Assembly: GCA_002706085.1 (NCBI GenBank)
Contig: PAJO01000043.1
Span: 1 to 36,347, forward strand
From: Alcanivoracaceae bacterium
GTDB taxonomy: Bacteria > Pseudomonadota > Gammaproteobacteria > Pseudomonadales > Alcanivoracaceae
Reading direction: 5' to 3'
Length of the DNA stretch: 36,347 bases
Within the stretch, counting starts at the first letter, position 1, and the number at the start of each line of letters is the position of its first letter. The notes beneath the pieces were generated by a model, which had not been told where the DNA came from, did no database searches, and was given only the letters and a program-made list of their open reading frames with translations. This document shows, one piece after another, positions 1 to 36,347 of the stretch. The translations under genes were made by a program, and so were the position numbers.

Positions 1-118
1 ACATCTGCTGCGCCTTGCCTCTAGGAAGGGGAGCCACCCTTACCGTCGAGACAAGACACAACAGCTGCACGCTTCAGGCCACGCTGAGCATGCAAGGAGT
101 TATTCAGAGGCTCCCTAG
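1..118 (-). mobile_element. Insertion-sequence-like end, partial (left)
   Basis: This stretch is an inverted copy of positions 36148-36265: aligned without gaps over 118 bases it differs at about 19 positions by my hand count. Read on the minus strand from position 118 it begins CTAGGGAGCCTCTGAATAA, which looks like a terminal inverted repeat preceded by a CTAG-type target. The element runs off the left edge, so no transposase is visible. Its first bases provide the TAG stop of the neighbouring DUF523 gene. IS5-like identity is only a guess from the tip and the CTAG. Confidence 0.55.
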
Positions 119-783
119 TGCATCGCCTGACTCAGCCGAGAAAGGTAATGCTGAAAGTTTGTTTTCAGTGGCTCACTAAGGGCGTCGCTTTGCGTTAGCC
201 GTTCCTGTAACCAGCTGCCCTGATGGTCGTTGTGGTGCCACTGCTGATAGCAGAATACCTGTAGCACGAAGTGTTGCAGGAAGGCGGGCTTTTCCAGGTC
301 GGTTTCGTTGGCCAGGGCAATGCGGGGATACAGTTCGTGCAGCTTGCGGGCGAAGGCGCCGGAGCCGATACCATTATCGTTGCCGTATTCGTCATGCAAT
401 GGCGTGGTGAGATGGCCGCAACTGGGTGAGCGGGCTTTGAGAATAAAACCGCACAGCGGCTCGCCCAGGGTGCTGGCAACGCCCTCCAGCGCGTCGGTAA
501 AATCCCGTGAGGGATCGTCAACGGCCTTGACTCGTTGGCCCTGTTCGGTCTGCACCACCTGGATGGGGGCACGGGGAATGCCCAGCCCGATACTCACTTC
601 CGGGCAGGTTTCCCGAAAACGCAACAGCGGTGCGAGCTGGTGAATGACGATGCCGTTGCGTTTGTGGTCGCCGTCGTAGCGGACGTTCTGCCCGGTGAGA
701 CAGGCGCTGACACCAATCACCGGTTTCTGCCATTCCTGCTGTGGCAAGGCGATCCCCACTTGTTGTAGCAGATCCGTTAGCAT
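115..783 (-). CDS. DUF523 domain protein
   Basis: A 222-residue cytoplasmic protein. The DUF523 domain covers about residues 20-165, with family motifs SACLTGQNVRYDG (Cys28), a CPEVSIGLGIPRAP segment (Cys60) and KARSPSCG (Cys122). The conserved cysteines suggest metal or Fe-S binding, but the biochemical role is not settled; DUF523 is often fused to DUF1722, which I do not see here. The start is the ATG at 781-783, preceded by AAGGAG; an upstream in-frame extension would overlap the divergent dehydrogenase gene and was rejected. The TAG stop at 115-117 lies in the tip of the repeat at the window edge, so the C-terminus after about residue 200 may have been altered by insertion. Confidence 0.85.
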   Translation of the reverse strand: MLTDLLQQVGIALPQQEWQKPVIGVSACLTGQNVRYDGDHKRNGIVIHQLAPLLRFRETCPEVSIGLGIPRAPIQVVQTEQGQRVKAVDDPSRDFTDALEGVASTLGEPLCGFILKARSPSCGHLTTPLHDEYGNDNGIGSGAFARKLHELYPRIALANETDLEKPAFLQHFVLQVFCYQQWHHNDHQGSWLQERLTQSDALSEPLKTNFQHYLSRLSQAMH

Positions 784-820
784 GGGCCTTCTCCTTTTTC
801 TCCGCTGAAGGACTTTGATC

Positions 821-1771
821 ATGCAAGGCGTCTTTCTCGATACGGAAACCGTTAACCCCGAGCAACTGGACTTCTCTGCGCTAGAGGCATTGATGTCCTG
901 GACCTTCCATCCTTTCACTGCGCCTGCGGAGCGCATTGCGCGTTTGCAGGGGGCCGAGGTCGTCATCACCAACAAGGTGGTGCTCGATGCTGACACCCTG
1001 GCGGCCTGTCCGTCTCTCAAGCTTATCTGCATTTGTGCCACGGGTACCAATAATGTGGATCTACCGGCGGCGAAAGCCCAGGGCATTACCGTGTGCAACG
1101 TGAGCGGCTATGCGCGGGCGTCTGTGGCGCAGCACAGCCTGATGTTGATGTTGGCCCTTGCCACCCACTGCGTGCAGTACGATGCGGCGGTGAAACGGGG
1201 TGAATGGAGTGCCGCACGGCAGTTTTGCCTGCTGGATTACCCGATCATGGAGCTGGCAGGCAAAACCCTGGGTATCATTGGTTTCGGAGATCTGGGCCGG
1301 GAAACGGCTCGGCTGGCGGAGGCCTTCGGTATGGAGATTGCCGTGGCGCAATCATTCAGCGGAGCGAGCCATGAGGGGCGCCTGCCGCTCAACGAGTTGC
1401 TGCCCCGGGCCGATGTGCTGAGCCTGCACTGTCCGTTGACGGCACAGACCGAGAAGCTGGTGAGTGCGGCGTTTCTGGCGCAGATGAAAGCAGGGGCGCT
1501 GCTGATCAATACCGCCCGCGGTGGCCTGATTGATGAATCGGCCCTGGCGGACGCCCTGCGCTCGGGGCATCTAGGCGGTGCCGGGCTGGATGTGCTGAGC
1601 AGTGAACCCCCTTCCCGCGATCATGTGTTGTTGGCCGACGATATTCCCAACCTGATCATTACCCCGCACAACGCCTGGGGCACCCGGGAGTGTCGCCAGC
1701 GATTGCTGGATGGCGTTGTCAGCAATATCAGGAACTGGCAGGCCGGCGCGGCGACCAATGTGGTGAACTAG
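821..1771 (+). CDS. D-2-hydroxyacid dehydrogenase (glycerate/hydroxypyruvate reductase type)
   Basis: A 316-residue NAD(P)-dependent reductase of the D-isomer-specific 2-hydroxyacid dehydrogenase family, closest in style to HprA glycerate dehydrogenase. The Rossmann motif GFGDLG lies at residues 154-159. The catalytic trio is visible as Arg233 in NTARGG, Glu262 in SSEPP and His283 in TPHNAW. The start is ATG 821, with GAAGGA about nine bases upstream; a TTG six bases earlier is possible but less well placed. It is divergent from the DUF523 gene with only 37 bases between starts, so the two promoters must overlap. Substrate (hydroxypyruvate or glyoxylate) is inferred from the family. Confidence 0.9.
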   Translation: MQGVFLDTETVNPEQLDFSALEALMSWTFHPFTAPAERIARLQGAEVVITNKVVLDADTLAACPSLKLICICATGTNNVDLPAAKAQGITVCNVSGYARASVAQHSLMLMLALATHCVQYDAAVKRGEWSAARQFCLLDYPIMELAGKTLGIIGFGDLGRETARLAEAFGMEIAVAQSFSGASHEGRLPLNELLPRADVLSLHCPLTAQTEKLVSAAFLAQMKAGALLINTARGGLIDESALADALRSGHLGGAGLDVLSSEPPSRDHVLLADDIPNLIITPHNAWGTRECRQRLLDGVVSNIRNWQAGAATNVVN

Positions 1772-1777
1772 CCCTGT

Positions 1778-1949
1778 CGTAGGAGCGTCGCTGGCGGCGC
1801 GATACCAAACCCCGAAAAGAACGATTTACCACAGGGTTCACCAAGGTCACGCAGATAAAACAAAGTGATTGCTCTGCTCCTCTGTGTGCTCTGTGGTGAA
1901 AAAGGTTTTGCCCATGGTCTGTTATCGCGCCGCGAGCGACGCTCCTACG
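1778..1949. repeat. REPIN-like inverted repeat, copy A
   Basis: Two 26-base arms (1778-1803 and 1924-1949) are inverted copies with one mismatch. Each begins with a GTAGGAGCG head and ends GCGCGAT, as in REP sequences that carry a GTAG head. Between them lies a second inverted pair built on ACCACAGGG and CTCTGTGGT. The element fills the gap between two convergent genes. Confidence 0.8.
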
Positions 1950-1962
1950 GCCAGGGTTGGTT

Positions 1963-2769
1963 TTATCCTTTCTTCTTTAGCCGGCTGGCCAGCAGTTTGT
2001 CCATGCCCCTGAACAGCGGTTGCGGCAGGTTGGTGATCGGCCCGGGCGCGGCGGCGAGCAGTACGCTGCCGAGCTTGCCCATGGGGCGGGCGATACGGGA
2101 TGGTCGTTTCTCGCAGGCTTCCACGATCCAGCCTGCGGCCTTCTGCACGTGCATCATGGGCATGTATTTATAGATGGCCGTCCGCGATGACATGGGGGTG
2201 CGGACCATGGGGAAATACACCACAGTCGTGGTGATCCCTTGATGGCCCATCTCCGCCTGCAGGGAGCGGGTGAAGGACTCCAGCGCGCTCTTGCTGGCCA
2301 GGTAGGCCGAGAACAGTGGGATGGGAATCTGGGTGGAGAGACTGGAAATGTTCACCACATGCCCGTGCCCCTGCTCGAGAAAACGGGGCAGCAGTTTCAG
2401 CGTCATCGCCACTGCGCCGATATAGTTCAGCTGTACGGTGCGTTGAAAGTCGTGCAGGCGGTCCAGTGACTGCTCAATGGGGCGCCGGATAGAGTGAGCG
2501 GCATTGTTCACCAGCGCATGAATGTCCTGCTGCTCACGCAGAATCTGGTCGGCACAGGCTTCAATCGCTTCGCTGCTGCTGAGGTCACAGGGGTAGATGG
2601 CGCAGTAAGCGCCCTCCGCTTCTACGCGCTGCTGGACCTCGCGCAGCTGTTCTTCCCGGCGAGCGACAAGGCACAGCCTCGCTCCACGACGGGCCATCAA
2701 GACTGCAGCTTGCGCACCAATGCCACTGGAGGAGCCGGTGAGTACAATGGTCTGGCCTTTCAATTTCAT
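1963..2769 (-). CDS. SDR family oxidoreductase
   Basis: A 268-residue classical short-chain dehydrogenase/reductase. The cofactor motif TGSSSGIG is at residues 11-18, NNA at 88-90, and the catalytic set includes Ser142/Ser143, Tyr156 and Lys160 in YLASK. The C-terminal 60 residues are basic (ending RLKKKG) and hydrophobic in part, which fits SDRs acting on lipid-like substrates, but the substrate cannot be read from sequence. ATG 2767-2769 is the only reasonable start. The gene converges on the dehydrogenase across REPIN-like copy A. Confidence 0.88.
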   Translation of the reverse strand: MKLKGQTIVLTGSSSGIGAQAAVLMARRGARLCLVARREEQLREVQQRVEAEGAYCAIYPCDLSSSEAIEACADQILREQQDIHALVNNAAHSIRRPIEQSLDRLHDFQRTVQLNYIGAVAMTLKLLPRFLEQGHGHVVNISSLSTQIPIPLFSAYLASKSALESFTRSLQAEMGHQGITTTVVYFPMVRTPMSSRTAIYKYMPMMHVQKAAGWIVEACEKRPSRIARPMGKLGSVLLAAAPGPITNLPQPLFRGMDKLLASRLKKKG

Positions 2770-2856
2770 TGGCGTTCCCGGTTTTGTCGGTAAACGAAAA
2801 GTGTGCCGGTGATTCCCGGGGACGCCAAGGTCAAAACAGGACGAAGAGTTCGCACT

Positions 2857-3276
2857 ATGTGGAAACAGAAAACACTCACCCTTTCAGCTAAACGCCGGGG
2901 CTGTCATCTGGTGACGCGTGAGGTGCTGGAGCAATTGCCGGAGTTGGCCGATTTGCAAGTGGGGCTGCTGCATCTTTTCATCCAGCACACATCGGCGTCT
3001 TTGACCATCAACGAGAATGCGGACCCGGATGTTCGGGGGGATCTGGAACGTCACCTGAATGTGATGGTGCCCGAAAACGCGCCCTACTATGCGCATACCC
3101 TGGAAGGCCCGGACGACATGCCCGCGCATATCAAGAGTGTGCTGATTGGCCCGTCTCTCAGTGTCCCCATCACCGATGGCCGACTGGCGCTGGGAACCTG
3201 GCAGGGGATCTATTTGTGCGAGCACCGTGATCAGGGTGGGGCGCGCAGGCTGGTGGCGACGATTCAGGGGGAATAA
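2857..3276 (+). CDS. yjbQ: YjbQ family protein (UPF0047)
   Basis: A 139-residue protein matching the usual 138-140 residue length of the YjbQ/UPF0047 family. Family signatures are the [18 protein letters not shown] segment near residues 45-62 and [13 protein letters not shown] near residue 113. Members form trimers with a histidine-lined metal site and have been reported to have weak thiamine-phosphate synthase activity; the physiological role is uncertain. ATG 2857 was chosen because it gives the family length and has AGGACGAAGAG upstream, whereas the upstream extension to 2803 has no family match. Confidence 0.88.
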
Positions 3277-3286
3277 AGGGAAGCGC

Positions 3287-3385
3287 CGTTTCGCGCTACG
3301 AGTTTCGAGTTGCGAAAATCAAAGGGAAGACCACCGCGCCGGTGAGGCGGGTGGTTTTGCTCTTCGAAACTCGAAACCCGAAACG
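3287..3385. repeat. Palindromic intergenic repeat at a convergent junction
   Basis: The left arm near 3287-3317 (with GAGTTTCGAGTT) and the right arm 3363-3385 (with CTCGAAACCCGAAACG) are imperfect inverted copies, with a short insertion in the left arm. They flank the terminator-like hairpin at 3330-3358, between convergent yjbQ and the YccT-like gene. Confidence 0.6.
3330..3358 (+). terminator. Probable rho-independent terminator after yjbQ
   Basis: ACCACC (3330-3335) pairs with GGTGGT (3350-3355), with inner GC pairs, and is followed by a TTT run. The position 54 bases after the yjbQ stop fits. An A-rich stretch on the other side means it might also serve the opposite strand. Confidence 0.5.
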
Positions 3386-3399
3386 CCTTTCGTGTTGCG

Positions 3400-4107
3400 T
3401 TACTGCGATATCCACTGCAGGAATTCGCGGCGTTCTTCCGCCGTGGCCTGATTCCATTGTGCTTTCAGGGTATCCAGGTAGCTTGCCGGTGGCGCCTGGG
3501 GGGCCACGGAGGAGGTCTTCTCCGTGGCCGCGGCTGCCGATGCGCCAGCGGTAACACCGGCTGCGGCTTGAGGTGCAACGCTGTTGGTGGTCGCGGTGGT
3601 CACTTCTTCACCGGTGATGGGCGCCATGAAGCCGCGCTTCAGGACCAGCTTGCTTTCTTCTGCCGCTACTTTCTCTCCGCTGACGGGGTTTTCTACCCAG
3701 CCATGAAAGCTGTCTTCCATGGCACGTGCTTGTGCCACATCCTGTGGTTTTTCGAAACCGAGAATCCACATGTCACCGGGTTTGCCATCGACCACGAAAT
3801 TGGCAGGATTGGTTTTCACAATCTCGTGATTGTCTGCATCCAGCTGCCAGAGTTCCTTGTAATAGGCCAGAATCTCGTAGCGTCCCGGTGCAAACTTCAG
3901 ATCCTTGTATTCAGTCGAAAAGAAGGTGTTAACGCCTTCGACTTCTTCGCCATTGATGGTGAATACTTCCAGTTCGCTGGGGACTCGCACGGTGACGACA
4001 TTGCTGTCAGATCGGGCGGGGCCATCGTACAGCTGGACGACCGGACTACGGGCGCAGGCGGCCAGCAGCAGGGTGAGCAAGGCAAGGATGGATACGCGGA
4101 ACAACAT
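3400..4107 (-). CDS. YccT-like (DUF2057) lipoprotein
   Basis: A 235-residue predicted lipoprotein. The signal peptide MLFRVSILALLTLLLAAC ends in a lipobox with Cys18. The following domain (about residues 22-150), with INGEEVEGVNTFF, FAPGRYEILAYYKELW and GDMWILGFEKP, resembles the DUF2057/YccT family. An Ala/Thr-rich linker at about 165-205 leads to a short conserved tail (LDTLKAQWNQATAEERREFLQW). The role is unknown. The ATG at 4105-4107 has AGGAGA upstream and leads directly into the signal peptide. It is the last gene of a three-gene minus-strand group with the two small genes upstream. Confidence 0.8.
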   Translation of the reverse strand: MLFRVSILALLTLLLAACARSPVVQLYDGPARSDSNVVTVRVPSELEVFTINGEEVEGVNTFFSTEYKDLKFAPGRYEILAYYKELWQLDADNHEIVKTNPANFVVDGKPGDMWILGFEKPQDVAQARAMEDSFHGWVENPVSGEKVAAEESKLVLKRGFMAPITGEEVTTATTNSVAPQAAAGVTAGASAAAATEKTSSVAPQAPPASYLDTLKAQWNQATAEERREFLQWISQ

Positions 4108-4127
4108 GACTTCTCCTGATTGGCAGA

Positions 4128-4144
4128 CCCGCCAGTCTGGCGGG
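4128..4144 (-). other. Intercistronic perfect hairpin upstream of the YccT-like gene
   Basis: CCCGCCAG (4128-4135) and CTGGCGGG (4137-4144) form a perfect 8-bp palindrome around one base. It sits about 11 bases upstream of the AGGAGA ribosome-binding site of the lipoprotein gene and has no T-run, so processing or attenuation is more likely than termination. Confidence 0.5.
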
Positions 4145-4172
4145 CGAAGATGGCAAAGCGGTGACAGGGATA

Positions 4173-4511
4173 TCAGAAGCCCCAACTGTCAACGCGGGCG
4201 GGCGCCACATCCCGGTTCAGGGCGGTGAGCCCTCTGGCACAACGGATTATCCACCAGACAGTGGCAAAGACCATCACCAGCCAGCCAATGAAGGCCAGAG
4301 TGGTGATGCCGGCGATAACGGAATAGAGCAACCCGATCCAGAACGTTCGGTACTGGAAACGAAAATGTTCGCGTAATGGCGGTGGGGCATCACCGGCATT
4401 CAGGTGGGCCAGTATCACGCCGGCAATGGCGGTAATGCCGCCGGTGATCAATCCCACCAGATGCAGCACATAAATGATGCGGACCAGGCTGGTCTGGCTG
4501 GTGTCGGACAT
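4173..4511 (-). CDS. Small integral membrane protein (DUF4870-like)
   Basis: A 112-residue protein with three hydrophobic segments at about residues 10-35, 55-75 and 75-95, and a REHFRFQYRTFWIGLL segment typical of DUF4870/COG3671 membrane proteins. Function unknown. Its ATG overlaps the TGA of the upstream Kunitz lipoprotein gene by one base (TGATG), so the two are probably translationally coupled. Confidence 0.8.
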   Translation of the reverse strand: MSDTSQTSLVRIIYVLHLVGLITGGITAIAGVILAHLNAGDAPPPLREHFRFQYRTFWIGLLYSVIAGITTLAFIGWLVMVFATVWWIIRCARGLTALNRDVAPARVDSWGF

Positions 4512-4810
4512 CAGGGAGCCTCTTTGACCGGTGCTTTCGCCGGGGCGCTGGTGGCCGTGGCGTTACAGGTGCTGACGCAGGCGTCCATGGTCTCGAACGG
4601 TACGCTACCCTGGCAGCCTCCCCAGATAAAGCTCTGGCAGGCGCCTGTGTCGGCATCAAAGTAGTAGCGGGGAATGGAGGCCTTGCACATGCCTGATTCC
4701 GGGGGTTGGTAGCAGGCGTCTGGTAGCTTGGCCGTGCCGGGTTCGTTGCCGTTCTGGCATCCTGCCAGCAGGGTAAACGCGAGAATGAAGGGGAAAATCA
4801 GGTATCGCAT
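4511..4810 (-). CDS. Lipoprotein with a single Kunitz/BPTI domain
   Basis: A 99-residue protein. Residues 1-17 are a signal peptide ending in LLAG before the lipidated Cys18. The rest is almost entirely a Kunitz/BPTI domain: Cys33, 42, 58, 66, 78 and 82, with 8, 15, 7, 11 and 3 residues between them, against 8-15-7-12-3 in bovine BPTI. The family core PRYYFD and FIWGGCQG is present. The residue after the second cysteine, which is P1 in BPTI, is Lys43, predicting inhibition of trypsin-like serine proteases. An Ala/Pro/Lys tail follows. It is coupled to the downstream membrane protein gene. A role in defence against exogenous proteases is inference. Confidence 0.85.
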   Translation of the reverse strand: MRYLIFPFILAFTLLAGCQNGNEPGTAKLPDACYQPPESGMCKASIPRYYFDADTGACQSFIWGGCQGSVPFETMDACVSTCNATATSAPAKAPVKEAP

Positions 4811-4957
4811 GGCTGTTCCTTGCCTCTTGCGAGGTCAGCAGGATAAAAATATGACGACTACTTTACCGGACTCTGCGACTGGCGGTAACCGGTTCATGTT
4901 ATCCACCAGCATTGTCCTTTATGCTGGTTTTACCGAAATACGACAGTGGGGTGGCGG

Positions 4958-5641
4958 GTGAAACGGGTCGCAGCAGGTTTCTATGTGATGGGCTTGTTCG
5001 TAACGGGCCTGTGCTGGGCGCAGGATACCCAGTACATGTTTTTGCAGGCTGGCAAGCTGCAGCTGAGTGATGCGGATACGACGGTGACGGCCAACGGCAC
5101 GACCCTGAGCGGGGACTATGATGATCTGCCTTTCTTTACTGGCGGGGTGCAGAAGATTCTCGGAGGTTCTGATCGTGTTCGCTATGGCTATGAAGGCGGT
5201 GCGGTGATCAGCTGGCAGAATGATTCAGTGAGCTACTCCGGCGTGGTGAATGGCGGGGCTACGGTCAATATCAAGGTTGAGAATGAAATGTTCCTGTTTG
5301 GCACCATGCTGGGGGGGTATGGCGATATCAACTTTGGTGACCGGGCGAGGCTGTTCTTGTCGGGTGGCCCCATGTTGCTGATGGCCTCCTTGAAGCAGGA
5401 CCAGGAAAAGCCCTACCCCCAGCCGTTGTCGTCGGCGGTAGTGATCAATGGCGATGAGCGTGATTTCAGCTTCGGTTATGGTGCCTATGCCTCACTGGGG
5501 CTGATCTTCTCGGTGGGCGGCAAATCCGAATTTGGGCTGGTGGTACGCGAGCAGGCCGTTGAGATGGATTTTAATGATGCCATCGCGGACTTTCCCTACG
5601 ATGGTACCCAGTACATGCTCAGCTTTGGTTATCGGATGTAG
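4958..5641 (+). CDS. Outer-membrane beta-barrel protein
   Basis: About 227 residues. A signal peptide (MKRVAAGFYVMGLFVTGLCWAQ) is followed by alternating amphipathic strands and a C-terminal aromatic-rich strand ending YMLSFGYRM, as expected for a small outer-membrane barrel. No closer family is recognised. The start is uncertain: GTG 4958 gives a typical charged signal-peptide N-terminus and has a GGGG run six bases upstream; GTG 4946 is the longer alternative and ATG 4988 a shorter one. Divergent from the Kunitz lipoprotein gene. Confidence 0.72.
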   Translation: MKRVAAGFYVMGLFVTGLCWAQDTQYMFLQAGKLQLSDADTTVTANGTTLSGDYDDLPFFTGGVQKILGGSDRVRYGYEGGAVISWQNDSVSYSGVVNGGATVNIKVENEMFLFGTMLGGYGDINFGDRARLFLSGGPMLLMASLKQDQEKPYPQPLSSAVVINGDERDFSFGYGAYASLGLIFSVGGKSEFGLVVREQAVEMDFNDAIADFPYDGTQYMLSFGYRM

Positions 5642-5663
5642 GGTGGGTTGTTAGCTGTCAGAC

Positions 5664-5705
5664 ATGAGCCATGAGCCATGAGCCATGAGCCATGAGCTAT
5701 GAGGG
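5664..5705. repeat. Six tandem copies of a 7-bp unit
   Basis: ATGAGCC occurs four times, followed by ATGAGCT and ATGAGGG, directly after the barrel gene. Related AGCTAYGAGC strings recur at 8045-8103 and around 31557-31580. Confidence 0.85.
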
Positions 5706-5846
5706 GCAAGCTTCAAGCTGCAAGCTACAACGCGGGGCGGGTTAATTTTGTCTTGAAAGGTTAGAGGCCGCGCTCAAATCATGGGCGCGGCTTCATTGCT
5801 TTCAGGACCTGTCAACGGTTGTCGCGTTGCAGCTTGCAGCTTGCTC
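5706..5846. repeat. Large imperfect palindrome at a convergent junction
   Basis: The left arm 5706-5734 (GCAAGCTTCAAGCTGCAAG then CTACAACGCG) and right arm 5823-5846 (CGCGTTGCAGCTTGCAGC then TTGCTC) are inverted copies with a few mismatches. About 90 bases lie between, including the terminator-like hairpin at 5767-5791. Confidence 0.7.
5767..5797 (+). terminator. Terminator-like hairpin
   Basis: GCCGCGC (5767-5773) and GCGCGGC (5785-5791) form a perfect 7-bp stem with an 11-base loop, followed by TTCATT. The tail is weak in T, so it may be only structural. Confidence 0.35.
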
Positions 5847-5851
5847 TTTCC

Positions 5852-6385
5852 TCAATCTGCCCGCATGTGCTTCTGGTCCCGGGGCAGGGTGTCATTTCTC
5901 AGACGGATGACGGTTTTCTGTAGCAGCAGGTTGTTGGGCAGGGTGTAGCGGTGGCCAAGCTCATCCTGCACGGTGATGAAGATCAGGCCCATATGCCGAA
6001 TCTGCCCCGTCACGGTATTGTCTCCATCCAGCAGGCGAATGCGATCACCCACCCGGTAAGGGGCGCTGAAGAACAGGATGATGGCCGCGGTGGCGTTGCT
6101 GAGCATGGACCAGCTGGCGAACAGGGCGACACCCAGCAGGGCCATCAATGAGGTCGCGAAAACCATCAGGCCATCGCCTTTCAGTCCCCACAGTACACCG
6201 ATGGCAATCAGGCTGATGACCAGACTGGCGCTGTTGATGACCACCGCGGTTTGAAAAATTCGGGCGCGGGTGTAGTTGCGGCGGCGCCCCAACCGCTTGG
6301 TGATACCGCGCAGCAGGATGGACAACGCCCAGCCGAGCAGGGCGATCACCACAGTGAGCCCCCACTTCATGACAATGGATTCCAT
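5852..6385 (-). CDS. Short MscS-type channel protein (mini-MscS)
   Basis: A 177-residue membrane protein. Hydrophobic segments occur at about residues 8-27, 50-70 and 75-105. The last (ALFASWSMLSNATAAIILFFSAPYRVGDRI) corresponds to the MscS pore helix TM3, followed by the beta domain (VTGQIRHMGLIFITVQDELGHRYTLPNNLLLQ). The C-terminal alpha/beta vestibule domain of E. coli MscS (286 residues) is absent. The start is ATG 6383-6385, three bases after the upstream hydrolase stop; an internal ATG (6368-6370, MKWG) is an alternative. A role in osmotic or ion flux is inferred from the family. Confidence 0.82.
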   Translation of the reverse strand: MESIVMKWGLTVVIALLGWALSILLRGITKRLGRRRNYTRARIFQTAVVINSASLVISLIAIGVLWGLKGDGLMVFATSLMALLGVALFASWSMLSNATAAIILFFSAPYRVGDRIRLLDGDNTVTGQIRHMGLIFITVQDELGHRYTLPNNLLLQKTVIRLRNDTLPRDQKHMRAD

Positions 6386-6387
6386 AG

Positions 6388-7029
6388 TTAACCGTGTTTG
6401 CCTGAGACAAAGGGATTGTTGGCACGCTCGTGGCCAATGGTCGACATGGGACCATGGCCCGGGATAAATGAAACGTCGTCATCCAGGGTGAGCAGCTTGT
6501 CCTTGATGGCAGCGATCAGGGTGTCGAAGTCGCCTTTGGGGAAATCCGTGCGGCCGATGGAGCCGTTAAACAGCACATCCCCAACCACCACCAGTTTGCT
6601 GTCGGGCTGGTAGAACACCACATGCCCCGGGGTATGCCCGGGACAGTGGCGCACTTCAAAGTGTGTTTCACCCACGGTGACGGTATCGCCATCTTCCAGC
6701 CAGCGGTTGGGAGTGAAGGGGCGGGAGGCCGGAAAACCCATCATCTGTGCCTGCTGAGGCAGCATGTCGATCCAGAACTGGTCGTCCCGGTGGGGACCTT
6801 CAATCGGAAGCCCCAGGGTCTCGGCGAGTTCGGCCACCGCGCCCACATGATCCAGATGGGCATGGGTCACCAGAATCTTCTCGGGGGTGCCGCCGACCTG
6901 TTTTAGTGCATCCAGAATGTTGTTGAGGTCGCCGCCGGGGTCGACGATGGCAACCTTGTCGGTGGATTCGCACTTGAGGAAAGAGCAGTTCTGCTGAAAC
7001 GGGGTCACCGGCAGGATGGCGTACTTCAT
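6388..7029 (-). CDS. Metallo-beta-lactamase fold hydrolase (YcbL/glyoxalase II-like)
   Basis: A 213-residue hydrolase with a complete binuclear metal site: THAHLDH (His56, His58, Asp60, His61), CPGHTPGH (His132), GDVLF (Asp151) and PGHGP (His192). The length and the MKYAILPVTPFQQNCS N-terminus match YcbL-type glyoxalase II-like enzymes, which hydrolyse thioesters such as S-lactoylglutathione. The substrate here is inferred. ATG 7027-7029 fits the family N-terminus, although no strong ribosome-binding site is seen. It is the first gene of a tight pair with the mini-MscS gene. Confidence 0.88.
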   Translation of the reverse strand: MKYAILPVTPFQQNCSFLKCESTDKVAIVDPGGDLNNILDALKQVGGTPEKILVTHAHLDHVGAVAELAETLGLPIEGPHRDDQFWIDMLPQQAQMMGFPASRPFTPNRWLEDGDTVTVGETHFEVRHCPGHTPGHVVFYQPDSKLVVVGDVLFNGSIGRTDFPKGDFDTLIAAIKDKLLTLDDDVSFIPGHGPMSTIGHERANNPFVSGKHG

Positions 7030-7205
7030 GGCTGTCTGTTCGGCTGTCTGGGGGTGAATGTGACCGGCAGTATAGCCGGTTCCCCGTCCGGGCTGCATGT
7101 CCGGACCAGTAAAAATATTTGCAAATTCAGACCTGGGTGGGGTTTGCGGTTTGCGGCCGAGTGCTATTTTAAGGTTTCCAACAATATACCCCGAGGAAGG
7201 GAATC

Positions 7206-8036
7206 ATGGACATGGAACAAATCCAGCCATATATGGACAAGGCGATTGAGCTGGGCATGGCATATCTGCCCAAGGTGGTGCTGGCGGTAATTACGCTGGT
7301 GGTGGGGTTCTGGATCATCAAGCGGATTGTCGGTGGCATGAACCGGGTGCTGGGGCACAAGGCGATTGATGATTCCCTGCAGAAGTTTCTTTCCAGCTTT
7401 CTGGATGTGTTGCTGAAGATTCTGTTGTTGGTGGCCGTGGCGGGCATGGTCGGCGTGGAGACTACCTCCTTTATTGCCATGCTGGGTGCGATTGGCCTGG
7501 CAGTGGGGCTGGCCTTGCAGGGAAGTCTGGGTAATCTGGCGGGCGGGGTGCTGATCCTGTTTTTCAAACCCTATCGGCTGGGCGACATTATCGAGGCGCA
7601 GGGATATACCGGCCGGGTTCATGATATCCAGATTTTTACCACGATTCTGATTACTTACGATAACCAGCGTATCGTGATTCCCAACGGGTTGATGTCCAAT
7701 GGTTGCATCAAGAATATTTTCTGTGAGCCCCAGCGCCGTGTGGATATCGAGTTCGGTATCAGTTATGGCGACAACATCGAAGAGGCGCGCAAGGCCATTC
7801 AGTCTGTCATCGACAGTGATGACCGCATTCTTTCCGGTGGCAGTTTTGATCCGAATATCTTTGTGTCAGCCCATGCCGATAGCAGCATCAACATGCTGAC
7901 CCGAGTGTGGGTGAATTCCGAGGATTACTGGCCGGTGTATTTCGGGCTCTTTGAGCAGGTGAAGTACGCGTTCGACCAGGCCGGGATTACCATTCCGTTC
8001 CCGCAGCGGGATGTGCATTTGTACCCGCAGTCATAA
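7206..8036 (+). CDS. mscS: Small-conductance mechanosensitive channel MscS
   Basis: A 276-residue full-length MscS (E. coli MscS has 286 residues). TM1 is at about residues 20-45, TM2 at 60-85, and the Gly/Ala-rich pore helix TM3 (AMLGAIGLAVGLALQGSLGN) near 95-115. The beta domain (VHDIQIFTTILITYDNQRIVIPNG) and the C-terminal alpha/beta domain (to IPFPQRDVHL) are intact. It protects the inner membrane during osmotic downshock. The ATG has AGGAAGGGAATC directly upstream. Divergent from the hydrolase/mini-MscS pair, which puts two MscS relatives side by side. Confidence 0.93.
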   Translation: MDMEQIQPYMDKAIELGMAYLPKVVLAVITLVVGFWIIKRIVGGMNRVLGHKAIDDSLQKFLSSFLDVLLKILLLVAVAGMVGVETTSFIAMLGAIGLAVGLALQGSLGNLAGGVLILFFKPYRLGDIIEAQGYTGRVHDIQIFTTILITYDNQRIVIPNGLMSNGCIKNIFCEPQRRVDIEFGISYGDNIEEARKAIQSVIDSDDRILSGGSFDPNIFVSAHADSSINMLTRVWVNSEDYWPVYFGLFEQVKYAFDQAGITIPFPQRDVHLYPQS

Positions 8037-8044
8037 AGGCCGCC

Positions 8045-8103
8045 ATGAGCTATGAGCTGTCAGCTTTGAGTAAAAACTCGTGGCTGGTAGCTCGTAGCTG
8101 TAG
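8045..8103. repeat. Imperfect hairpin at a convergent junction
   Basis: The left arm (8045-8071, containing AGCTATGAGCTGTCAGC) pairs with the right arm (8076-8103, containing GCTGGTAGCTCGTAGCT) around a short A-rich loop. A GTAG head follows at 8100. It lies between the 3' ends of mscS and the P450 gene and probably acts at both transcript ends. Confidence 0.65.
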
Positions 8104-8119
8104 GCGAAGCCTTGCTGAT

Positions 8120-9484
8120 TTATCGCTTCTCGATCGTCACCGGCAATCCATCTTTGGGCATGATGAGGGGCACTTGCTGGGTGGGCAGTTCATAGCCTTC
8201 TTTCACGCTTACCCGGTAGCGCTGCAGGAAGTGGAACAGGAAGGTTTTGGTCTGCAGCTCGGCAAAATTCAGCCCCAGACATTTGTGATGGCCACCGCCG
8301 AAGGGGACCCACTGATAAAAGTGTTTCTTGTGTTCTGCCCGGTCGTCACTGAAACGTTCCGGATCAAAGCGGAGCGGTTGGCTCCAGTATTCTTCCATGT
8401 AATGGGTGTACAGGGTGGAGATGTTCACCAGCGTATTTTTCGGCAGTACGTAGCCCTGGTGTTCCACCTCTTTCACCGTACGGCGAGGGAAAGTGGTGAG
8501 CGGGGGGCGCATACGCAGTGTTTCGCGGAATACCCAGCCGGTTTTTTCCAGTTTGCCCAGATCATCATAATCCAGCGCGGTTTTGCCCAAGCCCTTCATT
8601 TCTTCTACCAGGATTTCCTGCCACTCGGGGTGTTTGGCGAGCATGTAGATGATCGAGCACAGGGTGCTGGTGGTGGTGTCGTGGGCGGCGAACAACAGGA
8701 AGATCATGTGGTTCATCACGTCCCGATCGGTCAGGCCGCCTTCTTCATCCGCCGCCTTACACAGTTCGCTGAAGAAATCCGGGGTGTCGCTGTTGCGTTT
8801 TTGCGGGATCAAACCGGTGACAAAGTCTTCCAGATAGCGGCGCCCTTTCATGCCCCGGTGCCACAACAGGCCGGGGATTTTCAGCCGGACCACGGCCAGT
8901 GAGGCTTCGGTGGTATCAATGAACGACTGGTTGACCTTGTCGGATTCCGGGCCCATTTCCAGACCGAAGAAGATCTGCGCCCCCACATCCAGCAGCAGTG
9001 TCTTGATGTGCTCCAGAAATTTCAGTTCTGTGCCGACGGGCCAGTCCTGAATTTCCGTGCCGATGTGTTGGTTCATGCGATCCAGGTAACTGGCCAGTGC
9101 CGGTTTCTTGAAGGCCTGCTGCATGATGCGGCGATGGAACTTGTGGTCGGCAAAGTCCCGCAGCATCAACCCATCGGTAAACAGCTTTTCCAGGATGGGG
9201 TTCCATGCCGCCCGGCTGGAAAACGCATGCTCCGGGTCCTTGAGGACAAACTCGTTGGCGTCTGGGCCAAGCAGGGTGACGCCCCGCTGAAACAACACTG
9301 AGCCCTTGGACACCAGACCGTATTTCTCGGCCCGCTCGGTCACCAGCTTGTGGTAGTCCTTCAGGAAAGGCACGGTGGCGCCAAGCAACGGCCAGCCGTA
9401 GTCCCCGGGGATATTATCCAGCTTTCGCTGGGGCATACGTGGTAGTTGCGCTGCCTCTTGCTGGGCGGCTTCCATACGGTTCAT
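8120..9484 (-). CDS. Cytochrome P450
   Basis: A 454-residue soluble P450. The oxygen-binding I-helix motif AAHDTT is at residues 266-271, the K-helix ExxR motif as ETLR at 321-324, and the heme-binding loop FGGGHHKCLG has the axial Cys402. The N-terminal PLLGATVPFLKDYHKL and heme-loop style look more like CYP26/CYP51/CYP120-type P450s than the alkane-hydroxylating CYP153 family, so the substrate is open; sterol, terpenoid or fatty chain are all possible. No ferredoxin or reductase gene is adjacent. ATG 9482-9484 has GGGAG upstream. It reads divergently from moaB. Confidence 0.92.
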   Translation of the reverse strand: MNRMEAAQQEAAQLPRMPQRKLDNIPGDYGWPLLGATVPFLKDYHKLVTERAEKYGLVSKGSVLFQRGVTLLGPDANEFVLKDPEHAFSSRAAWNPILEKLFTDGLMLRDFADHKFHRRIMQQAFKKPALASYLDRMNQHIGTEIQDWPVGTELKFLEHIKTLLLDVGAQIFFGLEMGPESDKVNQSFIDTTEASLAVVRLKIPGLLWHRGMKGRRYLEDFVTGLIPQKRNSDTPDFFSELCKAADEEGGLTDRDVMNHMIFLLFAAHDTTTSTLCSIIYMLAKHPEWQEILVEEMKGLGKTALDYDDLGKLEKTGWVFRETLRMRPPLTTFPRRTVKEVEHQGYVLPKNTLVNISTLYTHYMEEYWSQPLRFDPERFSDDRAEHKKHFYQWVPFGGGHHKCLGLNFAELQTKTFLFHFLQRYRVSVKEGYELPTQQVPLIMPKDGLPVTIEKR

Positions 9485-9507
9485 GACGGCACTCCCGATA
9501 AACACTT

Positions 9508-9541
9508 TGTATAGGTTGAATCTACCCCTGGTGTGCCAGGG
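9508..9541 (-). promoter_or_regulatory. Candidate P450 promoter and operator
   Basis: On the minus strand TATACA (9508-9513) could be a -10 box. Just upstream, CCCTGG (9526-9531) and CCAGGG (9536-9541) form a perfect 6-bp inverted repeat with a 4-base spacer, placed where a repressor or activator could act. No convincing -35 is seen. Confidence 0.3.
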
Positions 9542-9638
9542 TGAACAGAGGCCTGTCGGCAACGGTCAATCGGTGCTGTCCTGTCCAGCCCCGGGGTTGA
9601 GGCGTGGTAGTATCTGCGCATCTGCAAGGAGAGAACCT

Positions 9639-10151
9639 ATGTCCAAGCCTGCGGCACAATTCGAGCCCCTGGCCGTGGCGGTGTTGACCGTCAGTGATAC
9701 CCGCACCCCGGAAACCGATACCTCTGGCGATCTGTTGGTGCAGCGTCTCCAGGAGGCGGGCCATACCTTGGTTGCCCGACAGATCGTCAAGGACGATGTC
9801 TACCAGTTGCGCAAAGTGGTGTCGGGCTGGATTGCCGATGAGCAGATCCAGATCGTTTTGACCACCGGCGGCACCGGGTTTTCCGGCCGTGATTCCACCC
9901 CGGAAGCGCTGTCGGTGTTGTTCGACAAGCACATTGAAGGGTTTGGGGAATTGTTTCGCCAGGTCAGTCTGGAAGAGATCGGTTCTTCCACCATTCAGTC
10001 CCGCTGTCTGGCCGGGTTGGCCAACCGCACCGTGATCTTTTGCCTGCCGGGTTCCAACAATGCCTGTGCCACCGGCTGGGATCGCATCATCAGCGAGCAA
10101 CTGGATGCCCGCCATCGCCCCTGCAATTTTGTCGCCCAGGTGCGTCGATGA
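9639..10151 (+). CDS. moaB: Molybdenum cofactor biosynthesis protein MoaB
   Basis: A 170-residue MogA/MoaB-type protein that binds molybdopterin and acts in its adenylylation for molybdenum cofactor synthesis. LTVSDTRTPETDTSG lies near residues 16-30 and the TTGGTG signature at 75-80, followed by SGRDSTPEA; the C-terminal LPGSNNA loop is present. ATG 9639 is preceded by AAGGAGAG. The stop overlaps the moeA start (ATGA), so the two genes are translationally coupled. Confidence 0.93.
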   Translation: MSKPAAQFEPLAVAVLTVSDTRTPETDTSGDLLVQRLQEAGHTLVARQIVKDDVYQLRKVVSGWIADEQIQIVLTTGGTGFSGRDSTPEALSVLFDKHIEGFGELFRQVSLEEIGSSTIQSRCLAGLANRTVIFCLPGSNNACATGWDRIISEQLDARHRPCNFVAQVRR

Positions 10152-11389
10152 GCCAGATTCCTGCGCAGCTGATGCCGGTAGAGGACGCGTTGTCTCGGCT
10201 GCTGGACAGCATGCGCCCGTTTTCTGCCGTGCAGGATCTGGTGTTGGGTGAAACCCGGGGGCAGTACCTGGCCTCGGATGTGGCGGCACGGGTGGATGTG
10301 CCGGCGTTTGATAATGCCGCGGTCGATGGTGTGGCGTTGCGCTATCAGGATCTGGCTGAGCCCGGCCTGACATTACCGATGCCCTTGCGGGTGGCGGCGG
10401 GTGATCCGCCCTGCACCCTGATGCCTGGTCAGGTGGCCCGTATCTTTACGGGCGCGCCGGTGCCCACTGGCGCAGACACGGTGTTGATGCAGGAAGACTG
10501 CGAGATCGCCGATGGCCGGGTGCGGTTGCCAGGCAGGGATGGCGTCACCCAAGGTCAGAACATTCGTCCTGCGGGTCAGGATGCCCGTCGTGACGCCATT
10601 GTGATTGAGCGCGGCCAGCGCCTGACGCCCCAGGCTGTCGGCTTGATTGCGTCGGTGGGGGTGCCCCAGGTAACGGTGAGTGCACCGCGGGTTCTGATCC
10701 TGACCAGTGGTGATGAATTGCAGCGTGCCGATGAGTCGCCGCTACCGGGCAAGATTTACGACAGTAACGGCCCTCAGCTGGAACAGCTGGTGGTGCAAAG
10801 CGGTTTCCCTTCGGTACAGCGGGAGCACTTGCCCGATGATCCCGCGATTATCAGCGATACCCTGACCCGCTATCTTACTGATGCCAGTCAGCGCCCGGAC
10901 GTGATCATTTCAACCGGCGGGGTATCGGTGGGGGAGGAAGATCACCTGCGTGCGGTGCTGGAGGCCAAGGGCTCGCTGGACTTCTGGCGGTTGGCAATCA
11001 AACCGGGCAAGCCGTTTACCTTTGGCCAGGTCGATGGGATTCCTTTCTTTGGGTTGCCGGGTAACCCCTCTGCCGTGCTGGTCTGTTACCTGACGCTGGT
11101 CTTGCCGGCACTGCGTCGTGCCTGTGGGGCGCAAACGGTGCTGCCTGCGCCGCAGAGATTACCGGTGAATTTTTCAGTTAATAAACCGGGCAAGCGTCAG
11201 GAATATTTGCGTGTGCGGTGCATGCAGGAAGACGGTGAGTTGCGATTGCAGCAACACCCCAATCAAAGCTCAGGCATGCTCAGTTCTGCCGTGTGGGCGG
11301 ATGGCCTGGCAGTGGTGCCGGTGGGGCGTACCGTGTCCCCCGGAGATCGGTTGGCGTATTTCTCGTTTGCCGACTTGCTGGGCGGCTAA
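10148..11389 (+). CDS. moeA: Molybdopterin molybdenumtransferase MoeA
   Basis: A 413-residue MoeA that ligates molybdate to adenylylated molybdopterin. Recognisable segments are FDNAAVDGVAL in domain I, IFTGAPVPTGADTVLMQED in the beta-rich domain, GKIYDSNG, STGGVSVGEEDH and FGLPGNPSAVLVCY of the MogA-like domain, and a C-terminal domain ending near GDRLAYFSFADLL. The ATG at 10148 overlaps the moaB stop by four bases. An upstream in-frame extension lies inside moaB and is not real. Confidence 0.95.
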   Translation: MSQIPAQLMPVEDALSRLLDSMRPFSAVQDLVLGETRGQYLASDVAARVDVPAFDNAAVDGVALRYQDLAEPGLTLPMPLRVAAGDPPCTLMPGQVARIFTGAPVPTGADTVLMQEDCEIADGRVRLPGRDGVTQGQNIRPAGQDARRDAIVIERGQRLTPQAVGLIASVGVPQVTVSAPRVLILTSGDELQRADESPLPGKIYDSNGPQLEQLVVQSGFPSVQREHLPDDPAIISDTLTRYLTDASQRPDVIISTGGVSVGEEDHLRAVLEAKGSLDFWRLAIKPGKPFTFGQVDGIPFFGLPGNPSAVLVCYLTLVLPALRRACGAQTVLPAPQRLPVNFSVNKPGKRQEYLRVRCMQEDGELRLQQHPNQSSGMLSSAVWADGLAVVPVGRTVSPGDRLAYFSFADLLGG

Positions 11390-11394
11390 TTTAT

Positions 11395-11696
11395 GGTTCA
11401 TCGCGGATTTGCGGGAAAAGCCTGATTGACTCCTCCCTGCTTGCCGTAGGAGCGTCGCTCGCGGCGCGATAGCCCAAGCCTGGATCAAAGCATAGAGGGC
11501 ACAGAGACCACTGAGAAAAGACGCTCTTGAGCTCTGTGATAAACATTGCTTTTTTAACGGTTCTGGTTATCGCGCCGCGACCGAGCGCAGCGAAGGAACG
11601 CCCGCAGGGCGGCCCCGAAGGGGTGAGCGGAGCGAATAACCGACGCTCCTACAGCATGGGGCGTGGCGAGCCATTCCCTAAAATCTGCGATGAACC
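11395..11696. repeat. REPIN-like composite repeat, copy B, with nested insertion
   Basis: This occupies most of the 354-base gap between moeA and the PhnA-like gene; no gene is seen in it. The outer arms GGTTCATCGCGGATTT (11395-11410) and AAATCTGCGATGAACC (11681-11696) are inverted with one mismatch. The left GTAG-headed arm is at 11445-11470. The right arm is split into 11569-11580 and 11641-11652 by about 60 extra bases. Confidence 0.78.
11581..11640. repeat. 60-bp GC-rich insertion inside REPIN-like copy B
   Basis: The insertion splits the right arm of copy B. It contains compact hairpins CGCCCGCAGGGCG and CCCCGAAGGGG. It looks like a second type of small repeat that landed in the first one. 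Confidence 0.6.
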
Positions 11697-11743
11697 AAAT
11701 TTATGCCAGCGCGTGACGCCGGTACGTTTTGGAGAAAATGTTC

Positions 11744-12325
11744 ATGTCCCTGGAATCCACCTTGTTGGCCCGTGCCGATTCAGCGTGCGAGCTTTGTGGT
11801 GCCGGTAGCGCGCTTTCGGTGTATGCCGTGCCCCCGGCGTCTGATGGCAGTGAAGCGCAAAGCGCCTTGCTGTGTGAAACCTGCCAGTACCAGATCGATA
11901 ACCCGGGTAACGAAGACGCCAATCACTGGCGTTGCCTGAATGACAGCATGTGGAGTCAGGTGCCGGCCGTGCAGGTACTGGCCTGGCGAATGCTCACCCG
12001 GTTGCGGGCGGAGGGCTGGCCGCAGGATCTGCTGGATATGCTGTATCTCGAAGACGATGTGCAGACCTGGGCGCAGGCCACGGGGGAGGGGCAAGACGCC
12101 GTGGCAATGGTGGAACATCGCGACAGCAATGGCGCGGCGCTGCACGCCGGCGATACGGTTACCCTGATCAAGGACCTGAATGTCAAAGGCGCCAATTTCA
12201 CCGCCAAGCGGGGCACGGCGGTGAGAAATATTTCATTGGTGCAGGATAACCCCGAGCAGATCGAAGGCCGGGTAGAAGGCCAGCGGATCGTCATCCTGAC
12301 CCAGTTCGTGAAGAAGACCGGATGA
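11744..12325 (+). CDS. PhnA/YjdM-like zinc-ribbon protein
   Basis: A 193-residue protein of the PhnA (YjdM) type. An N-terminal zinc ribbon (CELCGAG near residue 15 and CETCQYQ near 50) is followed by a C-terminal SH3-like PhnA domain (GDTVTLIKDLNVKGANFTAKRGTAVRNI and EGQRIVILTQFVKKTG). Despite the name, PhnA/YjdM is not required for phosphonate use in E. coli and its role is unclear. ATG 11744 is chosen because GGAG lies nine bases upstream; ATG 11738 is too close to it. The stop overlaps the cobU start. Confidence 0.88.
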   Translation: MSLESTLLARADSACELCGAGSALSVYAVPPASDGSEAQSALLCETCQYQIDNPGNEDANHWRCLNDSMWSQVPAVQVLAWRMLTRLRAEGWPQDLLDMLYLEDDVQTWAQATGEGQDAVAMVEHRDSNGAALHAGDTVTLIKDLNVKGANFTAKRGTAVRNISLVQDNPEQIEGRVEGQRIVILTQFVKKTG

Positions 12326-12840
12326 GGCGTTCACTGATCCTCGGCGGGATTCGCTCCGGTAAAAGTTCGCTGGCAGAACGTCTGGTCACTGAGCAGGCCG
12401 ACCCGGTGGTGTATGTGGCGACCGCCACGGCCGGTGATGGCGAAATGAGTGACCGGATCCGCCGCCACCAGTTGCGTCGTCCGCCGCAATGGGGGCTGGT
12501 GGAAGAGCCGCTTGCCCTGGGGGCGCTGCTGAACCGTCAGGCCACGCTGACACCGCCTCCTTGTGTGCTGATTGATTGCATGAGTCTGTGGGTGAGCAAT
12601 CTGCTGCACGCCGGGGACACGGTGTTTGTGCGCGAGCGGGACAGTTTTCTGGCCGCCCTTTCCCGTTACCCCGGCCGTGTCGTGGTTGTCAGCAACGAAG
12701 TGGGCTTGGGAATTATCGGCATGGATCCCCTGACCCGCCGTTTCGCCGATGAGTTGGGTTGGTTGAACCAGTCCCTGGCGCGCCAGTGTGACCGGGTCTT
12801 GCTGTCTGTGGCAGGCATCGCCCAGACGTTAAAGGGATAA
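12322..12840 (+). CDS. cobU: Adenosylcobinamide kinase / guanylyltransferase CobU
   Basis: A 172-residue bifunctional enzyme (CobU/CobP) that phosphorylates adenosylcobinamide and transfers GMP from GTP in nucleotide-loop assembly of cobalamin. The P-loop GGIRSGKSS is at residues 8-16, and His49 in RIRRHQLRRP is in the position of the guanylylated histidine. SNEVGLGIIGMDPLTRRFADELG is the family signature. The ATG overlaps the stop of the PhnA-like gene by four bases, which is unusual company for cobU. The usual partner cobS is not downstream; the gene converges on cobC. Confidence 0.94.
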   Translation: MRRSLILGGIRSGKSSLAERLVTEQADPVVYVATATAGDGEMSDRIRRHQLRRPPQWGLVEEPLALGALLNRQATLTPPPCVLIDCMSLWVSNLLHAGDTVFVRERDSFLAALSRYPGRVVVVSNEVGLGIIGMDPLTRRFADELGWLNQSLARQCDRVLLSVAGIAQTLKG

Positions 12841-12848
12841 GTCCGGCT

Positions 12849-12872
12849 GTAGGCGCGCTGGTTATTCGCGCC
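12849..12872. repeat. Single REP-like hairpin between cobU and cobC
   Basis: A GTAG head at 12849 runs into GGCGCG (12852-12857), a 9-base loop and CGCGCC (12867-12872). It sits between convergent cobU and cobC and could end both transcripts, although no T-run follows. Confidence 0.5.
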
Positions 12873-12903
12873 GCCAGCCAGCGGTGTTATTCCGGAGTTA
12901 TTT

Positions 12904-13503
12904 TTAATCCCCGAGCCTGACCAAACAGCTCAGGGTGCCGTGCGGGGTGTCATCAATGCGCACCTGTGAGCGGCAGGCAAACGGAACCTGAAAGCCCGCC
13001 ATGGCGTTGCTGGGGGTGAGACCAAGCACATGCGCCAGCACCATTCGAATGACGCCGCCGTGGCAGACCAGTAACACTTGCTTTCCTGCCAGTGCTTTAC
13101 TCCAGTGTAGCCAGGCTGCACCGATGCGGTGGTGAAAATCCTGAATGGTTTCCGCATTCGGAGGCGGAAAATTTTCTGCATCGCGCCAGAAGTTGGCCTG
13201 ATGGTCACCGTATTCCCGGGCCACCTGCTCTCGCGTTTTGCCTTCCCAATCGCCAAAACTGATTTCCTTGAAACCCTCTGCGACAGTAACGGGAATGTTT
13301 CGTTGTTCTGACAGCTCGCAGGCGAACTCGCGACAGCGCAGCAAAGGCGACGTGAGGATGTGATCCCACTGTTCGTGTTGGCCAATAGCGTCTCGCATTT
13401 GCTGCCAGCCCAATTCACTGAGTGGGTCATCCCTGTGACCGCGATACTTGTGGCCACCGGCGGGTTCGCCGTGGCGGATCAAATCGAAAAAGGTGGTTGT
13501 CAT
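12904..13503 (-). CDS. cobC: Histidine phosphatase, probable alpha-ribazole phosphatase CobC
   Basis: A 199-residue phosphoglycerate-mutase-like histidine phosphatase. Catalytic RHG is at residues 10-12, with SFGDWEGKT and the second catalytic histidine in LLVCHGGVIR. The location directly after cobT supports the role of dephosphorylating alpha-ribazole phosphate (or adenosylcobalamin phosphate) late in cobalamin synthesis. The start at 13501-13503 lies four bases after the cobT stop; an N-terminal extension inside cobT is not needed. Confidence 0.88.
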   Translation of the reverse strand: MTTTFFDLIRHGEPAGGHKYRGHRDDPLSELGWQQMRDAIGQHEQWDHILTSPLLRCREFACELSEQRNIPVTVAEGFKEISFGDWEGKTREQVAREYGDHQANFWRDAENFPPPNAETIQDFHHRIGAAWLHWSKALAGKQVLLVCHGGVIRMVLAHVLGLTPSNAMAGFQVPFACRSQVRIDDTPHGTLSCLVRLGD

Positions 13504-13507
13504 GGGG

Positions 13508-14575
13508 TTATCCGTCTGCGTTGCTGACGCCGGCATCGGCAAAGGTGGCCATCTGGTTGTGCAGGGCGCAGGCGCTGCGAATCAGGGGGACCGCGACGGC
13601 GGCACCGCTGCCTTCCCCAAGGCGCATACCCAGATCCAGCAGCGGCGTTGCCTCAAGGGCGTCCAGGATGCGTTGGTGTCCTGGCTCCCGGGAGCGGTGG
13701 GCAAACAGCAGCCAGCAAGAAAGCGCCGGGCGGAGCTGCACGGCACACAGGGCTGCGACGGAGACGATAAACCCGTCTACCAGCACCGGAATGCCGCGAG
13801 CGGCGCAGCCGATCAGGGCGCCGGTGATGGCCGCAATTTCAAAGCCCCCAAGGGACTGCAGGCAGGTCAGGGGCGTGGCGTCATCGCCGTGCTGCTGATG
13901 ATGTCGCGCCAGCGCCTGCTGGATGATCGCCGCCTTGTGCTGGACGCCCTGGCGATCAAGGCCGGTGCCGGGGCCGGTCAGATGGGTTGAGTGTTCTGCC
14001 AGCAGCGCGCAGGCCAGTGCGCTGGCGCTGGTGGTATTGCCGATGCCCATCTCGCCGGCGATAAACAGCTGACAACCGCGCTCAAGAGCCCGGGCGGCAC
14101 TGCGGTCCCCGGCCGCCAGCGCAGCGGCAAGTTGTTGGGCATCCATGGCGGATTCCCTGGCCAGGTTGGCGGTGCCGGCAGCGACTTGTTCGTCTATCAC
14201 GCCGTCGCTCAGGGGGGGGGCGCAGACGGTACCGGTATTGATCACTTCCAGAGCCGCGCCCAGCTGCCGGGCCATCACGCTGATGGCGGCGCCGCCGGTG
14301 ACGAAGTTGGCAATCATCTGTCCGGTGACCGCCTGGGGAAACAGGGAAATGCCCTCGTCACAGACACCATGGTCACCGGCAAAAACCGCAATCTGTACCC
14401 GCTCTGCGTTGGGGGTGTCGGTGCCTTGCAGGGCGGCCAGCCGAACGGCCACGTTTTCCAGTTCGCCCAGCGAACCGGCAGGTTTGGTCAGTTGCGATTG
14501 GCGTGCCAGTGCCCGCTGGCGGTGGGTGTCGCTGGGGGTGGCAAGCTCGGCGAGCCAGGGGGATGAGGTGGTCAA
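13508..14575 (-). CDS. cobT: Nicotinate-nucleotide-dimethylbenzimidazole phosphoribosyltransferase CobT
   Basis: A 355-residue enzyme that makes alpha-ribazole phosphate from dimethylbenzimidazole and nicotinate mononucleotide. Family segments are [10 protein letters not shown] near residue 31, [14 protein letters not shown] near 65, [13 protein letters not shown] and, near the C-terminus, [12 protein letters not shown], which carries the catalytic glutamate. The start is TTG at 14573-14575 with GGGAG six bases upstream; no ATG occurs in a plausible position. That ribosome-binding site overlaps the structured element at 14584-14658. Confidence 0.95.
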
Positions 14576-14583
14576 TGGGTGCT

Positions 14584-14658
14584 CCCGGCAGGGTGACAGC
14601 AGAGGGGAAGCGGCAAATCCTCTGCCCCCATCGGGGGAGTGTCAAGTACACTGCCGGG
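14584..14658. promoter_or_regulatory. Branched RNA-like element between divergent cobT and cbiB
   Basis: An outer 8-bp stem, CCCGGCAG (14584-14591) with CTGCCGGG (14651-14658), encloses three perfect hairpins: GCAGAGG/CCTCTGC (14599-14605 and 14619-14625), CCCCC/GGGGG (about 14625-14629 and 14633-14637) and AGTGT/ACACT (14638-14642 and 14648-14652). The second and third share a base or two with their neighbours. On the cobT strand the outer stem covers the GGG of the cobT ribosome-binding site. On the cbiB strand, GGGAA, AAATCC and CTGCCCCC recall the 5' half of a cobalamin riboswitch, but the element is too short and lacks a clear B12 box. Confidence 0.45.
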
Positions 14659-14687
14659 CTTCACGGATGGTATCGCAAGGAAGAATC

Positions 14688-15611
14688 GTGTCCCTGACCC
14701 TGTATCTGTTCTGTCTGTTGGGCCTGCTGCTGGATGCCGTTGTGGGCGAGCCCCGTCGGTGGCACCCGCTGGTGGGCTTTGGCAAGCTCGCCGACGCTCT
14801 GGCACGGCGGGTGAACCGGAACCCGTCGGGTCGCTGGGCGGTGGCGGCGGGTGGGCTGGCAGTCGTCCTGCTGACCGTGCCGGTGCTGGCGATGCTGGTG
14901 GTGGTGTTTGCACTGTTGCCCGCGTGGGGCGACGGGATGGTCTCTGTTATCGGGCTGTGGCTGGTGGTCGGGCGTCGCAGCCTGGTGGAGCATGCATTGG
15001 CGGTGCAGGTGCCATTGCAAGCCGGTGAATCCGCGTTGGCGCGTGAGCAGGTGGGCAGGATTGTCAGCCGGGATTGCTCTGCGCTGGATGAGGCGGGCAT
15101 CGCCAGAGCGGCCACCGAGTCGGTGCTGGAGAACGGTGCCGATGCCCTGTTTGCGTCGCTGTTCTGGTTCGTGGTGGCAGGGTTGCCGGGGGCGCTTTTG
15201 CACCGCCTGGTCAACACCCTCGATGCCATGTGGGGCTATCGTAATGCGCGCTTCGAACGGTTTGGCAAGGTGGCGGCGCGGCTCGATGATGTCATGGGCT
15301 GGCTGCCCGCCAGGCTGACGGCATGGGGCTATGCCCTGTGTGGCCATTTGCCCCGGGCGCGGCGTTGTTGGCGTCGCCAGGCGCCGGCCTGTGACAGCCC
15401 CAATGCCGGTCCCGTGATGGCCGCGGGTGCCGGGGCGTTGGGCGTCCTGCTGGGTGGGCCTGCGCACTATCATGGGGAATACAAGGACAAGCCGGTGCTG
15501 GGTGAAGGGCGGCCGGCCACGGCCGAGAGTATTGGCGCGGCGATACGCTTGCTTCATCGCACCTTGCTGCTGTGGCTGGGAGCGATGGCATGCCTGGTGT
15601 GGCTGACATGA
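14688..15611 (+). CDS. cbiB: Adenosylcobinamide-phosphate synthase CbiB (CobD)
   Basis: A 307-residue inner-membrane protein that attaches aminopropanol phosphate to adenosylcobyric acid. Family marks are LLLDAVVGEPRRWHPLVGFG at the N-terminus, RDCSALDEAGIARAATESVLENGADA, NTLDAMWGYRN and the FGKVAARLDDVMGWLPARLTA segment. Four or five hydrophobic helices fit. The start is GTG 14688 with AAGGAAG upstream; ATG 14667 is in frame but lacks a ribosome-binding site. The stop overlaps the next gene by four bases (ATGA). Called CobD in Pseudomonas naming. Confidence 0.94.
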   Translation: MSLTLYLFCLLGLLLDAVVGEPRRWHPLVGFGKLADALARRVNRNPSGRWAVAAGGLAVVLLTVPVLAMLVVVFALLPAWGDGMVSVIGLWLVVGRRSLVEHALAVQVPLQAGESALAREQVGRIVSRDCSALDEAGIARAATESVLENGADALFASLFWFVVAGLPGALLHRLVNTLDAMWGYRNARFERFGKVAARLDDVMGWLPARLTAWGYALCGHLPRARRCWRRQAPACDSPNAGPVMAAGAGALGVLLGGPAHYHGEYKDKPVLGEGRPATAESIGAAIRLLHRTLLLWLGAMACLVWLT

Positions 15612-16594
15612 GCGGCGAGCATGGTGGGCAGTTGCATCGCGCGGCAGCCCGTTACGGCATTCCGGTCACCGACTGGCTGGATTTGTCCACTGGCATCAGC
15701 CCCTGGTCCTGGCCTGTGCCGTCGCTGCCCGAGACAGTCTGGCAGCGCTTGCCCGATGAAGAGGACGGCCTGGTGGCCAGCTGTCGTGAGGCATTGTCGT
15801 TGTCTCCGGAGGCCGGTTGTTTGCCGGTGGCAGGTAGTCAGGCGGCGTTGCAGACACTGCCGTCCCTGCGGCGCCCGTGCCGGGTGGGGGTGCCCGTGCC
15901 GGGCTACCGTGAGCACGCACTGGCCTGGCAGCGCCAGGGCCACACGGTCGTGCCGCTGGCGCCGGACACCATAGAGGGCGCCCTTCAGGGGCTGGATGTG
16001 CTGGTGTGGCTGCAGCCCAACAACCCTACCGGGCAGTGGTTACCTCTTGAGCGCTTGCTGGCCTGGCAGGAGCAATTAGCGGCACGGGGGGGCTGGCTGG
16101 TGGTGGACGAGGCGTTTGTAGAAGCCTCAGCGGCGCCGTCCCTGGTCGGTGAGGTGGGGCGTCCCGGGCTGATCGTGTTTCGCTCACTGGGCAAGTTTTA
16201 CGGTCTGGCCGGCGCGCGTGCAGGGTTGATGCTGGCGGAGCCGGCCCTGTGTGATGCTGTGCAAAGGAGCCTGGGCCCCTGGGCATTGAGCCACCCCGCC
16301 CGCCATATCATGGCCAGAGCCCTGCTGGACCGGCACTGGCAGGCGCAGCAACAAGCGCGGTTGCGTCTGGCGCGGGTTGCACTGGACCGAGTCTTGAGCG
16401 ACGCGGGGTTTGAGCCTGCGGGCGGGTGTGATTTGTTTGCCTGGTGCCCGGAGGCTAAAGCGGGTGTCTGGGCTGAGCGGCTGGCGCGCCAGGGCATTCT
16501 GGTGCGCGCCTTTGATACGCCATCGGCGCTCCGGTTCGGGTTGCCGGGGGATGAGGCTGCGCGGGCTCGCCTGTGCCAGGCGTTGGCCCGCTAG
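15608..16594 (+). CDS. cobD: Threonine-phosphate decarboxylase (PLP-dependent)
   Basis: A 328-residue aminotransferase-fold PLP enzyme (CobD in Salmonella, CobC in Pseudomonas). It decarboxylates threonine phosphate to aminopropanol phosphate, the substrate of CbiB. Motifs are LDLSTGISPW near residue 25, QPNNPTG at 136-142, Asp167 in VVDEAF and the Schiff-base Lys196 in SLGKFYGLAGARAG. It is coupled to cbiB by an ATGA overlap. The stop is only nine bases from the stop of the convergent monooxygenase gene, leaving no room for a palindrome at this junction. Confidence 0.93.
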   Translation: MSGEHGGQLHRAAARYGIPVTDWLDLSTGISPWSWPVPSLPETVWQRLPDEEDGLVASCREALSLSPEAGCLPVAGSQAALQTLPSLRRPCRVGVPVPGYREHALAWQRQGHTVVPLAPDTIEGALQGLDVLVWLQPNNPTGQWLPLERLLAWQEQLAARGGWLVVDEAFVEASAAPSLVGEVGRPGLIVFRSLGKFYGLAGARAGLMLAEPALCDAVQRSLGPWALSHPARHIMARALLDRHWQAQQQARLRLARVALDRVLSDAGFEPAGGCDLFAWCPEAKAGVWAERLARQGILVRAFDTPSALRFGLPGDEAARARLCQALAR

Positions 16595-16603
16595 CCGCGA
16601 CGG

Positions 16604-17581
16604 CTATTGCGCCAGCAGTCGTTGTCGGGCGCTCTGGTATTCCTGCTTCAATTGATCAATGCGCTGATGGGCGGGCAGGACGGCCTTGACGGCACCAATG
16701 CCCTGACCGCTGCCCCAGATATCTTTCCAGGGTTTGGCGCCGCGGGTTTTGCTGTTATCGGTTTTCTCGGCAAAGTTCATGGACGAGGGATCGCTGCTTG
16801 GCAGGTTGTCCGGGTCCATGCCTGCGGCGGCAATGGAGCTGCGCAGATAGTTGCCGTGGACGCCGGTGAACAGGTTGGAATAGACGATGTCGCTGGCGCC
16901 GCTATCCACCACTGCCTGCTTGTAATTGTCCGCGGCATTGGCTTCTTCGGTGGCAATGAAAATGGAGCCGATATAGGCCAGATCTGCCCCCATGGCCTGG
17001 GCGGCAAGAATGGCGGCGCCATTGCCGATCGCGCCGGACAGCAGCAGGGGGCCGTCGAACCATTCACGAATTTCCTGCACCAGGGCAAACGGGGACTGCA
17101 CTCCTGCATGACCACCGGCACCGGTGGCAACGGCAATCAAACCATCGGCACCTTTATCGATAGCTTTGCGGGCAAAGGCGTTGTTGATGATGTCGTGAAA
17201 CACCAGGCCGCCGTAGCCGTGGATGGCCTCGTTGACATCCTCCCGGGCGCCCAGCGAGGTAATGATCAGCGGTACCTGGTGCTTCACACACAGGGCGAGA
17301 TCCTGCTCCAGCCGTGCATTGGACTTGTGCACGATGAGGTTGACGGCAAAGGGGGCCGAGGGTTGTGAGGGGTTGTCCTGATCCCAGGCCTCGAGTGCTT
17401 CCCGGATCTGGATCAACCAGTCCTCAAGTTGCCCGTCTTCGCGGGCGTTCAAGGCGGGGAAAGAGCCGACAATGCCCGCCTTGCACTGGGCAATCACCAG
17501 TGCAGGGCTGGAGACAATGAACATGGGAGAGGCAACGACGGGCAGTTGCAGTCGCGCCTTCAGCAGGGTGGGCAGTGTCAT
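16604..17581 (-). CDS. Nitronate monooxygenase family protein
   Basis: A 325-residue FMN-dependent TIM-barrel enzyme of the nitronate monooxygenase (2-nitropropane dioxygenase) family. Marks are LPVVASPMFIVSSPALVIAQCKAGIVGSFPALNA at the N-terminus, AVATGAGGHAG near residue 150, and LLSGAIGNGAAILAAQAMGADLAYIGSIFIATEEA for phosphate binding of FMN. It may detoxify nitronates, but members of this family have broader oxidase roles. The ATG at 17579-17581 has GAGG upstream. Confidence 0.9.
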   Translation of the reverse strand: MTLPTLLKARLQLPVVASPMFIVSSPALVIAQCKAGIVGSFPALNAREDGQLEDWLIQIREALEAWDQDNPSQPSAPFAVNLIVHKSNARLEQDLALCVKHQVPLIITSLGAREDVNEAIHGYGGLVFHDIINNAFARKAIDKGADGLIAVATGAGGHAGVQSPFALVQEIREWFDGPLLLSGAIGNGAAILAAQAMGADLAYIGSIFIATEEANAADNYKQAVVDSGASDIVYSNLFTGVHGNYLRSSIAAAGMDPDNLPSSDPSSMNFAEKTDNSKTRGAKPWKDIWGSGQGIGAVKAVLPAHQRIDQLKQEYQSARQRLLAQ

Positions 17582-17632
17582 GGTGAATCCTCAATTACAT
17601 GCTGCCTTACATACTGCGATAAAAGCGCGAAA

Positions 17633-17665
17633 ACTGTCATTGCTGCGGTAGGCCGCAGGTGACAG
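17633..17665 (-). terminator. Rho-independent terminator of the DUF4282 gene
   Basis: On the minus strand the two-part stem CTGTCA...TGACAG (17660-17665 and 17634-17639) and CTGCGG/CCGCAG (17643-17648 and 17653-17658) with a 4-base loop is followed by TTTT and another T-rich stretch. It starts nine bases past the DUF4282 stop. Confidence 0.75.
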
Positions 17666-17673
17666 AAAAACGG

Positions 17674-18171
17674 TCAATCCCTGTCATTTCCTTCGCGCCC
17701 GCGCAGCGCTTTCAGCAGGCGGGCGGGAAAGCCTGCCGAACGTAATATCGGGCTCACATGCATTAGCCCTTCATGAATGTCGCGCACCTGCTCGGTCAGT
17801 TCATCCACGTGGCCGGTAATGCCATCCACCCTGACAGAGAGATCCGAGACCTGGTCCGGCAAGGCGTCCATGCGCTCGATAATGCGCATGATGCGATGGG
17901 CCATGATCAGGTATTCCAGGGCCGCGCGAATCACCGCAACAATCACCAGCAAGGCCAGCGGGGCAATGGCGGCGGCGATGATGCCGGCGGGCATGGACCA
18001 CCAGAAACAGACCCCCACGACCGTGACCACAACCACCAGCGCGCCAAGTATCAACAGCAGATAAAACAGCGGCATCAGCTGCATGGTCAGATAACGGTTA
18101 AAGCGCCAGTCCGCCAGGTTGGGGATGCGGGAGCTAGAGGGATTGGGATGGTCCGGGTTGGGCGTGCGCAT
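17674..18171 (-). CDS. DUF4282 membrane protein
   Basis: A 165-residue protein. After a Pro/Asn-rich N-terminus, LADWRFNRYLTMQLMPLFYLL begins a DUF4282 domain with two hydrophobic helices (about residues 33-55 and 62-85). The C-terminal half is a predicted coiled coil (residues about 95-140, MDALPDQVSDLSVRVDGI and on). Function unknown. The start at 18169-18171 has AGGAC upstream; a much longer upstream frame has no family support. Confidence 0.8.
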   Translation of the reverse strand: MRTPNPDHPNPSSSRIPNLADWRFNRYLTMQLMPLFYLLLILGALVVVVTVVGVCFWWSMPAGIIAAAIAPLALLVIVAVIRAALEYLIMAHRIMRIIERMDALPDQVSDLSVRVDGITGHVDELTEQVRDIHEGLMHVSPILRSAGFPARLLKALRGREGNDRD

Positions 18172-18488
18172 GCGGCGTCCTGTGATTCTTGTTGTGCTTT
18201 TAGAGTCTAGGGGAATGGGGGCTAAAAGTGTGCCTCTGTGGCGCGGAATTCTGCTGCGTTTGAGTAACCCCGGGCTCTGATTCGGGTCGGTTTTATCTGT
18301 TCTATATCCGAACGCTGGGACGGCTTTTGTGGAGAAGATGGAGAGAGTGGTTCGGAGGGGGAGACGGAAGGAATTTCCTGGGCTTTTTTTAACTCTATAA
18401 AAATCAGTGGCTTGCTGTTTTTGGGTGATGAATTTGAGGTGCCTTGGAGGGTCGCGGTATCCGGGGTCAAAGGGGCCATTTAGCCGAG
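18172..18488. other. Gene-free, locally AT-rich intergenic region
   Basis: Together with the module 1 promoter this makes a 422-base gap between divergent genes. I see no convincing gene. It has T-rich stretches (18384-18390, 18418-18423) and a TATAAA at 18396-18401 without a matching -35. A small RNA cannot be excluded. Confidence 0.5.
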
Positions 18489-18540
18489 TTGAAGCCGAAC
18501 AAGCATTCGATCTAATGTTGCCACCAGAAAATGTAACAGT
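18489..18540 (+). promoter_or_regulatory. Module 1 promoter with TetR-type operator
   Basis: TTGAAG (18489-18494), a 16-base spacer and TCTAAT (18511-18516; 5 of 6 to TATAAT) form a good sigma-70 promoter. The spacer holds CCGAACAAGCATTCG (18495-18509), a CGAA-N6-TTCG inverted repeat. A further ATGTAACAGT lies at 18531-18540. The same arrangement occurs upstream of module 2 at 22936-22986. Confidence 0.65.
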
Positions 18541-18593
18541 TATCGGGGTGGCTATCAGATGGTGCTGCCCCCTGCCATCGACAGGTGACCCAG

Positions 18594-19523
18594 ATGCAGA
18601 CCGCAACCATTCATCAGTACGTGCCGAAAACCGCCAAGCCCCGTGCCGAAGTGCCGATCCGTCATATGGATTTCCAGTTTTCAGCCGACGGGGTGGATAC
18701 CCAGTTTTTCCGCAACACCGAGCTGGCCACAGCAATCTTCGAGGCGCTGTCCATCTTCCTGACTTTTGGCGAAGACCTGGTCATCGACACCGCCCGTTAT
18801 CACCGCCAGTTCGTGAAGGACCCGGAGCTGAAACGGCAGGTAACATCCCTGATTGGCCAGGAAGCGATCCACTCGAAAATGCATAACGAGTTCAATGATG
18901 CGCTGGCCAAGCATCGTTTCCCGGTGGGCTTCTACCGCTTTCTGGCAGACAACGTCTTTGAATACGGCTTCAAGCGGTTGCCCAATCGCATGCAGCTGTC
19001 CCTGATGGCGGGCATCGAGCATTTCACCGCGGTGCTGTCGGAATACATGATGAAGCACGAAGATATTTTCTTTGAAACGGAAGATGAAAAGCAGCGTGCC
19101 CTGTGGATGTGGCACATGCTGGAAGAATCCGAGCACAAGGACATTGCCTACGACGTTTTCCAGGAGTTGTCCGGTAACTATGCGTTGCGGATATCCGGTT
19201 TTGCGTTGGCCACCTTCACCATCATGTTCCTGGTGCCGCTGGGCGGTGTCTTTATCCCGATTTTTCGCAACCCGCTAAACATGGTCCGCCCGCGCTACTG
19301 GAAGGATGTGCGGCACAGCCTTGCCTTGTTGGCGGGGCCGAAGGATGGCGTTTTTGGCAGCACCATGAATCACATCATGGATTACCTGCGTCCAGACTTT
19401 CACCCGAATGATCACGACACCTCAGCGTATCTGGAGTACTACAAGGAAAAGCTGCTGAACCCGGAAACCGGTTTGCTGACCCCTTACCTGACCAAGGAAT
19501 TCGTCCCGCCGGTGCGGGCCTGA
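18594..19523 (+). CDS. Putative di-iron 'metal-dependent hydrolase' (PF10118/COG3687 type)
   Basis: A 309-residue protein of the family usually annotated as predicted metal-dependent hydrolase. I see a full ferritin-like di-iron ligand pattern: Glu60 (FGED), Glu90-x-x-His93 (QEAIH), Glu142 (GIEH) and Glu178-x-x-His181 (EESEH). This suggests an oxygen-activating di-iron enzyme, possibly a hydroxylase, rather than a hydrolase; that is inference. A hydrophobic stretch at about 204-225 may contact a membrane or lipid. ATG 18594 has AGGTGA five bases upstream, so I prefer it to GTG 18585. It is the first gene of module 1. Confidence 0.82.
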   Translation: MQTATIHQYVPKTAKPRAEVPIRHMDFQFSADGVDTQFFRNTELATAIFEALSIFLTFGEDLVIDTARYHRQFVKDPELKRQVTSLIGQEAIHSKMHNEFNDALAKHRFPVGFYRFLADNVFEYGFKRLPNRMQLSLMAGIEHFTAVLSEYMMKHEDIFFETEDEKQRALWMWHMLEESEHKDIAYDVFQELSGNYALRISGFALATFTIMFLVPLGGVFIPIFRNPLNMVRPRYWKDVRHSLALLAGPKDGVFGSTMNHIMDYLRPDFHPNDHDTSAYLEYYKEKLLNPETGLLTPYLTKEFVPPVRA

Positions 19524-19557
19524 TTTCCCCTGAACACGCCTTCTTGAGTGGAACATT

Positions 19558-20394
19558 ATGTTGAAGCTGATCAAACAACGCTTTTCCCGGCCCAGCACTA
19601 ACGCCCGGGCGGTAGTCACCGGCGCAGGCAGTGGCATTGGTCGCAGCTTTGCCCTGGAGCTGGCTCGCCGCGGTGGTGCGGTGGTGTGTGCGGATCTGAA
19701 TCTGGCCAATGCCGAAGAAACGGTTGCCATGATTCGGGAATTGGGTGCGCAGGGGTGGGCGGTTGCCTGTGATGTGGGCAAGGCAAAGCAGGTGGAAGCG
19801 CTGGCGAAGGAGGCCGAGACCTTGCTGGGCGGCCCGGCGACTCTGGTGATCAACAATGCCGGCGTCGGCATTGGTGGCAAGTTTGATGAGTTGTCCCTGC
19901 AGGACTGGAAATGGGTAATGGATGTGAATCTGTGGGGTGTGGTCCACGGTTGCCATTATTTCGTACCCGGCCTGAAAAAGCAGGGTGGCGGGGCCATCAT
20001 CAATGTGGCGTCGGCGGCATCCTTTACGGCTGCGCCGGAAATGAGCGCCTATAACGTCACCAAGGCCGGGGTGCGCGCCCTGTCCGAAACCCTGTATGCG
20101 GAACTGAAAAAGGACAACATTCGCGTCAATGTGCTGTGCCCGACCCTGGTGCCCACCAACATCATCAAGGATGGCCGTATCCCGGAGCGGTATTCCAGAT
20201 TGGCAGACCATGCGTTGATGAACTACGCGATGACTACCAGTGACAGTGTGGCAAAACTGACCCTGAACCGGCTCGATAAAGGGGAGCTGTACACCACGCC
20301 GCAGGTAGACGCGAAGCTGTTCTGGTTGATGAAGCGTGCTTCGCCGGATCTGTATGCCCGATTCCTGGGCTTCTCTTACCGGTTTCTTGGCTGA
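19558..20394 (+). CDS. SDR family oxidoreductase, module 1
   Basis: A 278-residue classical SDR. TGAGSGIG at about residues 21-28, NNAGVG near 100, the catalytic serine in VASAAS and the YNVTK motif near 164 are present. It is clearly a paralogue of the module 2 SDR at 23049, with long shared stretches such as RGGAVVCAD, LVINNAGVG and YNVTKAGV. It probably oxidises a secondary alcohol to the ketone used by the BVMO downstream; that is inference from context. The ATG follows GAGTGGA. The stop overlaps an ATG (TGATG) at 20394, but the BVMO probably starts 60 bases later. Confidence 0.9.
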   Translation: MLKLIKQRFSRPSTNARAVVTGAGSGIGRSFALELARRGGAVVCADLNLANAEETVAMIRELGAQGWAVACDVGKAKQVEALAKEAETLLGGPATLVINNAGVGIGGKFDELSLQDWKWVMDVNLWGVVHGCHYFVPGLKKQGGGAIINVASAASFTAAPEMSAYNVTKAGVRALSETLYAELKKDNIRVNVLCPTLVPTNIIKDGRIPERYSRLADHALMNYAMTTSDSVAKLTLNRLDKGELYTTPQVDAKLFWLMKRASPDLYARFLGFSYRFLG

Positions 20395-20453
20395 TGCGGC
20401 CGGACTTGAACCGCGAACCACCCGAACACGAAAAGAAAAGAGGCAGAGACCCT

Positions 20454-21977
20454 ATGGCTGAGAACAAGGCTCAGAACAAGGCAGCGTCCCCGGTGTCGCC
20501 TGTTTACGATTCCCTGATTGTCGGCGCCGGCATTTCCGGCCTGGCGGCAGCGATCAAGCTGCGTAAAGAAGGCTATACCGACTTCAAGATTATCGAGAAG
20601 GCCAGCCAGGTCGGCGGTACCTGGCGTGAGAATACCTATCCCGGTTGCGGTTGTGATGTGCCGTCGTCACTGTATTCCTATTCGTTTGCGTTGAGCAGCA
20701 AATGGAGTCGCCTGTTTGCCAAGCAGCCGGAAATCCTCGCCTACCTGAAAGAGGTGAGCGACGATTTTGGCATCACCCCGCTGATTGAATTCAACACGGA
20801 CCTGGAACAGGCGCGCTGGGATGACAGCCGTGACCTGTGGGTGCTCAATACCAGCAAGGGGGAATACCTGGCCCGCACGGTGGTGTTTGCCACCGGGCCG
20901 ATCACCGAATCGCAGATTCCCTCGCTGCCGGGGCTGGAGACCTTCAAGGGCGAAATGTTCCATTCTGCCAAGTGGAACCATGATTATGATCTGACCGGAA
21001 AACGGGTTGCGGTGATTGGCACCGGTGCGTCTGCGATCCAGTTTGTGCCGGAAATTCAGCCCAGGGTAAAAGAGCTGTTCGTGTTTCAGCGCACGGCCCC
21101 CTGGGTGCTGCCCAAGCCGGACCTGCCGTTGAGTGAGACCAGCAAAAGCGTGATCGAGCGGTTACCCGCGATCCAGCACGGCTGGCGCAAAGCGGTAGCG
21201 GGCTCCCTGAATGTGATCAACTTCGGGCTGCGCAATCCGAACGTGCTCAAGCCGGTGAGCAGTGCCGCCAGGCAGCTGCTCAGGCTGCAGGTGCATGACC
21301 CGGTGTTGCGCAAGGCCGTGACACCGGACTTCACCCTGGGCTGCAAGCGGATTCTGTTTGCCAACAACTATTATCCCGCCTTGCAGGCGGAAAATACGAG
21401 TCTGATTCCCCATGGTCTGGTGGAGGTCGACGGCAACACGGTGATTGCCGCCAACGGTGAACGCCATGAGGTCGATGTGATTATCTGGGGTACCGGTTTT
21501 GATGTGTCTCATCCGCCGATAGGCCGCAAGGTCTTCAACGCCAAGGGTGAGCGCCTGTCCGACCTGTGGAAAGACAGCTCGCCGGAAGCTTATCTGGGCG
21601 CAGCTCTGGCCGATGTGCCCAATGCCTTCCTGGTGCTGGGGCCTAACGTGTTGGTGTATGACTCTTTCATTGTGCTGGCCGAGGCTCAGCTGGATTACAT
21701 CATCGATGGGCTGAAAAAAATCCGTGATCGCGGGATCAGTCGCCTTACCATTCGCCCTTCGGTGATCGAACAGCACAACCAGAAAGTGCAGAAACACCTG
21801 AAGGGGACGGTGTTCAACAGTGGTGGCTGCAAGAGCTACTACCTGGACCAGAATGGCCGAAATTTTGCCGCCTGGCCCTGGTCACTGAAAGCCCTGAAAA
21901 AGCGCCTGTCCCGTTTCCGGCTCAAGGATTACGAGGTGGTGTATCAGCAACAGAAGGCCAACCGCAAGGCGGCGTGA
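20454..21977 (+). CDS. Flavin monooxygenase, Baeyer-Villiger type, module 1
   Basis: A 507-residue FAD/NADPH monooxygenase. The FAD motif GAGISG is at 24-29, GGTWRENTYPG from 54, and the NADPH motif GTGASA at 189-194. The BVMO fingerprint FxGxxxHxxxW(P/D) is present at 164-175 as FKGEMFHSAKWN, with Asn in place of the last Pro/Asp. It would insert oxygen next to a ketone to give an ester or lactone, or oxidise a heteroatom. ATG 20454 (MAENK) is the likely start; ATG 20394, overlapping the SDR stop, would add 20 polar residues. A strong terminator follows. Confidence 0.9.
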   Translation: MAENKAQNKAASPVSPVYDSLIVGAGISGLAAAIKLRKEGYTDFKIIEKASQVGGTWRENTYPGCGCDVPSSLYSYSFALSSKWSRLFAKQPEILAYLKEVSDDFGITPLIEFNTDLEQARWDDSRDLWVLNTSKGEYLARTVVFATGPITESQIPSLPGLETFKGEMFHSAKWNHDYDLTGKRVAVIGTGASAIQFVPEIQPRVKELFVFQRTAPWVLPKPDLPLSETSKSVIERLPAIQHGWRKAVAGSLNVINFGLRNPNVLKPVSSAARQLLRLQVHDPVLRKAVTPDFTLGCKRILFANNYYPALQAENTSLIPHGLVEVDGNTVIAANGERHEVDVIIWGTGFDVSHPPIGRKVFNAKGERLSDLWKDSSPEAYLGAALADVPNAFLVLGPNVLVYDSFIVLAEAQLDYIIDGLKKIRDRGISRLTIRPSVIEQHNQKVQKHLKGTVFNSGGCKSYYLDQNGRNFAAWPWSLKALKKRLSRFRLKDYEVVYQQQKANRKAA

Positions 21978-21989
21978 CACTGTTGCAGG

Positions 21990-22014
21990 AAGGGGCTGAT
22001 TCAGCCCCTTTTTT
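21990..22014 (+). terminator. Rho-independent terminator of module 1
   Basis: GGGGCTG/CAGCCCC stem (21992-21998 and 22002-22008) with a 3-base loop, followed directly by TTTTTT. It lies 13 bases after the BVMO stop. Confidence 0.88.
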
Positions 22015-22016
22015 CT

Positions 22017-22280
22017 GGTTCATCGCGGGTTTCCGGGAAAAGCCGAATTTCATTCCCTCCCTTGCCGTAGGAGCGTCGCTGGCGGCGCGATCCCAGACCA
22101 GGATCAAAAGCATTTTAATCACAGAGGGCACAGGGTTCACTGAGGAGGACGGTTTTCCTCTGTGGATCCTATACTCTCTGTGGTAAATAGTCTTTAACGA
22201 CGTGGGTTATCGCGCCGCCAGCGACGCTCCTACGGAAGGGGGCTTTTCTGTAGACGATTCCCGTTAATCCGCGATGAGCC
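22017..22280. repeat. REPIN-like composite repeat, copy C
   Basis: This fills the 333-base convergent gap between the module 1 BVMO and the tetR gene, which has no other gene. The two GTAG-headed 26-base arms (22066-22091 and 22209-22234) are perfect inverted copies. Outer arms GGTTCATCGCGG (from 22017) and CCGCGATGAGCC (to 22280) are also inverted. Inside, CACAGAGGGCACAG and CTCTGTGG segments recur as in copies A, B and D. Confidence 0.82.
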
Positions 22281-22310
22281 TTTTTTCTTTCCCCTGTTAC
22301 TGCGTGTTCT

Positions 22311-22922
22311 TTATTCCTTCTGGCTGAGTGTGTACTCGGCGTAGCCACTGAGCGTATCCCCCAGCACCGCCACCAGTTCCTCAAAGGTCTGGGTGGGGTT
22401 TCGGGCGGACAGGTGACGAATCACCGTGTAGATGCCGCCGTTGATATAGAAATAGGCGAGGCCGGGAATGTTGGGCAGTTTCAGCAGTTCCGGGTGGTGC
22501 ATCAGATACTGGGTAAAGAAGTCCATCAACGTGCGGGAGATAGGGGCCTGATAGATCACCATGTCCATGCTGAACGCGTGGCGGGCAAAACGCAGGTAGA
22601 GCTCGTTGTTCTCTTCCAGAAAGTCGCGGAAGTTGAAGAGCAGGGTATGGATGGCACCGCGAATATCCATGCGCACCATCTTTGGCACCAGTGGATGAAT
22701 CATGGCCACGGTGTCTTCCACAAAACGCTCCGATGCGGCCTGCACGATGGCGTTCTTGTCGTCGAAATATTCGTACAGTGAACCCACGCCGATCCCTGCC
22801 CGCTCAGCAATGTGACGGGCCGTAATACCCGCTGGTCCCTGGTCGGCAATGGTCAGCAGAGTGGCCTCAATGATGGCGTCTACAGTGGCTTTGGAGCGTT
22901 GTTGTTTGGGTTTTCTGGCCAT
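22311..22922 (-). CDS. TetR family transcriptional regulator
   Basis: A 203-residue TetR-type repressor. The helix-turn-helix occupies about residues 33-58 (ITARHIAERAGIGVGSLYEYF), followed by a helical ligand-binding domain of about 140 residues. It is divergent from the module 2 SDR with 126 bases between starts. It is the obvious candidate to bind the CCGAACRAGCATTCG sequence found in both module promoters, one of which lies in this gap; self-regulation is likely. The inducer is unknown but may be a lipid-like substrate of the modules. The ATG at 22920-22922 is well supported. Confidence 0.9.
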   Translation of the reverse strand: MARKPKQQRSKATVDAIIEATLLTIADQGPAGITARHIAERAGIGVGSLYEYFDDKNAIVQAASERFVEDTVAMIHPLVPKMVRMDIRGAIHTLLFNFRDFLEENNELYLRFARHAFSMDMVIYQAPISRTLMDFFTQYLMHHPELLKLPNIPGLAYFYINGGIYTVIRHLSARNPTQTFEELVAVLGDTLSGYAEYTLSQKE

Positions 22923-22935
22923 GGGGTAATCCGAA

Positions 22936-22986
22936 TTGTATCCGAACGAGCATTCGCTTTATTGTTACATCAGTGAATGTAACAGT
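22936..22986 (+). promoter_or_regulatory. Module 2 promoter with TetR-type operators
   Basis: TTGTAT (22936-22941), a 16-base spacer and TTTATT (22958-22963) form a moderate promoter. The spacer contains CCGAACGAGCATTCG (22942-22956), in exactly the place it holds in the module 1 promoter. Just downstream GTTACAT (22964-22970) and ATGTAAC (22977-22983) make a perfect 7-bp inverted repeat; only its right half is kept at module 1. Confidence 0.62.
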
Positions 22987-23048
22987 AAACGTTTGGCTGT
23001 GCCATCGGCCCCGTATCGGCGGCAGCCTTCCAACGAGGATCGGACACC

Positions 23049-23882
23049 ATGTTCGGTAAACAAGACAAACTGATTAACCACGCCATGGCCGTAGTCACCG
23101 GCGCGGGCAGCGGCATTGGCCGGGCGTTTGCAGAAGCGCTGGCGGCGCGCGGCGGCGCGGTGGTGTGTGCCGATATCAACCTGGAGACTGCTCAGCAAAC
23201 GGTGGACCGGATTACCGCGTCTGGCGGACGGGCGTGGGCGCTGCGTTGTGATGTCAGTGTGCGTGCAGAGGTGGAGGCGCTGGCGGAGCAGGCCCAGGCG
23301 CTGTTACCTGAACCGATTAGTCTGGTCATCAATAACGCCGGCGTGGGTGTGGGTGGCAAGAACATCGGCGAGATTTCCCTGGAAGATTGGGAATGGACCA
23401 TGGGCATCAACCTGTGGGGCGTGATCTACGGCTGTCACGTTTTCGCACCGTTGCTGAAGCAGCAGGGGCGGGGCGGGATTATCAACGTGGCGTCCTCGGC
23501 CAGCTTTGCCGCCGCGCCACTGATGGGGCCCTACAACGTGACCAAGGCGGGGGTGCTGGCCCTGTCCGAGACGCTGGCCGCGGAAACTGCTGGCACCGGC
23601 GTCAATGTGACGGTGCTGTGTCCCACGGTGGTCAACACCAACATCTTTAGCGCGGGTCGCATTCATGGCGGCGTGCCGCCGGTGCTCAATCGCATTATCG
23701 AACTCACGGGCGTGTCTGCCGAGGGGGTAGCGGATACCACCCTCAAGGCACTGGCCCGCGGCCAGCTGCATGTGCTGCCCCAGTTCGATGCGCGCATGAT
23801 CTGGCGCGCCAAACGTTTGCTGCCCGCAACCTATACCCGCGGCGCCGGACTGCTCAGCCGTCTGGCCGCTGCCAAACTTTAA
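23049..23882 (+). CDS. SDR family oxidoreductase, module 2
   Basis: A 277-residue classical SDR paralogous to the module 1 enzyme. It has TGAGSGIG near residues 18-25, LVINNAGVG near 95, the catalytic serine in NVASSAS and YNVTK near 161. GAGGATCGG lies upstream of ATG 23049. As first gene of module 2 it follows the TetR-type operator. The substrate is not readable; ketone/alcohol interconversion alongside the BVMO is inferred. Confidence 0.9.
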   Translation: MFGKQDKLINHAMAVVTGAGSGIGRAFAEALAARGGAVVCADINLETAQQTVDRITASGGRAWALRCDVSVRAEVEALAEQAQALLPEPISLVINNAGVGVGGKNIGEISLEDWEWTMGINLWGVIYGCHVFAPLLKQQGRGGIINVASSASFAAAPLMGPYNVTKAGVLALSETLAAETAGTGVNVTVLCPTVVNTNIFSAGRIHGGVPPVLNRIIELTGVSAEGVADTTLKALARGQLHVLPQFDARMIWRAKRLLPATYTRGAGLLSRLAAAKL

Positions 23883-23913
23883 TTTTTCACCCTGTACCCG
23901 GGAGGAATGCATC

Positions 23914-24846
23914 ATGGCTTCCATCGACCTCGACAAAATGCTTGCCAAAATCAAGAGCACCCAGTGGGCCCTGTCAGACATTGACTGGGATGCCCCGGGG
24001 GCGGAACTGATTACCGAAGAGCAATGGCCAAAACTGAAAGAGTTCATGGCCGATCTTATGTGGATTGAACATGTGGGGGCTCGGGCTTTTGCGGCGTTGG
24101 CCAAGAAAGCCCCAACGGATACCTTGCGAGAAATCTACAGTTACTTTCATGCAGAAGAGCAGCGACACGCCAATGCCGAGATGGCCTTGATGCGTCGCTG
24201 GGGCATGCTGGAAGGGGATGAGATTCCGGAGCCCAACGTCAACCTGCGCATCATCATCGAGTGGCTGGATCGTTTTGCTGATGAGATGCCTGTATACGTA
24301 CTCGGCACTGTGGTGCCCATGCTTGAAATCGCGCTGGACGGTGCCCTGTGTACTTTCCTGCTCGAGACCGTGAAAGACCCGGTTTGCCACCAGGCATTCG
24401 AGAAGATCAACGATGATGAGTCCCGCCATCTGGGCGTGGGTTTCACCGTGATGGAAATGCAGGGCCGCAGTGCGTCATACATCAAGATGGTGCAAATGAT
24501 GGCACGAGTGATGGATCCCCGTCTGATTCTGGGTATTGCCTCTTATATGCCGCTGCTCAACAAGATGCGCGATAACGTGATTGCGATGGGCCTGCCAGAA
24601 GAAAAACTCTACAAGGCCATGCAGAAGTTTGAACGTATTGGTGGGCGAACCGAAGAAGGGCGTCGTAACCCCTGGTTCCAGTTGATCAAGCAGCACGGCC
24701 GCTGGGTGACCAATCGTAGCAACAAGGTGTACCACGTGCCGGTGGATGCGCTGGTGAAGATTACTGGCATGGTGCCCCGGAAAGCCTTGCCTGCGGTGCC
24801 TTCATGGGTGAAGGAGCTTACCTACGAACCCACCGCAACACGTTAA
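23914..24846 (+). CDS. Ferritin-like putative di-iron oxygenase, module 2
   Basis: A 310-residue helical protein not clearly related to the module 1 di-iron protein in sequence. The ligand pattern is complete: Glu52 (WIEH), Glu82-x-x-His85 (EEQRH), Glu138 (MLEIALDG) and Glu169-x-x-His172 (DESRH). This points to a ferritin-like di-iron oxidase or hydroxylase; I do not recognise a named subfamily. GGAGG lies nine bases upstream of ATG 23914. It sits between the SDR and the BVMO, so the three probably act in one pathway. Confidence 0.82.
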   Translation: MASIDLDKMLAKIKSTQWALSDIDWDAPGAELITEEQWPKLKEFMADLMWIEHVGARAFAALAKKAPTDTLREIYSYFHAEEQRHANAEMALMRRWGMLEGDEIPEPNVNLRIIIEWLDRFADEMPVYVLGTVVPMLEIALDGALCTFLLETVKDPVCHQAFEKINDDESRHLGVGFTVMEMQGRSASYIKMVQMMARVMDPRLILGIASYMPLLNKMRDNVIAMGLPEEKLYKAMQKFERIGGRTEEGRRNPWFQLIKQHGRWVTNRSNKVYHVPVDALVKITGMVPRKALPAVPSWVKELTYEPTATR

Positions 24847-24864
24847 TCCTGTTGTCAGCATAGC

Positions 24865-24884
24865 CGCCCGGCGGGAGCCGGGCG
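24865..24884 (+). other. Perfect intercistronic hairpin before the second BVMO
   Basis: CGCCCGGC (24865-24872), loop GGGA, GCCGGGCG (24877-24884): a perfect 8-bp stem with no T-run. It may stabilise or process the module 2 mRNA between the di-iron gene and the BVMO. Confidence 0.55.
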
Positions 24885-24914
24885 ACACGACCCTGTAGCA
24901 CGAGTTTGAACGTT

Positions 24915-26483
24915 ATGAGCACGACCGAAGATTCCAAAAAAATGGCTAAACCCAAGGCACCACGCAAGAAAGCGGCTGCCGCATGCAAGACGACGGCCCG
25001 AAGAAAGACGGCAGCAAGAAAAAAAGCGCCAGAAAAACCCCAGTCGGTCCTTATCGTCGGCGCCGGGTTTGCCGGCTTGGGCATGGCCATTCGCTTGAAG
25101 CAAGCCGGTATCGAAGACTTCATTATTCTGGAGCGTGGTAACGCGGTAGGGGGTACCTGGCGTGACAACCAATATCCGGGTGCGGCCTGTGATATTCCCT
25201 CGAATCTGTATTCATATTCCTTCGCGCCGAATCCCAACTGGTCGCGCAGTTTCTCCGGCAGCGAAGAAATCCTCGACTACGTGCATCACCTGGTCGCGGA
25301 GTTCGGCTTGGAAAAGCACATCCGTTTCGAGCAGAACGTGGCCGAACTACGCTTCGACGAGACGAAAGGCATCTGGACGGCGACCACGGATAAGGATGTT
25401 GTCTTCACCGGCCGTGCGGCGGTGATGGCTCAAGGGCCGCTGGCCAATTGCAGCTTTCCGGCGATTACAGGCATTGAGGATTTCAAAGGGAAAAAAATCC
25501 ACAGCGCCCGCTGGGATCATGATTACGACTTTTCCGGCAAGAATGTGGCCGTGGTGGGCACCGGTGCCAGCGGGATCCAGATCATTCCCGAGTTGGTCAA
25601 GGTTGCCAAACACGTGAAGGTGTTCCAGCGGACGCCGGGTTGGGTGATGCCACGGCCTGACTTTTCCACGCCGGAATGGAACAAGTTGTTGTTCCGCAAG
25701 GTGCCTGCCAGTCAGCAGGCCATGCGTGAACTGCTGTATTGGAGTCATGAAAGCATGGCCCTGGCGGTGATCTGGAATTCGCCGCTGACGCGAATCGCGG
25801 AGCGCATTGGCAAGTGGCATCTTCGCCGTCAGGTAAAAGACCGCTGGTTGCGTCGTCAGTTGACCCCGGATTTCACCATCGGTTGCAAACGGGTACTGGT
25901 TTCCAACGATTACTACCCGGCTTTGCAGAAAGATAATGCGAAACTGATTACCTGGCCTATTGCCCGAATCAGCGAAGAGGGTATTCGGACAGTAGAAGGC
26001 ATTGAACATCAGGTGGATTGCATCGTGTTTGCCACAGGCTTTGATGTGAGCCACTCCGGCACGCCGTTCCCGGTGCTGGGACGGGGTGGCCGCGTCATGG
26101 GCGATGACTGGAAAGGTGGCGCCCAGGCCTATAAGAGCATCAATGTGTCCGGCTATCCGAATCTGTTCCTGACCTTCGGCCCCAATTCGGGACCGGGCCA
26201 TAACTCTGCACTGGTGTATATGGAGTCGCAGCTGGAATATGCCCTGAAAGGCATCCGCAAGATTGTGGGCGAAGATCTGAAGGTGCTGGATGTGAGAGAA
26301 GATGCCCAGCAGCGTTTTAACAAGGGCATCCAGAAGCGGCTGGCGAAAACCAACTGGAACTCCGGCTGCAAGAGCTGGTACCTCACTGAAGACGGGTTCA
26401 ATGCCACCATGTATCCGGGGTTTGCGACCCAGTACGCCGCCCAGATGTCGGAATTCAAAGAAGAAGATTACCAAACCGCCTGA
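24915..26483 (+). CDS. Flavin monooxygenase, Baeyer-Villiger type, module 2
   Basis: A 522-residue BVMO. The FAD motif GAGFAG is at 49-54, GGTWRDNQYPG from 79, a complete fingerprint FKGKKIHSARWD at 190-201, and the second GTGASG near 213. The first 42 residues form an unusual basic tail (15 Lys/Arg and 10 Ala), with strings such as KPKAPRKKAAAACK, resembling histone H1-like or AlgP-type repeats. The start ATG 24915 has only a weak ribosome-binding site, and an internal ATG at 24942 would shorten the tail by nine residues. It ends module 2, before a strong terminator. Confidence 0.9.
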   Translation: MSTTEDSKKMAKPKAPRKKAAAACKTTARRKTAARKKAPEKPQSVLIVGAGFAGLGMAIRLKQAGIEDFIILERGNAVGGTWRDNQYPGAACDIPSNLYSYSFAPNPNWSRSFSGSEEILDYVHHLVAEFGLEKHIRFEQNVAELRFDETKGIWTATTDKDVVFTGRAAVMAQGPLANCSFPAITGIEDFKGKKIHSARWDHDYDFSGKNVAVVGTGASGIQIIPELVKVAKHVKVFQRTPGWVMPRPDFSTPEWNKLLFRKVPASQQAMRELLYWSHESMALAVIWNSPLTRIAERIGKWHLRRQVKDRWLRRQLTPDFTIGCKRVLVSNDYYPALQKDNAKLITWPIARISEEGIRTVEGIEHQVDCIVFATGFDVSHSGTPFPVLGRGGRVMGDDWKGGAQAYKSINVSGYPNLFLTFGPNSGPGHNSALVYMESQLEYALKGIRKIVGEDLKVLDVREDAQQRFNKGIQKRLAKTNWNSGCKSWYLTEDGFNATMYPGFATQYAAQMSEFKEEDYQTA

Positions 26484-26528
26484 TGAGAATTGGGTAGGGA
26501 GTGGAGTGCTCCCCTGGTTTTTCCGGTG

Positions 26529-26556
26529 AACGCGGGCCTTTGGCCCGCGTTTTTTT
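26529..26556 (+). terminator. Rho-independent terminator of module 2
   Basis: CGCGGGCC (26531-26538) and GGCCCGCG (26542-26549) form a perfect 8-bp stem (10 bp with flanking AA/TT) with a TTT loop, followed by TTTTTTT. Confidence 0.92.
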
Positions 26557-26651
26557 ATGGTGGATCGCGGGTTGGGGCAATCGGGTTTTCTTCTCCTCCG
26601 CGATGCCTCTTGTGTGTTGCCAGACATGGCGTACCGAAGTGAGCCAAAAAA

Positions 26652-26669
26652 CTGTCACACGAATGTCGT
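26652..26669 (+). promoter_or_regulatory. Pho-box-like direct repeat
   Basis: CTGTCAC (26652-26658) and ATGTCGT (26663-26669) are 11 bases apart, as the two half-sites are in PhoB boxes (CTGTCAT-N4-CTGTCAC style). The second half matches only in part. It lies 72 bases upstream of the lipoprotein gene. Confidence 0.35.
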
Positions 26670-26740
26670 TCAACCTTAACCCCTGATCGGTAAAACGCAG
26701 TGTTCACCATTGCGTACCAATACAACCGAAGGGGATACCG

Positions 26741-28651
26741 ATGAAATCCTGGCATTTTTTGGGGGCTGCCACGCTGGCAGCGATGCTGGCTGCCTGTGGC
26801 GGCGATGACAGTAATGACAATAACAGCACGAACGAGACTGGTGATCCGGTGGCAGAGGTGACCCCGGCTTCCATCAAGCTGGCGTTTTCCGGCCGTTATC
26901 AGGCCGGCAGCTTTGATGCCTCTGCAGCTGAAATTCCGGCCTATGATGCGGCCAGCCAGCGGTTGTTTGTGGTTAATGCTGAAGCCGGGGAGCTGGATGT
27001 GCTGGATCTGAGTGATCCTTCTGCGCCGGTGAAATTGAGCAGTATCAATGTGTCTGCCATCGCGGCAGGTGCCGAAGTGAATAGTGTGGCGGTAAAAAAT
27101 GGCCTGGTCGCCGTCGCCATTGAAGCGGACCCGAAAACCGATAACGGTTTTGTCGCGCTGTATCAAGCGGACGACCTGACCCTGTTGGGCAGCACCGAAG
27201 TCGGCCCGCAGCCAGATATGATCACCTTTACGCCGGATGGCATGACGGTGCTGACCGCTAACGAAGGCGAGCCCAGTGACGACTATAGCGTGGACCCGGA
27301 AGGTTCCATCAGCATTATCAACGTGACAGACACCGGTTCTCCGGTCGTCACCCATGCCGACTTTGCCGGTTTTAATGCCGCTGACCTGCGTGAAGCCGGG
27401 GTGCGTATTTATGGACCGGGTGCGTCTGCTGCCCAGGACCTGGAGCCGGAGTACATTGCAGTTTCTGCCGATGGGGCAACCGCATGGGTCACGCTGCAGG
27501 AAAACAATGCGCTGGCCAAGCTCGACATCGCCACGGCCACCGTCACCGACATTCTCCCCCTTGGCGAGATTGACCGCAGCCAGGCCGGCAAGGGTATTGA
27601 TGCCAGCGATGATGATGAAGTGATTGATATCAAGACCTGGGGCGGAGTTGTGGGGCTTTACCAGCCCGATGCGATCCATGCTTACAGCGCCAATGGCAGC
27701 ACCTACCTGGTGACCGCCAACGAAGGGGATGCCCGTGCCTGGGGTGAGGATAACGATGCCTATTGGGGTGAAGAGGCCGATGATTCGGAAGATCCGCCGG
27801 TGCTGTGTGAGCCGGATGCCAGCCAGGGCTTTGTGGAAGAGTTTCGTGTAAAACACCTTGTTCACACCGATGGCTTCGACCGTCGCTGTGGTGATGACAT
27901 GCCTCCCCAGCTGCGTGAACTGGCAGCGGGTGCGCTGCTGGATCCGACGGTGTTCGGCTACTGTGGTGCTGTCGAGGGTGACCCGGAAGGCTGCCGTGAT
28001 GATGATGTGCTCGGCCGATTGAACATTACCTGGACGGCCGGCTACAAAACCGATGCGGCAGGCGAGCCGGTGATGTACACCGCTGCAGGGGTTCAGGATG
28101 ATGCGGGTGACCGCATCATGTACGACACGCTGTACAGCTACGGCGGCCGTTCTTTCTCCATCTGGGATGAAGACGGTGTGCAGGTGTTCGACAGTGGTGA
28201 TGCCATTGAGCAGTTCCTCGCAGGCGACGATTGCAAGCTGGGGAGTGACCGGTCCATCGATTGCAAGACCTGGTTCAACAGTGGCCATGACGAAAGTGGC
28301 GCCATGGATAGCCGCAGTGATGCCAAGGGGCCGGAGCCGGAAGGCCTGACCATTGGTGTGATGGGGGAAAAAACCTTCCTGTTCCTGGGGCTGGAACGCA
28401 TGGGGGGCGTGATGGTGTATGACATCACGGATCCGGCCGCACCGATTTTCCAGGACTACCTGAACAGCCGTGAACTGTGGGATGGGGAAGACCCGGACAA
28501 TGGTAACCTGGCCGGTTTTGGTGATCTGGGTCCGGAAGGGCTGGTCTTCATTCCCGCCAGCGATGCGCCGCAAGGCAAGCCGCTACTGGTAGTGGGTAAT
28601 GAGGTCAGCGGTACCACCGCGGTGTATGAGGTGCTGGTGTCAGAAGAGTAA
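26741..28651 (+). CDS. Choice-of-anchor I family lipoprotein (beta-propeller-like)
   Basis: A 636-residue secreted lipoprotein. The signal peptide ends in LAAC with Cys19, followed by an Asp/Asn-rich linker (to about residue 36). The body has repeated blades with LDVLDLSDPSAPV, DMITFTPDGMTVLTANEGEPSDDY, YLVTANEGDARAW and GPEPEGLTIG, which match choice-of-anchor I proteins, a family related to secreted phosphatase/esterase-like beta-propellers. The very acidic composition suits a secreted Ca-binding protein. Activity is unknown. ATG 26741 has AAGGGGATACC upstream. A Pho-box-like site nearby hints at phosphate control. Confidence 0.82.
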   Translation: MKSWHFLGAATLAAMLAACGGDDSNDNNSTNETGDPVAEVTPASIKLAFSGRYQAGSFDASAAEIPAYDAASQRLFVVNAEAGELDVLDLSDPSAPVKLSSINVSAIAAGAEVNSVAVKNGLVAVAIEADPKTDNGFVALYQADDLTLLGSTEVGPQPDMITFTPDGMTVLTANEGEPSDDYSVDPEGSISIINVTDTGSPVVTHADFAGFNAADLREAGVRIYGPGASAAQDLEPEYIAVSADGATAWVTLQENNALAKLDIATATVTDILPLGEIDRSQAGKGIDASDDDEVIDIKTWGGVVGLYQPDAIHAYSANGSTYLVTANEGDARAWGEDNDAYWGEEADDSEDPPVLCEPDASQGFVEEFRVKHLVHTDGFDRRCGDDMPPQLRELAAGALLDPTVFGYCGAVEGDPEGCRDDDVLGRLNITWTAGYKTDAAGEPVMYTAAGVQDDAGDRIMYDTLYSYGGRSFSIWDEDGVQVFDSGDAIEQFLAGDDCKLGSDRSIDCKTWFNSGHDESGAMDSRSDAKGPEPEGLTIGVMGEKTFLFLGLERMGGVMVYDITDPAAPIFQDYLNSRELWDGEDPDNGNLAGFGDLGPEGLVFIPASDAPQGKPLLVVGNEVSGTTAVYEVLVSEE

Positions 28652-28731
28652 GGCGCTAAGTCCACTGCGATTCGGTGGGCATGGTTTGGTTCATACGGAT
28701 CAACGGGAATGCCTAATAGCAATGCCCATTC

Positions 28732-28899
28732 CGTAGGCGCGTCGCTCGCGGCGCGATTTAAGACCAGGATCAAAAGCGTTTTCACCACAGAGGGCGCAGA
28801 GTTCACGGAGAAACCCCCGTTTTCCTTCCTGAGCACTGTGCCCTCTTTGGTGGATCTGTATTTAACAACGGCTATCGTGCCGCGAGCGACGCGCCTACG
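28732..28899. repeat. REPIN-like composite repeat, copy D
   Basis: Inside a 400-base convergent gap (28652-29051) with no gene. The arms 28732-28757 and 28874-28899 are inverted with one mismatch. Both carry the matching change GGAGCG to GGCGCG (CGCTCC to CGCGCC) relative to copies A-C, so pairing is kept. Internal CACAGAGGGCGCAGAG and TGCCCTCTTTGG segments are shared with the other copies. Confidence 0.8.
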
Positions 28900-28964
28900 G
28901 AAAGGGAGGGGAGGTTTAGATCGGGTTTTCCCGGGAATCCCGTAGTGACCGGCTCAGGTCTGCC

Positions 28965-28990
28965 GTGGGAGCTGTGGTTCCACCGCGATG
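28965..28990. repeat. Short REP-like motif
   Basis: GTGGGAGCTGTGGTTCCACC then GCGAT, an inverted, slightly changed copy of the right half of the branched repeat at 31619-31688. GTGG-TT-CCAC is a small hairpin. Confidence 0.55.
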
Positions 28991-29051
28991 CTTTTGGCCG
29001 GTTTTCAGCCTCTAGCAGCCGTCCGACGTCAGACCGCCGACCAGATTTTTA

Positions 29052-29360
29052 TCACGATTTGGCTTTTTGTTTGGCTTCAAACGCCGCCAGTTGTTCCGGT
29101 GTGGCGGGTGCTTGAAACTTGTCTTTCCATTCGCTGTAGGGCATGCCGTAGACCCATTCCCTGGCCTGCTCATAATCCAGTTCTACTTGCCGTTCGCTGG
29201 CGGCCGCAGAGAGCCACTTGGACAAACAGTTTCGGCAAAAGTCCGCCAGGATCATCAGGTCGATATTCTGTACGTCCTTGTGGTCATCCAGATGCTGCAG
29301 CAAACGCCGAAAAGCGGCGGCTTCCAGTTCGGTTCTGGTGGTCTGGTCGATATCGGTCAT
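29052..29360 (-). CDS. DUF1244 family protein
   Basis: A 102-residue small cytoplasmic protein. The DUF1244 signature LADFCRNCLSKWL lies near residues 38-50, with two cysteines, followed by EQAREWVYGMPYSEWKDKFQ. Function unknown. It is followed on the minus strand's upstream side by the YbiT gene 20 bases away, and probably belongs to the same transcript. Confidence 0.85.
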   Translation of the reverse strand: MTDIDQTTRTELEAAAFRRLLQHLDDHKDVQNIDLMILADFCRNCLSKWLSAAASERQVELDYEQAREWVYGMPYSEWKDKFQAPATPEQLAAFEAKQKAKS

Positions 29361-29379
29361 GGGGGCTCCTGCTCTGTGT

Positions 29380-30963
<1,584 letters not shown>

Positions 30964-31139
30964 GAGACAATCCTGTAGAAACGCAGCGGCAGGCGGGCCT
31001 GCACCGGGGTGAAAGAGGCGGCATTGTACCGGCTCGGGCAGCAAAACACAGGCCCGCCGGGCAGATCGCGGGCAGGTGTTCGATTTGCACCTACTCACGG
31101 GTATGATTGATGCCTTTGCGCTGAACCACTGAGGATCCC

Positions 31140-31556
31140 ATGTTTGAACTGACTGTGATGCCCCGTTTCTACGAAACCGACGCCTTTGGCCACGTGAATA
31201 ACACGGTGGTGACGGGCTGGTTTGAAACCGCCCGCTCTCCGCTGTTTGAGCTGTTCAACACCGAAGGCAACAAGCCTGCAGAGTTGCCCCTGATCCTGGC
31301 CCGTATCGAAGTGGATTTTGTCGGGCAGATCTACTACGGCAGCGACGTGCTGCTGCGCACCGGCATTGAGCGGCTGGGGAACAGTTCCTTCGTGGTGCTG
31401 CATCAGGCATGGCAGAACGGCAAGCTGGTGGCGCGGGGCAAGGCCGTTCAAGTGCATTTCGAGCACGACAAGCAGGCGTCCTCGCCGATCCCGGCCACAT
31501 TCCGTCAGGTGCTGGAGCAGCATCTGGGAGCGTTGCCGGAGGAAGAGCAGCGGTGA
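31140..31556 (+). CDS. Acyl-CoA thioesterase, 4HBT (hot-dog) family
   Basis: A 138-residue hot-dog fold thioesterase. [13 protein letters not shown] at residues 9-21 holds the catalytic Asp14; a central hot-dog helix ([16 protein letters not shown]) and strand [23 protein letters not shown] follow. It hydrolyses acyl-CoA thioesters, like YbgC or FadM; chain-length preference is unknown. GAGGATCCC is directly upstream of ATG 31140. Divergent from ybiT. Confidence 0.9.
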
Positions 31557-31618
31557 GCTTTGAGCCACGAGCTACGAGGAAGGTCAAAAGCCAGGGTGTT
31601 TAGGGTGGAGAGGGCTTT

Positions 31619-31688
31619 GTGGGAGTGGTCGTTCGACCACGATGGCGCGTAGCGCCTTCCCGGATCGCGGTGGAACCACCGCTCCCAC
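31619..31688. repeat. 70-bp branched (cloverleaf-like) intergenic repeat
   Basis: An outer stem GTGGGAG/CTCCCAC (31619-31625 and 31682-31688) encloses three hairpins: TGGTCG-TT-CGACCA (31626-31639), GGCGC-GTA-GCGCC (31644-31656) and GCGGTGG-AA-CCACCGC (31667-31682). A one-base overlap occurs at 31682. It lies in the 281-base gap before hemH, which also starts with AGCTACGAG-type strings at 31557-31580. Confidence 0.72.
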
Positions 31689-31837
31689 TGATAGGGGCGC
31701 GATGCTGGAAGGGCCAGGTTTTGAAATTGGCGTCAGTCGTCAGGCCCTATCTCCCCCATAGATACAGTCATCATGGCGTCTTGACGCGATCTCGCTACAC
31801 TAGCCCCTTGACGATTTGCTGAGTGAGAGAAATAGGG

Positions 31838-32875
31838 ATGGCCTACAAGGGACAGGACAATCTTGACCACCTTCAGCCCCACAAGGTCGGGGTGCTAATC
31901 ACTAATCTGGGAACGCCGGATGCACCGGAAACCGGCGCGTTGCGCCGTTACCTGCGCGAATTCTTGTCTGATCCCCGGGTGGTCGAGATTCCCCGGTTTA
32001 TCTGGTTCTTCATTCTCAATCTGGTGATTCTGGTCATTCGTCCTTCCAAATCGGCCGAGGCCTACAAGGGCATTTGGACCGAGCAAGGTTCCCCGTTGCT
32101 GTTTCACAGCCTTGCCCAGGGCGACGGGATTCGCGAGCGCCTGCAGCGCAAGTACGGGGATGCGGTGGAGGTTCGTGTCGCCATGCGTTATGGCAACCCC
32201 TCCATCCCCAGCCAACTGCAAGCCTTTGAGGATGCAGGCATTCGCAAGCTGCTGGTGCTGCCGCTGTATCCCCAGTACTCGGCTTCTACCAATGCGTCGA
32301 CCTTTGATGCCCTTGCCCGGGATTTCATGAAGCGCCGCCTGCTGCCGGACCTGCGCTTTATCAGTCATTACCCGGACTACCCGTCCTACATTCAGGCCAT
32401 GGCTGACCACATTCGTGCCTGGCGCGACCAGCATGGCGGCGCGGACAAGCTGGTGTTCAGCTACCACGGTGTCCCCAAGCGTTTCCTGCTCAAGGGCGAC
32501 CCCTATTTCCACGAATGCCATCAAACCTCGCAGCGGCTGGCCGAAGCTCTGGGGCTGAATGAGGACGAGTGGCTGACCACCTTCCAGTCCCGCTTCGGTG
32601 CGGAAGAATGGCTGCAGCCCTATACCGATGTCACCCTGAAGGCCCTGCCCGGCGAGGGGGTGAAGTCCGTACAGGTATTCTGCCCGGGCTTCTCGGCGGA
32701 TTGTCTGGAAACCGTGGAAGAAATTGACGAAGAAAACCGTGAGTACTTCGAAGAGGCTGGGGGGGAGTCGTTTGCCTATATCCCGGCGCTGAATGCGGAG
32801 CCGGTACATCTGGCTGCACTGACCCAGCTGATCGAGGATAACCTGCAGGGCTGGTCGTTACGCGCTGACGGGTAG
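31838..32875 (+). CDS. hemH: Ferrochelatase
   Basis: A 345-residue enzyme that inserts ferrous iron into protoporphyrin IX, the last step of heme synthesis. Catalytic His210 is in VFSYHGVPKR and Glu291 in CPGFSADCLETVEE. The N-terminal KVGVLITNLGTPDAPETGALRRYLREFLSD is typical. Heme supply would serve the P450 upstream as well as respiration. ATG 31838 lies in AATAGGGATGG, with GAGAGAAATAGGG upstream; GTG 31823 would add five residues and is less likely. Confidence 0.95.
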   Translation: MAYKGQDNLDHLQPHKVGVLITNLGTPDAPETGALRRYLREFLSDPRVVEIPRFIWFFILNLVILVIRPSKSAEAYKGIWTEQGSPLLFHSLAQGDGIRERLQRKYGDAVEVRVAMRYGNPSIPSQLQAFEDAGIRKLLVLPLYPQYSASTNASTFDALARDFMKRRLLPDLRFISHYPDYPSYIQAMADHIRAWRDQHGGADKLVFSYHGVPKRFLLKGDPYFHECHQTSQRLAEALGLNEDEWLTTFQSRFGAEEWLQPYTDVTLKALPGEGVKSVQVFCPGFSADCLETVEEIDEENREYFEEAGGESFAYIPALNAEPVHLAALTQLIEDNLQGWSLRADG

Positions 32876-32889
32876 CCAGTTCACGGGGA

Positions 32890-32945
32890 ACACTGAGCCA
32901 TCGCGAGCCAAACCGGATTTTTCACGTTGAACTCAGTGTCCTCGG
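32890..32945. repeat. Degenerate partial repeat, copy E
   Basis: ACACTGAG (32890-32897) and CTCAGTGT (32932-32939) are inverted, and CACTGAG/CTCGGTGGAT resemble the inner arms of copies A-D. The GTAG-headed outer arms are missing. It lies in the convergent gap between hemH and the isocitrate dehydrogenase gene. Confidence 0.5.
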
Positions 32946-33005
32946 TGGATGCCCCCTCTTTGACAGCGGGGCGAGCGGCCAGTCACTGCAGGGTGGTGTA
33001 TGCAA

Positions 33006-34019
33006 TCAGGCAGTAAGATGCCGGATCAGCTCATCGGTAAACTCGGTGGTGCTGGCTCTGCCGCCCAGGTCCGCTGTCACTACTTCACCTGCGCCAACCA
33101 CTTGCCGTACCGTGCGGCGTAGCTGTTTCGCCTTGTCGTGCATTTCCATGTAATCGAGCATCATGGCACCGGCCAGAATAATGGCAGTGGGGTTGGCGAT
33201 GCCCTTGCCGGCAATATCTGGTGCGCTGCCATGCACTGCCTCAAACAGACCACCGTGTTCGCCAATGTTGGCGCCGGGTGCCACACCCAGGCCGCCGATC
33301 AGGCCAGCGCACAGGTCGGAAAGAATATCGCCGAACAGGTTGGTGGTGACGATCACATCGAAGCGGTGCGGATTCATGGCCAGCTGCATGGCGCAGGCAT
33401 CCACGATCATTTCTTCGTGTTCCAGGTCCGGGTAGTCCTCACGCACGTTGCGCGCGACATCCAGAAACAACCCGGATGTGGATTTCATGATGTTGGCCTT
33501 GTGCACCACGGTGACTTTCTTGCGGCCCTGTTTCATGGCGGTGTCATAGGCAAAACGCAGCAGGCGCTCGGATTCTGTGCGTGTGATGCGGCTGCGCAGT
33601 TCAGCGGTTTCACCATCCTCGCTGACGGTCTGACCCAGACCGGAATAGATGCCTTCGATGTTCTCGCGCACGGTCATGATGTCCACGTTGTCATAGCGGG
33701 AATTGACGCCGGGAATGGAGAGCGCGGGCCGCACATTGGCAAACAGGTCAAAGGTTTTGCGCAAGGTCACGTTCACAGAAGTAAAGCCGCCACCTACCGG
33801 AGTGGTGATCGGGCCTTTCAGGGCCAGGGGATTACGCTTAAGGGTCTCCAGCGTTTCTGCAGGCACCAGGTCAAGTCCCTGATCCAGGGCTGTCTGGCCG
33901 GCGATGGCGTATTCAAACTTGAGTCCACAATCGAGGGCGTCCAGTACGCGTACCGTGGCATCCACGATATCCGGTCCAATTCCATCGCCGGGAATCACGG
34001 TTACGGTGTTGTCATTCAT
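33006..34019 (-). CDS. NAD-type isocitrate dehydrogenase
   Basis: A 337-residue beta-decarboxylating dehydrogenase. [41 protein letters not shown], the metal-site GDILSD and [15 protein letters not shown] are present. The length and the APDIAG cofactor loop fit NAD-dependent isocitrate dehydrogenase (or a close homoisocitrate/isopropylmalate relative) rather than the large NADP form. It makes 2-oxoglutarate in the TCA cycle. AGGAGG lies just upstream of the ATG at 34017-34019. Confidence 0.88.
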
Positions 34020-34141
34020 GCTGCCTCCTGATTGCGGGAAAGGTGACGAGTGTGACCATTTTGCCCGCTCAAGGTTGCAAAATGAATGCCGACCAAGGTC
34101 GCAGGGCGCTCGGAGAAAGCGGGGGCCAGTGTTGTGAGCGG

Positions 34142-34588
34142 CTATATATGTGGGCCGGGACCCTTTTCGGATAGCTCGTCACAGGGGTTGCGCAGTCGGC
34201 AGGCCTTGATGGAAAGACAGCCACAACCAATGCACTGATCCAGCTGGTGACGCAGGACGGTCAGATCATTGATGCGCTCATCCAGCTGCACGCGCCAGCG
34301 GGCGGACAGCCGTTTCCAGTCCCGGGCAGTGGGTGTTCTGCCATCGGGGAGTTCGCTCAGGGCCCCGGCGATTTCTGCCAGTGGAATGCCAATGCGTTGT
34401 GCCACCTTGATCACCGCCACCCGGCGCAAGACGTCCCGATGGTAGCGCCGCTGGTTGCCGGCACTGCGCTGGCTTTGAATCAGGCCTTTGGTTTCGTAGA
34501 AGTGCAGGGCAGACACCGCCACGCCACTGCGTTCCGCGACTTCGCCTACGGTAAGTGCCTTGCCGTGATCTTCCGGATTGATACGCAT
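34142..34588 (-). CDS. soxR: Redox-sensitive activator SoxR
   Basis: A 148-residue MerR-family regulator. The N-terminal winged HTH ([25 protein letters not shown]) is at about 12-36. The [2Fe-2S] cluster cysteines are at 119, 122, 124 and 130 in [12 protein letters not shown], the same numbers as in E. coli SoxR. It senses redox-active compounds and activates promoters with a SoxR box; one lies just upstream at 34623-34640. The ATG at 34586-34588 is the natural start. Confidence 0.95.
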
Positions 34589-34613
34589 AGTCTGGTCTCC
34601 GGGCCATACTGTT

Positions 34614-34649
34614 CGCGTAAGACCTCAATGAATATTGAGGTTTTACGCG
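34614..34649. promoter_or_regulatory. SoxR box inside a 36-bp palindrome
   Basis: CCTCAATGAATATTGAGG (34623-34640) closely matches the SoxR operator consensus CCTCAAGTTAACTTGAGG. The symmetry continues outwards to CGCGTAA (34614-34620) and TTACGCG (34643-34649), so 15 of 18 pairs or so are complementary. The site is 26 bases upstream of soxR and 116 upstream of the PqaA-like gene, so it could serve both. Confidence 0.88.
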
Positions 34650-34765
34650 GGTGTCCGGAAGGATGCAAGGCTCCCGGTCGTTGCGCAAACCGCGATGGCG
34701 GCGCATCCCGTTGTGGGAGATTGGTGTAGGGTACGGGCGGGCAAACAGGAGGCCGGGGTAACGCA

Positions 34766-36166
34766 ATGAAATGGATGATGGCAGTGTGGTTGGTGATGGC
34801 CCTGCCGATGGAGGTATCAGGCAAGCCGGCGGCACCGGTCGACTGGCAGCATTACCACAGCAAGGATGGCTGGTGGGTGGACCACCATTTTCTGCTCGTA
34901 GAGTCCCAGCAGTGGTTGACGCCATCGCAGGTGGATCAGCCGGCGTGGCAGCATGAGGTCTCGATTTCCGTGCCGTGGTCTGCCGCTTGTCCCGGCCGCG
35001 AACGGGACGACCACACAGCGCTGGTGATCATCAGTGGTGGTGACCGGCCCGGAGCGGTGCTGCGGGAATCGCCCGGCAGCTTGTCCACGGCATTGGCGCT
35101 GATCTTCTGCCGGCCGGTGGTCGAGATACGCCAGGTGCCGAATCAGCCGTTGGTCTTCAGTGCCGATGCCACGGCGACCCCCCGCCGCGAAGACAGCCTG
35201 CTGGCCTGGACCATGGATCGCGCCGCGCGAGTGGGCGATATGGCGCCTGTCCAGCACGCCATGGTCACAGCGGTGCGACGCTCTCTGGATGCGGTGCAGG
35301 CCTTCAGTGCGCAGCAGCCGGGGCTCGAGCCGGTAGTGGATTTTGCCCTGCTGGGGTCATCCAAACGCGGCTGGACCGCCTGGCTGGTGGCCGCCGAGGA
35401 CCCGCGTATTCGCGCGCTGGTGCCGGTCTCCATCGATATGCTCAACCTGGCGAAGCAGTTCGATCATCAGCATCGCGCTTACGGTGAATACACCCCGGCA
35501 TTACGCGCCTTCAGTGAGCAGGGCATTGATTGCCTGATCCGGACAGGGCCCGGCAAGGCCATGTTGGCAACGGTGGATCCTTATGCGTTACGGGATCGAT
35601 TGTCCTTGCCAAAGCTGGTGATCAACGCGTCCGGGGACGCCTACTTTGTCAGCGACAGCAGCCAGTTTTATTTTGCCGACATGGGGCCGAATCGCTGGCT
35701 GCGCTATACCCCCAATAGCGGTCATCGCCAGGGTGATAGCCTCGACCGGGTGGTGCGACTCAGTCAGGTGGCCAACTGGCTGGACGTTATTCTGGAGGGG
35801 CGAACGCCCCCCAATGTGAGCGCACAGCTGGAGAACCAGCAGTGGGTCATCACCCCGTCAGAACCGCCGCGATCCATGCTGCTGTGGCAGGCGGTGAACC
35901 CCTCCGCAAGGGATTTTCGCCAGCAGAGTATCGGCAATGGCTGGCGCGCCACTGAGCTGGATGCGGATGGTGACGGGCGTTACCGGGTTGACCTGCCTGA
36001 CCCGGACAAGGGCTACCAGGCCTGGTTTGTCGAGGCGCGTTTTGGTGGTTGGCTGGCAATCAACCAGCAGGTGGTGACCACCGATATTCAGGTCAGGCCT
36101 CAGGCCTTGCCTTATCCTCCACGCGAGTGTGATTCGCACCGCGCTGACTGGGGAACCTCTGATTAA
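34766..36166 (+). CDS. PhoPQ-activated pathogenicity-related (PqaA-like) secreted protein
   Basis: A 466-residue exported protein with a short signal peptide (to about residue 19). It matches the PhoPQ-activated pathogenicity-related family (PF10142), an alpha/beta-hydrolase type. The likely catalytic set is Ser199 in GSSKRGW, Asp291 in GDAYF and His320 in NSGH; IDMLN and VDPYALRDRLSLPKLVINASGD are family signatures. Substrate unknown. The last six residues and the TAA stop lie inside the insertion-sequence-like repeat at 36148, so the native C-terminus may have been replaced. Divergent from soxR across the SoxR box. Confidence 0.88.
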   Translation: MKWMMAVWLVMALPMEVSGKPAAPVDWQHYHSKDGWWVDHHFLLVESQQWLTPSQVDQPAWQHEVSISVPWSAACPGRERDDHTALVIISGGDRPGAVLRESPGSLSTALALIFCRPVVEIRQVPNQPLVFSADATATPRREDSLLAWTMDRAARVGDMAPVQHAMVTAVRRSLDAVQAFSAQQPGLEPVVDFALLGSSKRGWTAWLVAAEDPRIRALVPVSIDMLNLAKQFDHQHRAYGEYTPALRAFSEQGIDCLIRTGPGKAMLATVDPYALRDRLSLPKLVINASGDAYFVSDSSQFYFADMGPNRWLRYTPNSGHRQGDSLDRVVRLSQVANWLDVILEGRTPPNVSAQLENQQWVITPSEPPRSMLLWQAVNPSARDFRQQSIGNGWRATELDADGDGRYRVDLPDPDKGYQAWFVEARFGGWLAINQQVVTTDIQVRPQALPYPPRECDSHRADWGTSD

Positions 36167-36347
36167 CGTCTTGCATGCTCAGCGTGACCTGAAGCGTTCA
36201 GCTGTTGTGTTTTGTCGCAACGGGCAGGGTGGTTCCCTTTCCTGGCGACAAAGCGCAGCAGATGGGCGCTTCAGGTCGCGCCCTTCGGGTCTTCCAGGCT
36301 GGCCCGCACTCGTTGTTGCGCTTCCTTCGAAGGTGAAGAGCCGATGG
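36148..36347 (+). mobile_element. Insertion-sequence-like end, partial (right)
   Basis: The first 118 bases are an inverted copy of window positions 1-118. Reading inward it starts CTGGGGAACCTCTGATTAA and runs off the right edge. On the minus strand, 36266-36347 is open and could be the end of a transposase (ending in a TGA near 36269), but it is too short to assign. Confidence 0.55.

Follow-up and report, generated by a model that had tools for sequence, protein, structure and literature searches.

A candidate two-operon regulon of Baeyer-Villiger-type monooxygenase modules with unrelated ferritin-like proteins in an Alcanivoracaceae genome

Two sets of genes for a di-iron-type protein, a short-chain dehydrogenase (SDR) and a Baeyer-Villiger-type monooxygenase (BVMO) lie around one TetR gene in a 36,347 nt stretch of Alcanivoracaceae DNA, which as a whole is called the window here. 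Do these two sets form a single regulated system, and what chemistry might they carry out?

Layout and origin of the two modules

The initial annotation described two di-iron/SDR/BVMO modules flanking a TetR gene, and all seven genes are present there as intact open frames (Table 1). Module 1 has the order DI1 (a ferritin-like protein of PF10118)–SDR1–BV1 (a BVMO-like flavoprotein) and module 2 the order SDR2–DI2 (an unclassified ferritin-like protein)–BV2 (a BVMO), with the TetR gene divergent from module 2, in agreement with that description. The BV1 frame is open from 20394. A match search for a plasmid origin of the stretch gave none.

Table 1. Features of the two modules and the TetR gene, in window coordinates
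Feature	Position	Strand	Evidence or remark
Module 1 promoter/operator	18484..18542	+	R1 model E 6.9e-11, genome's second best site
Module 1 -35 TTGAAG; -10 TAATGT	18489-18494; 18513-18518	+	Assigned by inspection
Module 1 operator core O1 CGAACAAGCATTCG	18496-18509	+	In -35/-10 spacer
Module 1 O2, second palindrome-like element	18516-18538	+	
DI1, PF10118 'Metal_hydrol' protein	18594..19523	+	Pfam E 3.1e-66
SDR1, classical short-chain dehydrogenase	19558..20394	+	PF00106 E 4.3e-49
BV1, group B flavoprotein monooxygenase, BVMO-like	20454..21977	+	PF00743 E 1.9e-18
Terminator-like hairpin 3' of module 1	21986..22016	+	RNA fold -18.4 kcal/mol (21983-22018), T-run
TetR-family regulator	22311..22922	-	TetR_N PF00440 E 1.5e-11
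Module 2 promoter/operator	22930..22989	+	R1 model E 1.2e-15, genome's best site
Module 2 -35 TTGTAT; -10 TATTGT	22936-22941; 22960-22965	+	Assigned by inspection
Module 2 O1 CGAACGAGCATTCG	22943-22956	+	
Module 2 O2 palindrome TGTTACATCAGTGAATGTAACA	22963-22984	+	
SDR2, classical short-chain dehydrogenase	23049..23882	+	PF00106 E 4e-47
DI2, unclassified ferritin-like protein	23914..24846	+	Over no Pfam/NCBIfam cut-off
BV2, Baeyer-Villiger-type monooxygenase	24915..26483	+	PF00743 E 1.2e-22
Strong intrinsic-terminator-like hairpin 3' of module 2	26528..26552	+	11 pairs, 8 GC, T-run

The SDRs had been called paralogues and the two BVMOs alike in architecture, and pairwise identities of 54% (SDR1 and SDR2) and 40% (BV1 and BV2) bear this out. 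Type I BVMOs are recognised by the fingerprint FxGxxxHxxxW[P/D], which BV2 carries in full (FxGxxxHxxxWD, FKGKKIHSARWD). The corresponding motif of BV1 is FxGxxxHxxxWN, with the WN end in every orthologue printed, and BV1 is therefore termed BVMO-like only; steroid and phenylacetone monooxygenases are among the solved proteins most closely related to it. The modules are parallel in containing the same enzyme types but they are not duplicates; in addition, SDR2 is often missing in relatives, and a PF10118 gene is found at some module 2 operons. Recent tandem duplication of one module was rejected by quick SDR and BVMO trees: SDR1 clusters (97) with an SDR from a third set of this genome, apart from SDR2, and BV1 groups with a paralogue on contig C48 (91), apart from BV2, with a long-branch warning at the BV1–C48 join. 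The third set, on contig C39, consists of a TetR gene beside PF10118–SDR–esterase–BVMO–FadL-type porin and, judging by its gene content, would complete the expected alcohol-ketone-ester-type route.

Each module had also been credited with its own promoter and strong terminator. Elements resembling a promoter and a terminator hairpin do accompany each of them, but the promoters have no support from consensus scanning. A sigma-70 consensus scan detected neither module promoter (2 sites found versus 4.8 expected), so the promoter calls rest on conservation and not on consensus; the sigma-70 and terminator consensus scan gave no clear excess over shuffles. The hairpin behind module 1 was found by folding and is absent from the terminator scanner's list, and the region around the module 2 hairpin (26520-26560) folds at -21.6 kcal/mol.

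A promoter/operator in front of both modules

Mismatch-free copies of CGAACNNGCATTCG number only two in the 3.78 Mb window genome, one per module, and the copy at module 2 belongs to a promoter/operator that also sits just upstream of tetR. A 61 nt promoter model using sequence only (R1) was trained on 23 module 2 promoters, with the window left out and with zero module 1 sequences in the training set. In all seven genomes with both modules, the best R1 site is the module 2 promoter and the next best the module 1 promoter (E <=6e-9). Among 50 named genomes, a match lies just upstream of module 1 in each of the 19 relatives having a DI1 orthologue, and 65 of the 73 matches at E <=1e-3 are module 1 or module 2 promoters. 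Adjacency as the cause of shared regulation was ruled out because 13 of the 19 genomes with both modules have them >10 kb apart; the modules are adjacent on one contig in four genomes, and the remaining two pairs (in G298 and G340) are too close to contig ends for the distance to be decided, the orientation in G298 fitting adjacency. The same promoter/operator thus stands 5' of both modules, genome-wide and in relatives whose modules are distant, and the proposal that the modules are a co-regulated pair is strongly supported at the level of sequence.

The TetR gene is the divergent neighbour of the DI2 operon in 65 of 80 loci, and its product has the TetR_N helix-turn-helix expected of a divergent-promoter repressor, with the conserved palindromic O1 in the divergent region. 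At least one R1 match was found in 46/46 genomes with TetR beside DI2, of which 23 had supplied training promoters; in one of the 46 (G336) the match is at module 1 only. In all 12 loci examined from genomes without a TetR orthologue of 40% identity or more, O1 is missing. A counterexample is G343, which has a TetR of 43% elsewhere in the genome and yet no O1 at its DI2 locus (L172). The second element, O2, was rejected as the TetR operator because its presence is uncoupled from TetR and O1: it is lost in L067-L069 and L071, which keep TetR and O1, and kept in L129 and L182, which have neither O1 nor the TetR orthologue.

Conservation in relatives and the ferritin-like proteins

The initial annotation held that its reading would fail if the gene sets were not conserved together in relatives. 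Of 80 loci retrieved with DI2, 49 have the full TetR–SDR–DI2–BVMO set, 15 lack the SDR only, and 16 lack TetR or more, some of these at contig edges; the same four families are the most widespread around DI2. An SDR gene precedes DI2 in 59/80 loci, and DI2 is directly followed by a full BVMO in 74 of 79 evaluable loci (a count that allows overlap, the BVMO match starting before the end of DI2 in L153, L189 and L200) and by a BVMO-derived fragment in the other five, all from Acinetobacter. The DI2 carriers belong largely to genera that we take to be hydrocarbon-degrading. In 6/80 loci the module 2 operon contains a PF10118 gene or has one immediately in front of it. A Pfam scan of ten further recurrent DI2-neighbour families, with about 15 rarer families outside it, found no ferredoxin, ferredoxin reductase or coupling protein.

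The Acinetobacter fragments, present in 5/5 loci retrieved, are intact frames of 184-204 aa that lack the FAD domain and whose nucleotide-binding motif is degraded. Comparison of four of the five fragments gave three pairs with a defined dS, at dN/dS 0.07-0.13, dS being undefined in 5 of the 10 pairs overall. The fifth fragment (L181) has diverged, with 32-36% identity and a dN/dS of about 0.2 in two saturated pairs.

Of the 50 genomes, a non-random draw, 19 carry module 1 together with DI2. SDR2 is absent from 14 of the 50 genomes, namely 11/19 with module 1 versus 3/31 without it (Fisher p 0.0012, computed with L160 still scored as lacking SDR2). In L160 a PF10118 gene intervenes between SDR2 and DI2, and the figure of 3/31 treats this locus as having SDR2. 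The association is not significant when phylogeny is allowed for (median p 0.25), and an explanation of SDR2 loss by the presence of SDR1 is suggestive only.

The two di-iron proteins had been placed in different families, and DI1 and DI2 have no meaningful similarity to each other (best E 1.2). Their di-iron label holds at the level of motif and predicted fold. Invariant residues are E52, E82xxH85, E138 and E169xxH172 in DI2 (19 sequences) and E60, E90xxH93, E142 and E178xxH181 in DI1 (18 sequences, some domain-only); this pattern suggests that they serve as metal ligands. The AF2 model of DI2 is all-helical (pLDDT 79) and that of DI1 mostly helical (pLDDT 87.6), so that four Glu and two His on a helical bundle, as in ferritin-like di-iron carboxylate proteins, are predicted for both. 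The best Foldseek match of DI2 is R2lox (E 6.6e-4). DI1 has R2lox and RNR R2 as best matches and sMMO hydroxylase lower, all of them weak (E 0.09 or worse). DI2, and weakly DI1, thus resemble the R2-like ligand-binding oxidases and ferritin-like di-metal proteins (CmlI, ADO, sMMO hydroxylase) in their 4E2H pattern, but the 50 DI2 matches listed show only 12-18% identity and query TM-scores of 0.38-0.60. A sequence search of solved structures gave no useful match for DI1 or DI2.

DI1 is a clear member of PF10118, a family named 'predicted metal-dependent hydrolase', so DI1 might be no oxygenase. Unlike that name, the invariant residues and modelled fold of DI1 resemble an O2-activating ferritin-like site, which suggests that the hydrolase label is misleading. 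Ester hydrolysis by PF10118 is considered unlikely because the C39 set already has a separate esterase beside its PF10118 gene. Only one paper naming this family turned up in the literature searched, and it reportedly concerns lanthipeptide proteases.

Proposed route and alternatives

We consider it probable that in Alcanivorax-type bacteria the modules form a regulon of two operons, governed by a single divergent TetR that also regulates itself, for the oxidation of hydrophobic secondary alcohols and ketones, with the di-iron proteins as candidate upstream oxygenases. Without inducer, a TetR dimer would bind O1, a palindrome with the ideal form TCCGAACAnnTGTTCGGA that lies in the -35/-10 spacer of each operon promoter, and would shut off both operons and its own gene, and a lipophilic inducer would free it. 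The derepressed operons would then each yield one SDR, one BVMO-type flavoenzyme and one ferritin-like di-iron protein, the two di-iron proteins being unrelated to each other. The SDRs would convert hydrophobic secondary alcohols to ketones and the BVMOs ketones to esters; we infer this direction, and long-chain or branched aliphatics as the substrate class. The di-iron proteins may be oxygenases, either supplying the route through C-H oxidation or trimming its products, each presumably matched to the BVMO and substrate range of its own module. Against the full route, both modules lack an esterase, and neither contains a ferredoxin or reductase that could serve a di-iron oxygenase. The modules also differ from soluble di-iron monooxygenases of the sMMO/propane type in comprising three genes each, with no reductase or coupling protein genes.

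The sad (secondary alcohol degradation) cluster of Acinetobacter sp. NyZ410, with SadC, the BVMO SadD and two esterases, reportedly degrades secondary alcohols (PMC10045523, PMC12753306). As far as the available description goes, the window modules are like sad in joining a secondary-alcohol step (sadC in that cluster) to a BVMO, with the order alcohol-ketone-ester expected, and unlike it in having a ferritin-like protein each, a shared TetR operator and no esterase beside the dehydrogenase and BVMO; the C39 set does have one. It is possible, though we rate it below an even prospect, that the modules work only downstream, on ready-made secondary alcohols and ketones as sad does, and that the ferritin-like proteins have an accessory role (handling of O2 or metal, oxidation of products or stabilisation of the flavoenzyme) and are not C-H hydroxylases. 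The absence of an electron-transfer partner for a di-iron hydroxylase from both modules and the ten scanned neighbour families favours this, but DI2 and a BVMO occur together in 79/79 evaluable loci, the complete 4E2H pattern of DI2 exceeds a helper's needs, and the esterases of sad are missing. The strict DI2–BVMO pairing and the persistence of the FAD-less fragment under low dN/dS in Acinetobacter could instead reflect a single enzyme complex with its own chemistry, the BVMO being partly a scaffold or an NADPH/FAD reductase for the di-iron site. This is somewhat doubtful, since operon linkage alone could explain the co-occurrence, and the divergence of L181 and the undefined dS values also count against it. 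A bolder version is unlikely: DI2 would be the founding member of a new family, soluble ferritin-like di-iron hydroxylases in physical complex with a BVMO, PF10118 would be a second such family, both would carry out the first step when Alcanivorax, Marinobacter and their kin oxidise long-chain or branched hydrocarbons subterminally, and the Acinetobacter BVMO would be a shrunken, non-catalytic subunit still serving DI2. If so, DI2 and PF10118 proteins would be the metal-dependent enzymes behind this first step, which is now no longer ascribed to AlmA or LadA.

EthA/EthR is a TetR-controlled BVMO system whose natural substrate is unknown, and a role in detoxification, with TetR sensing a toxic ketone or antimicrobial that the operons inactivate, has this precedent. 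We regard it as quite improbable here, as two SDRs, two di-iron proteins, 11 PF10118 and 12 flavin monooxygenase matches in the window genome and the largely hydrocarbon-degrading carriers point to catabolism. Least credible of all is a reading of the shared promoter as a common element of the sigma-factor or housekeeping kind and not a TetR operator: -35/-10-like hexamers border O1, and other TetR-family loci with a GCGAAT variant display the same layout, but O1 is a palindrome with genome-wide specificity for these operons, and the loci examined from genomes without the TetR orthologue lack it.

To the initial annotation, the co-regulated pair looked like an undescribed oxidation system. The di-iron partners and the two-operon regulon were not found in the literature searched, but the SDR–BVMO half is known from sad. 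Operon linkage and a shared operator tie two uncharacterised ferritin-like families to BVMO modules in presumably hydrocarbon-degrading genera, and give DI2 its first genomic context. The probable iron enzyme of each module is a testable candidate for the missing first step in the breakdown of oily compounds, and with genes, regulator and operator named, the question can be addressed in Alcanivorax or Marinobacter with knockouts and assays. In Thalassolituus oleivorans, the BVMO TOL_0709 is up on n-C28 and, together with an esterase, has been placed in a proposed secondary alcohol-ketone-ester route, which in the available account has no di-iron partner or TetR regulon, unlike the window modules (PMC6304351). 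The AlmA-type flavin monooxygenase of long-chain alkane degraders has recently been reinterpreted as a BVMO acting on ketones and not a hydroxylase (PMC12449030). BV1 and BV2 are likewise group B flavoproteins but neither falls within that type's well supported clade. One gene of the window genome, which like that clade we take to be AlmA-type, is not among the O1 matches and has an O2-like site.

Conservation of the DI2 neighbourhood

The open frames of all seven module and TetR genes are intact in the window, which corresponds to contig C43 (genome size, 3.78 Mb), and Pfam assigns families to all but DI2, the ferritin-like protein of module 2, which matched no Pfam or NCBIfam family above cut-off. 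The short-chain dehydrogenases of the two modules, SDR1 and SDR2, are 54% identical and the flavoenzymes BV1 and BV2 40% identical, while no relationship by sequence was found between DI2 and DI1, the PF10118 protein of module 1. DI2 is single-copy in the window genome, which has 11 PF10118 matches and 12 FMO-like matches, one of the latter below cut-off. Among the named records compared, the closest was Alcanivorax profundi MTEO17, with an identical gene layout and a 100% identical DI2 protein; its DNA aligned to the window in four pieces of 90-99% identity.

Within the order, a DI2 relative with E no higher than 1e-6 is encoded by 23 of 293 genomes; in 19 of these, the window genome counted, the identity is at least 67%. 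When about 85,000 species genomes were scanned, 497 stretches encoding a DI2 relative came up, and the best 80 loci were kept. These 80 include Alcanivorax, Alloalcanivorax, Marinobacter, Acinetobacter, Salinisphaera, Nevskia, Solimonas, Panacagrimonas, Perlucidibaca, Burkholderiales and others, with MAG labels used as recorded. By counts that are lower bounds owing to a crude ORF caller, the four commonest families near DI2 were BVMO, DI2 itself, TetR and SDR, followed by a family without a Pfam match (24 loci), one example of which runs antisense across SDR1; an FMO family that we take to be AlmA-type was found in 13 loci, and the remaining families, each in at most 11 loci, look like local synteny. 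A Pfam scan that covered ten of the approximately twenty-five recurrent neighbour families found no redox partner among them.

The full TetR, SDR, DI2 and BVMO set was found in 49 of the 80 loci; 15 lacked the SDR only, and 16 were otherwise incomplete, some of them at contig edges. A BVMO or BVMO-derived gene follows DI2 in all 79 evaluable loci (the other stops at a contig edge). The gene is a full BVMO in 74 of these, and the five with a short BVMO-derived protein are all from Acinetobacter. Four loci (L160, L178, L183, L193) have a PF10118 gene placed between the SDR and DI2 genes or immediately 5' of DI2, and in two (L203, L209) such a gene is immediately 5' of the SDR. One MAG contig labelled Alcanivorax (L198) carries tandem DI2 matches, both at 67%, ahead of a single BVMO. 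Separately, five Alcanivorax loci have upstream of module 2 a 298-aa family that lies near the AlmA-type gene and, judged by its start, is perhaps an alpha/beta hydrolase.

Features of the window, its genome and the compared loci
Feature	Location	Description
DI1		PF10118 (Pfam)
SDR1, SDR2		classical SDRs (Pfam)
BV1, BV2		FMO-like/BVMO (Pfam)
Regulator gene		TetR (Pfam)
Mismatch-free operator cores	18496; 22943	CGAACNNGCATTCG
Probable cytochrome P450	8120-9484 (-)	named by inspection
REP/MITE-like elements	22067-22233; 1779-1948; 28733-28898	
Third set, window genome	L072 (G000:C39) 8719-15609	TetR|PF10118–SDR–esterase (PF07859)–BVMO–FadL-type porin
O2-like palindromes	G000:C55:23554; C17:9194; C35:38117	5' of two PF10118 genes and a presumed AlmA-type flavin monooxygenase gene
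O1-less loci, genome with no TetR of 40% identity or more	L153, L164, L182, L191, L203, L209, five Acinetobacter loci, module 1 of G109	
BVMO-derived fragment	L174, L179, L181, L186, L192, about 10950-11560	just 3' of DI2
298-aa family	L131 (4063-4959), L132, L137, L138, L142	upstream of module 2
Related divergent TetR	L275-L285, L288, e.g. G000:C23:31852	28-33% identical

A promoter common to both modules

The operator core CGAACNNGCATTCG occurs in two mismatch-free copies in the window genome, and 13 further sites carry one mismatch. Alignment of TetR-operon intergenic regions revealed a near-invariant block of TTGAAT (-35), a spacer palindrome (O1) and TAnnnT (-10), the hexamer roles being assigned by inspection. 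In some species the spacer palindrome is perfect, as at L062 (TCCGAACAAATGTTCGGA), and in many a second palindrome, O2, lies immediately downstream of the block.

A sequence-only promoter model was built from 23 module 2 promoters, with the window and all module 1 sequences excluded; its matches at module 2 are partly by construction and those at module 1 are independent of it. In genome-wide searches of 16 genomes, the module 2 promoter took rank 1 and the module 1 promoter rank 2 in all 7 of the 7 genomes that carry both modules (E no higher than 6e-9), and the following match in those seven was 1.6e-6 or weaker. Fifty named genomes drawn from the 80 were then examined for a DI1 orthologue, which was present in 19, with identities of at least 72% in 18 and of 59% in one. 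A promoter-model match lay 17-215 nt 5' of DI1 in every one of the 19. The 16-genome and 50-genome counts are not independent because several species are common to both. Judged from contig positions and lengths, the modules are more than 10 kb apart in 13 of the 19 pairs and less than 10 kb apart in four (G293, G297, G299, G301). The distance is ambiguous in G298, where each module sits at the end of a contig and their orientation is compatible with adjacency, and in G340, where both contigs are short.

Across the 50 genomes there were 73 matches at E up to 1e-3: 46 at module 2, 19 at module 1 and eight elsewhere. Three of the eight (L287, L290, G295) lie 5' of a further DI2-type gene that has a TetR of its own, the G295 assignment being a reading from combined searches; one precedes a BVMO-like gene (L291) and one adjoins a BV1-like piece (L289). 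The other three (L285, L288, L292) have the operator variant GCGAAT, and L285 and L288 adjoin a related TetR. This divergent regulator recurs at further loci (see table) with an operator of the form GCGAAT...ATTCGC and a -35/-10 layout as in the window promoters. The downstream gene at L283, the sole one scanned, encodes an MPAB/Lcp-type oxygenase (PF09995), and most of the others have similar starts; L283-L285 additionally carry an SDR and a P450, to which the probable P450 of the window is 44-48% identical.

All 46 genomes in which the TetR gene stands beside DI2 had at least one promoter-model match, 23 of them being training loci; in G336 the match at that stringency was at module 1 only, and the module 2 site was recovered with nhmmer. 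O1 was missing in 12/12 examined loci whose genome lacks a TetR of at least 40% identity, a count from which L165, L167 and L184 were excluded because the contig stops short of the promoter. An exception is L172, where a 43% identical TetR is encoded elsewhere in the genome, yet O1 is absent.

O2 is an element distinct from O1: it is retained without the TetR in L129 (G109) and L182, and several TetR-bearing loci lack it. A search of the window genome with up to two mismatches found six O2 sites, at module 2, 5' of two PF10118 genes, 5' of a flavin monooxygenase gene and at two further places. Since a reversed control pattern likewise gave six, support for O2 comes from the position of its sites, which possibly mark a second, wider regulon.

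Predicted enzymes and route

Alignments show ferritin-like ligand patterns in DI2 (E52, E82xxH85, E138, E169xxH172; 19 sequences) and DI1 (E60, E90xxH93, E142, E178xxH181; 18 sequences), and AlphaFold2 models of both are mostly helical (pLDDT 79 and 88, respectively). In Foldseek searches of the PDB, R2-like ligand-binding oxidases ranked on top for DI2 (E 6.6e-4) and for DI1, but weakly for the latter (E 0.09); the DI2 matches also included aldehyde-deformylating oxygenase, one such entry with palmitic acid bound. Because of these ligand patterns, helical models and Foldseek rankings, DI1 and DI2 are probably di-metal proteins, members of a ferritin-like class rich in oxygenases. Their most likely role is upstream oxygenation, and the main rival prediction is an accessory role.

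BV2 has a complete BVMO fingerprint, that of BV1 terminates in WN, and the closest solved structures to the two include steroid, phenylacetone and cyclohexanone monooxygenases. In all five Acinetobacter loci the short BVMO-derived protein begins 15-24 nt after DI2. It is intact (184-204 aa) and aligns with the middle of BV2, without the FAD domain and, by inspection, with the second nucleotide-binding motif gone. Four of the five share 66-88% identity, with dN/dS of 0.07-0.13 in the three pairs with defined dS; the fifth has diverged (32-36% identity; dN/dS about 0.2 from two saturated pairs). Retention of an apparently non-catalytic remnant beside DI2 hints at a physical partnership between DI2 and the BVMO.

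Alcohol–ketone–ester routes in aliphatic catabolism are reported as shown or proposed, from a Thalassolituus proteome study (PMC6304351) and for the sad cluster, in which sadC, acting on the secondary alcohol, is accompanied by a BVMO and two esterases (PMC10045523, PMC12753306). In the window genome, the C39 set holds the whole of this route and encodes a PF10118 protein as well. The modules of the window would most likely run the same chemistry but, unlike the sad cluster as there described, without an esterase of their own. No description of a DI/SDR/BVMO/TetR system was found in the literature searched, whose coverage mostly excluded subscription papers.

Assembly of the modules

In trees, SDR1 clusters with the SDR of the C39 set and BV1 with a paralogue on contig C48. 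Most SDR2 copies form their own clade (support 92), with the Salinisphaera copy outside, as do the BV2 copies (support 100). The two modules probably have separate assembly histories and were brought under one operator. SDR2 is missing in 11/19 genomes with module 1 vs 3/31 without it (one row hand-corrected), an association that is unproven because independent pairs on the tree gave a median p of 0.25.

The window also contains elements of about 167 bp, REP-like or MITE-like, whose ends are inverted copies of GTAGGAGCGTCGCTGGCGGCGCGAT; this end occurs in 7 copies in the window (up to 3 mismatches) vs 0 expected. The element between BV1 and TetR is probably mobile, since it sits within a 262-bp stretch missing from A. 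profundi.
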